Part shown: positions 1-64,000 of the stretch, piece by piece
Numbering within the stretch: the first letter of the stretch is position 1
How the letters are laid out: each line of letters begins with the position of its first letter
DNA from: Erythrobacter sp. BLCC-B19
GTDB lineage: Bacteria; Pseudomonadota; Alphaproteobacteria; Sphingomonadales; Sphingomonadaceae
DNA length: 64,000 nucleotides
NCBI RefSeq assembly: GCF_028621955.1
Contig: NZ_CP117516.1
Location: 1 to 64,000 of the forward strand
Reading direction: 5' to 3'
Position numbers and translations under genes: made by a program
The notes under the pieces: generated by a model
The model's input: the letters and a program-made list of their open reading frames with translations, nothing else
Database searches by the model: none
Told to the model about the DNA's origin: nothing

Positions 1-43
1 GGGGGTTGTGGCGCGTTGTGTTTGGCGCCCACCTTGCGGGGGC

Positions 44-132
44 GCAGACCTCCCGCCCCGCCTCCCCACCCGGCCACCATAACATAGTGGTACTATTGGT
101 GGCCGGGTGGGGAGGCGGGGCGGGAGGTCTGC
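44..132. repeat. Long perfect inverted repeat (35-bp arms)
   Basis: Bases 44-78 are exactly complementary to 98-132, giving two 35-base GC-rich arms around a 19-base loop (79-97). The loop itself contains ATAGT (84-88) facing ACTAT (92-96), so the stem can extend. It lies downstream of the minus-strand haem operon, beyond that operon's own small hairpin. A strong terminator or a dispersed palindromic element are both possible. Bases 1-43 hold nothing I recognise. Confidence 0.85.
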
Positions 133-150
133 ATCGCGCGCCAGCGCGAT
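133..150 (-). terminator. Small hairpin after the haem operon
   Basis: ATCGCGC (133-139) pairs with GCGCGAT (144-150) around a 4-base loop, 7 bases beyond the stop codon of the minus-strand gene ending at 157. No clear U-tract follows, so the terminator role is inferred from position. Confidence 0.4.
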
Positions 151-156
151 CGCAAA

Positions 157-1074
157 CTAAGGCCGCACCAGCGGGTTCGTCAGCTGGCGCACCGGATTGC
201 CTGCGCCGTCACGAAGCCCGCGCTGGTCGAGAACCGCGGCGGTCTCGATCACTTCCAGCGCATCCATCGCCTTCTTGTAGCGCTCGGCATCCTTGATCCA
301 CGCCGCTGCCTTGGCGGCGCCCGGCATCCCGCGCACTTCGTCGATCGCCGCCTGATAGCGCCCTTGCTCCAGCGCCCAGCGTGCGCGTTCGAGGCGCTTG
401 GTGGGCTGGGGCGAAGGGGTGGTCTCGCGGCGGAACACGAACAACTGCTTCAACTCGCGCTTGAAGGCCGCCCAGGATGGCCCCTCGTCGCTCTGGCGCA
501 AGGACGGGCCAAGCCCTTCGAGCCGCGCCACGAGGCTGTCGAGCCGGATCGGGCTGCGCGAGAATTCGATGATCGTGCTCACCGCATTGGGCCACTGGTC
601 GCCAAAGCGCAGCCGCAGCTGATCCGACAAGTAGCCAAGCTCCGCCCCGCGTTCGACCGCGCGGCGGGTGGCAAAGGCGATCAGCAGGCTTTCCGCGCGC
701 GCGGCATTGCCGGCGGCGGCCTGCGCCTGAAGGTCGAGCTGGGTGAGGCGCTGTTCGGCGGCGGCAAGGCGCTGGTCGAGCCCGCCCTGCTGCTCGGCCA
801 CGCGCTCCACGGCGGTCTCGGTCGCGGCCAGCGGGGTCGGCGAGGCAGCAACTTGCGGCGCTGCGGCAGGGCTCGCCCCCGGCTTGGCACCGGGCACCGC
901 AGCGACCTGCGCACGCGGCGCAGCGGCACGGTCTGCGGCAAGGTTGTACCACACCACCCACCCGACCAAGGCTCCGCCTGCGACAAAGGCAAGCAGTGCG
1001 GCGAGCAGCATCATCCGACCCGAAGGCGATCGGCGCGGGGCTTCCAATGGCGATGGGCTGGGCTGTGATGCCAT
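157..1074 (-). CDS. Membrane-anchored coiled-coil protein of the hemC-hemD operon
   Basis: The predicted protein has 305 residues. After a short cytoplasmic N-terminus there is one membrane segment at about residues 21-43 (MLLAALLAFVAGGALVGWVV), an Ala/Pro-rich linker, a probable coiled coil (AEQQGGLDQRLAAAEQRL), and a helical C-terminal part. Similar proteins sit third in hemC-hemD operons of alphaproteobacteria and are often called mitofilin-like or HemX-like; their function is not established. I start it at the ATG at 1074 (MASQPSPSP), because the upstream extension to 1173 reads only through the end of hemD. It lies 50 bases downstream of the hemD stop and is probably co-transcribed with it. 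Confidence 0.8.
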   Translation of the reverse strand: MASQPSPSPLEAPRRSPSGRMMLLAALLAFVAGGALVGWVVWYNLAADRAAAPRAQVAAVPGAKPGASPAAAPQVAASPTPLAATETAVERVAEQQGGLDQRLAAAEQRLTQLDLQAQAAAGNAARAESLLIAFATRRAVERGAELGYLSDQLRLRFGDQWPNAVSTIIEFSRSPIRLDSLVARLEGLGPSLRQSDEGPSWAAFKRELKQLFVFRRETTPSPQPTKRLERARWALEQGRYQAAIDEVRGMPGAAKAAAWIKDAERYKKAMDALEVIETAAVLDQRGLRDGAGNPVRQLTNPLVRP

Positions 1075-1124
1075 CGTGATCCGTTCTTTGCGACCTTGGC
1101 TTTGGCCTGTCCGCAGCCTCGCTG

Positions 1125-1841
1125 TTACGACGGCCCGGACGGTGTGGGCGGAATGGAGCGCGGCTCGCGGCACAAGTCAAATGCCAATTGCAGCAAGGCG
1201 GCCTCATCGGGGCGTGCGGCAACGTGGATCGCGGCCCAGCCATCCCCGGCACCCGCGGCAATCCGCGGGCCAAGCGCGGCGAGCGTGATGGTCGCACGAT
1301 CAAGGCCAAGCCGGTCGCATTCCGCGGCAAACTGGCGTGCGGTTGCAGCCGAATGGAGCAGCACCAGCGCCTCGCCCGATGCCAGCGCCGCCGTCAGGGG
1401 ATCGAGCGGCAGCGCGGCCGAGCGATAGGCGATCACCGTGTCAAAGGTCACCCCCGGCGGCGGGGCGAGCGGGACGTGCTCCTCCCCCGCGATGCGCAGC
1501 AGGTGCATGGGGCCGGCGATGCAATCGAGCACGCCTTGCAAGCTGCCACTCCCCACCATGGCGACCGTGAACCCGGCAGCGCGCGCGGCGGCGGCGGTAG
1601 CCTCGCCCACGGCATAGACCGGCTTATCGAGCAGGCGCTCAAGGCCCGGCCCGCCGTGGAGGATGGCATTGGCGCTGCCGATCAACAGCCCGTCGAGCCG
1701 CGCAGGATCGGGGCATTGCCACGCGACCGGGCGGATCTCCGATAGGGCATGGCCGGTCGCCACAAGGCCCAGCGCGCGGGCCTTCTCCAGCGTCGCGGCA
1801 AGGCCCGGCTCAGGGCGCAGTGCGATGAGGTGAAACCCCAT
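1125..1841 (-). CDS. hemD: Uroporphyrinogen-III synthase
   Basis: About 238 residues, a typical HemD length. HemD closes hydroxymethylbilane with inversion of ring D to give uroporphyrinogen III in haem and sirohaem synthesis in the cytoplasm. HemD is poorly conserved in sequence; the call rests on the two-lobe alternation of Ala/Gly-rich segments (VYAVGEATAAAARAAGF near the middle) and on its position directly after hemC. The ATG at 1841 overlaps the hemC stop by one base (TGATG); a GTG at 1844 is the alternative. Translational coupling to hemC is likely. Confidence 0.9.
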   Translation of the reverse strand: MGFHLIALRPEPGLAATLEKARALGLVATGHALSEIRPVAWQCPDPARLDGLLIGSANAILHGGPGLERLLDKPVYAVGEATAAAARAAGFTVAMVGSGSLQGVLDCIAGPMHLLRIAGEEHVPLAPPPGVTFDTVIAYRSAALPLDPLTAALASGEALVLLHSAATARQFAAECDRLGLDRATITLAALGPRIAAGAGDGWAAIHVAARPDEAALLQLAFDLCREPRSIPPTPSGPS

Positions 1842-2779
1842 CACCCCGCGCGGAAATGCTCGGTGATGGCCGAAGTGGCCCGCGCCAGCAGATCGGCGGC
1901 GAGCGCCTCAACCGCGGCGGTATCGCCCGGCGCAAAGCTGGCCGTCCCTTCGACCCGCTCGGCCCCGTCGGGGCTAAACAGTGCGGCGCGCATCACCAGC
2001 GCACCGTCGCCGCCTTCGCACAGCACTGCGACCGGCGAATGGCAGGTGCCGCCCAGCGCGGCGAGCAGTGCACGCTCCGCCTCCAGTTCGGCGCGGGTGG
2101 GCGCGTGGTCGATCGCGGCGAGGAGCGCGGTGGTGGTCGCATCATCGGCGCGGCATTCGATCGCGATCACGCCTTGAGCGGCAGCGGGAATCCAGTCTGC
2201 GGATTCCAGCGGCGCGCCCACCTCGGACTGGCCCAGCCGTTCAAGCCCCGCAGCCGCCAGAAAGGTCACATCGGCCTCGCCCTCGGCCAGCTTCTTCAGC
2301 CGGGTGGCGACATTGCCGCGGAACGTCACCACCTTGCAATCGGGGCGCAGGTTGAGCAGCTGCGCGGCCCGGCGCGGGGCGCTGGTGCCGACCACCGCTC
2401 CCTGCGGAATGTCAGCAATGCTCGCCGCGCCCACCAGACAATCGCGCCGATCCGCGCGCGGCAGGAAGGCGGGGAAGTGGAACTCGCGCGGGCGGATCGT
2501 CTCGACATCCTTGGCGGAATGCACCGAAAGGTCGATGCGCCCCTCGCCGAGCCATTGATCGAGTTCCTTGGTCCACAGCGCCTTGCCGCCGATTTCGGCC
2601 AGCGGCCGGTCGATCACCTTGTCGCCGCTCGCCAGCACCGGAACGAGTTCGACCGCGTCCTCGCTCCAGCCGTGGGCCGCGCACAGGCGGGCGCGGGTCT
2701 CCACCGCCTGCGCCATCGCGAGGGGGGAATTGCGGGTGCCCAGCCTCAGGCGGGGGGCAGATCGTTCAGGTTCAGTCAT
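1841..2779 (-). CDS. hemC: Hydroxymethylbilane synthase (porphobilinogen deaminase)
   Basis: 312 residues, the family length. It polymerises four porphobilinogens into hydroxymethylbilane using a dipyrromethane cofactor bound to a cysteine. Visible motifs are the N-terminal LRLGTRNSPLAMAQA, LSVHSAKDVE (active-site Asp and Lys) and LGGTCHSPVA, which holds the cofactor cysteine. I chose the ATG at 2779 because the family begins just before RLGTRNS; an upstream open extension to 2953 would overlap tsaD. It is divergent from tsaD, with only 44 bases between the starts for both promoters. Confidence 0.97.
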   Translation of the reverse strand: MTEPERSAPRLRLGTRNSPLAMAQAVETRARLCAAHGWSEDAVELVPVLASGDKVIDRPLAEIGGKALWTKELDQWLGEGRIDLSVHSAKDVETIRPREFHFPAFLPRADRRDCLVGAASIADIPQGAVVGTSAPRRAAQLLNLRPDCKVVTFRGNVATRLKKLAEGEADVTFLAAAGLERLGQSEVGAPLESADWIPAAAQGVIAIECRADDATTTALLAAIDHAPTRAELEAERALLAALGGTCHSPVAVLCEGGDGALVMRAALFSPDGAERVEGTASFAPGDTAAVEALAADLLARATSAITEHFRAG

Positions 2780-2823
2780 GGCCGCGCTTGCTCTAGCGGG
2801 CACAAGGACTAGATGGAAGCCGG

Positions 2824-3912
2824 ATGGGATCGTCAACGCACACCTGTGACACGCCTTTGGTGTTGGGCCCCCTCGTTCTGGGCATCGAATCGAGCTGCGA
2901 TGAAACCGCGGTCGCGCTGGTGCGCGGCGACGGGACGATCGTGGCGCAGGCAATCGCCAGCCAGGAGGCCGAACACGCGCCCTATGGCGGGGTCGTCCCC
3001 GAAATCGCCGCCCGCGCCCATGCCGAACGCCTCGCGCCGATGCTGGCGAAGGTGATGGGTGAGGCAGGCGTGGCGCTGGACGATGTCGACGCCATCGCCG
3101 CCACCGCCGGGCCGGGGCTGATCGGCGGGGTGATGGTGGGTCTCGTCAGCGCCAAGGCCTTGGCGATGGCGGCGGACAAGCCGCTGCTGGCGGTCAATCA
3201 TCTGGAGGGCCACGCCCTCTCCCCCCGCCTCGCCGACCGCGCGCTGGCGTTCCCCTATCTGCTGCTGCTGGTCTCCGGCGGGCATTGCCAGATTCTCGCC
3301 GTCGAGGGCGTCGGCCAATACCGCCGCCTTGCCACCACCATCGACGACGCGTTGGGTGAGGCCTTCGACAAGACCGCCAAGATTCTGGGGCTCGGCTATC
3401 CCGGCGGGCCTGCGGTCGAGCGGCTGGCCTTGCAGGGCGACCCGAAAGCCGTGCCCCTCCCCCGCCCGCTGAAGGGCGCGAAGGAGCCGCATTTCTCCTT
3501 TGCAGGCCTCAAGAGCGCGGTGCTGCGGGCGGTGGAAAGTGGCGCGCATACGCCTGCCGATATCGCCGCCAGCTTCCAGCAGGCCGCCGTGGAATGCCTG
3601 ATCGACCGGCTCGAACGCGCATTGGCCGCCGCTGGCCCCTTCCCCGCGCTGGTCGTCGCGGGCGGGGTTGCGGCCAACAAGACGGTGCGCGCCGCGCTCG
3701 AAACACTGGCAGCCAAGCACGCCATGACCTTCACCGCCCCGCCGCTGATGCTGTGCACCGATAATGCCGCGATGATCGCCTGGGCGGGGTGCGAGCGGCT
3801 GGCGCTGGAAGGCGAAGGCTTCACCGGTGACAGCCTCGATTTTGTGGCGCGCCCGCGCTGGCCGCTCGACCCGAGCGCCGAGGCGGTGCGCGGAGCGGGG
3901 TATAAGGCATGA
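2824..3912 (+). CDS. tsaD: tRNA N6-adenosine threonylcarbamoyltransferase
   Basis: 362 residues. TsaD transfers threonylcarbamoyl from TC-AMP to A37 of ANN-decoding tRNAs, working with TsaB and TsaE. It shows the ASKHA-fold start [14 protein letters not shown], the metal-binding NHLEGH motif, the glycine-rich LLVSGGHCQ and VAGGVAANK near the C-terminus. The N-terminus has about 18 residues before the usual start, so an internal start is possible. The stop overlaps the gpsA start (ATGA), indicating an operon. Confidence 0.96.
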
Positions 3913-4940
3913 GCGGGATGGGCATGACCGACAAGCAAACCATCGGCGTCATAGGCGCAGGCGCGTGGGGCACGGCGCTCGCACAGATGCTCAGCTCCGA
4001 CGGGCGCGATGTGGTGCTCTGGGCCTATGAGAGCGAGGTGGTGCAGGCGATCAACGCCGAACGTCGCAACCCGCTCTACCTGCCGTCCGCGACCCTCGCC
4101 CCCACGATCCGCGCCACCGGCGAGCTTGCCGATCTGGCAGACATTGACACCGTGCTGGTCGTCACCCCGGCGCAGGTGCTGGGGCGCGTGCTGTCGGGCC
4201 TTGCACGCCCCCCGCGCGATCTGGTGCTGTGCTCCAAGGGTATCGAAGCGGGCACCGGTCACTTGATGAATCACGCCGCGCGCGAAGCCTCGCCCGGCAG
4301 TGCCATTGCGGTGCTGTCCGGCCCGACCTTCGCGCATGAAGTCGCAAGCGGCCTGCCCACCGCGGTCACGCTGGCCTGCGAAGGTGGGCGCGAACAGTGG
4401 GAGCGCCTCGCCCCCGCCATCGCCCGGCCCGCCTTCCGGCCCTATTACTCCGACGATGTGACCGGCGCAGAGATCGGCGGCGCGGTGAAGAACGTGCTCG
4501 CGATTGCCTGCGGGGTGGTCGACGGCCTCGCATTGGGTCAGAACGCGCGCGCGGCGCTGATCGCGCGCGGCTATGCCGAGATGCTGCGCTTTGGCGAGGC
4601 GCTGGGCGCGCAGGGCGAGACGCTGGCGGGCCTGTGCGGGCTTGGCGATCTGGTGCTGACTTGCTCCAGCACCTCCAGCCGCAATTTCTCGCTGGGCAAG
4701 GCTCTGGGAGAGGGCGCTTCGGCCGCCGATCTGATGGCCGACCGCCGCACCGTGGCCGAGGGCGCGCACACCGCCCCGGTGCTGGCCGATCTTGCCGCCA
4801 AACGCGGCATTGCCATGCCGATTGTCGCTGCGGTCGACGCGATCCTCAAGGGCGCGGAAGCCCGCCGCGTTGTCGCCGAACTGCTCGCCCGCCCCTTGCG
4901 CGCCGAGCTGGAAAGCGACGCGAAGGACTTGCAGGTGTGA
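3909..4940 (+). CDS. gpsA: Glycerol-3-phosphate dehydrogenase [NAD(P)+]
   Basis: 343 residues. It reduces dihydroxyacetone phosphate to sn-glycerol-3-phosphate for phospholipid synthesis. The N-terminal Rossmann motif [15 protein letters not shown], the catalytic-lysine segment [18 protein letters not shown] and the substrate-site motif [13 protein letters not shown] are clear. ATG at 3909 overlaps tsaD by 4 bases; internal ATGs at 3918 and 3924 are possible alternatives. Its stop overlaps the GTG start of the flippase gene. Confidence 0.96.
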
Positions 4941-6469
4941 GCGCGCCTGCGGCCGACACGCCTGACGACGATCTCGCCGCGCTCGCCAAGGGCGGGCGGA
5001 CGAACACGCTGGGCTTTGTCGTCCGTCTGATCGCGCGAATCCCCTTCCTCGTCATCGCCACCCGCCTTTACGGCGCCGAGGCGCTGGGGCGCTTTGCCTC
5101 GGCGCTGGTGCTGATCGAGATTGTCGCGCTGATCTGCGCGCTGGGCGAAAAGCGCGGGCTGGCGCAGCGCCTGTCCGAAGGCGCGGGCGAGAACCGGGCA
5201 GCCGAAACCAACCTCGTCTATGACGGCCTGCTGCTCGCGCTCGGCTATTCCGCCGTCGCTGCCGCGATCCTGCTGGTGTTCCCCGAACCGATGTTCCCCA
5301 ACGGGATGAGCGGCGCATGGGACATCTGGCTGGTTGCGACCATCCCCGCCTTTGCCGTGACCGAGATCTTGCTTGCCGCCCAGGCCTATCGCTTCGACAT
5401 CGCCACCACGGTGCGCGCGCGGGCGGTGGTGGAGCCGTGGACGATCTCGATCGGGGCGGGCGTGTTCTTCTATATCCCCGCCACGCGCGACAGCGGGCTG
5501 GCGCTGGCCTATATCGCGTCGATCTATGCCGGGTTGCTGACAGCCTTGTGGCCATTCCTGCGCACCTATGGCCTGCCCCGCGGCTGGGCGCCGCATCCGG
5601 CGATGATGGCGCGGATGTCGGCGCGGGCCTTCCCGCTGGTGGGCGCAGACGCGATCGAACGCGGCACGCGGCTGCTCGACATCTTCATCCTCGGCCTGTT
5701 CGCGCCCCCGCAGGCGGTGGGGATCTATTACGCCGCGCAGCAGATCGCATCGCTGCCGCAGAAATTGAAGACCAGTTTCGAGCCGATCCTCTCGCCGGTC
5801 ATCACCAAGAACCTGCGGATCGGCAACATGGAAGCCATCGCCGCGCAGGTGCGGCAGGTGGGGTTCTGGATCATCGCCATCCAGCTCGGCATCGCTCTGG
5901 TGCTGGGCGTGCCGGGCGAGGCGGTGATGGGCCTGTGGGGGCCGGATTATGTCGCAGGCACCGCCGCGCTTGCGTTCCTGCTGGCCGCCGAAGTGGTCGC
6001 CTCGATGGCGGTCGTATCGGAAAGCGTGCTGGTCTATATCGCCCGCAAGCGCAATCTGGCGATTTCTGTCGGGGTTATCGCGCTGCAGGGCCTGCTGACG
6101 ATTGCGCTGATCGAGGCAGCGGGCCGCTTTGCGCTGGGCAAGGGCTATGAGGCGGCCGGCGCGGCAGGCGCGCTGATGATCGCGCTGGCGACATCGAGCC
6201 TTGTGAAGGCGCTGCTGCTGAAGAAGCTGCTGGGCGCGCCGGTCAGCAACTGGCGCTGGCCGCTGGCCCATGCGGCTGCGGCAGCGGTGGTGGTGGGCTA
6301 TGCCTTCACCTGGGCGCCCGAATGGGTCGAGCTCGTGGTGGGCGTGCCCGCGGTGCTCGCCACCTATGCGCTGGTGATCTGGCGCCGCGGCTTTGACGAG
6401 GCCGACAAGGTGCTGTTCCGCAAGCAGGTGGTGCCGGAGGCGGAGGCGGAGGGCCGACCCCCGGCCTGA
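4937..6469 (+). CDS. Polysaccharide/oligosaccharide flippase (Wzx/MATE-like)
   Basis: 510 residues, largely hydrophobic, with about 12-14 predicted membrane helices, beginning RTNTLGFVVRLIARIPFLVIATRLYGAEALGRFASA, which is typical of the Wzx/RfbX flippase family. It probably flips lipid-linked glycans across the inner membrane; the substrate is unknown. The reading frame is open far upstream through gpsA, but the start is the GTG at 4937, which overlaps the gpsA stop as GTGA, a junction type common in this genome. No glycosyltransferases lie nearby. Confidence 0.85.
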   Translation: MSAPAADTPDDDLAALAKGGRTNTLGFVVRLIARIPFLVIATRLYGAEALGRFASALVLIEIVALICALGEKRGLAQRLSEGAGENRAAETNLVYDGLLLALGYSAVAAAILLVFPEPMFPNGMSGAWDIWLVATIPAFAVTEILLAAQAYRFDIATTVRARAVVEPWTISIGAGVFFYIPATRDSGLALAYIASIYAGLLTALWPFLRTYGLPRGWAPHPAMMARMSARAFPLVGADAIERGTRLLDIFILGLFAPPQAVGIYYAAQQIASLPQKLKTSFEPILSPVITKNLRIGNMEAIAAQVRQVGFWIIAIQLGIALVLGVPGEAVMGLWGPDYVAGTAALAFLLAAEVVASMAVVSESVLVYIARKRNLAISVGVIALQGLLTIALIEAAGRFALGKGYEAAGAAGALMIALATSSLVKALLLKKLLGAPVSNWRWPLAHAAAAAVVVGYAFTWAPEWVELVVGVPAVLATYALVIWRRGFDEADKVLFRKQVVPEAEAEGRPPA

Positions 6470-6477
6470 GAACACCC

Positions 6478-6499
6478 CGGCCCGCCATAGGACGGGCCG
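6478..6499 (+). terminator. Hairpin after the tsaD-gpsA-flippase operon
   Basis: CGGCCCG (6478-6484) pairs with CGGGCCG (6493-6499) around an 8-base loop, 9 bases after the flippase stop. No obvious U-tract follows. Confidence 0.45.
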
Positions 6500-6560
6500 C
6501 GAGCGCAAGCGCGCGAGCCGCAGCTGCTCCGTAGCGAAGAGGAGGAAACAGCAGCGAGGA

Positions 6561-6582
6561 CGTGCCTGCGGAGGCAGGCACG
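6561..6582. repeat. Perfect 9-bp hairpin upstream of the VWA gene
   Basis: CGTGCCTGC (6561-6569) and GCAGGCACG (6574-6582) flank the loop GGAG. It lies in the 191-base gap between the flippase and the VWA lipoprotein gene, about 80 bases before that gene's start, and could be a second terminator or a leader structure. Confidence 0.5.
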
Positions 6583-6660
6583 CAAACAAAGAACGTTCAG
6601 TCGCTATTCACGCCCCGCACCGGATTTTCGCAGCCGCTGGGATATGCGGGGAGACAGGTG

Positions 6661-8373
6661 ATGCGAGGGTTCAAGACAGCGGCTGCTGTGGCAGCATTGT
6701 GCGCGGTGCTGGCGGGTTGTGCCAGCAAGGCACCCGAAGACGTGGCGGTGCTCAGCCCCGCTCCGCCCCCTGCACCGCCGCCTCCGCCTCCGCCGCCACC
6801 TCCCCCGCCGCCGCCCGCTGGCTATGCCCCCGCCGCGCCCGCGCCCGTGGTCGTCACCGGCAGCCGGGTCTCGGGCGGCGAACTGCGGCGGCTGCGCACC
6901 GGCGCGGTCAGTGCCGAGCGGGCCGCCAATGTCAGCTACATGTACGCCCCGCCCGTGGTCGTCGCGACCGATCCGGGCCGCGAGCAATATGACGGCAAGG
7001 AGGTCTCCCCCGTCAAGCTGACCAGCGCCGAGCCGGTCTCCACCTTTGCGGTCGATGTCGACACCGGGGCCTATGCCAATGCCCGGCGGTTCCTGACCCA
7101 AGGCATGATGCCCCCGCAGGATGCGGTGCGCACCGAGGAGATGATCAATTACTTCCGCTATGACTACGCCAAGCCCAAGGACCGCGCGCAGCCCTTCACG
7201 GTGACCACCGATGTGGCGAAGAGCCCGTGGAACGCAGGCACCTATCTGATGCGCATTGGCCTGCGCGGATACGACATCGACACCGCCGAGCGTCCGCCTG
7301 CGAACCTTGTCTTCCTGATGGATGTCTCAGGCTCGATGAACGCGCCCGACAAGCTGCCGCTGGTCAAAACCGCGCTGGCCGGGCTGGCAGGCGAGCTGGG
7401 GCCGAAGGACACGGTCGCGATCGTGGTCTATGCGGGCGCCGCCGGGCTGGTGCTGCAACCGACCAACGATGAAGCCGCGATCAAGCGCGCGCTCGACCAG
7501 CTGTCGGCAGGCGGATCGACCGCGGGCGGCGCGGGGATCGAGCTCGCCTATCGCATCGCCGAGGACAACTTCATCAAAGGCGGGATCAACCGCGTGCTGC
7601 TGGCGACCGACGGCGATTTCAATGTCGGCGTGTCGGACACCAAGGCGCTGATCGAACTCATTGAGAAAAAGCGCGAAACCGGCATCACCCTGACCACGCT
7701 GGGCTTCGGGCAAGGCAATTACAACGAAGCCCTGATGGAGCAGGTCGCCAACAAGGGCAACGGCAACTACGCCTATATCGACACCGCGCTGGAAGCGAAG
7801 AAAGTGCTGGGCGAGGAGATGCAGTCGACCCTGTTCACCATCGCAAAGGATGTGAAGATCCAGGTCGAATTCAACCCCGCCGTCGTCAGCCAGTATCGCC
7901 TTGTCGGCTATGAGAACCGGGCCTTGCGCGAGGAGGATTTCGACAATGATCTGGTCGACGCGGGCGAGATCGGCGCGGGCCATCAGGTGACCGCGATCTA
8001 CGAGGTCGTCCCCGTCGGCGGCAAGGGCTGGATCGCTCCGCGCCGCTATGAGGACAAGCCCGATGCCGCCGCCACGGCAAGGCTCGCCGAGGCGGCCACC
8101 GTCAAGCTGCGCTACAAGCTGCCGGACGGCGACACCTCGAAGCTGATCGAGCGGGTGGTTTCAGCCGACCAGCTCGCCCGCGCGGCCGCGCCGCAGGGTG
8201 ACTTCGCCTTTGCCGCAGCGGTCGCGGCCTATGGGCAGGTGCTACGCGGGGACGAGATGATGATGGGCTTCGGCTTTGACGACATCGGCAAGCTCGCCGG
8301 CTCGCAGGACAATTTCTGGCGGCAGGAATTCCTCCAGCTGAACGCCCTTGCCGCCAGCATGAAGGGCGGCTGA
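6661..8373 (+). CDS. VWA-domain lipoprotein (YfbK-like)
   Basis: 570 residues. The N-terminus has a lipoprotein signal (lipobox LAGC, lipidated Cys20) followed by a proline run of more than ten residues (about 38-55) that probably spans periplasm or cell wall. The protein then carries an N-terminal YfbK-type region and a von Willebrand A domain with a complete MIDAS motif DVSGSMN (Asp at about 221), ending in a conserved C-terminal domain. The family is thought to mediate metal-dependent protein contacts; no enzymatic role is known. The ATG at 6661 follows GGGAGACAGGTG and places the signal peptide at the N-terminus; an in-frame start at 6562 would bury it. Confidence 0.88.
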   Translation: MRGFKTAAAVAALCAVLAGCASKAPEDVAVLSPAPPPAPPPPPPPPPPPPPPAGYAPAAPAPVVVTGSRVSGGELRRLRTGAVSAERAANVSYMYAPPVVVATDPGREQYDGKEVSPVKLTSAEPVSTFAVDVDTGAYANARRFLTQGMMPPQDAVRTEEMINYFRYDYAKPKDRAQPFTVTTDVAKSPWNAGTYLMRIGLRGYDIDTAERPPANLVFLMDVSGSMNAPDKLPLVKTALAGLAGELGPKDTVAIVVYAGAAGLVLQPTNDEAAIKRALDQLSAGGSTAGGAGIELAYRIAEDNFIKGGINRVLLATDGDFNVGVSDTKALIELIEKKRETGITLTTLGFGQGNYNEALMEQVANKGNGNYAYIDTALEAKKVLGEEMQSTLFTIAKDVKIQVEFNPAVVSQYRLVGYENRALREEDFDNDLVDAGEIGAGHQVTAIYEVVPVGGKGWIAPRRYEDKPDAAATARLAEAATVKLRYKLPDGDTSKLIERVVSADQLARAAAPQGDFAFAAAVAAYGQVLRGDEMMMGFGFDDIGKLAGSQDNFWRQEFLQLNALAASMKGG

Positions 8374-8409
8374 GCCCTCCCGTCCCTGCTGTCAGGGGCT
8401 TGGGCACTG

Positions 8410-8443
8410 ACGGGCAAGGCTGCTAGGGGGCTGCCTTGCCCGT
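8410..8443 (+). terminator. 11-bp hairpin terminator after the VWA gene
   Basis: ACGGGCAAGGC (8410-8420) pairs perfectly with GCCTTGCCCGT (8433-8443) around a 12-base loop, 37 bases after the stop. Short T-containing sequence follows but no long U-tract. Confidence 0.5.
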
Positions 8444-8471
8444 ATCGATTCTCGCTGGAGCAACTGTCCGG

Positions 8472-9062
8472 ATGTCACCCGATCTTACCGCCTATCTGCC
8501 GCTGATCCTGCTGGGGCTGGTCGCTCTGGTCATGGTCGTCTGGCTGCTGTCGCGCATGAACCGCAAGGCGCGCGTGGTGCGCGATGACAGCGCCGCGCCG
8601 CTGGTGCGCGACGTGCTCGAAGAGGGCGCGGCCCCGGCCCCGCGCAATCAGGCGCTGATCGATGCCCCGCCCGCAGTGGTGAAGCCGGATCCGGCCCCCA
8701 TCCCCGCGCCCGAGGCCATGCCCGCAGGGGCAACGCAGCCCGCCGCCGCCGCGCCCCCTTCCCCTTCCCCTTCCCCTTCCCCCGCACCCGCACCCGCACC
8801 CGCACCCGCTGCGGCAAGCGGCGCGGACGACCTGACCCGGATCAAGGGGCTCGGCCCCAAGATCGCTGCGCTGCTGGGCGAGCATGGCGTCACCACCTTC
8901 GCCCAGATCGCCGCATGGGATGATGCCGAGATCGCCCGGATCGACGCGCTGCTCGGCCGCTTTGCCGGGCGCATCACCCGCGACCAGTGGGTCGATCAGG
9001 CGCGCCTGCTCGCCGCCGCAGACGAGGCCGGGTTCGCCGCAAGATTCGGCAATAATGGTTGA
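8472..9062 (+). CDS. Membrane protein with C-terminal helix-hairpin-helix domain
   Basis: 196 residues. One N-terminal membrane helix (LPLILLGLVALVMVVWLL) is followed by a long low-complexity Pro/Ala/Ser linker, then a HhH domain (DDLTRIKGLGPKIAALLGEHGVTTFAQIAAW) of the kind annotated as flap-endonuclease-like or ribosomal L21-associated. HhH domains bind DNA or other proteins; no catalytic residues are visible, so its role is unknown. Start at 8472 is preferred (MSPDLTAYLP; GGAG at 8457-8460); 8436 is an in-frame alternative. Confidence 0.8.
   Translation: MSPDLTAYLPLILLGLVALVMVVWLLSRMNRKARVVRDDSAAPLVRDVLEEGAAPAPRNQALIDAPPAVVKPDPAPIPAPEAMPAGATQPAAAAPPSPSPSPSPAPAPAPAPAAASGADDLTRIKGLGPKIAALLGEHGVTTFAQIAAWDDAEIARIDALLGRFAGRITRDQWVDQARLLAAADEAGFAARFGNNG
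8755..8810 (+). repeat. Coding microsatellite: CCCTTC then CCGCAC hexamers
   Basis: Two adjacent hexanucleotide tracts encode the linker PSPSPSPS and APAPAPAP of the helix-hairpin-helix protein. In-frame length variation by slippage would alter only linker length. Confidence 0.8.
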
Positions 9063-9136
9063 GATTGGCGTAAGCTTGACGTCCAAACCGTGATACAGTC
9101 CCGTCAATGGGATTCGTGGACGCGGGAGGATGACCG

Positions 9137-9493
9137 ATGGCATTGCGAATTCTTGTGGCTGAAGACGAGTTCATTACCGCCTTCGACCTGTGCGACACGT
9201 TCGAAGAAGCCGGCTACGAGGTCGAAGGGCCGCACGCGGGCATTTCCTCGGCCATGCTCGCCTGCCAGAAGGGCCGCCCCGATTGCGCGCTGCTCGATAT
9301 CGAGCTGTCCGACGGGCTGACCTATGACCTCGCGCAGAAGCTGATCGACGCTTGCGTGCCGGTGATCCTCCATTCGGAGCGCGCCGACATGAGCGAACTT
9401 GCCGCGCGCTTCCCGCAGGCGACAACCCTCGCCAAGCCCTGCCCGCCTGCCGATTTGCTTGATGCGGTCAGCCGGGTGCTGACGCCTGCTTGA
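9137..9493 (+). CDS. Single-domain response regulator (receiver only)
   Basis: 118 residues forming just a CheY-like receiver: acidic pair Glu9-Asp10, phospho-acceptor Asp54 (LLDIE), switch residue Ser80 (ILHSE), and Lys100 in LAKP. There is no output domain and no adjacent kinase, so it probably acts by protein-protein contact or as a phosphate shuttle. GGGAGGA lies 8-14 bases upstream of the ATG. The most similar class in sphingomonads carries stand-alone receivers fed by HWE/HisKA kinases, but the partner cannot be named from here. Confidence 0.9.
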   Translation: MALRILVAEDEFITAFDLCDTFEEAGYEVEGPHAGISSAMLACQKGRPDCALLDIELSDGLTYDLAQKLIDACVPVILHSERADMSELAARFPQATTLAKPCPPADLLDAVSRVLTPA

Positions 9494-9512
9494 GGGTGGG
9501 GCTCGGGTGCTC

Positions 9513-9977
9513 ATGCTTTCGAGGATGAAGACCCTTCTGCCCGTCTTGCTGGTCCCGTTCACCGCAGGATCCGTGCTTCACGGGGCCACGCCGGAAGATT
9601 CGGTGGCTGCGGTAGTCGATCCCGCGTTTCAGAAGATTCTCGCGCGCGGGCCCTATTTCTATACCCTTTGCGAAACAGTCGACGCCGATGGCACGCGCGG
9701 CGGCGTGGCTTTCGTCGACGCCGGGGGAATGCAATATTTCGCCGACTTCGACCAAAAGAGCGGTAAGGTCACGCAATTCGTCCCCTTTCGCCGGAGCGGG
9801 GGCACTTTCTCGCTCGGCGAACACTGGGGCGGTGATGGGGCCGGCCTTGTCATCCGTGACTTTCTGAAACGCAATTCGGCGGTGCTCGACGGCCAGTGGC
9901 GTTATGGCGAAGGGCCGATCCCTACGGACGAGCTGACCGCCCCCGTGCTCGCAAGGTGCGCCTCCCGCAAGGCGTGA
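9513..9977 (+). CDS. Small exported protein of unknown function
   Basis: About 154 residues with an N-terminal signal peptide (MKTLLPVLLVPFTAGSVLHGA). The mature part is short and has two cysteines. I do not recognise a family. Candidate starts are GTG 9507, ATG 9513 and ATG 9525; 9513 is about 12 bases from a GAGGGTGGGG, while 9525 gives the most ordinary signal peptide. It follows the receiver gene by 19 bases and may be co-transcribed. Confidence 0.6.
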   Translation: MLSRMKTLLPVLLVPFTAGSVLHGATPEDSVAAVVDPAFQKILARGPYFYTLCETVDADGTRGGVAFVDAGGMQYFADFDQKSGKVTQFVPFRRSGGTFSLGEHWGGDGAGLVIRDFLKRNSAVLDGQWRYGEGPIPTDELTAPVLARCASRKA

Positions 9978-10022
9978 CTGCATCCCCTTGCCCCCCCGCC
10001 TGAACCCTGCAATGGCAGGCGC

Positions 10023-10670
10023 ATGAGCTCGATGAAACTCTACGGCTATTTCCGCTCGTCCACCTCCTACCGCCTGCGCATTGCCCTGGGCCTCAAGGGT
10101 CTCGCCTTCGAGAATATCCCGGTCAATCTCGTCACCGCCGAAAACAAGGATGCCGCCTTCACCAGCCGCAACCCTTTCGGCTCGCTGCCGATGCTCGAAG
10201 CGGACGGGCGTGACCGGGCGCAGTCGATGGCGCTGCTCGAATGGCTCGACGAGGCCTACCCGACGCCGCGCTTTCTGCCCGCCGATATCGAGGCGCGCTA
10301 CACGGTGCGCGAACTGGCCTATGCCATCGCCACCGAGATCCACGCGGTCAACAATCTGCCGGTGCTCAAATATCTCAAGGACACCCTCGGCCACACGCAG
10401 GACGAGATCGACGTCTGGTATCGCAACTGGCTGAAGCGCACGCTCGATCCGGTGGAGGCGCGGCTCGCGCAGCTCAAGACCGGCGATTTCCTGCACGGCG
10501 ATGCGCCGGGGCTGTTCGAGATCGTGCTCGTGCCGCAACTCGCCAACGCCCGGCGCTTCGCCTACGATCTCAGCGCCAGCCCCCACATGACCCGCATCGA
10601 GGCCGCCTGCCTTGCGCTCCCCGCCTTTGTCGCGGCGCATCCTGACAACCAGATCGACGCACCACACTAG
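10023..10670 (+). CDS. maiA: Maleylacetoacetate isomerase (zeta-class GST)
   Basis: 215 residues. It converts maleylacetoacetate to fumarylacetoacetate in tyrosine/homogentisate breakdown, using glutathione. The zeta-class active-site motif RSSTSYRLRIAL is near residue 11, followed by the GST N-domain NPFGSLPMLE and a helical C-domain. The next gene, a fumarylacetoacetate hydrolase 25 bases downstream, catalyses the following step. ATG at 10032 is an alternative start. Confidence 0.93.
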   Translation: MSSMKLYGYFRSSTSYRLRIALGLKGLAFENIPVNLVTAENKDAAFTSRNPFGSLPMLEADGRDRAQSMALLEWLDEAYPTPRFLPADIEARYTVRELAYAIATEIHAVNNLPVLKYLKDTLGHTQDEIDVWYRNWLKRTLDPVEARLAQLKTGDFLHGDAPGLFEIVLVPQLANARRFAYDLSASPHMTRIEAACLALPAFVAAHPDNQIDAPH

Positions 10671-10695
10671 AAAACCGTCTCGGGAGGACACCAGA

Positions 10696-11706
10696 ATGAA
10701 ACTCGCAACCCTCGACAACGGCACGCGCGACGGCAGGCTGGTGGTGGTGTCGAAAGACCTCACCCGCTGCTGTGCTGCTGGCTATATCGCGCCGACGCTG
10801 CAATATGCGCTCGACAATTGGGATCGGGTCGCGCCCGAGCTTGAAGTGCTCGCCCGCGATGTCGAGCACGAGACCGTGCCGTGCGAGCGGTTCCATGAAC
10901 GCCAGGCCCATTCGCCCCTGCCGCGCGCGTACCAGTGGGCCGATGGCAGCGCCTATATCAACCATGTCGAGCTGGTGCGTCAGGCGCGCGGCGCCAAGGT
11001 GCCGGAGAGCTTCTACCACGATCCACTGATGTATCAGGGCGGATCGGACAGCTTCCTGCGCCCGCGTCAGGACATTCCCTTGGGCGATCCGGCCTGGGGC
11101 TGCGACATGGAGGGCGAAATTGCCTGCATCACCGGCGACGTGCCGATGGGCGTTTCGGTCGAGGAAGCGGCGGGGCACATCAAGCTGCTGATGCTGGTCA
11201 ATGACGTATCCTTGCGCGGGTTGATCCCGGCGGAACTGGAAAAGGGCTTCGGCTTCTTCCAGTCCAAGCCCGCCAGCGCCTTTTCTCCGGTGGCGGTGAC
11301 GCCCGATGAACTGGGCGAGGCCTGGGCCGACAGCCTGATCCACCTGCCGCTGATGGTCGATTATAACGGCAAGCCTTTCGGCCGGGCGAATGCCGGGGTC
11401 GATGCGACCTTCAACCTCGCCCAGCTGGTCGCCCATGCTGCGCGGACGCGCAATCTGTGTGCGGGCACCGTGATCGGCACGGGAACAGTGTCGAACAAGG
11501 GTGCCGATGGCGGGCCGGGCCAGCCGGTCGCCGATGGCGGCGCGGGCTATTCGTGCATCGCCGAAATCCGGATGATCGAGACCATCCGCGATGGCGCACC
11601 CGCGACGCCGTTCATGCAGGCCGGTGACACGGTGCGGATCGAAATGCGCGATGCGGCGAACCACTCGATCTTCGGCGCGATCGAACAGCAGGTTGTCGCG
11701 GTTTAG
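10696..11706 (+). CDS. Fumarylacetoacetate hydrolase family protein
   Basis: 336 residues. Probably cleaves fumarylacetoacetate to fumarate and acetoacetate, the last step of tyrosine catabolism. FAH-fold features include a short N-terminal subdomain, DMEGEIACITGDVP with acidic metal ligands, LVNDVSLRGLIP, and GTGTVSNKG. The start at 10696 has GGGAGGA 6-12 bases upstream. It is shorter than eukaryotic FAH but matches the bacterial form. Upstream maiA makes the pathway assignment strong. Confidence 0.92.
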   Translation: MKLATLDNGTRDGRLVVVSKDLTRCCAAGYIAPTLQYALDNWDRVAPELEVLARDVEHETVPCERFHERQAHSPLPRAYQWADGSAYINHVELVRQARGAKVPESFYHDPLMYQGGSDSFLRPRQDIPLGDPAWGCDMEGEIACITGDVPMGVSVEEAAGHIKLLMLVNDVSLRGLIPAELEKGFGFFQSKPASAFSPVAVTPDELGEAWADSLIHLPLMVDYNGKPFGRANAGVDATFNLAQLVAHAARTRNLCAGTVIGTGTVSNKGADGGPGQPVADGGAGYSCIAEIRMIETIRDGAPATPFMQAGDTVRIEMRDAANHSIFGAIEQQVVAV

Positions 11707-11781
11707 GGCGTTTCAAACCGCGCTTGACGTGTTTTGGCCCTTGCCTGACCGCTGCTCGCCCCCATCTCCCGCGCCTTGCAG

Positions 11782-11803
11782 CGTTGTTTCACGTGAAACA
11801 ACG
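11782..11803. other. parS site (ParB-binding palindrome)
   Basis: Bases 11785-11800 read TGTTTCACGTGAAACA, the canonical bacterial parS consensus, inside a perfect 22-bp palindrome (11782-11803). Outer GCAGCG (11778-11783) and CGCTGC (11805-11810) add further symmetry. It lies in the 141- to 153-base gap between fumarylacetoacetate hydrolase and the aldehyde dehydrogenase gene. ParB loads on such sites and spreads to build the partition complex, usually near the origin. Confidence 0.93.
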
Positions 11804-11859
11804 GCGCTGCAGGCCAAGCCTCACCGGGGGTCATCCCCTCATCAGGAATGCGTTCGACC

Positions 11860-13314
11860 ATGACCAGCTACCCCGCAACCCTCCAGATGTTCATCGATGG
11901 CGAGTGGATCGCCGAAGGCGAAGCCGGGACGATGGCGGTGCTGAACCCGGCCACGGGCGGCGTGATCGGGCACTGCCCCAAAGCCTCCCCCGCGCAGCTC
12001 GACAGGGCGCTGAAGGCGGCGGGCGATGCCTTCCCCGGGTGGAGCCGCACCTCGGGCGCGGAGCGTCACGCGGTTCTGCGCCGCGCGGCCGATCTGATGC
12101 GCGAGCGCGCTGGCGACATCGCCAAGGTCATCACCGCCGAAATGGGCAAGCCCCGCGCGCAAGCGGTGGGGGAGATTACTTCAGCGGCTGATGTAATTGA
12201 TTTTCTTGGCGAAGAAGCCAAGCGCCGGGGCGGCAGGCTGATCCCCACCCGCGGCAATCAGCTGATCGCCCAGATCGTCACCCACGAACCCATCGGGCCG
12301 GCCGTGCTGCTGACGCCGTGGAATTTTCCGGTCAATCTGCCCGCCAAGAAGATTGGCGGGGCGCTGGCGGCAGGGTGCACGGCAATCCTCAAGCCGGCCG
12401 AGAACACGCCGGCTTCCGCGCAGATGCTGGTGCAGTGCTTCGTCGATGCCGGGCTTCCCAAAGGGGTGCTGAACCTCGTCCATGGCGACCCCGGCCCGGT
12501 CGCCGAACACCTCATTGCCTCGCCCGTCACCCGCAAGGTCAGCTTCACCGGATCGACCGCGATCGGCAAGCAACTGGGCGCGCTGGCGGCCAGCCACATG
12601 AAGCGCTTCACCCCGGAACTCGGCGGCCATGCCCCTGTTATCGTGAGCAAAAATGCCGAGCTCGAACGGGCGGTGATGATGTGCGCATCGACCAAGTTCC
12701 GCAACGCCGGACAGGTCTGCGTCTCACCCACCCGGTTCCTTGTGGCGCGCGAGATCTATGACCGCTTCGTGGCCGAATTTGCGCGCTACGCCAGTGGGTT
12801 GAAGGTTGGCGATGCAGGCGCGGACGAGACCGTCGAGATGGGCCCGCTCGCCCACGCCCGGCGCATCGCCGCGATGGAGCAGGTGGTGGCCGATACCGGC
12901 GGAAACCGCGGCGAAGTGGTGGCAGGCGGCAAGGCAATCGCCGGCAGCGGGTTCTTCTTCGAGCCGACCGTGATCGCCAACCCCGCCCCCGACAGCCGCT
13001 TCATGACCGAGGAGCCGTTCGGCCCCGTCGCCGGGATCGTGCCCTTCGACGCAATCGAAGACGCGGTCGGGATCGCCAATTCGCTACGCTATGGCCTTGC
13101 TGCCTATGCCTTTTCCGCCAATCTCGACGAGGCGCATTACCTCGGCCGAGCCTTGCGGGCCGGGATGGTGGGGATCAATCAGCTGATCGTCTCCTCGCCC
13201 GAAACCCCCTTTGGCGGGGTCGGCGACAGCGGATTCGGATCGGAAGGGGGCGAGGAAGGCTACCTCGCCTTTACCGACACCAAGCTGGTGATGATGGCGA
13301 AGGCGGGTGGCTAG
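11860..13314 (+). CDS. NAD(P)-dependent aldehyde dehydrogenase, succinate-semialdehyde type
   Basis: 484 residues. The ALDH superfamily signature residues are visible: LLTPWNFPVNLP, the catalytic Glu in PELGGHAPVI and catalytic Cys in NAGQVCVSPTR, then TEEPFGPVAGI. It resembles succinate-semialdehyde dehydrogenases (GabD-like), but substrate range cannot be fixed from sequence. Start 11860 (MTSYPATL) is preferred; ATG 11848 also has AGGA but immediately adjacent. Its TAG stop shares CTAG with the stop of a possible small convergent gene. Confidence 0.9.
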   Translation: MTSYPATLQMFIDGEWIAEGEAGTMAVLNPATGGVIGHCPKASPAQLDRALKAAGDAFPGWSRTSGAERHAVLRRAADLMRERAGDIAKVITAEMGKPRAQAVGEITSAADVIDFLGEEAKRRGGRLIPTRGNQLIAQIVTHEPIGPAVLLTPWNFPVNLPAKKIGGALAAGCTAILKPAENTPASAQMLVQCFVDAGLPKGVLNLVHGDPGPVAEHLIASPVTRKVSFTGSTAIGKQLGALAASHMKRFTPELGGHAPVIVSKNAELERAVMMCASTKFRNAGQVCVSPTRFLVAREIYDRFVAEFARYASGLKVGDAGADETVEMGPLAHARRIAAMEQVVADTGGNRGEVVAGGKAIAGSGFFFEPTVIANPAPDSRFMTEEPFGPVAGIVPFDAIEDAVGIANSLRYGLAAYAFSANLDEAHYLGRALRAGMVGINQLIVSSPETPFGGVGDSGFGSEGGEEGYLAFTDTKLVMMAKAGG

Positions 13315-13472
13315 GTCAGCGGGATGATGCGCGCGATCCGCGAAAACAGCGACTTGCGCGTTTCCATCGGCTGAATCCGACCATAGCGCGCGCGGCGCGA
13401 ATGTTCGTCATGGAGGCAAACCGTACGCCGCATGGGATCTGGCCGACTCGACCAGATGGTTGGTCTTTCCAT
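13311..13472 (-). CDS. Possible small protein (53 aa)
   Basis: A minus-strand frame from ATG 13472 to TAG 13311 encodes MERPTIWSSRPDPMRRTV..., ending ...METRKSLFSRIARIIPLT. GGGGA lies about 8 bases upstream of the start, and the stop shares CTAG with the dehydrogenase stop, a junction often seen between real convergent genes. ATG 13433 would give a 40-residue form. It is basic and matches no family I know. Evidence is weak. Confidence 0.3.
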   Translation of the reverse strand: MERPTIWSSRPDPMRRTVCLHDEHSRRARYGRIQPMETRKSLFSRIARIIPLT

Positions 13473-13633
13473 TTTTCGCGTCCCCGAATCGGGCGTTGTT
13501 ATGTTGCGCCAGCTAACACCAAAACTGTGGATAAAACGAGTCCAAACGCTGTCCTGCGCAAAATTTCTCAGGCGCACGTCAAGAGACGTCCGCCCGTTCG
13601 GGGCAAATTGTTTCCGGCGTGTGACTTTCCCGC
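13473..13633. other. AT-richer gap with a perfect DnaA box
   Basis: The interval 13315-13633 between two convergent genes is 319 bases. Apart from the possible small ORF, it contains TGTGGATAA at 13526-13534, the exact complement of the DnaA box TTATCCACA, in locally AT-richer sequence. No cluster of further boxes or unwinding element is evident, so I do not call it an origin. Confidence 0.5.
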
Positions 13634-14800
13634 TCAGGGCGCTGTGCGACGCACCCCGGCAGCGCGCACATCGGCGAGCGTCGGGTAGCCGTTGACCGCC
13701 ATCAACAGGTCGGCCTCGGCAAGGATTGAACGCAGCACCCAGGCCGCCCCCTCTGCGCCGCCCAGTGCCAGGCCATAGGTATAGGGCCGCCCCACGCCGA
13801 CCGCGCGTGCGCCCATCGCCAGCGCCTTGACCGCATCGGTGCCCGATCTGACGCCGCTGTCGAACAGCACCGGCACGTCGCCCGCTGCCTTCACCACATC
13901 GGCGAGCAGGTCGATGGTCGCGATCCCGCCATTCGCCTGCCGCCCGCCGTGGTTCGAGCAATAGACCGCATCCGCCCCGCTATCGACCGCGCGGGCCGCG
14001 TCATCAGGGTGGCAGATACCCTTCAAAACAATCGGCAATTTCGTGACAGACTTGAACCACGCCATGTCGTCCCACGTCAGCACCTGCCCGAATGTGGCCG
14101 CCCAGGTGAAGATCGCAGCCTGCGGGTCTTCCTCGGGCGGCTTGGCCAGCAGCGAGCGGAACACGGGGTCGGTGAAGTAGTTTTGGAGCACCTTTCCGCG
14201 CAGCTGCGGGAAGTTCGAGGCGTTGAGATCGCGCGGCCGCCAGCCTGTCACCCAGGTATCGAGCGTCACCACCAGCGCTGTGTAGCCAGCCTCTTCCGCG
14301 CGGCGGATCAGGCTGGTGGCAAGTTCGCGGTTGCGGGGCGTGTAGAGCTGAAACCATGCGGGCGTATCGCCGCAAGCGGCCTTCACATCCTCAAGCGGAT
14401 CATTGGCAAGCGTCGAGGCGCAGAACGGCACCCCTGTCATGGCCGAGGCGCGTGCGGCGGCCATGTCGCCGTGGCGATCCTGCGAAGCCTCGCCGTTGAG
14501 GCCAATGGGGGCCATGAACAGCGGGGTCGGATAGCGGTGACCGAACAACTCGATCGACAAGTCGCGCACCGAGCAATCGACCATCATGCGCGGCACCATC
14601 CCCCAATGGTGGAAGGCGGCAGCGTTCTGATCCTGCGTGTGTTCGTCCCCGCAACCGCCCGCGACATAGTTGGTGAGGCTCGGCCCCAGCGCCTCGTGCG
14701 CGCGCTTTTCGAGGGTGGCGAAGTCGACCGGGAAGGTCGGCAGGGTGCCGCGCAGGCCAGCGTTGTAGATCTCGTTCTGCATCGCGCCGAAATAGGTCAT
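13634..14800 (-). CDS. Lactate 2-monooxygenase-like FMN alpha-hydroxyacid oxidase
   Basis: 388 residues. Members oxidise an L-alpha-hydroxy acid with FMN; lactate 2-monooxygenase turns lactate and O2 into acetate, CO2 and water. The N-terminal NEIYNAGLRG, the segment NYVAGGCGDEHTQDQN, and LVVTLDTWVTGWRPRDLNASNFPQLRG resemble mycobacterial lactate 2-monooxygenase much more than respiratory LldD. FMN/substrate residues Lys260 (VLKGI), His284 and Arg287 (SNHGGRQ) are present. Start 14800 follows GGGAGA. No lactate permease or LldR regulator is adjacent. Confidence 0.85.
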   Translation of the reverse strand: MTYFGAMQNEIYNAGLRGTLPTFPVDFATLEKRAHEALGPSLTNYVAGGCGDEHTQDQNAAAFHHWGMVPRMMVDCSVRDLSIELFGHRYPTPLFMAPIGLNGEASQDRHGDMAAARASAMTGVPFCASTLANDPLEDVKAACGDTPAWFQLYTPRNRELATSLIRRAEEAGYTALVVTLDTWVTGWRPRDLNASNFPQLRGKVLQNYFTDPVFRSLLAKPPEEDPQAAIFTWAATFGQVLTWDDMAWFKSVTKLPIVLKGICHPDDAARAVDSGADAVYCSNHGGRQANGGIATIDLLADVVKAAGDVPVLFDSGVRSGTDAVKALAMGARAVGVGRPYTYGLALGGAEGAAWVLRSILAEADLLMAVNGYPTLADVRAAGVRRTAP

Positions 14801-14875
14801 GGCGGCGTGTCTCTCCCGTTTGTGTTTGACGGGAATTCAGACGAAGCGGCGGCTCAGGGCAAGCGGTTTTCCTGA

Positions 14876-14920
14876 GCATCGCGCGGAAAAGTGGGCACCG
14901 GTTTTCCGCTCAGGCGATGC
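14876..14920. repeat. Palindromic intergenic repeat, rhizobial-type
   Basis: Outer arms GCATCGC (14876-14882) and GCGATGC (14914-14920) enclose inner arms GCGGAAAA (14883-14890) and TTTTCCGC (14902-14909). The core GCGGAAAAGTGGGCACCGG resembles, from memory, the widespread alphaproteobacterial palindrome with GCGCAAAAGTGTGCAGCGG. It lies between the flavoenzyme and DCC-protein genes. Confidence 0.7.
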
Positions 14921-14932
14921 GACATCCAAAGG

Positions 14933-15277
14933 CTAGAACAGGCGTTGCAGCCGCGGGCGCAGGCGCAGGAAGCGGATATAGGCGCCTTCCAGAATGCGCA
15001 GGACAGTGGGGTTCCGCGCCGCCAGCCCCAGCGGGCGCAGCAGTGGGATCGCCCGCCACATCGCTGCAAAGGCGGCCGCACCATCGTGGATCACCCCGTC
15101 CTCTTCGGCATGGAAGCGCGCGAGGAGCTGCGCGCGGTCGATCGGGCAGGACGGGTCGGCACCTGCTGCGACATCAACAAAGGTGATGCGCCCGCCCCGG
15201 TCGAGCCGTCGCATGACGGCAATTTCGCGCAAGCACAGCGGGCAAGCGCCGTCGTACCAGATCCTCACGCGGTTCAC
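14933..15277 (-). CDS. DCC-family thiol-disulfide oxidoreductase-like protein (DUF393)
   Basis: About 114 residues. The motif [11 protein letters not shown] near the N-terminus is the defining DxxCxxC of the DUF393/DCC family, suspected to act in thiol-disulfide exchange. The GTG at 15277 overlaps the preceding DUF2474 stop as GTGA; a GTG at 15289 is the alternative. It is the last gene of the cytochrome bd operon, which suggests but does not prove a role in oxidase assembly or redox balance. Confidence 0.8.
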
Positions 15278-15408
15278 GGTGCGATCCACAGCCGGATCAC
15301 ATAGGCGACTGCGCCCAGCACCGCGACACTCGCCGCCCAGATGCCCGCCATCCAGAGCAGGCGCTGCCAGAGCGGCGCTTCCGGCGGTTGCTCGGGCGGC
15401 GCGAGCAT
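15274..15408 (-). CDS. DUF2474 single-helix peptide of the bd oxidase operon (44 aa)
   Basis: A minus-strand gene from ATG 15408 to TGA 15274 encodes 44 residues: a Pro-rich start ([20 protein letters not shown]) then one membrane helix ([23 protein letters not shown]). Length, position 34 bases after cydB and topology fit the DUF2474 family, small proteins found next to cydAB/cioAB and thought to be accessory subunits like CydX. Confidence 0.85.
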
Positions 15409-15442
15409 TATCGTTGTCCTATCACTGCGCTACTTAAGGACA

Positions 15443-16438
15443 TCAGTGATACCCTTCGTCCGCAACCTTGCCGCGGAACACCCAATAGGCCCAGGCGGTA
15501 TAGGCGATGATCAGCGGCAGGGTCAGCGCCACACCCACCAGCATGAAGGCCTGGGAGCGATAGGGCGCGGCGGCCTCCCAGATGGTGACGCTCTCGGGCA
15601 CGGCATAGGGCCAGATGGTAACCCCCAGCCCGCTCATGCCGAGGAAGAACAGCGCGATCCCCAGCCAGAACGGCTTGGAATTGCGGTCTTTCAGGATCGC
15701 GCGCAGCATCGACAGCGCGACGATTGCGGTGAGGATCGGCACGGGGGCGACGTAGTAGATCTCCGGCGCGGAGAGCCAGCGCGCGGCGTATTCAGCGTTG
15801 AGCGCAATGTTGTAGAGGCTCACCGCCCCCATCAGCACGATGGTTGCCGCACCCCAGCGAATGGCGAGCGTGCGGGCATGGGCCTGCTCCTCGCCGTCGA
15901 GCTTCCAGATCAGCCAGGTGCTTCCCAGAAGAGCATAGCCCGCGACTGTCCCGAGGCCGGTGAGGAGCGTGTAGGGCGTCAGCCAGTCGAACCAGCTCCC
16001 CGCATAGGCGCGGTTCACCACGTCGATCCCCTGGAGAAGCGCGCCCAGGGTCATGCCCTGCGCCAGCGCAGCGACGAAGCTGCCGCCGGTGAAGGCCATG
16101 TCCCAGAACTTCTGGTGCCCCGGATCGCGCCAGCGATATTCGAAGGCGACCCCGCGGAACACGAGGCCGAGCAGCATCGCGATGATCAGCGGATAGGTCG
16201 CCGGAAGGATCACTGCGTAGGCCAGCGGAAAGGCGGCAAAGAGCCCTCCCCCGCCGAGCACCAGCCAGGTCTCGTTCCCGTCCCACACCGGCGCGATCGA
16301 GTTCATCGCCCGGTCACGCTCGCGCCCGGCCTTGAAGGTCGGGAACAGGATGCCGATGCCAAGGTCAAAGCCGTCCATCACGACATAGGCGAAGACCGCA
16401 AAGGCGATGATGAAGGCCCAGATGACGGTAAGATCCAT
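15443..16438 (-). CDS. cydB: Cytochrome bd ubiquinol oxidase subunit II
   Basis: 331 residues with about 8-9 membrane helices. It is the structural partner of CydA in the quinol oxidase that reduces O2 without pumping protons. Typical motifs: VMDGFDLGIGIL near the N-terminus and MNSIAPVWDGNETWLVLGGGGLFAAFP. The ATG at 16438 overlaps the cydA stop (GTGATG); GTG 16441 is an alternative. The short, compact form is that of cyanide-insensitive CIO-type enzymes. Confidence 0.95.
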   Translation of the reverse strand: MDLTVIWAFIIAFAVFAYVVMDGFDLGIGILFPTFKAGRERDRAMNSIAPVWDGNETWLVLGGGGLFAAFPLAYAVILPATYPLIIAMLLGLVFRGVAFEYRWRDPGHQKFWDMAFTGGSFVAALAQGMTLGALLQGIDVVNRAYAGSWFDWLTPYTLLTGLGTVAGYALLGSTWLIWKLDGEEQAHARTLAIRWGAATIVLMGAVSLYNIALNAEYAARWLSAPEIYYVAPVPILTAIVALSMLRAILKDRNSKPFWLGIALFFLGMSGLGVTIWPYAVPESVTIWEAAAPYRSQAFMLVGVALTLPLIIAYTAWAYWVFRGKVADEGYH

Positions 16439-17901
16439 CACACGCCCTCCTTTTCATCGGGCGCGTGGGTGGGGAGCGTTTCCTCGCCACCGGGGTTCTG
16501 GGTCGGCCCCGGCGTGATCCCGGCGGTGCGGATCGGTCCGATATCGCCGCGCTTGACGCCATACTCGCCCGGATACGGCGCCTTGCCCATCAGCTTGAGG
16601 ATATACCAGACGCCGATCCCGAAGACGGTGAAATAGACCAGCACGAAGGCGAGCAGCGAGGCGGCCACGGCAGGCGCATCGAGCGGGCTGGCCGCGTCTG
16701 CGGTGCGCAGCAGGCCATAGACCACGAAGGGCTGACGGCCGACTTCGGTGGTGATCCACCCGGCCAGCACGGCGGCAAAGCCGCTCGGCCCCATCAGCAC
16801 CGCCGCGCGGTGCAGCCAGGGCATATCGTAGAGCCGCCCGCGCACCCGGCCCCACAGGCTCCACAGCCCGATCCCCAGCATCGCAAAGCCGATGCCGACC
16901 ATCACGCGGAAGCTCCAGAACACGGTTCCCACCGGCGGCTCCAGTTCATCGGGCACGGTGTCGAGGCCCTTCAGAGGCGCGTTCCAGTCATGCTTGAGGA
17001 TGAAGGACGAGGCCTTGGGGATTTCGATCGCGTAACGCACCGTCTTCGCCTCGCTGTCGGGGATTCCGAACAGGATCAGCGGCGCGCCTTCGGGATGGCT
17101 CTGGTAGTGCCCTTCCATCGCCATGACCTTTGCGGGCTGATGTTCGAGCGTGTTGAGCCCATGCATATCGCCTGCAAAAATCTGCGCCGGGGTGACGATC
17201 GCCGCCATCCACATCGCCATCGAGAACATCTTGCGCGCGTGCGGATTGGCGCGATCCTTGAGCAAGTGCCACGCCCCGACCGCGCCGACAACAAAGGCAG
17301 TGGTGAGGTAGGCCGCCATCACCGTATGGACGAGCCGGTAGGGGAAGCTGGGATTGAAGATGATCTCCATCCAGCTCTCGCCCGGCATGAACTGGCCGTT
17401 CTCGGCGATGAAATAGCCTGCCGGGGTTTGCATCCAGCTGTTGACGCTGAGGATCCAGAAAGCCGAAACGAACGTCCCCAGCGCCACCATCAGCGTCGCG
17501 GCAAAGTGCAGCTTCTTGCCGACCTTGTTCATCCCGAACAGCATCACGCCAAGGAACCCGGCTTCGAGGAAGAAGGCGGTGAGAACTTCGTAGGCCATCA
17601 GCGGCCCGATCACCGGCCCCGCCTTGTCAGAGAACACCGACCAATTGGTGCCGAACTGGTAGGACATGACGATGCCTGAGACGACACCCATCGCAAAGGC
17701 GATGGCGAAGATCTTGAGCCAGTACTTGAACAGGTCGAGGTAGACCGACTTGCCGGTCTTGAGCCACAAGCCCTCGAGAACCGCCAGATAGCTCGCCAAC
17801 CCGATCGAGAAGGCCGGGAAGAAGAAGTGGAAGCTCACCGTAAAGGCAAACTGGATCCGGGCGAGCAGCAAGGCGTCGAGGTTTTCCAACATGACTTGCA
17901 A
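16438..17901 (-). CDS. cydA: Cytochrome bd ubiquinol oxidase subunit I, CIO type
   Basis: 487 residues. It carries the haems (b558, b595, d) and quinol site. Visible are the N-terminal haem-ligand segment RIQFAFTVSFHFFFPAFSIG, the GTNWSVFSD quinol region, and GWITTEVGRQPFVVYG. The Q-loop is short, as in CioA/bd-II-like enzymes rather than the long E. coli CydA form. It is the first gene of a cydA-cydB-DUF2474-DCC operon. The 114 bases between its start and the next gene contain no convincing FNR-type site. Confidence 0.95.
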   Translation of the reverse strand: MQVMLENLDALLLARIQFAFTVSFHFFFPAFSIGLASYLAVLEGLWLKTGKSVYLDLFKYWLKIFAIAFAMGVVSGIVMSYQFGTNWSVFSDKAGPVIGPLMAYEVLTAFFLEAGFLGVMLFGMNKVGKKLHFAATLMVALGTFVSAFWILSVNSWMQTPAGYFIAENGQFMPGESWMEIIFNPSFPYRLVHTVMAAYLTTAFVVGAVGAWHLLKDRANPHARKMFSMAMWMAAIVTPAQIFAGDMHGLNTLEHQPAKVMAMEGHYQSHPEGAPLILFGIPDSEAKTVRYAIEIPKASSFILKHDWNAPLKGLDTVPDELEPPVGTVFWSFRVMVGIGFAMLGIGLWSLWGRVRGRLYDMPWLHRAAVLMGPSGFAAVLAGWITTEVGRQPFVVYGLLRTADAASPLDAPAVAASLLAFVLVYFTVFGIGVWYILKLMGKAPYPGEYGVKRGDIGPIRTAGITPGPTQNPGGEETLPTHAPDEKEGV

Positions 17902-18015
17902 CTAATCCCTTGGCCGCAGCGATCAATTGCAATCACTGCACCGGATATACGGTTTGGGCCCGAAAGGGTTGCACCAGGGCGCCCGAGTGCTGGGAAACCG
18001 GGGTCTGATCGAGGT

Positions 18016-18690
18016 TCAGCTGGTCGTCGGCAATGCCAGGGCCGCGCGCAATCGCCGACGCAGCAACCAGGGTTCAAGCCAGCGGCCGACCAGATAGATC
18101 ACCGCGAACAGCCCGGCCATGAAGTAGGCCTCTTCCGGCGAGTGGCGGCCTTCGTCCTTCTTCTCGTCCTTCTTCTTCGAAGGGTCCTCGGGCGCGGGCG
18201 CGCCGAGGAATACGTCGACAGGGTTGAGCTGCTTGACCGGCTTGGGCTTCTCGTCCTCCTTCTTGGCGGACTTCTCCGATGCCTCGGCGCTCGCGGCATC
18301 CCAGGCATTCAATGCAATCGCCGCCTGCGCAAAGCCGAGGAACAGCAGCGGCGCGAGAAAGCACGCCAGCAGCGCATGGCTGAACAGGTCGAACCGCAGC
18401 ACCGCGCCTGCTCCGGCCCGCTCGACCCACAAACGCCCGCGGGTGAAGGTCGCCAGCTTGTCCTGCGCCGCCGGGTTGTGCTTGGAATAGGTGAGCGCCC
18501 CTGCCTCTTGCGACATGGTCGTGCCGGTGGTGCGGAGCAGCGGATCGATCCGCGCAAAGGCTTCCTCGGCCGAAAGCGCCGGATCAATCGGCACGGCGCC
18601 GCGCACGCGCCAGATATTGTCGATCAGCGGCAGTTTGATGCCTGCCATTGTCGGCACCCCCGGCCCTAGGCTGCCCGCGACCCCGCTCAC
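18016..18690 (-). CDS. Two-helix membrane protein, partner of the sterol-desaturase-like gene
   Basis: 224 residues from the GTG at 18690, which overlaps the upstream gene stop as GTGA; ATG 18648 (MAGIKLPLID) is equally plausible. Two membrane helices (about 107-130 and 188-212) flank a highly charged Lys/Asp/Glu-rich loop (SEKSAKKEDEKPKPVK...DPSKKKDEKKDEG). I do not recognise the family. Coupling to the desaturase-like gene suggests a shared membrane process. Confidence 0.7.
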   Translation of the reverse strand: MSGVAGSLGPGVPTMAGIKLPLIDNIWRVRGAVPIDPALSAEEAFARIDPLLRTTGTTMSQEAGALTYSKHNPAAQDKLATFTRGRLWVERAGAGAVLRFDLFSHALLACFLAPLLFLGFAQAAIALNAWDAASAEASEKSAKKEDEKPKPVKQLNPVDVFLGAPAPEDPSKKKDEKKDEGRHSPEEAYFMAGLFAVIYLVGRWLEPWLLRRRLRAALALPTTS

Positions 18691-19721
18691 TCCGCCGGTT
18701 CCAGATGGGCCGGTTCCAGACGGGCCGGTTCCGGATGGGCAGCACCAGCGCCCCCACCGAACCGCCGCGCCAGCGCTGCCTTGGTCGAGCGCCAGCCTTC
18801 ACGGAAGGGGAAGACCATCGTCTCGGCAATATCCATCCGCCGCCCGTCTTCCATCCCGAGCAGTTCCGCCTCGCCATCGACGCAGGTGCCGAACATCCGG
18901 TCCCAGATGATCCAGGTGCCGGAGTAATTGCTGCGGGTCGCCTCGTAATCGCGCGAGTGGTGCACCGAGTGATGCTCGGTGGTGTTGAAGATGAAGCGCC
19001 ACCAGCGCGGGGTGTTGAAGCGCACGTTGATGTGCTGGTAGATCCCCACCGTCATGCCGATGGCCCCCGCGAGCAGGAAGGCGCGCGGCAGGAAGTCGAA
19101 CAGCCCGCCGATCCCCAGTCCGATCAGAAACAGCTCGACCGGATTGCCGACCGCGCCCTTGTTGATGTTCAATTGGGTGATGTAGTGGTGCGGCGCGTGG
19201 GTCAGCCACAGCGGGTACCAGTTGTGCATCGCGCGGTGCATCCAGTACTGGCCGAAGTCGAAGATCATCGAGATCAGCACCGCCTGCACCAGCAGCGGCA
19301 GGCCGGTGAACCAGCTGAACTTGTCCCAATCGAACGCGCCCTGCACCGCACGGATGATCGCGCCGTCGCCGATATAGGCATCGACCATGCCCACCAGCGT
19401 CATGCCCATGCCGACATAAAAGGCGTCGGTGGCGAACTCCTTCCAAGTCAGCTGCCAGCTTTCATAGCGCGGGTTCACCCATTCGAGCGCGAGCAGCAGG
19501 ATCAGCCAGCCGAGCCGGATGGCGATGGCGGTCGAAGCGACCGCGAGCCAGTTGGGTGCGTAGTACCAGAACCCGATCGCCGCGAAGAGCATCACCGGCT
19601 GGAACCAGGTGAAGACGAACTGCTTGATCGGCCCGCCCTCAACCCGGCCGATGTTCTCCCAACCCACCGTGACGGGGGCATCTGCTCCGATGATCCGCTT
19701 GCCTACCTGTACGCCGGCCAT
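18687..19721 (-). CDS. Sterol desaturase / fatty acid hydroxylase family di-iron enzyme
   Basis: 344 residues with several membrane helices. All histidine boxes of the family are present: YWMHRAMHN, THAPHH and HHSVHHSRD, which bind two irons for O2-dependent hydroxylation or desaturation of a lipid. Substrate is unknown; in sphingomonads, carotenoid, hopanoid or fatty acid targets are possible. The extreme C-terminus is a repeat of (A/H)xLEPA encoded by tandem 15-base units at about 18699-18740. The ATG at 19721 is used; it overlaps the next gene by 4 bases. Confidence 0.88.
   Translation of the reverse strand: MAGVQVGKRIIGADAPVTVGWENIGRVEGGPIKQFVFTWFQPVMLFAAIGFWYYAPNWLAVASTAIAIRLGWLILLLALEWVNPRYESWQLTWKEFATDAFYVGMGMTLVGMVDAYIGDGAIIRAVQGAFDWDKFSWFTGLPLLVQAVLISMIFDFGQYWMHRAMHNWYPLWLTHAPHHYITQLNINKGAVGNPVELFLIGLGIGGLFDFLPRAFLLAGAIGMTVGIYQHINVRFNTPRWWRFIFNTTEHHSVHHSRDYEATRSNYSGTWIIWDRMFGTCVDGEAELLGMEDGRRMDIAETMVFPFREGWRSTKAALARRFGGGAGAAHPEPARLEPAHLEPAE
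18699..18740. repeat. Tandem 15-base repeats at the 3' end of the desaturase-like gene
   Basis: Near-identical units GCCGGTTCCAGATGG occur about three times and encode the C-terminal EPARLEPAHLEPAE tail. Such tracts can vary in length by slippage. Confidence 0.7.
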
Positions 19722-19775
19722 GGTGCACTCCAGTCGAGAGTCTCTCGGTTAATTGCGTCATGAAAGCCATGGCGA

Positions 19776-19791
19776 CCTCGCGCGCGCGAGG
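19776..19791. repeat. Perfect 16-bp palindrome
   Basis: CCTCGCGCGCGCGAGG lies 55-70 bases upstream of the desaturase-like gene and about 70 bases past the response regulator stop. It could be an operator for the former or a terminator hairpin for the latter. Confidence 0.45.
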
Positions 19792-19858
19792 AAGTGGGCA
19801 AATGACGTAGAGTTCTGCGACCCGATGCGAGGCACTTGAAATGTGGAGAAAAAACCAA

Positions 19859-20770
19859 TCAGTCAGTCATGTGGCGAACGGCGATTGCGGTCGCCGCTGC
19901 GCGGGTTTCGACCCCGAGTTTGCGGAACACCTGTTCAAGGTGCTTGTTCACCGTGCGCGGGCTTATACCAAGGATCTCGCTGATTGTCTTGTTGGTCTTG
20001 CCATAGCTGACCCACAGCAGCACTTCGGCCTCGCGCCGGGTGAGGCCGCCATGCTTCTGGAGCTGGATGATCTTGCCATCCTCACGCACTTCGCTGACCC
20101 GGATCAGCGCTTCGCCGGGGCGGTCGCTTTCGACCGGTGCAAGATCGATTTCGAAGGCACCCACCGAAACGCGCAGGCCCGCTCCGGGCTGACCTGGATC
20201 GGCCGCCAGCAAGGTCTGGGCCGCGCCCACCAAGGCTAGGGGAAGCGCGCGGCTTTCGGGTGTCCAGGCTGGGTCGACCTCGACAAACAGCGCCTCGGCC
20301 TGCGGCGTGCACCAGACCAGCGCTGCATCGGCATCCAGCGCGACGAGGCTGCGTCCAGCCAGCCCCAGCGCGAGGCGCGAGCGATAGGTCGTGCGAGCGT
20401 TGGCGAGGTGGACGCGGATACGCGCCAGCAGTTCCTCGATCACCACCGGCTTGCGCACATAATCGACCCCGCCGGTTTGCAGCGCGGCGACCACGTGCTC
20501 GGGATCGGTGAGGCCGGTCATGAAGATCACCGGGATATGCGCCGTTGCCGGATTGCGCTTGATCGCCTGCGTTGTCTCGATCCCCGTCATTCCGGGCATC
20601 ACGGCATCCATCAGGATCAGATCGGGCTGCACCTCGGCAAGCAATTCAAGGCTCGCCGCGCCGCTCCGGGCGATCAGCACGGTCATGTCTTCGGACGTCA
20701 GGGTATCGACCAGGAACCGCAGCGATTCCGGGCTGTCGTCGACGACTAGGATGCAGTCCTTAGCGCGCAT
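19859..20770 (-). CDS. LuxR-type response regulator
   Basis: 303 residues. An N-terminal receiver (VVDDSPES; phospho-acceptor Asp55 in LILMDAVMPG; conserved RKP lysine) is joined by a degenerate sensor-like middle region to a C-terminal LuxR/FixJ helix-turn-helix (GGLTRREAEVLLWVSYGKTNKTISEILGISPRTVNKHLEQVFRKLGV). It is therefore a DNA-binding output for the kinase encoded immediately upstream. ATG 20770 overlaps the kinase gene by 11 bases; an upstream ATG at 20791 is less likely. It is the last gene of the guanidine/urea operon. Confidence 0.9.
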   Translation of the reverse strand: MRAKDCILVVDDSPESLRFLVDTLTSEDMTVLIARSGAASLELLAEVQPDLILMDAVMPGMTGIETTQAIKRNPATAHIPVIFMTGLTDPEHVVAALQTGGVDYVRKPVVIEELLARIRVHLANARTTYRSRLALGLAGRSLVALDADAALVWCTPQAEALFVEVDPAWTPESRALPLALVGAAQTLLAADPGQPGAGLRVSVGAFEIDLAPVESDRPGEALIRVSEVREDGKIIQLQKHGGLTRREAEVLLWVSYGKTNKTISEILGISPRTVNKHLEQVFRKLGVETRAAATAIAVRHMTD

Positions 20771-22238
20771 GAGAGACCGCCGTCTTGGCAAGTTGTGCGA
20801 GCGCCTTCAAGTCGAAGCTGTCGAGCGTGACGCGCATTCGGTCAGCCAGCGGCGCTGTCTCCGGGGCGAGCGCGGCCAGCGCGTCGATCTCGGCCTCGAT
20901 CGCGCGCACGTGACCGATACGCACCAGTCGCTCGATCTCGGAACAGTGGCGGGAAAGGTCGGGCACAATGCCGACCGGAAAGCTTGGCACGGCGGCATCC
21001 GCGCTGGCAGGTGGAGGCACCGCGCTGCCAGCACGCAACCATTCGAGCCCGAGCTCGCCCGCAATCACATCGAGCAGCACGGTAAAGTCAAAAGGCTTCA
21101 TCACGAAGGTGTTGTTCGCCGGGCCATCGTCGCGCCGCGCTGCGCTGTCAGGAGCCTCGCCCGAGAGCATGACGATCTTGAGCAACGCACCGTGACGGCG
21201 GCGCAGGCGTGCGGCAATGTCCCAGCCGGACTCCTCGCCCAGCGCCACATCGCACAGCACCAGATCGGGCTGCACCTGCGCTGCCAGAGCCAGACCGGTC
21301 TCGCCATCCGTGGCGGTGCGCACTTGAAAGCCGAGCGGTTCGAGCAGGCCGCGCACCATCGCCAGATGCGCGGTGTCGTCGTCGATCACCACGATCCAGC
21401 GCTCGCGCCCGATATAGCCGGTGACCGCGCCTGCCTCGGGCGCAGGGTCGGTCGGCGGGGTGAGCGGCTGCGAGAGCATCAGCCGCACGGTGAAGCGCGA
21501 CCCTGCGCCGGGGGTGCTCTCAAGCGTGATCTCGCCGCCCATGATGTGCACCAGCGCCTGCGTGATGGCGAGCCCGAGCCCGACGCCCGCGCGCTCTCCT
21601 GCGGCACCACCGACGCGCTCGAAGGGAGCAAAGATGCGGGCCGCGTCCTCGGGCGCGATGCCGATGCCGGTGTCGATCACGCTGAAAGTGGCCAGCTGGT
21701 TGCGATACTCGACCTTGAGCGTCACCATCCCGTGATCGGTGAACTTGATCGCATTGGCGATGAGGTTGATCAGCACCTGCCGCAGGCGCTTGGGATCGGC
21801 ATGGACGAACTCGGGCAGGCCCGGCGGGTGATCGAGCACGAGAGCGATGCCCTTGGCCTCGGCCTGCAACTGCATCATGTCGACCAGTTGCCGCAGGAAC
21901 TCGGGGAAGCGCATCGCCTCGCGGTTCAGCTTCAGCGCCCCGCCCTCGACCTGCGCAATATCGAGCAGCCCTTCGACCAGATGCGCCAGATGTTCAGCGC
22001 TGCGGCGGATCACGCGGGCAGCGGCGAGCGCGTCCTTGCCCTCGCCGCGTTCGATCAGCTGGGCATAGCCGTAGATCGCATTGAGCGGCGAGCGGATCTC
22101 GTGGCTGACACTGGCGAGGAAGCGGGTCTTGGCCTCGTTGGCCGCCTCGGCAGCGGTCAAGCGCGCGATCAGCTCCGCATCAGCCGAGGCAGGCTCGCTG
22201 CCCCCGCTGCGCAGCCAGTCGATGATCCGCCCCGCCAT
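20760..22238 (-). CDS. Hybrid sensor histidine kinase
   Basis: 492 residues with no membrane segment. Order: short N-terminus, HisKA dimerisation domain with His46 (SVSHEIRSPLNAIYGYAQL), HATPase domain (LRQVLINLIANAIKFTDHG, DTGIGI, GVGLGLAITQALV), then a receiver (IDDDTAHLAMV, Asp in LVLCDVALGEESG) and a helical C-terminal tail. It is cytosolic, so it probably senses an internal signal or a partner protein. ATG 22238 starts 4 bases after the allophanate hydrolase stop, which ties it to nitrogen metabolism. Confidence 0.92.
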   Translation of the reverse strand: MAGRIIDWLRSGGSEPASADAELIARLTAAEAANEAKTRFLASVSHEIRSPLNAIYGYAQLIERGEGKDALAAARVIRRSAEHLAHLVEGLLDIAQVEGGALKLNREAMRFPEFLRQLVDMMQLQAEAKGIALVLDHPPGLPEFVHADPKRLRQVLINLIANAIKFTDHGMVTLKVEYRNQLATFSVIDTGIGIAPEDAARIFAPFERVGGAAGERAGVGLGLAITQALVHIMGGEITLESTPGAGSRFTVRLMLSQPLTPPTDPAPEAGAVTGYIGRERWIVVIDDDTAHLAMVRGLLEPLGFQVRTATDGETGLALAAQVQPDLVLCDVALGEESGWDIAARLRRRHGALLKIVMLSGEAPDSAARRDDGPANNTFVMKPFDFTVLLDVIAGELGLEWLRAGSAVPPPASADAAVPSFPVGIVPDLSRHCSEIERLVRIGHVRAIEAEIDALAALAPETAPLADRMRVTLDSFDLKALAQLAKTAVSHAR

Positions 22239-22242
22239 TGGT

Positions 22243-24009
22243 TCACCGCGACGCGATATAGGCGCGCCAGCCGCCGAGGTGGGTGATGTCCTCGGCACCG
22301 GCCAGCGCGCGCGGTTCGGCGACGAAGCCCTTGACGCTCGAACCATCGGCAAGCGTGACCGTGCCGATCGCGAGTGGTGGGGGAACCTCGGCCACGAAGC
22401 TGCCGAAGCTCGCCATGTCGAGCTCATAGACCTCCAGCGCGATGGCCGCGCCGTCTTCGGCGTGCACCAGCGCGGGCTTGGGCGGCACGGAATCGGCCAT
22501 GGCATAGAGCCGGTAGGTGGGCGCGGTCTCGAACGCTCCCACAAAGGTCGCGTTGCGGCTGGTCAGCTGCCAGTGCAGCGGCATCCCTTCGAGGTGGGCG
22601 CCAACGACGGCGAGTTTGACGGTGTCCATGTGCTCTCCAAGGTCAAGCGGTGGCGGGGGCGGCAAGGCGGCTGAGGTCAGATAGGCACCCGCGAGCGCGA
22701 TCAGGGCTTTGTCGCTATGGGCCGGGCCGATGAAGGTGATGCCGAAGCCCGTGTTGTTGGATTTCGCCCCGGCGGGCACGGCAACCGCGGCCATATCCAA
22801 CAGATTGACGAAGTTGGTGTAGCGACCGAGATTGCTGTTGAGCGCGATCGGCGCTTCCAGCAGTTCGGCCACCCGGTAGCTCGTGCCGGTAGTCGGGAAG
22901 GCGAGCGCATCGACCGCGTCCCACATCGCCTCGGCGACCCGCGTCAGTTCGGCCAGACGATAGATCCCGTTCCACAGCTCGGTCGCCAGCATCGTTCGGC
23001 CCGGCGCGATCACCTCGCGCACCACCGGGTCGATCGCGAGCGGATTGCTCTCGAGCAGCGATGCGATGGCCGCGGTGCGTTCGGCCACCCAAGGGCCGCC
23101 ATAGAGCAGTTGCGCCGCTTCGAGCAGCGGATCGATGTCGATCGCGACGATCTCGTAATCCTGCGCCAGCGCGGCAAGCGCGCCTTCGTACAGATACTCG
23201 GCTTCGACATCGCCGAAGAACTGCCGCTGGTCGCGGCGCGGCACACCGATGCGCCTGCCCCCAAGCGGAATATTGGCAGTCGGACGCGACCAGGCATCCT
23301 GCGCATCGAAGCCCGCCAGCACGCCATCGACCAGAGCTGCATCCTCAAGCCGGTCGGCAAACACCGTGATGCAATCGAGCGAGCGGCAGGCCGGAACCAG
23401 CCCTTGCGTGCTCCACCGGCCCTTGGTCGGTTTCAGCCCCACCAGATGATTGAACGCCGCTGGCACCCGCCCCGACCCCGCCGTATCCGTGCCCAGCGCA
23501 AAGGCCACCAGCCCCGCCGCGACCGCCACCGCGCTGCCCGAGCTCGATCCGCCGCTGACATAATCGCGGTTATAGGCGTTGCGAGGGATGCCATAGGGGC
23601 TGCGGGTGCCCACCAGCCCGGTCGCGAATTGATCGAGATTGGTCTTGCCCACGCAAATCGCACCCGCCGCCTTCAGCCGCTCGATCACGGTGGCCGAGCG
23701 CTCGGGCTGATAGGCAAAGGCCGGGCAGGCAGCGGTCGTCTCCAACCCGGCGACATCGATATTGTCCTTGGCCGCGAAAGGAACACCCGCAAGCGGCAGG
23801 TGCTCACCTGCTGCAATCCGCGCGTCGATAGCCGCCGCCGCCTTGCGCAAGGCCGCCGGATCAGCGCGCGCAATCCAAACCTGTGGCTGATGCGCGTCGT
23901 AGGCGGCCAGCCGCGCGAGCGTCTCCTCCATCACCGCCAGCGCGCTGGCTGCGCCGCAACTGACAGCCTGCGCAATCGCACCGGCGCTCTGACGGGTCAG
24001 GCCGCTCAT
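22243..24009 (-). CDS. atzF: Allophanate hydrolase
   Basis: 588 residues. It hydrolyses allophanate to ammonia and CO2, the final step after urea or guanidine carboxylation. The amidase-signature catalytic triad is visible: Lys in VPFAAKDNIDVAG, and the serines of VSGGSSSGSAVAVAAG. The C-terminal domain beyond about residue 460 matches the second domain of AtzF-type enzymes. ATG 24009 overlaps the carboxylase stop (ATGA). It completes a carboxylase-hydrolase pair. Confidence 0.95.
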   Translation of the reverse strand: MSGLTRQSAGAIAQAVSCGAASALAVMEETLARLAAYDAHQPQVWIARADPAALRKAAAAIDARIAAGEHLPLAGVPFAAKDNIDVAGLETTAACPAFAYQPERSATVIERLKAAGAICVGKTNLDQFATGLVGTRSPYGIPRNAYNRDYVSGGSSSGSAVAVAAGLVAFALGTDTAGSGRVPAAFNHLVGLKPTKGRWSTQGLVPACRSLDCITVFADRLEDAALVDGVLAGFDAQDAWSRPTANIPLGGRRIGVPRRDQRQFFGDVEAEYLYEGALAALAQDYEIVAIDIDPLLEAAQLLYGGPWVAERTAAIASLLESNPLAIDPVVREVIAPGRTMLATELWNGIYRLAELTRVAEAMWDAVDALAFPTTGTSYRVAELLEAPIALNSNLGRYTNFVNLLDMAAVAVPAGAKSNNTGFGITFIGPAHSDKALIALAGAYLTSAALPPPPPLDLGEHMDTVKLAVVGAHLEGMPLHWQLTSRNATFVGAFETAPTYRLYAMADSVPPKPALVHAEDGAAIALEVYELDMASFGSFVAEVPPPLAIGTVTLADGSSVKGFVAEPRALAGAEDITHLGGWRAYIASR

Positions 24010-27000
24010 GCCTCCCTCCGCAGCGCCAGCATCGGCGCGCCGGGGGAAACCGACTGGCCTTGCGCGATATAGACCGCCTCCACCGTGCCAGTGGCTGGCG
24101 CCTCGAATGGACATTCCATCTTCATCGCCTCGATCACCGCGATGACCTCGCCCTCGGTCACGCTGTCGCCGGGGCCGACGAGCAGCTTCCACAAGGAGCC
24201 GCCAAAGGGCGCTTCGATGAGATCCGCGCCTTCGGGCACCTCGATGGCCGCTGCATCGCCGGCGCCGCTGTCCGCGCCGAGCAGCGCGCTGACCCGGTCG
24301 AACTCGCCGCTGGCTTCCCACGCGGCGCGTTCAGCATCGAAGGCGGCCTGACGGGTTGCTTCGAAGGCGGCGATGCTGGCCGCATTATCCGCGAGAAAGG
24401 CGCGGTAATCGGCGAGGCGGAAGGTCGTCTCCTCGATCCGGATCGACCGCCGTCCATGAGGAAAATCGCGCCGCCAATCGGCCAGTTCCTCCGCGCTGAC
24501 GGGGAAGAAGCGGATCTGGTCGAAGAACCGCAGCAGCCAAGGCTTGCCCTGCGTGAAGGCGTCTGTTTGCCGGTGCGTGTTCCACACCTGAATGGTGCGC
24601 CCGAACAGCTGGTAACCGCCCGGCCCTTCCATGCCATAGATGCACATATAGGCCCCGCCGATCCCCACCACATTGGGCGGGGTCCAGGTGCGCGCGGGGT
24701 TGTATTTGGTGGTGACCAGGCGGTGGCGCGGATCGACCGGGGTCGCCACCGGAGCACCCAGATAGACGTCCCCCAAGCCTAGAACCAGGTAGCTCGCATC
24801 GAAGATCAAATCCTCGACCGCCTGCACGTCCGCCAAGCCGTTGATGCGGCGGATGAATTCGATGTTGTCCGGGCACCACGGCGCATCGTCGCGCACTGCG
24901 GCGATGTATTTGTCGATGGTCTCCTGCGTCGCCGGATCGCGCCAGCTCAAGGGCAGGTGGACGATGCGCGAGGGTGCCTCGAAGTCGGCCAGATCGCCCA
25001 TCGCCTCCTCGCACCCCATCAGCGCCGCGAGCGCACCGGCCTGATCGAGCAGTTCGCCGTCGAAATGCAATTGCAGCGAGCGGATGCCGGGGGTGATGTC
25101 GATCACGCCGGGCAGTGCCATCGCTTCAAGCGCTTGCATCAGCGCGTGGATGCGGATCCGCAGCTCGATGTCGAGCACGATCGGCCCGTATTCGACGAGG
25201 ATGTTGCGATCCCCCTGCTGGCGGTAGGTGGTCTTGGGCCGTGCGCCCTGTTCAGGCAGTTCAGCCAGCACCGCACGCAGCTCCGGGGCGGGCTGCGCAG
25301 CCGCATCATCGTGCTGGCACACCCCTGCCCGCGCGGCTGCCATCGCCGCGTCAATTCCGACAGGCACAAAGCGCAAGCGGTCATCGGGCGCGAGTTGGCC
25401 GACCTTCCACAGATCCGCCGCGATCACCGTGAAGGGGCAGACGAACCCCCCGAGCGACGGCCCGTCCGGCCCGAGGATGATCGGCATATCCCCGGTGAAG
25501 TCGACCGCACCGATCGCATAGGGATTGTCGTGGATGTTCGAGGGATGCAGCCCCGCCTCGCCCCCGTCGCGCCGTGCCCATTCGGGCTTGGGGCCGACAA
25601 GGCGCACACCGGTGCGGTTGGAGTTGTAATGCACCTGCCATTCGGCCGCGAGGAAAGCGTCGATATCGGCAGGCGTGAAGAAATCGGGCGCGCCGTGAGG
25701 GCCATAGAGCACCCGCAGCTCCCATGTCCGGCCCAGCTTAGGCAGGCTTGCTGCCACCCCCTCGCCGACCGTGCCCGACCCCAGATGCAGCACATCGCCC
25801 GCCACCAACGCGCGCGCGGCAGGACCGCCGAACTGGCCGAGCGCGAAGGTCGCCGCTGACCCCAGATAGGGCACCACATCAAGCCCGCCTGCGATCAGGA
25901 TGTAGCCGCGCATCCCCCCGCCGCTCGCGCGGCCCATCGCGAGGGACTGCCCGGCGGCGACATCGAGCGCCTCGCCGCGCGGGGCTGGCGCACCGTCAAT
26001 CGTCGCGCCGAATTCGGCTCCGGTGAGGCAGATTCTGGCCGGTGCCTCGAACAGCAGAGTCGGGCCGCTGGCGGTAATCTCGATCCCGGCCATGCCTTCG
26101 GGATTGCCGAGGATGAGATTGCCGAGCCGGAAGCTCTTGTCATCCATCGGCCCGCTCGGGGGAACGCCGACGTTCCACAGGCCAAGCCGTCCGGGCCAGT
26201 CCTGCACCGAGCTGGCCGTGCCCCCCGCGATCACCCGGATCGCGCGGCGGTGGTAGGCGACCGCGTCGAGCATCCGTGTCGAAACCGCGCCGCTGGTGAA
26301 GCCCGGCGCACGCACGACCTCGCGCAGCCAGCGCAGGTTGGTCTCGATCCCGTCAATCCGCGAGGCATCGAGCGCGGCCTGCATCTTGGCGATGGCCGCC
26401 TCGCGGGTCTCTGCGCGCGTGATGAGCTTGGCCAGCATCGGATCGTAGAAGGCGCTGACCTCGCTGCCCGCCATCACCCAGGTCTCGGCGCGGATGTCGG
26501 TGGGGAACTGGACGTTGGTGAGCGTGCCGGTGGTCGGGCGATAGTCCATCGCCGGGTCTTCGGCATAGAGCCGCACCTGCACGCTATGCCCCTGTGTGAC
26601 CGGCGCGGGGGCATCAAGCATGGCGAAATCGCCCGCCGCGCCGCGGATCATCCACTCCACCAGATCAATACCCGTCACCTCCTCGGTGACGCCGTGTTCC
26701 ACCTGAAGCCGGGTGTTCATCTCGAGGAAGAAGAAATCCTCGCGGCTCGCATCGTAGAGGAACTCGACGGTGCCCGCCGAGAGGTATTGCGCCGCCTCGC
26801 CGAGCCTGACGGCGGCGGCAATCAACTCGGCCCGCGTGGTATCGGAGAGGCAGGGTGCCGGGGCTTCTTCGACCACCTTCTGGTTGCGACGCTGCAGGGA
26901 GCAATCGCGCTCGCCCAGCGCCATCACCCGGCCCGTGCCATCGCCGAAGATCTGCACCTCAAGATGCCGCGCGCGGGCGACATAGCGTTCAAGGAACACC

Positions 27001-27587
27001 CCCGCGTCACCGAAGCTCGCCTCGCCTTGCCGCACGACGGCAGCAAAGCCCTCGCGCACCTGAGCCTCGTTCTCGCAGATGCGCATCCCGATGCCGCCGC
27101 CGCCAGCGGTCGCCTTGAGGATGACGGGATAGCCGATCTGCGCTGCCGCTTCCGCCGCCTCGTCCGCGCCGGTCAAAAGCCCGGTGCCCGGCGCGAGCGG
27201 GAGGCCGTGCGCTGCGGCCAGCGCGCGGGCGGAGTGCTTGAGGCCGAAGGTGCGGATATTGTCCGGCGTCGGGCCGATGAAGGCGATGCCCGCTGCGGCG
27301 CAGCCTTCCGCGAAGTCGGCATTCTCGGCGAGGAAACCGTAGCCGGGGTGGATTGCGCCCGCCCCCGTCGCCCTGGCGGCGGCAAGGATCGCTGCAACAT
27401 TCAGATAGGACCCTGCCGCTGGTCCCGGCCCGATGCAGACCGCCTGATCCGCTGCGCTGACATGGAGCGAGCCGGCGTCGGCGTCGGAATAGACCGCCAC
27501 CGTCTTGAGCCCCATCGCCCGCGCGGTGCGGATGATCCGCGTCGCGATCGCGCCCCGGTTGGCGATGAGGATGGTGTCGAAGCTCAT
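24006..27587 (-). CDS. Urea/guanidine carboxylase (biotin-dependent)
   Basis: 1193 residues in the order biotin carboxylase (ILIANRGAIATRI; ATP-grasp GGGGIGMRICENE), KipA/AHS2 domain, KipI/AHS1 domain, and biotinyl domain with the biotin lysine in EAMKMECPFEAP. It carboxylates urea to allophanate or, in operons with DUF1989 proteins, guanidine to carboxyguanidine. The neighbours argue for guanidine. A substrate-specificity residue in the carboxyltransferase part is described in the literature, but I cannot map it without an alignment. ATG 27587 overlaps the upstream stop. Confidence 0.95.
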   Translation of the reverse strand: MSFDTILIANRGAIATRIIRTARAMGLKTVAVYSDADAGSLHVSAADQAVCIGPGPAAGSYLNVAAILAAARATGAGAIHPGYGFLAENADFAEGCAAAGIAFIGPTPDNIRTFGLKHSARALAAAHGLPLAPGTGLLTGADEAAEAAAQIGYPVILKATAGGGGIGMRICENEAQVREGFAAVVRQGEASFGDAGVFLERYVARARHLEVQIFGDGTGRVMALGERDCSLQRRNQKVVEEAPAPCLSDTTRAELIAAAVRLGEAAQYLSAGTVEFLYDASREDFFFLEMNTRLQVEHGVTEEVTGIDLVEWMIRGAAGDFAMLDAPAPVTQGHSVQVRLYAEDPAMDYRPTTGTLTNVQFPTDIRAETWVMAGSEVSAFYDPMLAKLITRAETREAAIAKMQAALDASRIDGIETNLRWLREVVRAPGFTSGAVSTRMLDAVAYHRRAIRVIAGGTASSVQDWPGRLGLWNVGVPPSGPMDDKSFRLGNLILGNPEGMAGIEITASGPTLLFEAPARICLTGAEFGATIDGAPAPRGEALDVAAGQSLAMGRASGGGMRGYILIAGGLDVVPYLGSAATFALGQFGGPAARALVAGDVLHLGSGTVGEGVAASLPKLGRTWELRVLYGPHGAPDFFTPADIDAFLAAEWQVHYNSNRTGVRLVGPKPEWARRDGGEAGLHPSNIHDNPYAIGAVDFTGDMPIILGPDGPSLGGFVCPFTVIAADLWKVGQLAPDDRLRFVPVGIDAAMAAARAGVCQHDDAAAQPAPELRAVLAELPEQGARPKTTYRQQGDRNILVEYGPIVLDIELRIRIHALMQALEAMALPGVIDITPGIRSLQLHFDGELLDQAGALAALMGCEEAMGDLADFEAPSRIVHLPLSWRDPATQETIDKYIAAVRDDAPWCPDNIEFIRRINGLADVQAVEDLIFDASYLVLGLGDVYLGAPVATPVDPRHRLVTTKYNPARTWTPPNVVGIGGAYMCIYGMEGPGGYQLFGRTIQVWNTHRQTDAFTQGKPWLLRFFDQIRFFPVSAEELADWRRDFPHGRRSIRIEETTFRLADYRAFLADNAASIAAFEATRQAAFDAERAAWEASGEFDRVSALLGADSGAGDAAAIEVPEGADLIEAPFGGSLWKLLVGPGDSVTEGEVIAVIEAMKMECPFEAPATGTVEAVYIAQGQSVSPGAPMLALRREA

Positions 27588-28222
27588 CCGGCCGCCACGA
27601 TCATCCGCACCGGGGTGGGGTTGAAGCCGTTGCAGGGGTTGTTGATCTGCGGGCAGTTGGAGACGACCACGATCACGTCCATCTCCGCCCTGAGATCGAC
27701 GGTGAGGCCGGGCGCCGAAATCCCGTCGACGATCCCGAGGGTTCCGTCTTCCTCGACAGGCACGTTCATGAAGAAGTTGATGTTGGAGACGATGTCGCGC
27801 TTGCCCCGCCCCTCGGTGAGGTTCGCCTCGAGGAAGTTGTCGACACAGGCGTGTTGATGTCTCGTGTGATGTCCGTAGCGCAAGGTGTTGCTTTCACAGG
27901 AGCACGCCCCGCCGATTGTATCGTGATATTCGACCGCGGAGTCGACGATGGTCATCATCGCATTGCCCTCGTTCGACAGCAGCACGCTGCCGGTGCGCAG
28001 GAACAGGTTGCCCTGTGCGGCGACCGTGTCCTGTGCGGAGTAGCGTTCGGCATCGTCGGCGGTGGAATAGATCAGGAAATCGACCGCTTGATTGCCCTCC
28101 AGATCGACGATCCGCAGCACCTCGCCCTTGGCGACATGATGCAGCCACGGCGCACGGGCGGGCACGATTGTGTCGTGGATGATAGAGCCGGTGAGGCCGG
28201 AGAGGGCCGGATCGCTGGTCAT
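27584..28222 (-). CDS. UAAP1 / DUF1989: probable carboxyguanidine deiminase subunit
   Basis: 212 residues. Formerly urea-amidolyase-associated protein 1; DUF1989 proteins of these operons were later shown in another bacterium to act as a two-subunit carboxyguanidine deiminase that yields allophanate. Conserved features: LEGNQAVDFLIY, CSCESNTLRYGHHTRHQHACVDNFLEANL, and the C-terminal CPQINNPCNGFNPTPVRM. The many Cys and His residues suggest metal binding. It overlaps the carboxylase start by 4 bases. Confidence 0.9.
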   Translation of the reverse strand: MTSDPALSGLTGSIIHDTIVPARAPWLHHVAKGEVLRIVDLEGNQAVDFLIYSTADDAERYSAQDTVAAQGNLFLRTGSVLLSNEGNAMMTIVDSAVEYHDTIGGACSCESNTLRYGHHTRHQHACVDNFLEANLTEGRGKRDIVSNINFFMNVPVEEDGTLGIVDGISAPGLTVDLRAEMDVIVVVSNCPQINNPCNGFNPTPVRMIVAAG

Positions 28223-28245
28223 GTTATGCCTTGATTACGAGAGAG

Positions 28246-29067
28246 TTAGCGGCGGTAGTTATCCTCGGTATTGAGGTAGGCGCGCTGCCCTTCTGGCGTG
28301 GCATTGCGCACAGGATCATCGTCAGGCGTCACCGGCCCGCGCCATGCGGTGATCCGCAACGGGGTCGAAGCGTATTCGGCGCGAGGGTCGAGGACGTGGG
28401 GGCAGTTGGCGATCACCACGATCACCTCCATCTCGGCGCGCAGCAGCACGGTGCGGCCCGGCGCGAAGGGGCCGATCACCGGGGTGATGCTGCCGTCAGC
28501 TGCGATCCGGGTGCCCTTGAATAGGTTGACGCAAGGATGGACATCGCGCCGCGTCAACCCGTGCTTGGCCGCACCAAGGATCAGCCGATCACGCCCGTTG
28601 GGATAGGCGCCCGAATTACGGCCCTCTCTGTATTTCCGTGTGTTAGAGGCAGCGTTTGAGACACCGCAGAAGGTATCATGAGTCTCCGCCCCATCCTCAA
28701 GAATGGCCATCAGAACCCGGCCCATGTCGGACAAGAGCAGCTTGCCTGCGCCCAGATAGGCGTTCCACTGCACCTTGACCGTATCGGCAACGTTCAGCCG
28801 CTCGGTCGGCATTTCGGCGTTGAAGATGTTGAGGCTGGCGCAGGCATCGCCGCCCTTGTCGATCAGCCTGAGACGCGTGCCGCGCGCGATCCGGCGCGAT
28901 GTGTATCCGCCCGGCGCAACGGTCTCTTCCCACACCAGATCGTCAGGCGCGACACCCTCGGGCAGATCGTCGGCAACGGGCGGGAGGATCGGCATGGTTT
29001 CGACGCGGATATTGCCCTGCGCGCGGGCGTGTTCGCGGGCCGACTTGGGATCTGCCGTGCAGCTCAT
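28246..29067 (-). CDS. UAAP2 / DUF1989: probable second carboxyguanidine deiminase subunit
   Basis: 273 residues. Paralogue of the next gene, with DTFCGVSNAASNTRKY, HPCVNLFKG and the C-terminal NCPHVLDPRAEYASTPLRI. The start at 29067 overlaps the regulator stop (ATGA); a longer upstream frame is not needed. With UAAP1 it probably forms the heteromeric deiminase that makes allophanate and ammonia from carboxyguanidine. Confidence 0.9.
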   Translation of the reverse strand: MSCTADPKSAREHARAQGNIRVETMPILPPVADDLPEGVAPDDLVWEETVAPGGYTSRRIARGTRLRLIDKGGDACASLNIFNAEMPTERLNVADTVKVQWNAYLGAGKLLLSDMGRVLMAILEDGAETHDTFCGVSNAASNTRKYREGRNSGAYPNGRDRLILGAAKHGLTRRDVHPCVNLFKGTRIAADGSITPVIGPFAPGRTVLLRAEMEVIVVIANCPHVLDPRAEYASTPLRITAWRGPVTPDDDPVRNATPEGQRAYLNTEDNYRR

Positions 29068-29540
29068 TCGGCGGCCTCCTTTGCGGGCGGAGCATCCTGT
29101 TCGTGCAGCGGCGGGAGCAGCGCGGTGGTCGTGACCAGCTGCAATTGCTGGACGCCCCGGATCGCGCGCAAGGCATCGCACAGCTGCTTCAGCCGCACCG
29201 CCGGCCCCTGAACCAGCAGCACTTCGAGCGACTGATCCTCCTCAAGGAAGACGTGCTGCGAGGAGATCACCTCCTTGAGATAATCTACCTGTGTTTCAGC
29301 AAGTTGCTGGCGAACCCTGCCACCGCCTCCAGCATAGACGATGGTCACCGTTCCGGCGAGCGTCTCGTCCGGCCGGGTCAGCGCCTCATGCTCGGCGAGC
29401 GCGTGGCGGATCAGTTCGGCAATCAGCTGCGAGCGCGACGGCAGCCCGCGTTCGTCCACCATCATGTCGAGCTGGCGGAACAGCTCGGCCGGCAGGCTCA
29501 TGCTGAGGCGTGCAAGGCGGGAGGGCTCGGGAGAACTCAT
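29064..29540 (-). CDS. NikR-like ribbon-helix-helix regulator lacking nickel ligands
   Basis: 158 residues. Residues 8-50 form a ribbon-helix-helix DNA-binding domain (RLSMSLPAELFRQLDMMVDERG...SRSQLIAELIRHAL); residues 64-140 match the NikR ACT-like ligand domain. Aligning by eye with E. coli NikR, nickel ligands His76, His87, His89 and Cys95 correspond to Val85, His96, Phe98 and Ser104, so only one remains. It is probably a regulator of this operon with a different effector. It lies between the ATPase gene and UAAP2, with an operator-like repeat just upstream. Confidence 0.82.
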   Translation of the reverse strand: MSSPEPSRLARLSMSLPAELFRQLDMMVDERGLPSRSQLIAELIRHALAEHEALTRPDETLAGTVTIVYAGGGGRVRQQLAETQVDYLKEVISSQHVFLEEDQSLEVLLVQGPAVRLKQLCDALRAIRGVQQLQLVTTTALLPPLHEQDAPPAKEAAE

Positions 29541-29552
29541 TGGCCGACCATT

Positions 29553-30329
29553 TCAGGTATTAACTTTCGTGTCAATCGTAATACTGGGTGCATCCTCGGC
29601 CGGTTCCGGAGCCCGCTTGCGGGTCAGCGCCAGGTCGTAGATCACCCCTGCGCCGTAGCGCTGCGGCGCGTGCGGATCGTGGCGGCGCTTGTCGAGCGTG
29701 AGCACCCGCGTACCGAGCGCGAAGGCCTCCTTGATGTCGTGTGTCACCATGATGATGGTCAGCCCATGCTCGCGCCACAGCCGGGTGATGAGCGCGTGCA
29801 TATCGCCCCTGATGCCGGGATCGAGCGCGCCGAAAGGCTCGTCGAGGAGCAGGATGCGCGGGCGCTTGATCAGGGCCTGGGCGATTGCGAGGCGTTGCTG
29901 CATCCCGCCCGACATCTGTGCCGGGTAGAGGTCGCGGGCATCGGCCAGCCCGACCTGTCCCAGCATCGCCTCGGCCTCGGCGACCGCCGCCCGGCGCGCG
30001 CTGCCGAACAGGCGCGTCGTGAGGGGAGAAGCAGAAAACTCCAATCCCAGCAAGACGTTACCCAGCACAGTTAAATGCGGAAACACCGAATAGCGCTGGA
30101 ACACGACCCCGCGATCTGGCCCGCATTCGCGCGGCAGGGGCGCCCCGTCGAGCGTGATCGTCCCGCGTGTAGGGCGCTCCTGCCCGAGGATCACGCGCAA
30201 GAGGCTGCTCTTGCCCGCCCCCGAAGGCCCGATGATCGAGACGAAGGAACCCTCTGAGATGTCGAGGGAAATGCGTTCGAGGACGACCTTCTCGCCATAT
30301 TCGACCCAGATGTTCCGGAGGCTCAACAT
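29553..30329 (-). CDS. ABC transporter ATP-binding protein (urea carboxylase region)
   Basis: 258 residues. Complete nucleotide-binding domain: Walker A GPSGAGKS, Q-loop VVFQRYSVFPHLT, signature MSGGMQQRL, Walker B ILLLDEPFGALD and switch His in MVTHDIKEA. It belongs to the nitrate/taurine/sulfonate importer class and energises import with the permease encoded 3 bases upstream. Its last codons are unusually AT-rich (SITIDTKVNT) because they overlap an operator-like inverted repeat. Confidence 0.94.
   Translation of the reverse strand: MLSLRNIWVEYGEKVVLERISLDISEGSFVSIIGPSGAGKSSLLRVILGQERPTRGTITLDGAPLPRECGPDRGVVFQRYSVFPHLTVLGNVLLGLEFSASPLTTRLFGSARRAAVAEAEAMLGQVGLADARDLYPAQMSGGMQQRLAIAQALIKRPRILLLDEPFGALDPGIRGDMHALITRLWREHGLTIIMVTHDIKEAFALGTRVLTLDKRRHDPHAPQRYGAGVIYDLALTRKRAPEPAEDAPSITIDTKVNT
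29557..29584. promoter_or_regulatory. Operator-like repeat GTATTA-N16-TAATAC before the NikR-like gene
   Basis: Perfect 6-bp half-sites at 29557-29562 and 29579-29584, spaced 16 bases, the geometry of the E. coli NikR operator (6-N16-6). It ends 17 bases before the regulator start and overlaps the 3' end of the ATPase gene. Read on the minus strand it matches the 32565-32592 site at 21 of 28 positions. Confidence 0.7.
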
Positions 30330-30332
30330 GGC

Positions 30333-31148
30333 TCAGCGCGCTCCGAGATGCGCCCAGCCGAACAACCGGCGGCTGGCAAAAACGAGCGCAAAATCAAGCA
30401 CAACCGCCAGCAGAGCGATCCAGGCGACGTAGGGAATGATCACGTCCATCGCGAGATAGCGGCGCACGAGGAAGATGCGGTAGCCCAGCCCCACATCCGC
30501 CGCGATCGCCTCGGCCGAGATCAGGAACACCCAGGCCGGGCCAAGCGACAATCGCAAGCCCTCCAGCAGCCGCGGCAGCGCTTGCGGCAGCGTGACGCGC
30601 AGCACCACGCCCCATGAATTCGCGCCTAAAGTCAAAGCCTTGACCACCTGCTCTCGCGGCAGCGCGGCGATGTGGCCGGCCACGTCGCGAACCATGAAGG
30701 GCGCCACCCCGACCACGATCAGCGCCACCTTCGCAACCTCGCCAAGGCCGAAGACGATGAACAGGATCGGCAGGACCGCAATCGGCGGGATCACGGCGAT
30801 GGCGGTGACAAGCGGCCCCAAAAACGCGCGAAGCGGCGGCAAAGACCCGACAAGAACGCCCACCAGCAGCGTTGAGGCGGTAGCGATGCCCAGACCCAGA
30901 CCCAGCCGCCCAAGGCTGGCGATGGTATCGGCCCAGAACAGGTATTGGCCCGAAAGCGGATCGGGCTCGAACAGCAGCCCGGCCATCGCTGCGGCCATCG
31001 CGCCGGGGAGCGGCAGGATCTTGTCGGCGGCGTTATCGGCATGGCGCGCAGCCGCCGCGACAATATAGGCCAGCGCCAGCACCAGGAGCGGCAGCGCGCC
31101 CAAGAGCAGCGTAGCCCTGCGGGTCGGCTGTGCCGTGACCCAGCGCAT
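30333..31148 (-). CDS. ABC transporter permease (urea carboxylase region)
   Basis: 271 residues with about six membrane helices and the binding-protein-dependent permease loop (VKALTLGANSWGVVLRVTLPQALPRLLEGLRLSL, an EAA-type motif). Partner of the adjacent ATPase and of the lipoprotein encoded upstream, forming an importer for a small cationic or neutral nitrogen compound, probably guanidine or urea. It is separated from the binding-protein gene by a 271-base structured region. Confidence 0.93.
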   Translation of the reverse strand: MRWVTAQPTRRATLLLGALPLLVLALAYIVAAAARHADNAADKILPLPGAMAAAMAGLLFEPDPLSGQYLFWADTIASLGRLGLGLGIATASTLLVGVLVGSLPPLRAFLGPLVTAIAVIPPIAVLPILFIVFGLGEVAKVALIVVGVAPFMVRDVAGHIAALPREQVVKALTLGANSWGVVLRVTLPQALPRLLEGLRLSLGPAWVFLISAEAIAADVGLGYRIFLVRRYLAMDVIIPYVAWIALLAVVLDFALVFASRRLFGWAHLGAR

Positions 31149-31152
31149 CAGG

Positions 31153-31421
31153 AGAGCCTGCCCGGCCGGGGTGGAAACATTCGCATCGCCTCAGCAAGCC
31201 CGCTGGACAGGAGTGGTGCGCAGCAGGGGCTTGGTTGCCCCTGCAAGGGCCGCGACGCAGCCAGCGGGCTTCCTGAGGCGACCCCGGAGGGGCGGGCCGT
31301 TTTTGGCCCATCGCCGCGTCTCTCGTCGGTCACTATGCAAGAACATGGCTCCCTCCTCGCTCCTTGCGCTGGGCCAAAAACGGCTCCGTGCCAATGCTTC
31401 CACCCCAGCCGGACAGGCTCT
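31153..31421 (-). ncRNA. Large nested inverted-repeat region: candidate structured RNA
   Basis: Fills the whole gap between binding-protein and permease genes. Outer arms 31153-31185 and 31389-31421 (33 bases) pair almost fully; in the mRNA sense three of the four non-Watson-Crick positions are G-U wobbles. Inside are arm 31189-31206 with 31261-31278 (17 of 18), containing a perfect hairpin 31223-31230/31237-31244, and arm 31297-31310 with 31370-31383 (14 of 14). The overall form is a three-way junction. It may buffer transporter expression or be a dispersed repeat; function unknown. Confidence 0.65.
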
Positions 31422-32505
31422 AGAGTTTCCCGTCCGCGGCGAGCTTCATATAGGTGTCGTCAAACCGCAGGGTGATCGCGTTCGCGTCCCCCAGCGTCTT
31501 GCCGCCCGGGAAGCTCATGCCCACCGCGTCCGCCGATTGCGCGCCCTGCCCGAACAGCCCTTGCGCGAAGGAGAAGTCGCGCACGCGGGTCATGGTTGTG
31601 ATGAGGTCGGCCGAAGCCATCGCCGCCACCGCCGCCTTGGGATCGGTGTAGAGGAAGGTCGTCGCCAGCTGCCCCTCGAAGGCCGCGGCATCGGTGCCCG
31701 CGAGCTTGGCCATCGCGGCGCGGGCAGCCGCGCCCTCCGCGTCCTGCTTCGCCATCAGCGCCATGGTTTCATACCAGATCCCGGCGAGCGCCTTGCCCAG
31801 ATTGGGATTGGCGGCCAGCACCTTGGTATCGACCACCATCAGGTCGAGGATCTCGCCCGGAATATCGGCCGAGGTGAACACCGCCTTGGTGCCAGCGACG
31901 CCCTTCATCGTGGTCACCTGCGGGTTCCACGCCACCGCCGCCGTCACATCGGGCGCGGCATAGGCGGCGGAAATATCGGCATCGGAGGTGTTGACCGTCT
32001 TCACATCGGTCAGCTTCAGCCCGTTCTTCTCGAGCGCACGGGCGAGCAGGTAGTGCGACACCGACAGCTCGGCGAGATAGACCTGCCGCCCCTTGATCGC
32101 CGCCACGCTGTCCGCGCCCTTCAGCAGCACCGCATCATTGCCGTTGGAATAGTCGCCAAGGATGATCGCGCTGGTGTCCTTGCCGCCGGCCGCCGGGATG
32201 GTCAGCGCATCCATGTTCGCCACCGTCACCCCGTCAAGCTTGCCTGCGGTGTACTGGTTCACGCTCTCGACATAGTCGTTGACCTGCACGAACTTGATCG
32301 TGATGCCGTATTTGTCGCCCCACTTCTTCACGATCCCGGCCTGCTCGGCATAGGGCCAGGGCATCCATCCGGCATAGATCGACCAGCCGATATTGAACTC
32401 GGTCTTGGGCGCGGCAGGCTCCTCCTCACCCCCCGAACAGGCCGTCACTGCAAGCGCGCAGGCAATGAGCAGAAAACGGGCCGCGCGGCGAAGCAGATGG
32501 AGCAT
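31420..32505 (-). CDS. ABC transporter substrate-binding lipoprotein (urea carboxylase region)
   Basis: 361 residues. Lipoprotein signal with lipobox VTAC (Cys23), then a TauA/SsuA-like periplasmic binding fold beginning EFNIGWSIYAGWMPWPYAEQAGIVKKWGDKYGI, characteristic of the binding proteins found beside urea/guanidine carboxylases. It probably binds the imported nitrogen compound. ATG 32505 follows AAAGGAA; it is the first gene of the minus-strand operon. The stop overlaps one arm of the structured region. Confidence 0.93.
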   Translation of the reverse strand: MLHLLRRAARFLLIACALAVTACSGGEEEPAAPKTEFNIGWSIYAGWMPWPYAEQAGIVKKWGDKYGITIKFVQVNDYVESVNQYTAGKLDGVTVANMDALTIPAAGGKDTSAIILGDYSNGNDAVLLKGADSVAAIKGRQVYLAELSVSHYLLARALEKNGLKLTDVKTVNTSDADISAAYAAPDVTAAVAWNPQVTTMKGVAGTKAVFTSADIPGEILDLMVVDTKVLAANPNLGKALAGIWYETMALMAKQDAEGAAARAAMAKLAGTDAAAFEGQLATTFLYTDPKAAVAAMASADLITTMTRVRDFSFAQGLFGQGAQSADAVGMSFPGGKTLGDANAITLRFDDTYMKLAADGKL

Positions 32506-32564
32506 GATTCGGTTCCTTTCGCAGTCGCAGCATCCGCGCAAATCGCGGGTTTGTCCATGGGGAA

Positions 32565-32592
32565 TTATTACGATTGATTAGAAAAGTAATAT
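32565..32592. promoter_or_regulatory. Operator-like repeat TATTA-N16-TAATA between divergent genes
   Basis: Inverted half-sites at 32566-32570 and 32587-32591 with 16-base spacing, extended by C/G inside (TATTAC...GTAATA). It lies 59 bases upstream of the binding-protein start and 88 bases upstream of the divergent propeller gene, and matches the site at 29557-29584. Probable binding site of the NikR-like regulator. Confidence 0.65.
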
Positions 32593-32680
32593 GGGTGAAA
32601 TTGGTTCCATGATGGCAGGATTTGCGCCCCGTCTTCCGGGCGTGTCTCTCTCCCCTGCCCTTGCATGGAGGCCGACACCC

Positions 32681-33661
32681 ATGACCGACAAAGCCCCTCG
32701 CCCGCTCGCCACGATCATCGCCGCCTCGCTCGCGGCGAGTGCCTGCGCGAAAGGCAGCCCGCCGCCCGATGATGCCGTCGGCCCCAAGCCCGATCTGGTC
32801 GAGACCGCGCTGAAAGTGCCCGGCTTTGCCGATTTCCTCGCGGTCGATGGCGATGCGGTGTGGGTGACGAATGACGGGCGGGTGGAGAAATGGAGCCCCG
32901 CCGGAAAGCTCGCCGAAACGCCTGTCCCGCGCCCCTGCGGCACGATGGCGATTGCGGCGGGATCGCTGTGGGTCGCCAATTGCAAGGGCGGCGAGGTGTG
33001 GCGGATCAACCTCGCCACCGCGCAGGTCGAGGCCAAGATCGCCACCGGCCTTGCCAACCCCAAGGGCGAGACCAACGTGGTCGCAGGCGCGGACGCGGTG
33101 TGGGTGCCGTCCGATGCGGCAGGCAAGGTCGCGCGGATCGACCCGGCCACCAACGCCGTCACCGCCACCGTCACCGTGGCGCCCGAGACCTGGTATCTGG
33201 CCTATGGCTTCGATGCGCTGTGGGCGGTCAGTTCCGAAGGCAAGCTGCTCCAGAAGATCGACCCGGCCAGCACGGCTGTCACCGATACGACCGCGCTGGG
33301 TGACACCCCCGGCTTTCTTGCGGCAGGCGAAGGCGCGGTGTGGGTGCAGGAACAGGGCGATGGCACGGTCGCCAAGGTCGATCCGGCCGCGCTGACGGTT
33401 CTGGGCCGCATCAAGGTCGGCGATAATCTCAAATGGGGCGATATCGACGCGGCGGGCGGCGCGGTGTGGCTGCGCACGACCGATGATCAGACGATGGTGG
33501 TGATCGACCCGGCGCGCCTCACGATCCGCGCGCGCATGGGGGCAGCCGTGGGCAGCGGCGCGCTGCGCTGGACGCCCAAAGGCGTGTGGACATCGGCCCA
33601 CGACAACCAGACATTGAGCTGGTGGAGCGCACCTGCCGCTCCGCCAACGCCTGCGCCCTGA
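32681..33661 (+). CDS. Secreted beta-propeller (YncE/NHL-like) protein
   Basis: 326 residues. N-terminal signal with a weak lipobox near Cys22, then repeated blades of the pattern AVWVxxxxGKVxxIDPAT (for example DAVWVPSDAAGKVARIDPATNAV and GAVWVQEQGDGTVAKVDPAALTV), giving about seven blades. Likely a periplasmic binding or scaffold protein. Start 32681 has GGAGG about 10 bases upstream; the frame is open further up to 32591. It is divergent from the guanidine operon and may share its operator. Confidence 0.8.
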   Translation: MTDKAPRPLATIIAASLAASACAKGSPPPDDAVGPKPDLVETALKVPGFADFLAVDGDAVWVTNDGRVEKWSPAGKLAETPVPRPCGTMAIAAGSLWVANCKGGEVWRINLATAQVEAKIATGLANPKGETNVVAGADAVWVPSDAAGKVARIDPATNAVTATVTVAPETWYLAYGFDALWAVSSEGKLLQKIDPASTAVTDTTALGDTPGFLAAGEGAVWVQEQGDGTVAKVDPAALTVLGRIKVGDNLKWGDIDAAGGAVWLRTTDDQTMVVIDPARLTIRARMGAAVGSGALRWTPKGVWTSAHDNQTLSWWSAPAAPPTPAP

Positions 33662-33676
33662 CACCAGACAAAGGAA

Positions 33677-33712
33677 AAGCGCGCGGGGCGGGTCGCAGAA
33701 CCCCGCGCGCTT
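33677..33712. terminator. Bidirectional terminator hairpin
   Basis: AAGCGCGCGGGG (33677-33688) pairs perfectly with CCCCGCGCGCTT (33701-33712) around 12 bases, between the convergent propeller and TonB receptor genes, and is flanked by A-rich sequence on one side. Confidence 0.75.
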
Positions 33713-33767
33713 CCCTCCTGACGGTCCGTGCGATCCCCGAAGGGCCGGATGACGCCAGAAACTTGCC

Positions 33768-36305
33768 TCAGAACTTGTAACCCAGCTCCACCCCGAAGCG
33801 CTGACGCCCGCCGGGCGAGATGAACGACCCGCCGAATTCGACCGCGGTGATCACCTCGTTCAGATACTTCTCGTTGAACAGGTTTTCGGCATAGGCGGTG
33901 AGCGACCAGTTATCGCCCTCCAGACCGACGCGCAGATCCATCACGGCAAAGGTATCACGCTGCGAGACCGAATAGTCCGCATCGCCCACCACCGCCGGCA
34001 GCGCCAGCGCCGAACCCGGCAGCAGCCCGCTGAACAGGGTCGGGTTGGTATCGTCCTGCAGGGTGTGGAACCACGTCGGCCCTGTGATGCGGTAATCCGC
34101 GCGGGTGACGAAGTTGACGCTGTCGCTCACCGGCAGATCGATCTGGGTGCCGAGGTTGATGGTGTAGTCGGCGGTATAGGGCGACTTGTTGCCGACCGTC
34201 ACCGGGCGCGAGGCGTTTTCGATGATCTCGCTTTCGGTGACGTTGGCCGAGCCGAACAGCGTCCAGCCCTTGACCGGCTCGACCGACAGGTTGAGCTCCG
34301 CGCCGTAAACCTCGACCTCGTCAATGTTCGAGACGACGCGCAGCAGGCCGAAGCCGCCGACGAAGAACTCGAAGAACTGCATATCCTCGATATTGGTGTA
34401 ATAGCCAGCAAGGTCGAAGGTGACGAGGCCATCGCCAAGCGTGCCCTTGATCCCGGCTTCGAAGGCGCTCGAGACTTCCTTGCGGTACTGATCGTCGATG
34501 TCGACATTTGTGCCGATGAACTGGTTGAACGCCTGATCGACAATCGCGGCCGAGCCCTGGTTGTTGAACCCGCCCGATTTGAAGCCGATGCCCCAGTTGC
34601 CGTAGAGGTTGACGTCAGGCGTCAGCTCATAGCGCAGCGAGATCTTGGGCTGGAACTGCTTGAAGCTCGCCGATTGCGGCGCGATCGGCTGGACGTTGCC
34701 GGCCACCACGGTCTGACCCGGGTTGATCGGCCCGCCGGTGATCGGATCGCGCACGGCGGGCACAAGGCTCGCCACATTGCGGTCTTCGATGTCGTAACGG
34801 CCGGCCACGCTGATGTTGAAGCGATCCGACAGGTCGGCATCGACCGCGCCGAACAGCGCATAGACATCGGTGGTGAAGGCATCGTGGTAGAGCTGGGTCG
34901 TCGGGTTGCTGGTGCCCGGCGCGTTGTAGAGCTGACGCAGCACCCCCTGCCCCAGGTCCGCGCCAAGGCTGACGCCGACTTCGCGGTTGATGTGGAGGTA
35001 GTAGGCGCCCAGCTGCCAGTTCACCGGCCCGTCGCCGTTGGAGGCCAGGCGGATTTCGCCGCTGATGTCTTCCTGCTGGCGGATCTGGAACTGGGTGCCG
35101 TCGCAGGTGGTCGGGCTATAGGGGCCGAAGGTCGATCCGGTCGCCGGGTTGAAGATGAACGGGATCGGGCTGGTGCCGATGAAGGTCGGCGCATTGAGCG
35201 GGAAGCCGGCGAGCGCCGTGGTCGACGCCGCGCAGGCATTGGCCGCCGCGACCGAGGCCGGTGTCGCGCCCGGGAAGGTGAAGCGCGCGAAGTCGGCCGA
35301 GGTGCCGTCCGCCGTCAGCGACTGGTCGACATCGCTGTAAAGCAGCCATGCGGTCAGCGAGATCGCATCCCATTCATGCTCGACCTTGGCCGATGCCTCG
35401 AAGGTGGTCTGGTCGTTGGTGGGGCGGATGTTCGAATAGAAGCCGAAGGGATGCTCGTTCACATCCTCGAAGAAGGCCGGATCGACCGCAGCGAAGTTGG
35501 GCAGGTGGAAGGCGGCGTTGAAGTTGATCGAGGCGCCCTTCAGGTCGGCATAGCGGGCCTTCACGTCGATTTCGGTATTGGGGCCGACTTCCATCACTAG
35601 CCGCGCATCGAGGCCGAACACTTCCTGATCGTCGATGGTCTTGGAATTGTTCAGGAACCGGTTGCGGAAGAAGCCGTCGGTGGTCGAGTAATTGGCCGAC
35701 AGCACCAGCCCTGCCGTCTCGCCGATCGGGGTCGAGATGTAAGCATTGCCGAGATAGGTGTTGTCCTGCGCCGCGCGCACCAGCACCCCGCCTTCAAGGC
35801 TGTCGCCGGGCTTCAGGGTCTGGAGCACGATCGCGCCGGCTGCCGCGTTGCGGCCATAGAGCGCGCCTTGCGGGCCCTTCAGGATTTCGACCTGCCGCAG
35901 CGTGCCCTGGTTCTGGTTCAGCTGCGCGGTGTTGGTCTTGAGGATGCCGTCGACCACCAGCGCAACCGAGCTTTCCGCATCGCGCGCGCCGTTGATGCCG
36001 CGAATGTTGATCTGGGTGTCGCCCGCCTCGGCGGTGCCGGTGACGATGGTGACGCCGGGGGTGAGCTGGATGAAGTCATCCGCGCGCTGCACCCCGGTCT
36101 TGGCCAGCGCCTCGGCGGTGAACACCGTGACCGCGGCGGGCACATCGGCCAGCGTTTCCGACTGGCGGCGGGCGGTGACGATGATCGCGCCTTCCTCCTC
36201 CTCGGCCACCGGATCGGCGGATGCGACATCTTGCGCAAGCGCGGGCGAGGACATGGCAATGGCGCCAAGAGCCGCGCCAGAGGCAAGAACCAGACGGATA
36301 TTCAT
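33768..36305 (-). CDS. TonB-dependent receptor (catabolic island)
   Basis: 845 residues. Signal peptide ending SPALAQ, TonB-box-like GAIIVTARRQSETLADVP, a plug domain (INIRGINGARDAESSVALVVDGI; EILKGPQGALYGRNAAAGAI) and a 22-strand barrel ending in YKF. It imports an unknown ligand across the outer membrane. It is the last gene of a minus-strand operon with two SnoaL-like proteins and a racemase-fold protein, so its ligand is probably the compound handled by the neighbouring hydantoinase-like enzymes rather than iron. Confidence 0.92.
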   Translation of the reverse strand: MNIRLVLASGAALGAIAMSSPALAQDVASADPVAEEEEGAIIVTARRQSETLADVPAAVTVFTAEALAKTGVQRADDFIQLTPGVTIVTGTAEAGDTQINIRGINGARDAESSVALVVDGILKTNTAQLNQNQGTLRQVEILKGPQGALYGRNAAAGAIVLQTLKPGDSLEGGVLVRAAQDNTYLGNAYISTPIGETAGLVLSANYSTTDGFFRNRFLNNSKTIDDQEVFGLDARLVMEVGPNTEIDVKARYADLKGASINFNAAFHLPNFAAVDPAFFEDVNEHPFGFYSNIRPTNDQTTFEASAKVEHEWDAISLTAWLLYSDVDQSLTADGTSADFARFTFPGATPASVAAANACAASTTALAGFPLNAPTFIGTSPIPFIFNPATGSTFGPYSPTTCDGTQFQIRQQEDISGEIRLASNGDGPVNWQLGAYYLHINREVGVSLGADLGQGVLRQLYNAPGTSNPTTQLYHDAFTTDVYALFGAVDADLSDRFNISVAGRYDIEDRNVASLVPAVRDPITGGPINPGQTVVAGNVQPIAPQSASFKQFQPKISLRYELTPDVNLYGNWGIGFKSGGFNNQGSAAIVDQAFNQFIGTNVDIDDQYRKEVSSAFEAGIKGTLGDGLVTFDLAGYYTNIEDMQFFEFFVGGFGLLRVVSNIDEVEVYGAELNLSVEPVKGWTLFGSANVTESEIIENASRPVTVGNKSPYTADYTINLGTQIDLPVSDSVNFVTRADYRITGPTWFHTLQDDTNPTLFSGLLPGSALALPAVVGDADYSVSQRDTFAVMDLRVGLEGDNWSLTAYAENLFNEKYLNEVITAVEFGGSFISPGGRQRFGVELGYKF

Positions 36306-36355
36306 AAGGCGGCTCTCCTGTTTGGGATCGAGAGGTGAGAGATGGGAACTGGGGA

Positions 36356-36766
36356 TCAGACGAGCGGGTTGGCCCCGCTCATGTAGACATAGACTTCCTG
36401 GAACTTCGGGCCTTCCGGGCCGGGCCGGAAACGCCAGAAATTGGTGTTGTAGAGCAGCGTGATGCCGCCCTCATGGTCGTGCAGTTCGGCGGTGAAGCAG
36501 GCGGTGATCCGCCCATTGGCCTCGTCCACGGTGCAGGTGAAATCGCGGTGGATGATGGTTTCGTAGGCCGCGAAGAAATCCTCGAACATCCGGCGGATCT
36601 CGGCCTTGCCGCTGTGGCGGGTAAAGGCGGTCTGGACGCAGAACAGCGCGGTATCGTGGAAGCAATCGAGCGCGGCTTCCAGGTCCTTGGCATCGACGCG
36701 GGCGAAGTACTTGTTCAGCGCGAAGTCGACGAGATCGGCGCGCGACAGGGTGGGTTCATACTGCAT
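36356..36766 (-). CDS. SnoaL-like / NTF2-fold protein A
   Basis: 136 residues with the NTF2-like pattern (ALDCFHDTALFCVQTAF...KAEIRRMFEDFFAAYETIIHRDFTCTVDE) and a C-terminal FQEVYVYMSGANPLV shared with its neighbour. Such folds serve as small hydrolases, isomerases or dehydratases; no activity can be assigned. Start overlaps the stop of protein B by one base (TGATG). Confidence 0.85.
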   Translation of the reverse strand: MQYEPTLSRADLVDFALNKYFARVDAKDLEAALDCFHDTALFCVQTAFTRHSGKAEIRRMFEDFFAAYETIIHRDFTCTVDEANGRITACFTAELHDHEGGITLLYNTNFWRFRPGPEGPKFQEVYVYMSGANPLV

Positions 36767-37200
36767 CAGGCCTCGCCCTCCTTCAGCAGGTTGTCACCCG
36801 ACATATAGACATAGACCCGGTGAAACAGCCGGTCCTTGAGGTAGAAGCGGTTGCAGTTTTCATACCGCAGCTCCTCACCCCCGTTGGGCGTGATCAGCAC
36901 GGTGAACTGCGAGCAGACCGCGTTGGTTTGCGGGTCGGCGGTGTGGACGAAATTGCCGTGCCAGATGCTCTCGAAATCGGCGAAGAGCTTGACGAACATC
37001 GCCCGGATCGCCTCGCGGCCCTTGTGGACGGTGTTGCTGGTCACTTCGGTCAGGATCGCATCGGGAGTGAAGCAATCGAGCACCTGATCCATCACCTTGT
37101 TGTCGACCCCGTCGAAGTAACGCTTGGTGACGATATCGACGTAGAAGGGATAGGGCAGCGGCGTCTGGCCGGGGCCGCCCTCAGTCCAGCTTTCGCTCAT
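36766..37200 (-). CDS. SnoaL-like / NTF2-fold protein B
   Basis: 144 residues. Same fold as protein A, with VLDCFTPDAILTEVTSNTVHKGREAIRAMFVKLFADFESIWHGNFVHTAD and the closing HRVYVYMSGDNLL. The shared C-terminus suggests the two paralogues form a heteromer. Start overlaps the racemase-like stop by one base. Confidence 0.85.
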   Translation of the reverse strand: MSESWTEGGPGQTPLPYPFYVDIVTKRYFDGVDNKVMDQVLDCFTPDAILTEVTSNTVHKGREAIRAMFVKLFADFESIWHGNFVHTADPQTNAVCSQFTVLITPNGGEELRYENCNRFYLKDRLFHRVYVYMSGDNLLKEGEA

Positions 37201-37943
37201 CAGTACCAGCCCTTTCGGATGTTGGCGTGCATCGGCACTTCGGGTGCGGGGAAAGCGGTCTTGGAATGGGTCAGACCCAGTTCAATCAGCGTTTCCAATT
37301 GCTTGTAGGCGACCTGTCCGGGGTTCAGCACCGGCACCGGCAGTTCGGATTGGAGGTAGGCGGCGGACTGGTGCATCGTCGTCGAGCCGAGCACGATCAC
37401 ATCCGCGCCGTCCTCCTCGATCGCGCGCATCGCTTCGGCCTTGAGCTTGGCGAAGACGACCTCCTCCTTGCCTTCGAGCAGTTCGGTGACATCGGGGCGG
37501 GTGTCGATCGAGCGCACCGAGGCGCAGCGGTGCTCCCAGCCGTGCTGGTTCAAGACCTTTTCATAGAGCGGGAACCACTGCGGCCACATGGTGATGACGC
37601 TGAACTTCTTGCCGAGCATCATGGCGGCAGCAAAGCTCGCCTCGCCCGGCCCGACCACCGGAATGGCAAGCGCCGAGCGCAGCGGCCACAGACCAGAATC
37701 GCTGACCGTGTCGATCAGCACCCCGGCATAGCCCTCTTCTTCGGCTGTGATCCCGGCCTGGAACACCGTCCAGTCCATCAGCAGGGTATCGTGATAGGAA
37801 TCACCCAGCGCCGCGCCCCAGCGCACGGCCTCGAAGGTTGGCGCGAAGCCGGGACGCACGAAATCGGCCGGAAGCTGCTGGGCGCGGTTGGCCACGCCTG
37901 CTTCATCCATCGCGATCGGCACAATGACCTTGATACGCTTCAC
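37200..37943 (-). CDS. Asp/Glu/hydantoin racemase-fold protein without catalytic cysteines
   Basis: 247 residues, matching the hydantoin racemase fold throughout. The two catalytic cysteines of the family (in IACFxDPGL and VLGCAGM) are replaced by Thr79 (IDTVSDSGL) and Ser187 (VLGSTTM). A normal two-base racemase reaction is therefore unlikely; a decarboxylase, isomerase or binding role is possible. First gene of the minus operon, with the GntR-type operator 34 bases upstream of its start. Confidence 0.88.
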   Translation of the reverse strand: MKRIKVIVPIAMDEAGVANRAQQLPADFVRPGFAPTFEAVRWGAALGDSYHDTLLMDWTVFQAGITAEEEGYAGVLIDTVSDSGLWPLRSALAIPVVGPGEASFAAAMMLGKKFSVITMWPQWFPLYEKVLNQHGWEHRCASVRSIDTRPDVTELLEGKEEVVFAKLKAEAMRAIEEDGADVIVLGSTTMHQSAAYLQSELPVPVLNPGQVAYKQLETLIELGLTHSKTAFPAPEVPMHANIRKGWY

Positions 37944-37976
37944 GGCATTCCCCTGTTGCCAGTGCGTGCGTCGTTA

Positions 37977-37986
37977 TTGTATACAA
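37977..37986. promoter_or_regulatory. GntR-type operator TTGTATACAA (left copy)
   Basis: Perfect 10-bp palindrome inside ATTGTATACAAA, 34 bases upstream of the racemase-fold gene and about 155 bases upstream of the GntR gene. An identical 12-base string recurs before the plus-strand operon. Confidence 0.85.
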
Positions 37987-38000
37987 AACGCCGCCGTCAA

Positions 38001-38029
38001 GCACTTTGCACAAATGCTGTGCTAAGTGC
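38001..38029. promoter_or_regulatory. 29-bp imperfect palindrome before the GntR gene
   Basis: GCACTT (38001-38006) and AAGTGC (38024-38029) enclose GCACA (38008-38012) and TGTGC (38018-38022) around AATGC. Only the single T at 38007/38023 breaks the symmetry. It could be an operator for a second regulator or a hairpin at the 5' end of the regulator transcript. Confidence 0.55.
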
Positions 38030-38141
38030 GGAGGAAGTGTGTTTTTCTCACCGCACAGGCTTGCAGGGCCAAACGGCACGCCGCACAAAGGAACCCCATG
38101 GCCCCTCGCACCTCATCCACCTTCCATCCGGGCCCGCAGCC

Positions 38142-38813
38142 ATGAGTCGCGCCTCCGAACAGGCCTATGCCAAGATCCGCGCCCACCTTCTGAGCGGTGC
38201 GGTCAAGGCCGGCGAGCAGCTGACCGAAGACCAGTTGGCGCAGATCACCGGGGTCAGCCGCACCCCGGTGCGCGAGGCGGTGCGGCGGCTGGAGGACGAG
38301 CTGCTGCTGGTGCGATCCGATACCAAGCGGCTGTTCGTGGCCGACTGGAGCCGGGACGACATCGAAGAGATGTTCACGCTGCGCCAGATGCTCGAATGTC
38401 ACGCCGCCGAACGCGCCGCCGAGCGTCTTTCCCGCGAGCAGATCGCCGCGCTGGACGCGGTCAACCGCGAGCTGACAGCCGCGGTCGATCAGGCGCAGCC
38501 CGATGTGGCGCGGTTCCTCGATGCCAACCGGGCGTTCCATGAAGTGATCATCGACGCCGCCCATTCGCCGCGCCTCGCACAACTTCTGGCGCGGCTGGTC
38601 GAGGCGCCGGTGGTGCTGCGCACGGCGCGCACCTATTCGCGCGATGACCTGCTGCAATCGGCCCGCGACCATGACGAACTGGTCGCCGCCTTCGCCGCGC
38701 GCGACCCCGATTGGGCGCGCGCCGTGATGGGGAGCCACCTGCGCCGGGCGTTCCACTCCTTCGCCCGCGCGGTCGGCCCGGCAGCGAATGACGGACTTGC
38801 AGAAGATGCATAA
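38142..38813 (+). CDS. GntR-family regulator (FadR/FCD type)
   Basis: 223 residues. N-terminal winged helix (AYAKIRAHLLSGAVKAGEQLTEDQLAQITGVSRTPVREAVRRLEDELLL) and a C-terminal all-helical FCD ligand domain with the metal/ligand residues seen in DANRAFHEVIIDAAHS and ARDHDELVAAF. The operator class for this subfamily is a short TTGTATACAA-like palindrome, present on both sides of the gene. ATG 38142 fits the family start; the frame is open far upstream by chance. Confidence 0.92.
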   Translation: MSRASEQAYAKIRAHLLSGAVKAGEQLTEDQLAQITGVSRTPVREAVRRLEDELLLVRSDTKRLFVADWSRDDIEEMFTLRQMLECHAAERAAERLSREQIAALDAVNRELTAAVDQAQPDVARFLDANRAFHEVIIDAAHSPRLAQLLARLVEAPVVLRTARTYSRDDLLQSARDHDELVAAFAARDPDWARAVMGSHLRRAFHSFARAVGPAANDGLAEDA

Positions 38814-38871
38814 CAACGCTGCATGAACCGGCTGGTTCCGACATATTCTGGCGCGCCAAGCATCATTGCAA

Positions 38872-38881
38872 TTGTATACAA
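38872..38881. promoter_or_regulatory. GntR-type operator TTGTATACAA (right copy)
   Basis: Same palindrome as at 37977, within ATTGTATACAAA, 51 bases upstream of the HMG-CoA-lyase-like start and 59 bases after the regulator stop. It places the plus-strand operon in the GntR regulon. Confidence 0.85.
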
Positions 38882-38931
38882 ACCCGGTAATTGACCACCC
38901 ACACCCCCACAGCGGCAACAGGCGATTCACG

Positions 38932-39852
38932 ATGTCAGCCCCCCATTCCCAAGGCGCAATCGAACTGGTGGAGGTCGGCGCGCGTGACGGCTTGCAGAAC
39001 GAGCCCGACATCATCGCGACCGAGACCAAGCTCGATCTCATCAACCGCATGATCGGCTATGGCGCGCGGCGGCTGGAGGTGGCGAGTTTCGTCCATCCCG
39101 CCCGTGTGCCGCAGATGGCCGATGCCGAGGCGGTGATCGCAGGCCTGCCCGACCGCAAGGACTGCACCTATGTCGGCCTCGTGCTCAACAAGCGCGGCGT
39201 GCTGCGCGCACTGGCCACCCGCGAGGGCGGCAAGCGGGGCGTCGATCAGGTCGGCTGCGTGGTCGTCGCGAGCGACACCTTCGGGCAGAAGAATCAGGGC
39301 CAGACGATCGAACAGGGCATCGCCGAGACCCGCGAAATGCTGCGCTTCGCCCGCGCCGAGGGGATCCGCGCACAGGTCACCATCAGCGCCGCCTTCGGCT
39401 GCCCCTTCGAGGGTGCAGTGGCGCATGACACCGTCCTCGCCATCGCGGAGGCCATCGCCGAGGAAAGCCCGGAGGAAATCGCGCTCGCCGACACTATCGG
39501 TGCGGGCACCCCGTGGGAAGCGGGCGAGCTTTTCGCCAAGCTCGGCGAATTGCTCGCAGGCCGGATCCCGATGCGCGCGCACTTCCACAACACCCGCGGC
39601 ACCGGCATCGCCAATGCGTGGGAGGCCTGGAAGGCGGGCGTGCAGGTGTTCGACGCCTCGCTCGGCGGGCTCGGCGGCTGCCCCTTCGCCCCGCGCGCGA
39701 CCGGCAACATCGCAACCGAAGACCTCGTCTACATGATGCAGCGTTCGGGCGTGGCGATGGGCGTTGATCTCGAGGCTGCGATTGCAGCGAACAAGTGGTT
39801 TGCAGGCGTGCTGGGACGGGAACTCCCCTCGGCCGTTGCGCGCGCAGCTTAA
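38932..39852 (+). CDS. Hydroxymethylglutaryl-CoA lyase family protein
   Basis: 306 residues. TIM-barrel lyase of the DRE-metallolyase class: RDGLQNE (residues 18-24), metal-ligand HFHN (His217, His219), and GGLGGCPFAPRATGN with the catalytic Cys250. It cleaves a 3-hydroxy-3-substituted acyl-CoA to acetyl-CoA plus a keto acid; the substrate in this operon is unknown. Signature Gly is Arg here (APRATGN versus APGASGN). ATG 38932 chosen to fit the family N-terminus; only a weak ribosome site. Confidence 0.9.
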   Translation: MSAPHSQGAIELVEVGARDGLQNEPDIIATETKLDLINRMIGYGARRLEVASFVHPARVPQMADAEAVIAGLPDRKDCTYVGLVLNKRGVLRALATREGGKRGVDQVGCVVVASDTFGQKNQGQTIEQGIAETREMLRFARAEGIRAQVTISAAFGCPFEGAVAHDTVLAIAEAIAEESPEEIALADTIGAGTPWEAGELFAKLGELLAGRIPMRAHFHNTRGTGIANAWEAWKAGVQVFDASLGGLGGCPFAPRATGNIATEDLVYMMQRSGVAMGVDLEAAIAANKWFAGVLGRELPSAVARAA

Positions 39853-39867
39853 GTTAGAGGACATAGC

Positions 39868-41925
39868 ATGACGTACAGGCTTGGTGTCGATGTCGGCGGG
39901 ACTTTCACCGACTTGCTTCTGTTCGACGAGGCGAGCGGCGCCTTCTGGCGGCACAAGACCCCCTCGACCCCGCATGATAGCTCGGAAGGCATTCTCAACG
40001 GGGTGAAGGCGATCATGGCGAGTGCCGGGATCGGGGCCGAGGACATCACCTACTTCCTCCACGGCACCACGGTCGCCACCAACGCGGTGCTGGAAGGCAA
40101 GGGTGCGAAGGTTGGCCTCGTCACCACGCAGGGCTACCGCGACATCATGCAGATCGCCCGCAGCTTCGTGCCCGGCGGGCTTGCTGCGTGGATCGTGTGG
40201 CCCAAGCCGCAGCCGCTCGCTAGGCTCGAGCACACGGTCGAGGTGCCCGGCCGCATGGACGCCAAAGGCCGCGAGGTCGCCCCGCTGGATGAAGATGCGG
40301 TGCGCACCGCCTTGCGCAAGCTGAAGGCGGACGGGATCGAGGCGCTCACCGTGTCGCTGATGAACGCCTATCTCAACGGCGCGCACGAAGCGCGGATCGG
40401 CGAAATCGCGGCGGAAGAACTGCCCGGCATCCCCGTTTCGCTCTCCCACGAAGTCCTGCCCGAAATGCAGGAATATGAACGCACCCTCTCGACCGTCGCC
40501 AATGCCGCGGTGCGTCCTGTGGTGTCGAAATATGTCTCCAACCTGCGCACCAAGCTGGAGGCCGAAGGGCTGAAGGGCCGCCTCTCGCTGCTGCGTTCCG
40601 ATGGCGGCCTTATGTCGAGCCAGAAGGCGGAAGAACACCCGGTCAACATCCTCATGTCCGGCCCCGCCGGCGGGGTGACCGGCGCGCTGTGGGTGGCGAA
40701 GAATGCAGGCTTCGAGAACATCCTGACGCTCGATGTCGGCGGCACCTCGACCGACGTCGCGCTGATCCAGGGCTTGGAACCGCGCCGCCAGCGCACAACC
40801 GAAGTCGGGCACCTGTCCGTGCGCGCCTCGGCATTGGACGTGAAGACCGTGGGCGCGGGCGGCGGCTCGATCGCCCACGTTCCCCAGCTGACCGGCGCGC
40901 TGCGCGTCGGGCCGGAGAGCGCGGGCGCAGTGCCGGGGCCGGTCGCCTACAACAAGGGCGGCACGCTCCCCACCGTGACCGACGCCAACGTGGTGCTCGG
41001 CTACCTCCCCGAAGACCTTCTCGGCGGCAGCTTCAAGCTTGATCGCGAGGGCGCGAAGGCCGCGGTGCAGACCATTGCAGACGCGCTCGGCGTGACGCTG
41101 ATGGAGGCCGCGCGCGGGATCATCGACATCGTCAACGAGAATATGTTCGGCGCGCTGCGCATGATCTCGGTGCAGCAGGGCTACGACCCGCGCGAGTTTG
41201 CGCTGATGGGCTTTGGCGGAGCAGGGCCGCTCCATGTGAATGCGGTGGCGCGGTTGATGGGCAGCTGGCCCGCGATCTCGCCCGTCTCCCCCGGCGTGCT
41301 CTGCGCGCTGGGCGATGCGACGACCCGAATGCGCACCGAAACCGCGCGCAGCTTCTCGCGGCTCGCCAAGGACACCACCATCGCCGATCTCGTCGCCGTG
41401 CTTGACGAAATGGCGGCGCAGACCCGCGGCGAACTGCTCGCCGACGGCATCCCGGAAGAGCAGATCACCTCGCTCTTCGAAATCGACGTGCGCTATGCTG
41501 GCCAGGCCTTCGAGGTGCCGCTGACCATCACGCAGGACATTCTCGAAAAGGACGGGATCGAAGGCATCCTCGCCCGCTTCGACGAGGAGCACCTCAGGCT
41601 CTTCACCTTCAACATGGACACCCCGCACGAGATCGTGAACCTGCGCGCGGTCGCCCAAGGGCAAGCCCCTGCCCTGCCCGCGGCCGAGCTGCCCAAGGGC
41701 GATGGCAACCCCGCCGCCGCCAAGATCCGCGACCACGTGATGTGGATCGGCGGCGAGGAGCGGCCGGCGGTGATCTACGACCGCGCCAAGCTCAGGCAGG
41801 GCGATGTGATCCAAGGCCCGGCGATCATCACCGAGATGGATTCGACCACGCTGGTCGAACACGATTGTCGCGCGACTGTCGACGCGGTCGGCAACATCCT
41901 GATTACTCTCAAGGCGGAGGGCTAA
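39868..41925 (+). CDS. Hydantoinase/oxoprolinase subunit A (ATP-dependent)
   Basis: 685 residues. ASKHA-type N-terminus GVDVGGTFTDLLLFD, LHGTTVATNAVLE, SGPAGGVTGA and LDVGGTSTDVAL, all typical of HyuA. With HyuB it forms an ATP-using enzyme; relatives open hydantoin, oxoproline or caprolactam rings or carboxylate acetone and acetophenone. AGAGGA precedes the ATG. The substrate cannot be read from sequence. Confidence 0.93.
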   Translation: MTYRLGVDVGGTFTDLLLFDEASGAFWRHKTPSTPHDSSEGILNGVKAIMASAGIGAEDITYFLHGTTVATNAVLEGKGAKVGLVTTQGYRDIMQIARSFVPGGLAAWIVWPKPQPLARLEHTVEVPGRMDAKGREVAPLDEDAVRTALRKLKADGIEALTVSLMNAYLNGAHEARIGEIAAEELPGIPVSLSHEVLPEMQEYERTLSTVANAAVRPVVSKYVSNLRTKLEAEGLKGRLSLLRSDGGLMSSQKAEEHPVNILMSGPAGGVTGALWVAKNAGFENILTLDVGGTSTDVALIQGLEPRRQRTTEVGHLSVRASALDVKTVGAGGGSIAHVPQLTGALRVGPESAGAVPGPVAYNKGGTLPTVTDANVVLGYLPEDLLGGSFKLDREGAKAAVQTIADALGVTLMEAARGIIDIVNENMFGALRMISVQQGYDPREFALMGFGGAGPLHVNAVARLMGSWPAISPVSPGVLCALGDATTRMRTETARSFSRLAKDTTIADLVAVLDEMAAQTRGELLADGIPEEQITSLFEIDVRYAGQAFEVPLTITQDILEKDGIEGILARFDEEHLRLFTFNMDTPHEIVNLRAVAQGQAPALPAAELPKGDGNPAAAKIRDHVMWIGGEERPAVIYDRAKLRQGDVIQGPAIITEMDSTTLVEHDCRATVDAVGNILITLKAEG

Positions 41926-41929
41926 GACC

Positions 41930-43819
41930 ATGCCGGCTCGCATCATCGAACCCAACACCACCCCCTTTGCCAAGGTCGCGATCGACCCGGTGACGCTCGA
42001 CATCATCGAGAACGCGCTGCGCAATGCACGCATCGAGATGGACGCGACCCTCGTGCGCACCGCCATGTCGCCGGGCATCCGCGAACAGGGCGACGCCTTT
42101 CCGCTGATCTCCGATCCGGCCGGCAAGATGATCGTCGGCCAGTTCGGCAGCTTTATCGACGGTTTCCTCAAGCAGTATGATGGCACGATCGAGGACGGGG
42201 ACATGATCTTCCTGTCCGATCCCTATTCCTGCGGCGGGGCGGTCAGCCACTCGAACGACTGGCTGGTGCTGCTGCCGGTGTTCAAGGATGGTCGCCTGCT
42301 CGCCTATACCGCGATGTTCGGCCACCAGAGCGACATCGGCGGATCGGTCCCGGGCTCAATGCCGATCGGCGCGTCCTCGATCTTCGAGGAGGGCGTGCGC
42401 ATCCCGCCCGTCAAGATCTGGAAGAAGGGCGAATACAACGAAGACCTGATGAAGCTGGTGATGCACCAGACGCGCAAGCCCGACTGGTGCCAGGCGGACC
42501 TCAACGCGCTGATCGCCAGCTGCCGCGTCGCCGCGCGCCGCGTGATCGAAATGGCCGACCGGTTCGGTGATGATGTCTATGTCTCGGCCACGCAGGAGCT
42601 TCTGGCCCGCAACCACCGGGCGATGAAGGCGCTGCTGGCGATGGCGGTGGCCGAGGAGCCGGTGAGCTTCGAGGACTACATCTGCGACGACGGCAAGGGC
42701 TACGGCCCCTACAAGATCCGCTGCACCATGTGGCGCGAGGGCGACAAGGTGATCCTCGATTTCGAGGGCACCGATCCGCAATCGGCCGCCTCGATCAACT
42801 TCTTCCTCAATGAAAACATGTTCAAGATGTTCTTCGGCATCTACATGATCATGGTCTTCGATCCGCAGATCCTGTTCAACGACGGGTTCTACGATCTGAT
42901 CGAGGTGCGCATCCCGGAAGGCTCGCTGCTGAAGCCGCACTTCCCCGCCGCGCTTTCGGGCCGCACCCATGCGCTGGGCCGCATCTTCGACATTCTCGGC
43001 GGGCTGCTCGGGCAGAAGACGCCGGAGTTCCTCAACGCTGCCGGCTTCTCCTCCTCGCCGCACCTGTTCTATTCGGGCTGGGACGCGCGCGAGGACGGGA
43101 CGCGCGACTGGTTCCAGCTGTTCCAGATCGGTTTCGGCGGCATTCCGGGCAGGCCGCTCGGCGACGGGCCGGACGGCCACTCGCTGTGGCCGGGCTTCAC
43201 CAATGTCCCCAACGAGTTCCTCGAACGTTACTTCCCGCTGCGGATCGAGCGCTATTCCACCGCGCCCGACAGCGGCGGCGCGGGCCTCCATCGCGGGGGC
43301 AACGGCATCCACATGACCTACCGCTTCCTCGCCGATGGCGAGATCGCGATCCATGACGACCGCTGGTTCGTGCCGCCGTGGGGCGTCAACGGCGGCCACC
43401 CCGGCGCGCGGGCGAGGAAGGTGCTCGAGCGCGCCGATGGCTCGCAGGAAATCGTCGGCAACAAGGTCGAGAGCGTCAAGGTGAAGGCGGGCGACCTCCT
43501 CCACTTCATCACCTGGGGCGGCGGCGGCTGGGGCGACCCGCTGGCGCGCGATCCCGAGCTGGTCGGCCTCGAAATCCGGCAAGGCCTCGTCACCCCCGAG
43601 GGCGCGCGCGCCTATGGCGTGGTGGTGGACAGCGCGGGTGTGGTCGATACGGCCGCAACCGAGGCTCTGCGCGCTGAAATGTCGGCCAGCCGCGGCGAAC
43701 TCCCGCTGTTCGACTATGGCCCGGGTATCGACGCCCTTCGCGCCAACTGCGAGGCTGAAACCGGCCTCCCCGCCCCTGTCCAGCCGGTGTGGACCACCTT
43801 GCGGGAGGCGGCGGAATGA
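41930..43819 (+). CDS. Hydantoinase/oxoprolinase subunit B
   Basis: 629 residues. HyuB features: DPVTLDIIENALRNARIEMDATLVRTAMSPGIREQGDAF, DPYSCGGAVSHSNDW, and GGWGDPLARDPELV near the C-terminus. Lies 4 bases after HyuA, so the two are made together. The last codons overlap the CoA-transferase start (ATGA). Confidence 0.93.
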   Translation: MPARIIEPNTTPFAKVAIDPVTLDIIENALRNARIEMDATLVRTAMSPGIREQGDAFPLISDPAGKMIVGQFGSFIDGFLKQYDGTIEDGDMIFLSDPYSCGGAVSHSNDWLVLLPVFKDGRLLAYTAMFGHQSDIGGSVPGSMPIGASSIFEEGVRIPPVKIWKKGEYNEDLMKLVMHQTRKPDWCQADLNALIASCRVAARRVIEMADRFGDDVYVSATQELLARNHRAMKALLAMAVAEEPVSFEDYICDDGKGYGPYKIRCTMWREGDKVILDFEGTDPQSAASINFFLNENMFKMFFGIYMIMVFDPQILFNDGFYDLIEVRIPEGSLLKPHFPAALSGRTHALGRIFDILGGLLGQKTPEFLNAAGFSSSPHLFYSGWDAREDGTRDWFQLFQIGFGGIPGRPLGDGPDGHSLWPGFTNVPNEFLERYFPLRIERYSTAPDSGGAGLHRGGNGIHMTYRFLADGEIAIHDDRWFVPPWGVNGGHPGARARKVLERADGSQEIVGNKVESVKVKAGDLLHFITWGGGGWGDPLARDPELVGLEIRQGLVTPEGARAYGVVVDSAGVVDTAATEALRAEMSASRGELPLFDYGPGIDALRANCEAETGLPAPVQPVWTTLREAAE

Positions 43820-45000
43820 GCGGCGCGCTTCAAGGGATCAAGGTCGTCGAAATGGGCCAGTTGCTGGCGGGCCCGTTCTGCGGCCAGCTGCTCGGCGACA
43901 TGGGCGCGGATGTGGTCAAGATCGAGCCGCCGGGCGCGGGCGATCCGATGCGCAACTGGGGTCAGGGCGACGAGAAGGTGCAATGGGAAGTGATCGCGCG
44001 CAACAAGCGCTCGGTCACCTGCAACCTGCGCGTGCCCGAAGGTCAGGCGCTCGCCAAGCGGCTGATTGCCGAGGCCGATGTGCTGATCGAAAACTTCAAG
44101 CCCGGCACGCTCGAACGCTGGGGCATGAGCCCGGCGGAGCTTCACGCGGTGAACCCCGGCCTGATCATCGCCCGGATGTCGGGCTACGGACAGGATGGGC
44201 CTTACTCCGAACGCGCCGGCTTTGGCGGGATCGGCGAGGCGATGGGCGGGTGGCGCTACATCGTCGGCGAGCCTGACCGTCCGCCGAGCCGCATGGGCAT
44301 TTCCATCGGCGATACCCTATGCGCGACCTATGGCTGCATGGGCGTGCTCGCCGCGCTCCACCACCGGGAAAAGACCGGCGAGGGGCAGGTGGTCGATTCC
44401 GCGCTCTATGAAGCGGTGTTGCAGGTGATGGAGGGCTTGGTGCCCGAATATGACCGCAACGGCGTGATCCGTGAACGCTCGGGCTCGGTGCTCAAGGGCA
44501 TCGCGCCGTCGAATGTCTACACCTGCAAGGACGGGGTCTACATGATCGGCGGCAATGGCGATGCGATCTTCACCCGGCTGTGCCAGGCGATGGGTCGCCC
44601 CGAACTGTCGAGCGACGAGCGCTATTCAACCCACATTGCCCGCGGCATTCATCAGGACGAACTGGACGCCCTCATCAACGCGTGGACGGGCACGCTGACC
44701 GTCGACGAGGTCGATGCGCTGATGACCGAGTATTCGATCCCCGCAGGCCGGGTCTATCGGGCGCCCGAGATGCTCGCCGATCCGCATTTTCAGGCGCGCG
44801 AGGCGATCATCGAGGTCGAGACCCAGAACCGGGGTAAGATCAAGATGCAGAACGCCTTCCCCAAGCTCTCCAAGACCCCCAGCACCATCCGCCGCCCCGC
44901 GCCCGCCGCACCGGGCCAGGACAATGCCGAGGTTTTTGCGGAACGGCTCGGCCTTGACGCGGCTGAGTTGGAGCGGTTGGCGGCGGCGGGCATCATCTGA
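43816..45000 (+). CDS. Type III CoA-transferase (CaiB/BaiF family)
   Basis: 394 residues. Family motifs VVEMGQLLAGPFCGQLLGDMGADVVKIEPPG and the catalytic Asp166 (GISIGDTLCATYG), with NVYTCKDGVYMIGGNGDAIF in the C-terminal half. It moves CoA between acids through an aspartyl-CoA intermediate. In this operon it probably activates the acid produced by HyuAB for the lyase. ATG 43816 overlaps HyuB by 4 bases. Confidence 0.92.
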   Translation: MSGALQGIKVVEMGQLLAGPFCGQLLGDMGADVVKIEPPGAGDPMRNWGQGDEKVQWEVIARNKRSVTCNLRVPEGQALAKRLIAEADVLIENFKPGTLERWGMSPAELHAVNPGLIIARMSGYGQDGPYSERAGFGGIGEAMGGWRYIVGEPDRPPSRMGISIGDTLCATYGCMGVLAALHHREKTGEGQVVDSALYEAVLQVMEGLVPEYDRNGVIRERSGSVLKGIAPSNVYTCKDGVYMIGGNGDAIFTRLCQAMGRPELSSDERYSTHIARGIHQDELDALINAWTGTLTVDEVDALMTEYSIPAGRVYRAPEMLADPHFQAREAIIEVETQNRGKIKMQNAFPKLSKTPSTIRRPAPAAPGQDNAEVFAERLGLDAAELERLAAAGII

Positions 45001-45641
45001 TGACCAGCCCCTCGGCGTCCGACAATTATGCGGGGGTCTATGAAGGGCGGCTCCAGCCCGGCAACCGCCCTGCCCTGCTGATTGTCGATGTCGTGGCGGC
45101 CTATCTGACCGAAGGGTCGGCGCTGTTCATGGAAACCGCAGCCGCGGCGCGCGATTGCAACGCCCGGCTGGCAGAGGCAGCGCGGGCGGCGGGCGTGCCG
45201 GTGGTCTTCACCAATGTCCAGTACAAGCCCGATGGCTCGGACGGCGGGGTGTTCTACAAGAAGGCGCCGGTCTTGAAGGCCTTCATCGAAGGCTCGCCGC
45301 TGGGTGCTTTCCCGCCGGAACTGACCCCGCTGACAGGCGAACGGGTGTTCACCAAGCAATACCCCAGCGCCTTCTTCGGCACCGGGCTTGCCGAAGTGCT
45401 GCACGCGGCAAGCATCGATACGCTGCTGATCACCGGCTATTCGACCTCGGGCTGCGTGCGCGCCTCGGCGCTCGATGCGATGCAATATGGCTTCGTGCCG
45501 CTGGTCGTGCGCGACGCCTGCGCCGACCGCCACCCGGCCCCGCACGAGGCGAACCTGTTCGACCTCCAGGCCAAATATGCCGAAGTCATCAGCGAGGCCG
45601 AGGCGCTGGCGGTTATCGCCGCCGCGGCGGCCCGCGCCTGA
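45000..45641 (+). CDS. Isochorismatase-like cysteine hydrolase
   Basis: 213 residues. Catalytic triad Asp30 (LLIVDVV), Lys119 (FTKQYPSAF) and Cys152 (STSGCVRASALDA). Close in style to N-carbamoylsarcosine amidohydrolases, which release ammonia and CO2 from carbamoylated amino acids, as would be made by a hydantoinase. Starts at the stop of the CoA-transferase (TGATG). It ends one base from a convergent gene. Confidence 0.9.
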   Translation: MTSPSASDNYAGVYEGRLQPGNRPALLIVDVVAAYLTEGSALFMETAAAARDCNARLAEAARAAGVPVVFTNVQYKPDGSDGGVFYKKAPVLKAFIEGSPLGAFPPELTPLTGERVFTKQYPSAFFGTGLAEVLHAASIDTLLITGYSTSGCVRASALDAMQYGFVPLVVRDACADRHPAPHEANLFDLQAKYAEVISEAEALAVIAAAAARA

Positions 45642-45642
45642 G

Positions 45643-46788
45643 TTACTGTCCGCGGGCCCAGTTCCACTGGGCGCGGTCGAACTCGATGGGAATGGCCGTC
45701 CGGCTGTCATTTGTCAGCGTCAGCCGCAACTGCGCGACCTGCCAGTCTGTGTTCGCTTCCAGCATGGCGTCAGCCTCAGGGGCAAAGCGCAGGCAGATTT
45801 CAAAGCCGCTGCATTCACTCGCCGTCCAGACATTCTCGACGGTGAGCGGCAGGGCTGATCCCTTGACGACAAGCTTGGCCGCCGCCTCGCTGCGCGGCAG
45901 CGACCTTGCATCTTCTCCGTAGACCATCACCATCATCGCGCCGCTGCGGTCGCGCACCAGCATGGCCCCGGCGTGGCCGGCGATATTCCCCGGCACAAAG
46001 ATGTCGCGCGGCGAACCCAGCACGCGCCAGCGCGCCTGCTGGCGGTATGCGGGGGCGGCGGCGGTGGGCAGAAGCTCGATCCGCTCGGCCAACCGCGATC
46101 CGGTCGCTTGCGATCCGGTGTCGTGCCGGTCGAACCGCAAGACCGGCTGCATCCCCGCTTTCAGCATCACCACCTGAAAGCGCAGATCCGCCAGCAGCGC
46201 GTCGATCTCGTCGCGATAGAGATTGGCGGCGATGCCCTGTTCGACCGGCGCCAGACCGCGCGCCTGCTGCCGCTGGGCCGCCAGTTGCAGCGCCGTGCCA
46301 CTGATCTGCTGGAGCTGGCCCGGATAGGCCTTTTCAAGCTGCGCCACCCCCAGCTTGTAAAGCTGATGTCCCTCGGGGGTCAGATCGGTCTGTTTGGCAT
46401 TGACCTGCGATTGCAGCACCAGCAGCAGGCTGGCGAGTTCGAGATAGGCCCAGTCAGAGCCTTCCTTGATGACCGGCCCAGCCGCCTCACCGCAGCCGAG
46501 CCCGCGCGCGGCCTCGATCCGGGCGGCGCGCAAGGCGTTGCGGGCCTCGCCGGGGTAGCGTTCATCCTTGATCCGCGCGGCTTCTGCCGATCCTTCGAAG
46601 CTGAGGCGCGCGGCCTGATCGAGCATCCGCCGCTCGAAATAGCTGCCCTGCCCGCACAGCTGGAACACCTCGCGCGCCAGTTCCAGCCTTGCGTTGAGAT
46701 CGGCCTGTGCCGGGGCGGTCTGCGCCAGGGCCGGAGCAGCCGCCAGCAGGGCCGCGCCGCCGATCAGGCTGCGAACAAGATTGTGCAT
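45643..46788 (-). CDS. Secreted protein of unknown function
   Basis: 381 residues with signal peptide (MHNLVRSLIGGAALLAAAPALAQ). The mature protein has a helical N-terminal half (QLCGQGSYFERRMLDQAARL) and a C-terminal half with beta character. Four or five cysteines suggest disulfides. I recognise no family. ATG 46788 places the signal peptide first, with GGAG upstream. It lies 33 bases downstream of another exported unknown. Confidence 0.7.
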   Translation of the reverse strand: MHNLVRSLIGGAALLAAAPALAQTAPAQADLNARLELAREVFQLCGQGSYFERRMLDQAARLSFEGSAEAARIKDERYPGEARNALRAARIEAARGLGCGEAAGPVIKEGSDWAYLELASLLLVLQSQVNAKQTDLTPEGHQLYKLGVAQLEKAYPGQLQQISGTALQLAAQRQQARGLAPVEQGIAANLYRDEIDALLADLRFQVVMLKAGMQPVLRFDRHDTGSQATGSRLAERIELLPTAAAPAYRQQARWRVLGSPRDIFVPGNIAGHAGAMLVRDRSGAMMVMVYGEDARSLPRSEAAAKLVVKGSALPLTVENVWTASECSGFEICLRFAPEADAMLEANTDWQVAQLRLTLTNDSRTAIPIEFDRAQWNWARGQ

Positions 46789-46820
46789 CGGTTGGGTTAC
46801 TCCTGCGGGGGACAAGCGGG

Positions 46821-47654
46821 TTACGGCTTCATTTCCGACGCCAGCGCGGCAGCGATCTGGCGCTTGAGCCAGCGCGCCGGATCACGCTCCGGCCCATTGG
46901 TGCGCTCGATATCGCGGATGCGCTCCCGCTCGAACTTGCGGTCATAGCGGCGGGTGACGAAATCGCCCTGCGGTGCCGCATCGCTGCCAAGCGCCGCGCG
47001 CCAGCCGACGAGGTGCTTGGTGGGCGTCCCGTCAGCCTCCTCGACATCGCGCCATTCGGTCAACAGCAGCGCGCAGCCTGCCGGGCGCTTGCCGTCTTGC
47101 GGCGCGCGGGGAACGAAGGCCGCGGGGCCCCAATCGGCGATCTCCTCCTCGCGCGCCAGCACGCTGCCGTCCGGGCCGAGCACGGTCAGCGTCCAGTGCT
47201 CGATCCCCATGCCCTGCCCCGAGGTGTTGTGCGCCGCGATCACGGTTTCGCCCACGTCGTCGCCCGTCAGATCGACGCGCAGCACCACCAGCCCGGCATC
47301 GCCCCACAGCGAGGGGAAATCGGGTTGCTGATGCACCTGCACATCGCCGCGCATCACGATCAGCGCGTCATCGGCGCTCTCGGCTTCATCGCCGGACGCG
47401 CCCTCGGGCACGCGCAAGCCGCAGCGCCAGATGGTGTATTCGTCGTTGGTGATCCAGCCCATCGCCCGCTCGTCACACTGGGCGGGCGCAGGCGTGCCGG
47501 TGAGGACTTGCGACACCGCGATCGGCTCGACCGGCCCGCAGGGTGCGGCCGCGAGCGAGGTCGCCGCCAGCGCGAGATGGGCCGCTGCCACCGCGCGCAA
47601 CCCCGCCCGCGCGCAAGAAAATCCGCGCGCACCTGCACCCATTCTGCCTGTCAT
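46821..47654 (-). CDS. Exported protein of unknown function
   Basis: 277 residues from ATG 47654, with a signal-like stretch (ARAGLRAVAAAHLALAATSLAAAPC) and a mature part that contains ITNDEYTIWRCGLRVPEGA and AAHNTSGQGMGIEHWTLTVL. No family recognised. It probably forms a two-gene unit with the downstream secreted protein. Confidence 0.65.
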   Translation of the reverse strand: MTGRMGAGARGFSCARAGLRAVAAAHLALAATSLAAAPCGPVEPIAVSQVLTGTPAPAQCDERAMGWITNDEYTIWRCGLRVPEGASGDEAESADDALIVMRGDVQVHQQPDFPSLWGDAGLVVLRVDLTGDDVGETVIAAHNTSGQGMGIEHWTLTVLGPDGSVLAREEEIADWGPAAFVPRAPQDGKRPAGCALLLTEWRDVEEADGTPTKHLVGWRAALGSDAAPQGDFVTRRYDRKFERERIRDIERTNGPERDPARWLKRQIAAALASEMKP

Positions 47655-47750
47655 GCAAAGCCCCCAAACCCAATCAGGCCGGGCGCGTAACATTGACGCA
47701 GGCGCCGCGCCACCCCTTGTTTCAGGGATGGGGGGCAGGTGCCCGGCCGG

Positions 47751-49964
47751 TCAGCCCTTCCAGCCGATCGAGACGAAGACATGACGCGGCGCGCCGGGAT
47801 CGAACCCGCCGCCGCCGCCCGGGCGCACGCGGCTGGCATATTCCTCGTCGAGCAGGTTGTTCACCCCCGCCCCGATGGTGAACCCGCCCGCCACCGGCCA
47901 TTCGACCGAGGCATCGAGCACTTCGTATCCGGGCAGGAAGAAGTCCGCCACGTTGTTGTCCGCGCCCTCCTGATCGCCGACCGAGGTAAAGGTCAGCGCC
48001 GCGCGCGAGCCGTCCTTGCCGATATAGGCGAGCACCGAGCGGAGCAGGTGGCCGGGGGCATATTGCGGGGTGAAGCCGTCCGCAACGCCAGCGGTAAACT
48101 CGGCATCGAGCAGTTGCAGGTTGGTCGACAGGCGCAGGGTGTTCTCGCCCTTGGCGATGCCCTCGGGCCCGATCAGATCGAGCCGGACGGCGAGATCGAT
48201 CCCCTGATTGCGCATCGATCCGACATTCTGCCGCCGCGCCCCGCCTGCGCCCACCGCCCCGCGCGGGGGATCGGCCGGGAGGGGGCCTGCGAGGAAGCCG
48301 ACCTGATTTTCGAACTCGACCCGGAACAGGCTCGCATCGATCCTGAGCGGGGGCACAGGTTCGGCCTGAAGCCCGGCCTCGACGGTGAAGGCGTAGGAGG
48401 CATCGAAGGTGCCCGCGGAATCGATCCCGGCCTGGAAGGTCACGCCGTCATTATACTGGAGCGGCTTGAACGCGCGGCTGGCATTGGCGACGAAGCGCAG
48501 GGTGTCGGATGCATCCCAGGTGATGCCGATGCCATAAAGCGGCACGGTCTGCGTGTCCTCGCGATTGCCGAGCGTGCCATTGGGGGCACCGGGCGCGCCG
48601 CCAGTGGCGCTGCCCTGCGCGAGATCGAGCGTCTCCACCACCCGCTGGCGCAGACGTTCGAGCCGGAAGCCGGGGACGATCTGGACGTCACCAAAGCCCA
48701 GCTTCAACTCGCCGAACACCGCCGCGGTGTCGCCGCTGCGCTGCGCACGGGCGAGCGGGCCGGCGCTGCCGGTGAAGTCGGCATTGCTTGCGCCCTTGTC
48801 GACAAACACCGGCGCATCCGAGGTGTGGCCGAGCACGCCGAGGGTGAAGCTGTGCTGGCTGTTCGCACCGAAATCATGGGCGAGGCGCAAGTCGATCCCG
48901 GCGGTGTCGAACACCTGCAACTGGCGGATCAGCACATTGGCATCGGGCGTCACCTGCCCGAAGCTGCCGCCTGCCTGCCGCCAGCTTTCGCGCTCGAACC
49001 GGCTGTAGAAGGCGCGCGCGGTGACCTGGGTGTTCTCGCCCGCCTGCCAGTCGATCGCCAGCGTCGGGGCAAAGCGTTCGAGCCGGGCGCGGTCGCGCGC
49101 GGTCGATCCGTCGCGGTTGTCCGCTTCGAGGCGGGCGCGGGACAGGCCGCCCGGCTCGCCGAAGCGGCCCTGATAGTAATCGAGCGAAAGGGTCGCGGTG
49201 ACGGTCTCGCCCATGTAGTGGCCGCGCAGGCGGGCGGTGGTCTGTTCGTGATCGGAATTGACCCGGCGCGGGCCATCGCCCTCGGCATACTGGATGAAGC
49301 CGTCCGCGGCGAAAGTGCCGTCCGAGGCGGCGATGCTGGCAAGCCCCTGCCGCGCATCCCAGCTGCCCAGCGTCAGGCGCGCCTGCCCCTCGACCCCGGC
49401 CTCGCGCCGCGGCCCGCGCATCACATAATTGATCGCCCCGCCCGGCTGCGGGCCATAGAGCAGGCCCGATGCGCCGCGGATGAACTCGACCCGCTCGACC
49501 ATCTCAAGCGGCGGGATGAAGTAGCCGGCAGGGTAGGAATACATATCCGGCACAGCAGGCACCGCGTCCTGCAAAGTAAGGACGTTCCAGCTTTCATGCG
49601 GCTCGCCCAGCCCGCGATAGGACAGCGAGGCCCACGCCCCGTTCGACACTTCCGACACCAGCAGGCCCGGAATGTCGGCAAAGGCGACGCGCAGGTTGCG
49701 CGAGGGCACCGGCGGGATTTGATCCATCACCGCAATGTCGCCCAGCTTGCCGGCAAAGATCAGCGTGCCCGATTGGTCAGGCAGGCGATCATTGTCGCGG
49801 CTGGCGGTGACGATGATCGAGGTCGCCTGACTGGTGGTGGTGCCGGACGCCTGCGGATCGGCGGCATCAGGGGCCGCAGCGTCTCCGGCCGCCAGCGCGG
49901 GCGCGGCAGCGGTGGCGAGAAGTGTCGCAGCGAGGCGGCGAATCGGCATGAAGGGGCGGGACAT
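47751..49964 (-). CDS. TonB-dependent receptor, FecA-like
   Basis: 737 residues. Signal peptide, then IIVTASRDNDRLPDQSGTLIF and a plug with SYRGLGEPHESWNVLTLQDAVPAVPDMYSYPAGYFIPPLEMVERVEFIRGASGLLYGPQPGGAINYVMRGPR, close to FecA-type ferric-citrate receptors, but with no N-terminal signalling domain. The C-terminus ends FVSIGWKG, without a final Phe. GGAG precedes ATG 49964. Its promoter region holds a possible Fur box, and further up a LacI operator shared with GH97, so sugar control is also possible. Confidence 0.9.
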   Translation of the reverse strand: MSRPFMPIRRLAATLLATAAAPALAAGDAAAPDAADPQASGTTTSQATSIIVTASRDNDRLPDQSGTLIFAGKLGDIAVMDQIPPVPSRNLRVAFADIPGLLVSEVSNGAWASLSYRGLGEPHESWNVLTLQDAVPAVPDMYSYPAGYFIPPLEMVERVEFIRGASGLLYGPQPGGAINYVMRGPRREAGVEGQARLTLGSWDARQGLASIAASDGTFAADGFIQYAEGDGPRRVNSDHEQTTARLRGHYMGETVTATLSLDYYQGRFGEPGGLSRARLEADNRDGSTARDRARLERFAPTLAIDWQAGENTQVTARAFYSRFERESWRQAGGSFGQVTPDANVLIRQLQVFDTAGIDLRLAHDFGANSQHSFTLGVLGHTSDAPVFVDKGASNADFTGSAGPLARAQRSGDTAAVFGELKLGFGDVQIVPGFRLERLRQRVVETLDLAQGSATGGAPGAPNGTLGNREDTQTVPLYGIGITWDASDTLRFVANASRAFKPLQYNDGVTFQAGIDSAGTFDASYAFTVEAGLQAEPVPPLRIDASLFRVEFENQVGFLAGPLPADPPRGAVGAGGARRQNVGSMRNQGIDLAVRLDLIGPEGIAKGENTLRLSTNLQLLDAEFTAGVADGFTPQYAPGHLLRSVLAYIGKDGSRAALTFTSVGDQEGADNNVADFFLPGYEVLDASVEWPVAGGFTIGAGVNNLLDEEYASRVRPGGGGGFDPGAPRHVFVSIGWKG

Positions 49965-50009
49965 TGATGCTCCGGTTCAGGTCAGAATTCTGCGTCGCAT
50001 CTGTTGCTA

Positions 50010-50026
50010 TTGCGAATGACTGTCAA
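50010..50026. promoter_or_regulatory. Possible Fur box before the FecA-like receptor
   Basis: TTGCGAATGACTGTCAA, 46-62 bases upstream of the receptor start, within TTGCTATTGCGAATGACTGTC (50004 onward). It has partial dyad symmetry and the GAATGA...TCA core of Fur sites. No experimental support. Confidence 0.4.
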
Positions 50027-50090
50027 TCTAAATTTGCCGCACATCCAACCCGACAGCGCGCTTATGCGGTGAAACCGTATGCACGAGTTA

Positions 50091-50106
50091 TTGCAATCGA
50101 TTGCAA
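50091..50106. promoter_or_regulatory. LacI-type operator TTGCAATCGATTGCAA (copy 1)
   Basis: Perfect 16-bp palindrome 74 bases upstream of the GH97 start and 127 bases upstream of the divergent receptor. A shorter look-alike, CGCAATCATTGCA, follows at 50129-50141. Confidence 0.88.
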
Positions 50107-50179
50107 GGGTTGTTTTCATGGGTTATCACGCAATCATTGCACGACCCGAAAACCATTCGGGCGGGATCAGGGAGAGACG

Positions 50180-52234
50180 ATGATGGCGTATCGCGAAACA
50201 CTGCTCGCCGCGGCCATGCTCGGCGCGATGATGGCGCAGCCGGCCTATGCGCAGCAAAACCCGCCGGTCGTCACCGCGACCTCGCCGGACACCTCGCTGA
50301 CCCTCACCGTTACCACCGATGGCGATGCGCGGCCCGTGTGGTCGCTTTCGCGTAAAGGGCAGCTGTTGATTGCGCCCTCCAAGCTCGGCTTCCTGCTGAC
50401 CGACGGCCTGCCGATGGTGCGCGGCTTTACCCTCACCGGCTCAACAACCGCGCAATCGAACACCCGATGGGAACAGCCCTGGGGCGAGCGTCGCTTCGTG
50501 GTCGACCAGCACAATGAAGTGCTCGTCAGCTTCCGTCAGGCCGAGGGGGATGGCAGCCGGTTGATGAATGTCCGCTTCCGCCTGTTCAATGACGGGATCG
50601 GCTTTCGCTACGAACTGCCCGAACAGTCCGGCCTTCTCACCATGAAGATCGCCGAGGAGCTGACCGAATTCTCCATCGCCCCCAAGGGCACCGCCTGGTG
50701 GATCACCGGGGGCGACTGGAACCGGTACGAGCAGGTCTATCAGCAGACCCCGATCGACGCGGTCGCCACCGCGCACACGCCGATCACCATGCGGCTGGAG
50801 GATGGCACCCACCTGTCGCTGCATGAAGCCGCGCTGGTCGACTATTCGGCCTATTGGCTCAAGCGGATCGAGGGGCAGACCTTCCGCACCATGCTCTCCC
50901 CCTCGTCGCGCGGGCCCAAGGTGACGCGCGCAACGCCCTTCGTCACCCCGTGGCGCACGATGCGGATCACCGACAGCGCCGCCGGGCTGGTCGAGAGCGA
51001 TCTCGAACTCAACCTCAACGAGCCCTCCAAACTCACCGATGTCAGCTGGTTCAAGCCCCAGAAATATATCGGCATCTGGTGGGGCATGATCGCCAACACA
51101 TGGACCTGGGCCGAGGGCGAGCGCCACGGGGCAACGACGCAGCGCACCAAGGAACATATCGACTTTGCGGCCAAGCACGGCTTTTCGGGCGTGCTGGTGG
51201 AAGGCTGGAACAAGGGCTGGAACGGCAACTGGTTCGGCCACGGCGATGAATTCAGCTTCACCGAGGCGACCCCCGATTTCGACCTTGAAGCGCTTGCCGC
51301 CTATGCCAAGACAAAGGGCGTGGCACTGATCGGACACCATGAAACCGGCGGCAATATTGCGGTCTACGAGGCGCAGCTGGACGATGCGATGAAGCTCTAT
51401 GACCGGCTCGGGATCCGGGTGGTCAAGACCGGCTATGTGGCGGACGCAGGCGGGATCATCGCGCCCGGCGATGGGCCCGGCGAGGTGCGGATGGAGTGGC
51501 ACGATGGCCAGCGGCAGGTGCAGCACCACCAGCGCGTGGTCGAAACGGCGGCGAAGTACCGGATCGCGGTCAACCCGCACGAGCCGGTCAAGGACACCGG
51601 CCTCAGGCGCACCTGGCCCAACTGGGTCGCCCGCGAAGGCGCGCGCGGGATGGAATACAACGCCTGGGGCCAGTTCGCCAACGGCCCCGACCATGAACCG
51701 ACGCTGGTCTATACCCGGATGCTGTCCGGCCCGATGGACTTCACCCCTGGCGTCCTCACCCTGCGGAGCCCGAGCGGCAGCGACCTCGCCTCGACCCGCG
51801 CCAAGCAGCTGGGGCTGTATCTCGCGATCTATTCTCCGATCCAGATGGCCGCCGACCTGATCGAGAACCTCGAGAAGTTCCCCAAGGAGCTCGATTTCAT
51901 CAGCAAGGTTCCGGCCGACTGGGAGGCGAGCAAGCTGATCGCCGGCGCGGTGGGCGACTATGCGATTTTCGCGCGCAAGGATCGCAATTCGGCTGACTGG
52001 TACGTCGGCGGTGTGAATGATGCGACGGGGCGCGAGGTGACGCTCGGCTTCGGCTTCCTCGAACCCGGCCGCACCTATCGCGCTACGATCTTCCGCGACA
52101 CGCGCACCGCCGACTATCGCACCGAAGCGCGCCACGAAATCGCCTACGAGACCCGCGACATCACCGCCGCCGACAGCATGACCTTGTGGCTCGCCCCCGG
52201 CGGCGGCGCAGCGATCCGGCTCACCCCGCTGTAA
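50180..52234 (+). CDS. GH97 alpha-glucosidase, inverting type
   Basis: 684 residues with signal peptide (MAYRETLLAAAMLGAMMAQPAYAQ). GH97 layout: N-terminal beta domain, (beta/alpha)8 catalytic domain, C-terminal beta domain. The three catalytic glutamates of SusB align as Glu388 (HHETGG), Glu468 (NPHEPVK) and Glu492 (RGMEYNAW), with SusB's 24-residue spacing between the last two, so it should act as an inverting alpha-glucosidase in the periplasm. ATGs at 50180 and 50183 both follow GGGAGAG. Confidence 0.93.
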   Translation: MMAYRETLLAAAMLGAMMAQPAYAQQNPPVVTATSPDTSLTLTVTTDGDARPVWSLSRKGQLLIAPSKLGFLLTDGLPMVRGFTLTGSTTAQSNTRWEQPWGERRFVVDQHNEVLVSFRQAEGDGSRLMNVRFRLFNDGIGFRYELPEQSGLLTMKIAEELTEFSIAPKGTAWWITGGDWNRYEQVYQQTPIDAVATAHTPITMRLEDGTHLSLHEAALVDYSAYWLKRIEGQTFRTMLSPSSRGPKVTRATPFVTPWRTMRITDSAAGLVESDLELNLNEPSKLTDVSWFKPQKYIGIWWGMIANTWTWAEGERHGATTQRTKEHIDFAAKHGFSGVLVEGWNKGWNGNWFGHGDEFSFTEATPDFDLEALAAYAKTKGVALIGHHETGGNIAVYEAQLDDAMKLYDRLGIRVVKTGYVADAGGIIAPGDGPGEVRMEWHDGQRQVQHHQRVVETAAKYRIAVNPHEPVKDTGLRRTWPNWVAREGARGMEYNAWGQFANGPDHEPTLVYTRMLSGPMDFTPGVLTLRSPSGSDLASTRAKQLGLYLAIYSPIQMAADLIENLEKFPKELDFISKVPADWEASKLIAGAVGDYAIFARKDRNSADWYVGGVNDATGREVTLGFGFLEPGRTYRATIFRDTRTADYRTEARHEIAYETRDITAADSMTLWLAPGGGAAIRLTPL

Positions 52235-52295
52235 CCCCCGCAACCGCCCCCCGCGCGCCCATGCAGAGGCGCAAGAGAGGCTCCTGCAACAGTTG

Positions 52296-52310
52296 TTGCA
52301 ATCGATTGCA
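52296..52310. promoter_or_regulatory. LacI-type operator TTGCAATCGATTGCA (copy 2)
   Basis: Contains the 14-bp palindrome TGCAATCGATTGCA (52297-52310), in the gap between GH97 and the MFS gene, 36 bases upstream of the MFS start. It makes MFS-GH36-galT-galK-GH68 a separate LacI-controlled unit. Confidence 0.88.
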
Positions 52311-52346
52311 GAATAACCTAGGCAAAAGCCGGGACGGAGAGGGAAA

Positions 52347-53723
52347 ATGCAGCACGACAGCAAGCCGAATATGACTTTGAGTCAGATTCTGAGCATGAAT
52401 CTGGGGTTTTTCGGGCTGCAGTTCAGTTTCGGATTGCAGCAGGGCAACATGGGGCCGATCTATTCGTTCCTCGGGGCGAACGAGGCCGAATTGCCGCTGC
52501 TGCAACTGGCCGGGCCGATCACCGGACTGATCATCCAGCCAATCGTCGGCGCGCTGAGTGATCGCACGCTGTCCCGCTTTGGGCGGCGCACGCCCTATTT
52601 CCTTGTGGGAGCGATCATGTGCGCGGTGGGGTTGTTCTTCATGCCGCTGTCGGCCTCGATCATGTCGGCGGTGGCCTGGCTGTGGATCCTCGATGCGGGG
52701 AACAACACCACGATGGAGCCCTACCGCGCCTATGTTGCCGACCGGCTCAACCCGCAGCAGTGCCAGACCGGGTTCCTCACCCAGAGCGCCTTTACCGGCC
52801 TTGCCCAGATGTTTGCCTTCTTAACCCCTACCGCGCTGGTGATGTTGGGAATGGACCGCGACTGGGTCGACGAACACAATATTCCCTACACCGTGCGCAC
52901 CGTGTTCTGGATGGGCGCGGTGCTGTCGCTGGCGACGATCCTGTGGTCTGTCACAAGGGTGCCCGAACTCCCCCTGACCGCGCGCCAGCGCGACTGGATT
53001 GCGCGCCAGCCCAAGGGCATCGGCGCCACTTTCGCCGAGATCGGCGGCGCCTTGCGCGAAATGCCCGCACCGATGCGCAAGCTCGGCATCATGATGCTGT
53101 TCCAGTGGTTCGCGATGTCGGGATACTGGGGCTATGTCATCTATGCCATCGGCCGCAGCGTCTACGGCACGGCCGACCCCGCGAGCGCCGCCTTCCGGCA
53201 GGCGGTGCTGACCAATGGCGAAATGGCCGCCTTTTACAACGGGGTGGCCTTCATCGCTGCCTTTGCGATGGTGCCGGTGGCGCGGCGGATCGGCGCGGGG
53301 CCGCTCCATGCGCTGGCGCTGGCGGCAGGCGGGATCAGCATGATCGTGCTGCCCGGCATCACCGACAAGGCGATGCTGTTTGCCGCCGTGATCGGGATCG
53401 GGATTGCATGGGGCAGCATCATGGGCAATCCCTATGTCATTCTCTCCAACGCCATCCCGCCTGAACGGGTCGGGGTCTATATGGGCATCTTCAACATGAT
53501 GATCGTCGTCCCGATGCTGCTGTTCGCCTTCGTGATGAGCGCGGTCGACCTCGGCTTCGTGCAAATCGGTCTCGGCTTTTACGACGGCGTGCTGGGCGGC
53601 GATCCGCGCAATGTGCTGCGGGTGTCGGGCGGCTGTATGTTCGTCGCCGCGCTGGCCGTGCTGTGGGTGCGCGAGGGCTGGCGCTCGGGCGATGCCCTGA
53701 ACACCGAACCGGCGGGGGCGTGA
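52347..53723 (+). CDS. MFS sugar transporter (GPH/SLC45-like)
   Basis: 458 residues with 12 membrane helices. Begins [31 protein letters not shown] and has the loop motif [22 protein letters not shown], typical of proton-linked oligosaccharide transporters. Probably imports an alpha-galactoside or sucrose. ATG 52347 follows GGAGAGGG. Stop overlaps the GH36 start by one base. Confidence 0.9.
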
Positions 53724-55828
53724 TGACCGCGAAACTTGTCTGCCTGCACAGTGACGAGGCGAGCCTCGTGCTCGAACACGATCCGCGCCGCGGATTGCTG
53801 TGGCGGCATTGCGGCGCGCGGGTCGACCCCGGCGCGCTGCCGCCGCTCGCCGATTGCCGCGGTCCGGCGAGCTTTGCGCTGAATGATGACATCACCGCCC
53901 CGCTGGTGCCGCCCGCTGGCCTCGGCTGGTTCGGCCCGGCAGTGGTCAGGGCGCGCGCGCCATCGGGCGAGGCGGTGCTGCTGGTGGCGGACAGTTTTGA
54001 CGTGGAAGGCGACGCAAACGCCATCACCGCCAACGCGCAGGACAGCACCTCGGGCCTTGCATACCGGCTGACCATCGAACGTTTGGCAGGCGGTGCCTTC
54101 CGCTTTGCCGCGCAAGTCGTCAATCACGGCAGCGCGCCTGTGCTGATCGACGCGGCGGCGAGCCTGCAACTTCCCCTCCCCGCCACCTCGGAGACGCTGA
54201 TCTCGTGGCAGGGTCGCCACAATGCCGAGCTTGCCGAATGCCGCGAGCCCATGCCGCGCCACAGCTGGCAGCGTGTCGCGCGGCGCGGAATTTCGGGCCA
54301 TGGCGGGCCGCCGGGTGCCTATGTGCTCGATAGTGACGCAGGCTGGCACAATGGGCTGGTCTACGCGGTGCAACTGGCGTGGTCGGGCGACAGCGCCCTG
54401 ACCGTCGAGCACGACGACGAAGGTTTCTGGACGCTCGCTGCCGAAGCCAGCCTTGCGCCGGGGGAAGTCACCCTCGCCCCCGGTCAGGCCTATGACGCCC
54501 CGCCCGCGATCCTCGCCATTTCCACGCACGGCCGCAACGGCGCGATGCAGCAGCACCACGCCGCGGTGCGCGCGATGCTGCAATGGCCGGGCGGTGCGAT
54601 GCGCCCGCGCCCCGTGCACCTCAACAGCTGGGAAGCGTGCTATTTCGATCACGACGTCGCCCGGATCGAACGGCTCGCGCGTGCGGGTGCGAGCGTCGGG
54701 ATCGAGCGTTTCGTGCTCGACGATGGCTGGTTCAAGGGCCGCCGGGACGACACCACTGCGCTGGGCGACTGGGAGCCCGATCCGGTCACCTACCCCGATG
54801 GCCTCGCCCCGCTTGCCCGCGCGGTCGAGGGCATGGGGATGGAGTTCGGCCTGTGGGTCGAGCCCGAAATGATCAGCCCCGACAGCGATCTTTACCGCGC
54901 GCATCCCGATTGGGCGCTGGCCCTGCCCGGCCGCGACCGGCCCGAGGCGCGCAACCAGTTGGTGATCGATATGCGCCGCGCTGACGTGCGCGATCATTTG
55001 TTCGCGCGGCTCGATGCGGTGCTGGCCGATGCACCGATTGCCTATCTCAAGTGGGATCAGAACCGCGACCACGCGCCCTCGGGCGGGATGGCTCAGACGC
55101 GCGGCACCTATGATCTGCTCGCGCGCCTTCGCGCCGCGCATCCCGCGGTCGAGATCGAGGGTTGCGCAGGGGGCGGCGGGCGTTCCGATGCGGGGCTTGC
55201 GCCCTATGTCCACCGGTTCTGGGCGAGCGACAATATCGATGCGGTCGCGCGCGTGGGGATGCAGCGCGGGTTCCTCGCCTTCCTCCCGCCCGAGATCATG
55301 GGATCGCATATCGGCGCCAGCCCCGCCCATGCCACCGGGCGCGGGCAAGGCATGGCCTTCCGCGCGGCGGTGGCCTGCATGGGCCATCTGGGCGTGGAGC
55401 TTGATCCCGACACCCTTTCCGATGCCGAGCGAGAGGAACTGGCGGATTGGATCGCCTTCTACAAGCGCTGGCGGCACGTCCTGCATGGCAGCCGCATCGA
55501 TCTGGGCGAAGGGGCGGATGGCTTGCGCTGGCAGGCGCATAGCGCCGAGGGCGAAACCCTGCTGTTCGCGATCCGCACCGCGCCGCCGCAGGATCGCCGC
55601 CCGCAGCCGCTGCGCCTTCCCTTTGCCGCCGCCTGCGCGCAGTGGGATGTCAGCCTGCTCGCCATCGCCCAGCAGCGCGGTCACGGCATCCCGCGCGCCG
55701 AACTGTTCATGCAGATGAAGCAGGAACCCGTCGGCTTTGCCGGTAGCTGGCTGGCCCATGCCGGTCTGCCAATGCCGGTGCAGAAGGCCGAAAGCGTCGC
55801 CATTTTCCGGCTGGAGGCGCAGGCATGA
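53723..55828 (+). CDS. GH36 alpha-galactosidase
   Basis: 701 residues. N-terminal beta-supersandwich, then the catalytic barrel with nucleophile Asp445 (YLKWDQNRD) and acid/base Asp503 (WASDNID); VLDDGWF and WVEPEMI are further family motifs. Removes terminal galactose from raffinose, melibiose or stachyose. No signal peptide, so it acts in the cytoplasm on imported sugar. ATG 53723 overlaps the MFS stop (TGATG) and the stop overlaps galT. Confidence 0.95.
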   Translation: MTAKLVCLHSDEASLVLEHDPRRGLLWRHCGARVDPGALPPLADCRGPASFALNDDITAPLVPPAGLGWFGPAVVRARAPSGEAVLLVADSFDVEGDANAITANAQDSTSGLAYRLTIERLAGGAFRFAAQVVNHGSAPVLIDAAASLQLPLPATSETLISWQGRHNAELAECREPMPRHSWQRVARRGISGHGGPPGAYVLDSDAGWHNGLVYAVQLAWSGDSALTVEHDDEGFWTLAAEASLAPGEVTLAPGQAYDAPPAILAISTHGRNGAMQQHHAAVRAMLQWPGGAMRPRPVHLNSWEACYFDHDVARIERLARAGASVGIERFVLDDGWFKGRRDDTTALGDWEPDPVTYPDGLAPLARAVEGMGMEFGLWVEPEMISPDSDLYRAHPDWALALPGRDRPEARNQLVIDMRRADVRDHLFARLDAVLADAPIAYLKWDQNRDHAPSGGMAQTRGTYDLLARLRAAHPAVEIEGCAGGGGRSDAGLAPYVHRFWASDNIDAVARVGMQRGFLAFLPPEIMGSHIGASPAHATGRGQGMAFRAAVACMGHLGVELDPDTLSDAEREELADWIAFYKRWRHVLHGSRIDLGEGADGLRWQAHSAEGETLLFAIRTAPPQDRRPQPLRLPFAAACAQWDVSLLAIAQQRGHGIPRAELFMQMKQEPVGFAGSWLAHAGLPMPVQKAESVAIFRLEAQA

Positions 55829-56841
55829 GCCTCAGCGATTTCCCCCACCGCAGGCGCAATCTGTTGACCGGCGAGTGGATCCTCGTCTCCCCCCACCGCG
55901 CCAAGCGGCCCTGGCAGGGCGAACAGGCCGAGCCTGCCCCCGCCGATGCGCCGCGCCATGATCCGGCGTGCTACCTGTGCCCCGGCAATGCCCGCACCAG
56001 CGGCACGCCCAACCCTGATTACGCTGCGACCTTTGTCTTCCCGAACGATTTTCCCGCACTGCTGCACGAGAGCATCGGCGAAGGGGACTCCGCGCACGAC
56101 CTGTTCGAAACCGCCCCGGCGCGCGGTGAGGCGAAGGTGATCTGCTATTCGCCCGACCATTCGCAGACCCTTGCGCGGATGGATGATGCCGGGCGGCGCG
56201 CGGTGGTCGATTGCTGGGCCGACCTTTCGGCCAGCCTCGGGCGGGACTGGGCGCACGTCCAGCTGTTCGAGAACAAGGGCGCGATGATGGGTGCCTCCTC
56301 CCCCCATCCCCACGGGCAGGTCTGGGCGAGCGACTTCGTGCCGCAGATCGTCAGCCAAGAGGACACCCGCCAGCGCGAGCATCTGGCGCGCACCGGCACG
56401 CCCCTGCTGGCGGCGGTGGCGGAAGCCGAGCTGGCGGCGGGCGAGCGCGTGGTCGAGGCGAGCGAGCACTGGCTCGCGGTGGTGCCGCACTGGGCGGCGT
56501 GGCCGTTCGAGACGCTGGTGATCGCGCGCGGAGACCTTGCCCGGATGGAAGACCTCGGCGATGCCGCCCGCGCCGATCTGGCGGCGGTTCTCGGGCGCTT
56601 GCTGCGGCGTTATGACGGGCTGTTCGGGGTCGACTTTCCCTATTCGATGGGCTGGCACGGCGCGCCGCATGGGCTTGGCGCGGACCACGCGCATTGGCGG
56701 CTCCACGCGCATTTCCACCCACCCCTGTTACGGAGCGCAACAGTAAGGAAGCACATGGTCGGGTTCGAACTGCTGGCCGAGACCCAGCGCGATCTCACCC
56801 CCGAGCAGGCCGCCGAGCGGCTGCGGGCGGTGACGCCGTGA
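55825..56841 (+). CDS. galT: Galactose-1-phosphate uridylyltransferase
   Basis: 338 residues. Active-site His-X-His in SSPHPHGQVWAS, metal site CYLCPGN, and the second metal site HWLAVVPHWAAWPFE. Converts galactose-1-phosphate and UDP-glucose to glucose-1-phosphate and UDP-galactose in the Leloir pathway. Overlaps GH36 by ATGA and galK by GTGA. Confidence 0.96.
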   Translation: MSLSDFPHRRRNLLTGEWILVSPHRAKRPWQGEQAEPAPADAPRHDPACYLCPGNARTSGTPNPDYAATFVFPNDFPALLHESIGEGDSAHDLFETAPARGEAKVICYSPDHSQTLARMDDAGRRAVVDCWADLSASLGRDWAHVQLFENKGAMMGASSPHPHGQVWASDFVPQIVSQEDTRQREHLARTGTPLLAAVAEAELAAGERVVEASEHWLAVVPHWAAWPFETLVIARGDLARMEDLGDAARADLAAVLGRLLRRYDGLFGVDFPYSMGWHGAPHGLGADHAHWRLHAHFHPPLLRSATVRKHMVGFELLAETQRDLTPEQAAERLRAVTP

Positions 56842-57953
56842 GCCCCGCCCCCAGCCCCGCCAACAGCCGCGCCCGCGAGGCCTTCGCCGCCGCTTTCGGC
56901 CACGCGCCTGATGGCGTCGCCTTTGCGCCGGGCCGGGTCAACCTGATCGGCGATCATGTCGATTACAATGACGGGCTGGTGCTGCCGATGCCGCTGGCGC
57001 TGGGCACGGCGGTGGCGTGGCGGCGCTCTGACGGCCCGGATTTTACAGCGAGGGCTGCCGACTATCACGGCGAGGCCTATCGCTTCGATCCTTCAGCTCC
57101 CCCGCCTGCCGGGGATGGCTGGCATTCGCTGGTGCATGGCATGGCGGCGCTGATGCGGGAGGTTGCGGCGCTCGATGGCGGGCTCGATCTGCTGATCGCC
57201 GGCAATCTGCCGCGCGGGGCCGGGCTCTCCTCCTCGGCCTCGCTGTGCATCGCGGTGGGCCGCGCGATCCTTGCCGCAAGCCAGACCGCGCCGCTCGCAG
57301 CCCAGCCGCTCGCGCAGGTGGCGCAGGCGGTCGAGCACCGCTTTGCCGGGGTTGCTTGCGGGATCATGGATCAGATGGCGATTGCCGCCGGAACGCCGGG
57401 CGCGGCGATGCTGCTCGATTGCCGCAGCCTTGCTTGGCAGGAGGTCACGCTCCCGCCTGAATGGAGCGTGCTGGTGCTGCAATCCGGGGTCGAGCGCGAG
57501 TTGGTCGACGGCGCCTACAACACCCGCCGGCAGGAGTGCGAGAGCGCGGCGCGCAAGCTGGGCGTGGCCTCTTTGCGCGATGTCAATCCGGCCGGTTTCG
57601 ACCCCGCGCCGCTCGGCCCGGCCGAGGCCCGGCGTGCGCGCCATGTGGTGTTCGAGATCGACCGCACCCGCCGCGCCGCCGCCGCCATTGCCGCGGGCGA
57701 CATCGCGCTGCTCGGCACCCTGCTGCGCGAGGCCCATGCCTCGATGCGCGACCTGTTCGAAGCCAGCCACCCGGAGGTCGATCGGCAGGTGGCGATGATC
57801 AATGACTGGATCGGTGCCGAGGGCGGCGCGCGCATGACCGGCGGCGGGTTTGGCGGGGCCATCGTGGCGATCCTCCCCGCCCCGCGCGCCGACAGCCTTG
57901 CCCGGGAACTGACGGCGCAGGGATACGCCGAGGCTATGAGGGTTTTCAATTGA
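56838..57953 (+). CDS. galK: Galactokinase
   Basis: 371 residues. GHMP-kinase motifs: APGRVNLIGDHVDYNDGLVLP (galactokinase signature), LPRGAGLSSSASL (ATP binding) and TGGGFGGAIVAI. Phosphorylates galactose released by GH36. GTG at 56838 overlaps the galT stop as GTGA, and it fits the family N-terminus. No galE or mutarotase gene is in this window. Confidence 0.96.
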   Translation: MSPAPSPANSRAREAFAAAFGHAPDGVAFAPGRVNLIGDHVDYNDGLVLPMPLALGTAVAWRRSDGPDFTARAADYHGEAYRFDPSAPPPAGDGWHSLVHGMAALMREVAALDGGLDLLIAGNLPRGAGLSSSASLCIAVGRAILAASQTAPLAAQPLAQVAQAVEHRFAGVACGIMDQMAIAAGTPGAAMLLDCRSLAWQEVTLPPEWSVLVLQSGVERELVDGAYNTRRQECESAARKLGVASLRDVNPAGFDPAPLGPAEARRARHVVFEIDRTRRAAAAIAAGDIALLGTLLREAHASMRDLFEASHPEVDRQVAMINDWIGAEGGARMTGGGFGGAIVAILPAPRADSLARELTAQGYAEAMRVFN

Positions 57954-57961
57954 GTGACACC

Positions 57962-59098
57962 ATGACGATCCCCGACCTGTCCGACATTATCACGCGGGCC
58001 TCGCACTGGCGCGGCGGGGCGCCCTGGCGGGGGAGCGAGCTGCCGCTGATCCGGGCCGAGCACGTCCAACCGATCCTGCCCGATCTCGATCTGTGGGACT
58101 GCTGGCCCTTGCAGCACGAGAACGGCGCGACCGCGGTGATTGCGGGCGCGCAGTTCTGGTTCTTCCTCTCATCGCCCAAGTTTCCCGATCCCGCGCAGCG
58201 CCATGTCCATGCGCAGATCCGGCTGCTGCGGCTGGAGGCGGACGGCGCCGCGTGGACCGACCTCGGCCCGGCCCTGCTGCCCGCGCTTTCGCCCGGCCAT
58301 GCCGAATGGGCAGGCTCCTGCGTGCTGCATGACGATGGCCGCGCGGTCAGCCTGTTCTTCACCACCAGCGGCCGCAAGGGCGAGGGGCCAAGCTTCGAGC
58401 AGCGGATCTTCGCGATCACCGGCGAATTGCAGCCGGGTCTGGCCGGGCCGGGCCGGTGGCATGACCCCAGAGAGCTGTTCGCCGCCGACGGCGCGCTGTT
58501 CCAGCCTGCCAATCAAGTCGAAGGCGCCCCCGGCACGATCAAGGCCTTCCGCGACCCGGCATGGTTCCGCGATCCGGCGGACGGCACCTGCTACCTCCTG
58601 TTCACCGGCAGCGCCGCCTGGAGCGATGATCCGCACAACGGTCTGGTCGGCTATGCCGTGTGGACCGGCACGCGCTGGCAGCTGGGCGCGCCGCTTGTCC
58701 ATGCGGTGGGCACCAACAACGAGATGGAGCGGCCACACATCCTCTGCCGCGACGGGCGTTACTACCTGTTCTGGTCGACCCAGCGGCACACCTTCTCGCC
58801 CAAGGTCGAGGCCGGGCCGAACGGGCTCTATTGCGCGGTCGCCGACCGGCTGACAGGCCCGTGGCGCATGGCCAATGGCAGCGGCCTGGTCGCCTACAAC
58901 CCGCTCAGCGAACCAACCCAGTCCTACAGCTGGTGGGTCACCGGCGAAGGCGAGGCGTGGAGCTTTGTCGACTATTGGGGGATGGCGGGCCGCAGCCTTG
59001 CCGATCATCCCGCTCTGCTGCGCAGCCAATTCGGCGGAACCCCCGCGCCGCGCTTTCGCCTGACCTTCGATGGCGACACGGTCTCGCTCGCGCCCTGA
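57962..59098 (+). CDS. GH68 levansucrase/invertase-family enzyme
   Basis: 378 residues. The five-bladed propeller enzyme shows nucleophile Asp46 (LWDCWPLQ), transition-state stabiliser Asp198 (AFRDP) and acid/base Glu256 (NNEMERPHI), so it can split sucrose or build fructans. It lacks a classical signal peptide, as do Zymomonas LevU and SacC. A TTG at 57950, overlapping the galK stop as TTGA, is an alternative start. It is the last gene of the five-gene operon. Confidence 0.92.
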   Translation: MTIPDLSDIITRASHWRGGAPWRGSELPLIRAEHVQPILPDLDLWDCWPLQHENGATAVIAGAQFWFFLSSPKFPDPAQRHVHAQIRLLRLEADGAAWTDLGPALLPALSPGHAEWAGSCVLHDDGRAVSLFFTTSGRKGEGPSFEQRIFAITGELQPGLAGPGRWHDPRELFAADGALFQPANQVEGAPGTIKAFRDPAWFRDPADGTCYLLFTGSAAWSDDPHNGLVGYAVWTGTRWQLGAPLVHAVGTNNEMERPHILCRDGRYYLFWSTQRHTFSPKVEAGPNGLYCAVADRLTGPWRMANGSGLVAYNPLSEPTQSYSWWVTGEGEAWSFVDYWGMAGRSLADHPALLRSQFGGTPAPRFRLTFDGDTVSLAP

Positions 59099-59101
59099 AC
59101 G

Positions 59102-59129
59102 GCGCCAGCGGGCGATCAGGCGCTGGCGC
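59102..59129. terminator. Hairpin between GH68 and lacI-type genes
   Basis: GCGCCAGCG (59102-59110) pairs perfectly with CGCTGGCGC (59121-59129) around 10 bases, between the convergent gene ends; the right arm overlaps the regulator's last codons. Confidence 0.6.
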
Positions 59130-60153
59130 GGATCACCAGCTCAGGGGGCATGACCAGCGAATGGGCCGGCTCACCCCCAAGCCGCGCCATCAGCCGGGCC
59201 ACCATCTCGCGCGCTCCCCAGGCAATGTCCTGCCGGATCGTCGTCAGTTGCGGCACGGTAAGACGCGCGAGCGGAAGATCATCGAAGCCGATCACCGCGA
59301 CATCATCGGGCACCTTGATACCGGTGCTGTCGAGCTGGCGGATGGTCGCCATCGCAATCGCGTCCGATGCCGCCACAATCCCATCGACCCGGTGCCCGAC
59401 CCCCGCGAGCGCGGCGGCGATTTCGTCGGTCATCTCGTCGACTGAGAGGTGGATGGGCAGATGCGTCAACCGCGCCTCGTGACCAAAACCCGCCACCGCC
59501 GCGCTCGCCCCGGCAAAGCGTTCGGCAATCTCGATCCCGGTCGTATCCCCCAGAAAGGCCAGCGCGCGGTGCCCGCGATCCAGCAGATATTGCGCAGCAA
59601 GCCGCCCGCCTTCGTGGTTGTCCGATCCAACCGCACAGTGGCTCTGACCGGGACGATGCGTGCCCCACACCACCAGCGGCGCATAGGCCTGCGCAATCCG
59701 CTCGATCTCGCCGAACTGATCGGACTGGCCGATCATCAGCACCCCGTCGACCATCCCCGAATTGACCACCCGGTCGAGCCACGCAGGGTCTTCCTGCGGG
59801 ATCGCGCGGCTGAGCATGAGGTGATAACCGCTCTCCGTCAGCTGATCCGCCAGCGCGCCCAGCAAGGTCAGGAAGAACGGGTCGGAGATATGCTGGCGGC
59901 GGTCATGGCCCAGCGGGATCAGCAGCGCGATCACCCCGGTCTTCTGGCGTCGCAGCTTGCTCGCCATCTGGTTGATCTGGAACCCGTGGGCACGGGCCAG
60001 CGCCTGTATCCGCTCGCGCGTCTGAGGATTGACCAGCGACTTGTTCGCCAGCGCGCGCGATACCGTGCCGGGCGATACGCCCGCCATGCGCGCCAGTTCA
60101 GCGATGTTGCGCACCCGTTTGGGCGCCGTGTCGTTCTCGCGAGTATCGTCCAT
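59116..60153 (-). CDS. LacI-family sugar regulator
   Basis: 345 residues. N-terminal helix-turn-helix (RNIAELARMAGVSPGTVSRALANKSLVNPQTRERIQALARAHGF) plus a periplasmic-binding-protein-like ligand domain. Probably a repressor released by a galactoside, sucrose or a breakdown product. Its site TGCAATCGATTGCA lies 58 bases upstream of its own start, so it should also control itself. ATG 60153 fits the family; the longer frame to 60207 adds an unlikely tail. Confidence 0.93.
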   Translation of the reverse strand: MDDTRENDTAPKRVRNIAELARMAGVSPGTVSRALANKSLVNPQTRERIQALARAHGFQINQMASKLRRQKTGVIALLIPLGHDRRQHISDPFFLTLLGALADQLTESGYHLMLSRAIPQEDPAWLDRVVNSGMVDGVLMIGQSDQFGEIERIAQAYAPLVVWGTHRPGQSHCAVGSDNHEGGRLAAQYLLDRGHRALAFLGDTTGIEIAERFAGASAAVAGFGHEARLTHLPIHLSVDEMTDEIAAALAGVGHRVDGIVAASDAIAMATIRQLDSTGIKVPDDVAVIGFDDLPLARLTVPQLTTIRQDIAWGAREMVARLMARLGGEPAHSLVMPPELVIRASA

Positions 60154-60210
60154 GCCTGTCCCGTCCGTCCCCGGACTAACCCATCGGCGGGGAAAGATCA
60201 CGCGCAATCT

Positions 60211-60224
60211 TGCAATCGATTGCA
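60211..60224. promoter_or_regulatory. LacI-type operator TGCAATCGATTGCA (copy 3)
   Basis: Between the divergent lacI-type and GH32 genes, 57 bases from one start and 53 from the other. Identical to the cores of copies 1 and 2. Confidence 0.9.
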
Positions 60225-60277
60225 GATAAGCTATCGCGGTGCTCTGGCCATCCGGCCCGACCAGCGAGGAGGACGCG

Positions 60278-61600
60278 GTGCGCCCCGCCTATCACTACAC
60301 CCCGCGCCGCAACTGGCTGAGCGACCCCAATGGCCTCGTCCATGACGGGCGGCTGTGGCACCTGTTCTACCAGTACAACCCGCAAGGCGAGGACTGGGGG
60401 CATATGTCATGGGGCCATGCCGTCAGCCCCGATCTGGCACGGTGGGAAGAGCGTGCGCCTGCCCTGATCGACAGCCCGGAGGAGATGGTGTTTTCGGGCA
60501 GCGCGGTGATTGACCACGCGGGCAGCGCCGGCTTGGGAAAGGGCACGATGATCGCGGCCTATACCGCCGCACTGACCGGGCCGCCCGCTGTGCAGGCGCA
60601 GTCGCTGGCCTACAGCCGCGACGCGGGCGAAAGCTGGGAGCGGTTTACGGGCAATCCGGTGCTCGACCTGAAGATGGCCGATTTTCGCGACCCTTGCGTG
60701 TTCTGGCACGCGGCCAGCGACAGCTGGATCATGGTGGTGGTCAAATCGATGGAGCAGACCGCGCAGATCTGGCGCTCGGCCAACCTCACTGAGTGGCAGC
60801 TCGCTTCGGAAATTGTCGCCGGATCGGCGCCGGGGCGGGTGTGGGAGTGCCCGACGCTGGTCGAACTGCCGGTCACGGGCCAGGACGGGGCGACCCGCTG
60901 GCTGTTCAAGGTCGATGCGCTGCACGATGCGCCCGGCGCGGGCGCGCTGTGTTGCCTTGGCGATTTTGACGGCCACCACTTCACGCCCGACGGGGCCGGC
61001 TGGCAGGTGGTCGATCAGGGCCGCGACTTCTACGCCGCGATCGTCTGGAACGGCCCGCGCGATGCCGCCGGGCGGCCGGCATGGATCGGGTGGATGGGCA
61101 ACCACGCCTATCAGCACGAATTTCCGAGGCGCGGCTGGCGCGGGGTGATGAGCCTGCCGCGACGGATGGGATTGGCCGAAGCCAGTGGTGGCGGGCTGCG
61201 CCTTGCCCAGGCCATCGAGCCATCGGTCGCAGCTCTGTTCGCGGCCCCTGCCCCGCTGTCCGGCGCAATCGTCCCGGTTGCGAGCCGCATCACGCTCGCG
61301 GCCGACTTTACCGGCAGTCTGACACTGGACGATGGCACTGGCAGCCAGTTCAGCGTGATCGCTGCCGGCGAGCAGTGGCAGCTTGCGCGCCATGACGGTG
61401 CCCTGCCCTTCCTTGCCGCCACCGCCGTGATCGAGCGGCGCATGGACGAAGGGCTCGACCTGTGGATCGACAGCGAGACAATCGAGGCGCTGACCGCCGA
61501 TGGCACGGGCAGTGCGAGCTTCCAGCACCGCCCGGCGCGCGCGCAGCTCGGCCTTGAGACCGATCAGCCCCGCGCCGTGTCAGTCGCCGCGCTGGCGTGA
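60278..61600 (+). CDS. GH32 beta-fructosidase (invertase/levanase type)
   Basis: 440 residues. GH32 triad: nucleophile Asp16 (NWLSDPNG), Asp138 (FRDP) and acid/base Glu190 (WECP). Hydrolyses sucrose or fructans; without a signal peptide, it acts in the cytoplasm. I start at GTG 60278, which has a strong GAGGAGGA 6-13 bases upstream; a GTG at 60239 has none. Its 3' end overlaps the convergent fructokinase gene by 21 bases. Confidence 0.92.
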   Translation: MRPAYHYTPRRNWLSDPNGLVHDGRLWHLFYQYNPQGEDWGHMSWGHAVSPDLARWEERAPALIDSPEEMVFSGSAVIDHAGSAGLGKGTMIAAYTAALTGPPAVQAQSLAYSRDAGESWERFTGNPVLDLKMADFRDPCVFWHAASDSWIMVVVKSMEQTAQIWRSANLTEWQLASEIVAGSAPGRVWECPTLVELPVTGQDGATRWLFKVDALHDAPGAGALCCLGDFDGHHFTPDGAGWQVVDQGRDFYAAIVWNGPRDAAGRPAWIGWMGNHAYQHEFPRRGWRGVMSLPRRMGLAEASGGGLRLAQAIEPSVAALFAAPAPLSGAIVPVASRITLAADFTGSLTLDDGTGSQFSVIAAGEQWQLARHDGALPFLAATAVIERRMDEGLDLWIDSETIEALTADGTGSASFQHRPARAQLGLETDQPRAVSVAALA

Positions 61601-62479
61601 GGCTTGCTGGCCCAGCGCAATGGCGCCGGTGATCCCCGCATCATCGCCCAGCGCAGGCGCGGCGATATAGGTGGCAAGCCCCGGATCGAGCCGGGGGTGG
61701 CTGACATAGCCCGCCAGCCGCAGCTCGGTCTGGTGGCGCAAGCTCTCCAGCAGCCCCGGTGTCTTCATCACTCCGCCGCCGAAGATCAGCCGGTCGGGCA
61801 TGTGCAGCAGCACCAAACTCACCGCCAGATCGGCGAGATAGGACGCAATCAGCGGGATCGCGTCCGGATCAGTCCTGGCCGCCTCATCCAGTGGCGCGCC
61901 CCAGCGGTCGATGATCGCCGGACCGCTGGCGAGGCCTTCAAGGCAATCGCCATGATACGGGCATCGCCCTGCAAAGGGATCACGCACCGGATCGCGCACG
62001 GGCCGGATATGCCCCGCCTCAAGGTGGCTGATGCCGCCGCGCGCTGCGCCGCGATGCAGCACGCCGGCGCCGATCCCGGTGCCGATGGTGGTATAGGCAA
62101 GGGTCTCGCACCCCTGCCCCGCGCCCGACAGCCACTCGCCCAGCGCCGCGCCGTTAACGTCGGTCTCGATCAATAGCGGCGCGCCGAGGTGGGCGAGCGC
62201 ATCGTGGAACCGCGCCCCGCTCCAGCCGGGCTTGGGGGTGGTGGTGAAGGTGCCATAGGCGGGCGAGGCCGGGTTGATGTCGATTGGCCCGAAGGAGGCA
62301 ATGCCGATCCCGGCGAGCGGGCCGTGCGCGGCAAAGAAGGCCGCCATTTCGGGGAAGGTGACATCGGGCGTGCGGGTGTCGATCCGCGTGCGGTCGATGA
62401 TCCGCCCTGCCGCGTCTGCCACAGCGAGCACGAATTTCGTGCCGCCTGCCTCCACGGCGCCGATAGGCTGGTCTGTCAT
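61580..62479 (-). CDS. ROK-family fructokinase
   Basis: 299 residues. ROK motifs: N-terminal AVEAGGTKFVLAVAD, TTIGTGIGAGVLHRG, and the zinc site with GHIRPVRDP...CPYHGDCLEGLASGP, typical of fructokinases (Mak/ScrK-like). Phosphorylates the fructose freed by GH32 or GH68. ATG 62479 overlaps the upstream oxygenase-like stop (ATGA). Confidence 0.92.
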   Translation of the reverse strand: MTDQPIGAVEAGGTKFVLAVADAAGRIIDRTRIDTRTPDVTFPEMAAFFAAHGPLAGIGIASFGPIDINPASPAYGTFTTTPKPGWSGARFHDALAHLGAPLLIETDVNGAALGEWLSGAGQGCETLAYTTIGTGIGAGVLHRGAARGGISHLEAGHIRPVRDPVRDPFAGRCPYHGDCLEGLASGPAIIDRWGAPLDEAARTDPDAIPLIASYLADLAVSLVLLHMPDRLIFGGGVMKTPGLLESLRHQTELRLAGYVSHPRLDPGLATYIAAPALGDDAGITGAIALGQQASRQRGD

Positions 62480-63888
62480 GGCTTGTCCTGTTCTCCGGGT
62501 GGCGGTGCGATGTCGAAGGCGATAGTCAGGCGCTCGGCTCCCGCGAAGGGGACGGTGCCGTGCCAGGTGGTTGACGGGAAGATCGCGAGCCGCCCCGCCT
62601 GCGGCGTGATATGGCGCAAGGGTGCTAGGTCGAGCTTCAGCTCGGGCGGGGGCGCGCCGAGGGCGAGGTCGCCGGCATGGTCTGGCCCCGGATCGCCCGG
62701 CACGGCGAGATAGAATGCGGTGCTGGCCCAGCCGAGCGGATGGGTGTGCGCGCTGTGGTATCCGCCTGCGGAAAGCCGCACCGACCAGCTGCCGGAAAAG
62801 CGGATGTTCTGCGGCTTGCGGCCGAGCAGCGGATGGTGCGCCCCTTCGTCGCCTTCGCGATCAGGCAAGCCGTCGCGCCAATCCGCCACAGCGCGCGCCA
62901 GCCGCACGCGCAGATCGCCGATCAGCGGGTCGTGGTGAAGCAACATGTCGCGATCGGTCTGCACCCCGCCGCGCACCGATTGTTCGGTATAGGGCGCAGC
63001 CATGCGATGAAGCCCGCGCACAAAATCTGCCAGCGCGGCGAGCCGCGCGGGCGCAAGGCCGAGATCGAAACTCTGGGCAAAGCCTGTTTCGCCCCCCTCG
63101 AGCCATGCAGCGCGCGGATCATCCAGCAGCCGCCAGCAAAGGCTGGCATAGGGCCAGAACTGGCCTGCCTGAGGGGTTGCCAGCTGCGCCTCGGCCAGCG
63201 CCAGCGCGCGCTGCAGGTCGCCGTGGCGCAGGGCGTGGCGCACTTGGAGGAGGGTGAGGCCCGGGTCGCTGGAACCGGCAAAGGGCGCGAAGATCACCGG
63301 ATCGGCGGGCGCAGTGCCGCCCTCGCAGGCGAGATAGAGCCGCAAGGGCGCAAGCCCGCTCGTCACCCCTCGCGCCTCAGCCAGAGCCAGCACCGCGCCT
63401 GCGCCGTCCCAGTCCTTGGCCGCCGCCAGCTTCTGGAACCACGCCTGGTAGATCGCGCCATTGCCCGGCTCGCGCGCCGCCGCCTCGCGGTAGGATCGCC
63501 ACGGATCGCATTTCCCCGCCGTGACCCTGAGGGTCGAGAGCGCGCCGTGCCCGTCGGCCCAGCCCGGCATCCGCGCCAGCACTCCCTCAAGCAGCCGCTC
63601 GGCCCGCGCGCGATCACCCTCCGCTGCCAGCGCCAGCGCGAGATTGCGCACCACAGCCGCGTTGCCGGGGTTGAGCAGCGCCGCGCGCTCGAACAGGCCG
63701 GCGGCAGGATACCAGCCCTCAAACGCGAACTGCGCCTGCATGAAGGCGATGGCCGGATGATCGGGTGCGGCCTTGGCCGCTGCATTGATGGCGGCGCAGG
63801 CGGCGACCATGTCCTGCTCCGCGCGCGCGCGCTGCGCTGCGCTGACCAGTGCCGCCGGATCGCCCGCCGCCGCCGCCGCTTGGCTCAC
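62476..63888 (-). CDS. TPR protein with C-terminal 2OG-Fe(II) oxygenase-like domain
   Basis: About 470 residues. N-terminal tetratricopeptide-like helical repeats (DHPAIAFMQAQFAFEGWYPAAGLFERAALLNPGNAAVVRNLALALAAEGD) then a cupin-like oxygenase domain with candidate iron ligands in GYHSAHTHPLGW and STTWHGTVPF and the 2OG-binding Arg in ERLTIAFD. GTG 63888 overlaps the previous stop as GTGA; a TTG at 63906 is possible. Such proteins occur next to tryptophan-halogenase genes in sugar loci; substrate unknown. Confidence 0.8.
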   Translation of the reverse strand: MSQAAAAAGDPAALVSAAQRARAEQDMVAACAAINAAAKAAPDHPAIAFMQAQFAFEGWYPAAGLFERAALLNPGNAAVVRNLALALAAEGDRARAERLLEGVLARMPGWADGHGALSTLRVTAGKCDPWRSYREAAAREPGNGAIYQAWFQKLAAAKDWDGAGAVLALAEARGVTSGLAPLRLYLACEGGTAPADPVIFAPFAGSSDPGLTLLQVRHALRHGDLQRALALAEAQLATPQAGQFWPYASLCWRLLDDPRAAWLEGGETGFAQSFDLGLAPARLAALADFVRGLHRMAAPYTEQSVRGGVQTDRDMLLHHDPLIGDLRVRLARAVADWRDGLPDREGDEGAHHPLLGRKPQNIRFSGSWSVRLSAGGYHSAHTHPLGWASTAFYLAVPGDPGPDHAGDLALGAPPPELKLDLAPLRHITPQAGRLAIFPSTTWHGTVPFAGAERLTIAFDIAPPPGEQDKP

Positions 63889-64000
63889 ACCTGCGGAGCC
63901 TTGCAATGCTGGTCGATGAACTGCTGGTGCGTCGGCTGCTTGCCTGCCTCATGCGCCATTGCCGCGCGCAGCCTGCCGAGCCATTCGCCCGGAGCCGCCT
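63885..64000 (-). CDS. C-terminal fragment, probable tryptophan-halogenase-like protein (cut by window edge)
   Basis: The last 37 residues of a minus-strand gene, ending MAHEAGKQPTHQQFIDQHCKAPQV. The THQQFIDQHC tail resembles the ends of flavin-dependent tryptophan halogenase-like proteins of this order. The rest is outside the window, so the call is tentative. Confidence 0.5.
   Translation of the reverse strand, partial: AAPGEWLGRLRAAMAHEAGKQPTHQQFIDQHCKAPQV

Follow-up and report, generated by a model that had tools for sequence, protein, structure and literature searches.

What compound might ten neighbouring genes of Erythrobacter sp. BLCC-B19 jointly break down? They occupy positions 33768..45641 of the window (the whole 64,000-base stretch of DNA that was analysed) and had been predicted to form an uncharacterised catabolic system. 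All ten ORFs are open over the predicted spans, and Pfam and NCBIfam bear out every family originally assigned, except that the "amidohydrolase" of that prediction's title is the isochorismatase-fold protein; no Pfam match to the amidohydrolase superfamily was found among the ten proteins.

Divergent operons with a shared operator

The minus strand encodes a TonB-dependent receptor (845 aa, 33768..36305; Pfam Plug plus TonB_dep_Rec barrel), two SnoaL-like proteins (a, 136 aa, 36356..36766, SnoaL_2 at 32.8 bits against a cut-off of 27; b, 144 aa, 36766..37200, 41 bits) and Rac, a protein of the Asp/Glu/hydantoin-racemase fold. On the plus strand, a regulator of the GntR/FCD family (223 aa, 38142..38813; GntR 59.5, FCD 93.5 bits) is followed by HMGL, HyuA, HyuB, CaiB and the isochorismatase-fold enzyme, with overlaps of 4 bases between HyuB and CaiB and of 1 base between CaiB and the last gene. 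The operator ATTGTATACAAA stands between the minus-strand operon and GntR (37976..37987) and again upstream of HMGL (38871..38882), and its 12 bases are identical in the two copies, just as predicted for two divergent operons around one GntR gene.

Allowing up to one mismatch, the 10-base core TTGTATACAA has two sites in the window where 0.04 would be expected, and none of 100 shuffles reached two; the whole 3,607,050-base genome holds exactly two exact sites (reversed control, one). Among the best 80 of at least 518 related stretches (1,542,099 bases), 70 loci contain the core, with 102 sites, all of them no more than 400 bases from the matched start of a cluster gene (HMGL 35, GntR 34, Rac 22, TonB receptor 11), while 19 other palindromes built from the same half-site letters gave at most one site each in the same loci. 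Given these counts against shuffles, backward control and other palindromes, together with the positions near cluster gene starts, the regulatory part of the observation is far beyond chance and supports the predicted GntR-controlled catabolic unit. The GntR protein would bind the core at both sites, making the cluster one dedicated regulon; a search of the 3.6-Mb genome for exact matches found no third operator and hence no further regulon genes.

Recurrence of the gene set and a HyuA clade

Recurrence in other genomes, on which the original prediction had staked itself, proved extensive. HyuA, HyuB, HMGL, CaiB and the TonB receptor occur together in 61/61 well-flanked Sphingomonadales loci, GntR in 60 and the isochorismatase in 45 (it was not found in the other 16). 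Rac and both SnoaL genes are each present in 22 of the 61, these being the loci that hold all ten genes; the three are an optional module, which might serve a variant substrate. In a wider survey, with two candidates scored per genome, relatives of the cluster also appeared in other Proteobacteria, Geobacillus, Rubrobacter and haloarchaea. Plasmids of Acidiphilium and Geobacillus both carry the five-gene set with LeuCD adjoining, one haloarchaeal plasmid combines HyuAB, isochorismatase, CaiB and a LeuA-like gene, and another joins HyuAB and isochorismatase to an isocitrate-lyase/PEP-mutase-like gene. In the stretches seen of Sphingomonas JE1 and Sphingobium TomTYG65, HyuAB is present without HMGL, CaiB or isochorismatase. 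A PrpR_N sensor adjoins the cluster at L194, L195, L196 and L197 and lies near it in Geobacillus (L128); a gene at L193 encodes an acetyl-CoA hydrolase/transferase.

Could these simply be separate scavenging enzymes under one regulator, with no single pathway? The optional module and the 16 loci in which no isochorismatase was found would fit, as would HMGL identities of ∼50 to 58% in many loci despite 81 to 87% for HyuA. Against this, the core genes overlap or abut and recur in all 61 loci, as well as in other phyla in other orders, and we regard the idea as highly improbable.

In a tree of 71 chosen HyuA rows, picked from the fetched loci (7 of the best 80 related loci; L184-L188 and L001-L015 omitted), 46 form one clade with an SH-aLRT of 100. 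In a search with reference proteins (E 1e-10, 50 bits), the isochorismatase was found in 34/45 in-clade loci versus 1/25 outside, CaiB in 35/45 versus 1/25, HMGL or LeuA in 32/45 versus 0/25, and LeuC and LeuD each in 11/45 versus 0/25, counts from loci that are related to each other, so that the tests are not independent, and with references taken partly from in-clade loci. Repeating the search at 1e-4 and 40 bits altered one count only, that of the TonB receptor outside the clade (16 to 17). Isocitrate-lyase-like and PrpD-like genes were rejected as clade markers (each 3/45 in-clade, 1/25 outside), which slightly lowers the standing of the imide-type model set out below; L131 and L140, considered as examples of this type, fall outside the HyuA clade or lack HyuAB. 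Beyond Sphingomonadales (18 loci, since L202 belongs to the order), isochorismatase is present in 14/18 loci and LeuC in 9/18, a LeuCD-type hydratase being added in these 9.

The gene set is thus real, tightly regulated and widely shared, and it probably opens a nitrogen ring and cuts the product to common metabolites. One HyuA clade is now defined by its partner genes over two domains of life, and it has been given a definite operator and a reaction order that can be tested. Its presence in 30/36 congeners examined would mean that a common aquatic group has a nutrient source for which we found no name in the literature searched; type strains such as E. colymbi (L016) and E. ramosus (L026) are among the carriers.

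Candidate ring opening and amide hydrolysis

The reading that we favour, plausible while held at slightly less than even, is that the regulon imports and degrades an imide-type nitrogen ring via HyuAB, the isochorismatase, CaiB and HMGL. From the genes, operators, recurrence, partner counts and motifs observed, we infer GntR binding, every reaction, their order and the substrate class. The TonB receptor would import one class of nitrogenous ring compound, and HyuAB would spend ATP on opening a five-membered ring whose nitrogen lies between two carbonyls, perhaps an alkyl-maleimide or alkyl-succinimide.

HyuA, the ATP-binding subunit (685 aa, 39868..41925; Hydantoinase_A 295.9 bits), has DVGGTFTD at 8, DVGGT at 289 and GAVPGP at 353, matching the DxGGTxTD, DxGGT and GxxPGP motifs of the family, and in HyuB, the metal-site subunit (629 aa, 41930..43819; Hydantoinase_B 491.7 bits), D55, H107, D110 and H132 align with D41, H99, D102 and H124 of 6yra_B, the metal ligands of caprolactamase (both as given in the accessible text of PMC8453981). 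With the ATP motifs and the Asp-His-Asp-His tetrad present, HyuAB belongs by sequence to the ATP-dependent lactamase/hydantoinase family. The caprolactamase of Pseudomonas jessenii, CapAB, shares these motifs and the tetrad but has different partners, and HyuA (540 bits) and HyuB (224 bits) stay below its equivalog cut-off, which is 1000 bits for each subunit. HyuA and HyuB genes are frequently labelled "5-oxoprolinase" by default. Many such names are wrong, according to the available text of the caprolactamase authors (PMC8453981).

The best PDB match of both subunits is N-methylhydantoinase, with HyuA scoring 478 bits against it and 402 against 6yra, values that do not separate imide, hydantoin and lactam substrates. 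Between the two activities first predicted for HyuAB, ring opening thus gains from the ATP and metal motifs, and carboxylation is disfavoured because both subunits score best against hydrolases. In the latter case, HyuAB would use ATP and bicarbonate to carboxylate a ketone, and CaiB would then form the CoA ester for HMGL to split. The subunits of acetone and acetophenone carboxylases are indeed homologous to HyuA and HyuB, yet they are outranked by the hydrolases (316 bits for acetophenone and 242 for acetone carboxylase with HyuA), the cluster holds no fitting partners, and the enzyme to expect for a beta-keto acid would be a thiolase, not HMGL, LeuCD or an amide hydrolase. HyuA (326 and 182 bits) and HyuB (124) also fall short of the acetophenone carboxylase equivalog cut-offs of 1250 to 1500 bits, and such a route appears highly improbable.

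The isochorismatase-fold amide hydrolase (213 aa, 45000..45641; Isochorismatase 137.3 bits) has D30, K119 and C152 invariant in an alignment of 17 chosen sequences, presumably the catalytic Asp-Lys-Cys triad of such hydrolases. It reaches 62 and 48 bits against the biuret hydrolase and RutB equivalogs, whose cut-offs are 370 and 378. In the PDB ranking, 3ot4 and 26st tie, and N-carbamoylsarcosine amidohydrolase is equal with 3ot4/3uao. The ammonia release from a carbamoyl group that had been predicted is therefore matched by the N-carbamoylsarcosine enzyme, but given the equal rank of 3ot4/3uao, the protein may cut a half-amide instead.

The carbamoyl option leads to a hydantoin route, in which the ring opened by HyuAB is a 5-substituted hydantoin, the isochorismatase strips the carbamoyl group, and CaiB and HMGL degrade the nitrogen-free acid. 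The N-methylhydantoin (creatinine) pathway is alike in its ATP-dependent HyuAB-type ring opening followed by isochorismatase-fold hydrolysis, whereas HyuA and HyuB lie far under every equivalog cut-off matched. To our knowledge, that pathway has no CaiB, HMGL or hydratase step. Its conversion of N-methylhydantoin via N-carbamoylsarcosine to sarcosine is described in the accessible part of PMC4417704, the PDB rankings of HyuA, HyuB and the isochorismatase point the same way, and one annotated relative bears the N-carbamoylsarcosine amidohydrolase name. The product, however, would be an amino acid, while the ten genes include no aminotransferase or amino-acid oxidase, and the LeuCD partners of the clade suit hydroxy-diacids. 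Rac (247 aa, 37200..37943) also speaks against it: the predicted racemase fold stands, with fold and Pfam matches, but at the places of both cysteines of 3qvj, which we take to be catalytic in hydantoin/allantoin racemase, Rac has T and S, its sole cysteine being residue 140, so that alpha-proton exchange by the known mechanism would not be expected of it. We consider a hydantoin substrate unlikely.

A hydroxy-lactam route like anaerobic indoleacetate breakdown would be chemically neat for HMGL: HyuAB would open a 3-hydroxy-lactam-3-acetate, CaiB would load the acetate arm, and HMGL would yield acetyl-CoA and a 2-oxo acid, with the isochorismatase acting elsewhere. The IaaCE pathway of Aromatoleum reportedly pairs HyuAB with a CaiB-type transferase. 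IaaCE itself is called a HyuB homologue in the caprolactamase paper (PMC8453981, accessible text). Such ring opening would free an amine, however, leaving the clade-marking isochorismatase without a role, and the aerobic iad auxin pathway is read by its authors, in the text available, as an acyl-CoA synthase plus thiolase (PMC12633357); the route therefore seems distinctly unlikely. The auxin (iad/iac) pathway as such was rejected, as the accessible portions of two auxin-pathway papers contain no HyuAB/HMGL set.

Proposed CoA-dependent cleavage and hydration step

Under the imide reading, the isochorismatase-fold enzyme would hydrolyse the half-amide to ammonia and a diacid; if unsaturated, the diacid would be hydrated, by LeuCD in relatives, to an alkylmalate-like hydroxy-diacid, to which CaiB would transfer CoA before HMGL cleaves the ester, with an acyl-CoA and a keto acid (2-oxo or 3-oxo) as products, a sequence that would resemble leucine biosynthesis in reverse. 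CaiB (394 aa, 43816..45000; CoA_transf_3 423.6 bits) has the domain of type III CoA-transferases, its nearest named models, succinate-glutarate (274 against a cut-off of 750 bits) and succinyl-CoA:mesaconate CoA-transferase (239 against 700), remaining below cut-off. HMGL (306 aa, 38932..39852) exceeds the subfamily model NF004283 (283 against 246 bits) and has RDGLQ, HFHNTRG, GGCPFA and GNIAT, which place it in the HMG-CoA lyase subfamily and which we take to be catalytic; its substrate may be a hydroxy-acyl-CoA other than HMG-CoA. The CoA-transferase and HMG-CoA-lyase end of the original prediction thus holds, and in relatives it is tied to isopropylmalate-dehydratase genes (LeuC and LeuD of L196 exceed the cut-offs for that enzyme).

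Within the window, no LeuC or LeuD adjoins the cluster, and LeuC matches in the genome lie only at ∼180 and 315 kb, with an aconitase-like one at 1.7 Mb. A second, paralogous cluster at ∼176-188 kb encodes PuuE/cyclic-imidase-like proteins, an isochorismatase, LeuCD, HMGL and CaiB. LeuC of this second type (E 1e-145 or better) occurs in 13/60 relatives examined, all 13 of which hold the HyuA clade, but is absent from 30/43 HyuA-clade relatives; of these 30, two (G055, G060) have another LeuCD within the sequence seen (L173, L180). Its LeuCD is accordingly disfavoured as the partner hydratase, and hydration would be either unneeded or done by another enzyme; most Sphingomonadales carriers examined have no dedicated hydratase. 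For the imide model we counted the 61/61 recurrence, the clade partner counts, LeuCD in relatives, the PrpR_N sensors, the second cluster and the HyuAB motifs; against it, the lack of adjacent LeuCD and, in most HyuA-clade relatives, of LeuC of the second type, the 16/61 loci in which no isochorismatase was found, and HyuAB seen in JE1 and TomTYG65 without HMGL, CaiB or isochorismatase.

A bolder version, which we hold to be improbable, is a cross-domain route in which HyuAB and the isochorismatase turn alkylated maleimides into alkylmalates that LeuCD, CaiB and HMGL/LeuA take apart, with hematinic acid, methylvinylmaleimide and similar maleimides from chlorophyll, heme or bilins giving pyruvate and glutaryl- or crotonyl-type CoA esters in Erythrobacter and its relatives. 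Tetrapyrroles as the source are a guess based on ecology and product chemistry.

Among the matches listed from the open-access literature (gene set; imide/tetrapyrrole catabolism), no pathway with this gene set was found, which is weak evidence of absence and agrees with the original prediction that none had been described; nor did any of the ten proteins pass an equivalog cut-off among the NCBIfam profiles. Leucine biosynthesis and citramalate/alkylmalate metabolism share with the HyuA clade the LeuCD and LeuA/HMGL relatives that accompany it, but the proposed direction here is breakdown, starting from a nitrogenous ring. In the nicotinate route of Aspergillus nidulans, the imidase HxnM and half-amidase HxnN lead from imide to half-amide to hydroxy-diacid and ammonia (PMC9304392, accessible text). 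The order proposed here is alike, except that HyuAB would be the ring opener and the diacid would go to CoA cleavage; if true, cyclic imide breakdown would thereby gain an ATP-dependent branch and a link to leucine-type carbon chemistry. In this very genome, PuuE/imidase-like proteins of the cyclic imide type share the second cluster with an isochorismatase, LeuCD, HMGL and CaiB.

The gene cluster and its operator

All ten genes of the cluster (positions 33768 to 45641) are present and open, and Pfam and NCBIfam bear out the families named in the original prediction, whose "amidohydrolase" is an isochorismatase-fold protein. The minus-strand operon comprises, in order, the genes of a racemase-fold protein (Rac), SnoaL b, SnoaL a and a TonB receptor; for Rac the predicted fold holds, but the racemase cysteines are lost. 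On the plus-strand side follow GntR, an HMG-CoA-lyase-family enzyme (HMGL), the hydantoinase-family subunits HyuA and HyuB, a type III CoA-transferase (CaiB) and the isochorismatase, with the genes from HMGL onward almost contiguous or overlapping (4 bases at HyuB/CaiB, 1 base at CaiB/isochorismatase). None of the ten passes a named NCBIfam equivalog cut-off; HMGL lies above a subfamily cut-off (283 versus 246 bits).

The palindrome TTGTATACAA precedes both the minus-strand operon and HMGL. As predicted, these operators are identical, and the whole genome contains exactly these two sites (backward control, one). Among the best 80 of at least 518 related stretches (L016-L095, all Sphingomonadales; 1,542,099 bases), we counted 102 sites in 70 loci, as compared to at most one occurrence for each of the 19 other palindromes that use the same letters in the half-site. 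Each of the 102 is at most 400 bases from a matched start (Rac, 22; HMGL, 35; GntR, 34; TonB receptor, 11), and none falls within any of the ten gene families. The cluster thus looks like one dedicated local regulon, with GntR, judged by its position and its presence in 60/61 loci, as the putative protein binding the palindrome.

HyuA orthologues with 81 to 98% whole-length identity occur in 28 of 36 congeneric genomes; two more congeners carry HyuA split in two pieces or as an 82-residue fragment, for a total of 30/36. Homologues at 58 to 66% identity are found in 13/24 other genomes of the order. For gene content, we counted the 61 of the best 80 stretches in which HyuA is preceded by at least 7 kb and followed by at least 4.5 kb, leaving out the other 19. 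HyuA, HyuB, HMGL, CaiB and the TonB receptor recur together in all 61, GntR in 60 and the isochorismatase in 45; that it was not found in the other 16 counts against the pathway proposed below. All ten genes are present in 22 loci, to which Rac and both SnoaL genes are confined, while any other gene family appears in at most 14 of 81 sequences (the 80 loci plus the window). By these counts, the core is TonB receptor, GntR, HMGL, HyuAB and CaiB, usually with the isochorismatase, and Rac plus SnoaL is an optional module. The gene set is real, conserved and well regulated. In the stretches seen of Sphingomonas JE1 and Sphingobium TomTYG65, HyuAB has quite different partners, which also counts against the proposed pathway.

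HMGL is only ∼50 to 58% identical to that of the window in many of the 80 loci whose HyuA stays at 81 to 87%, and it does not keep a fixed position: in L043 and L044 it lies downstream of CaiB. The pattern resembles a replacement of the lyase.

Partners of HyuA beyond the order

A search of the phylum (398 genomes; E no higher than 1e-150; scoring limited to two candidates in each genome) matched 14 genomes, our own included, nine of them outside the family. These nine yielded ten loci (L189-L198) at 54 to 57% identity, in which the isochorismatase, HMGL and CaiB are each present in 8/10 and LeuC plus LeuD in 7/10, in varying gene orders. Their transporters differ: three have a TonB receptor and L189 an ABC system, and by sequence look L190 has an ABC system and L192 a TRAP transporter. 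A DUF1329/DUF1302/MMPL/YCF48-like set lies between HyuA and HMGL in L194 (10867-17196), with a like set, by sequence look, in L197 (10863-17201), hinting at a hydrophobic substrate in these two. On plasmids, Acidiphilium and Geobacillus carry the five genes plus LeuCD, and Rubrobacter has GntR, CaiB, HyuAB and isochorismatase; two haloarchaeal plasmids combine HyuAB and isochorismatase with CaiB and a LeuA-like gene or with an isocitrate-lyase/PEP-mutase-like gene, respectively.

In a quick, midpoint-rooted tree of 71 HyuA sequences hand-chosen from fetched loci, all of these group with the window in a clade of 46 (SH-aLRT 100; branch 1.23); several rows outside it are long and unsure in placement. 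Within 9.5 kb of HyuA, 45 in-clade loci differ plainly from 25 outside in isochorismatase (34 versus 1), CaiB (35 versus 1), HMGL or LeuA (32 versus 0) and LeuC and LeuD (each 11 versus 0), with GntR at 25 versus 2; p-values for this contrast are overstated, because the loci share descent and the references come partly from in-clade loci. No clear difference between the 45 and the 25 was seen for TonB receptor (23 versus 16), HyuB (45 versus 24), Rac (12 versus 4), FAD oxidoreductase (5 versus 1), PuuE-like (3 versus 0), isocitrate-lyase-like or PrpD-like genes (both 3 versus 1).

Several further observations concern these neighborhoods. Arylmalonate-decarboxylase-family proteins lie near in-clade HyuA in L190 (1792-2499) and L193 (2809-3555), where no Rac was seen. 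A related Rhizobium/Tistrella-type cluster (L138, L139, L140, L131) brings together two Rac homologues, either LeuCD or PrpD, an isocitrate-lyase-like protein, an FAD oxidoreductase and ABC transporters; among these stretches, HyuAB plus isochorismatase was seen only in L131, whose HyuA falls outside the clade. A ∼390-residue methyltransferase, the N-terminal half of which matches no named family, is found repeatedly near these and related clusters (L126, L142, L147, L193, L202, L215 and L073); the five compared are 36 to 53% identical, with further matches in L073 and L202.

A candidate imide pathway and a second cluster

The three ATP motifs described for the ATP-dependent lactamase family are present in HyuA, and its four metal ligands in HyuB; for both subunits, hydrolases outscore carboxylases. 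Of the two activities originally envisaged for HyuAB, this argues for ring opening and against carboxylation. The isochorismatase, which shares its Asp, Lys and Cys with all 17 chosen homologues, matches 3ot4/3uao and N-carbamoylsarcosine amidohydrolase equally well (4.8e-38 and 5.8e-38); 3uao we take to be the maleamate amidohydrolase NicF. Maleamate and carbamoyl-type substrates both present a carboxylate and a terminal amide spaced as after opening of a five-membered ring. LeuC and LeuD of L196, the single relative scanned, exceed the isopropylmalate dehydratase cut-offs (718 versus 560 and 222 versus 116 bits), and all five regulators scanned (L128, L194, L195, L196 and L197) contain a PrpR_N sensor domain. 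Because these belong to alkyl-malate/alkyl-citrate chemistry, not to that of amino acids, we lean towards an imide rather than a hydantoin as substrate; the isocitrate-lyase-like and PrpD-like genes agree but are too few to count.

The route that fits all of this, and that we infer at each step, would start with HyuAB opening an imide-type ring to a half-amide, which would yield a diacid, then a hydroxy-diacid and its CoA ester, to be cleaved into acyl-CoA and a keto acid. LeuC of the kind found in the second cluster of this genome occurs in 8/36 congeners and 5/24 others, all 13 of which hold the HyuA clade, yet is absent from 30/43 HyuA-clade relatives, which counts against the pathway; two of these 30 (G055 and G060) have a different LeuCD in the stretch seen. 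In carriers lacking this LeuC, either the substrate is already hydroxylated or biosynthetic LeuCD or another enzyme serves.

In the open-licence papers searched we found no matching pathway, in keeping with the earlier statement that none was known for this exact set, and the chemistry we propose combines known kinds of enzyme in a new way. The original outline was a good one; new here are the reading as an imide, the connection to LeuCD, the clade spanning two domains and the missing racemase cysteines.

The second cluster (L215; contig 1, ∼176-188 kb, outside the window) encodes two PuuE-like polysaccharide-deacetylase proteins, isochorismatase, LeuC (60% identical to that of Acidiphilium), LeuD, HMGL and CaiB. 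It also holds an alpha/beta hydrolase and a methyltransferase, with ADH and ALDH genes suggested by inspection of the sequence. The one PuuE-like protein compared hits structures of PuuE allantoinase. In Aspergillus nidulans, a cyclic imide is opened by HxnM, for which the authors of PMC9304392 note a relationship to PuuE and to a cyclic imide hydrolase from bacteria, and an amide hydrolase then gives a hydroxy-diacid. L215 thus places a similar downstream module behind another presumed ring opener, which supports an imide-type reaction order.

L215 is part of a larger catabolic island (∼152-188 kb; L215 and L216), in whose upstream part BLAST detects two CaiB genes as well as TonB receptors, and inspection of the sequence suggests CitE-like, MaoC-like, acyl-CoA dehydrogenase and PrpD-like genes. 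In the window, a minus-strand unit adjoining the cluster (22243-32541) encodes urea carboxylase (1755 bits), allophanate hydrolase, UAAP1, UAAP2 and a urea-annotated ABC substrate-binding protein, each scoring over its cut-off, together with a NikR-like regulator that stays below its own; its ABC genes adjoin the cluster in 10 to 11 of the 81 sequences compared.
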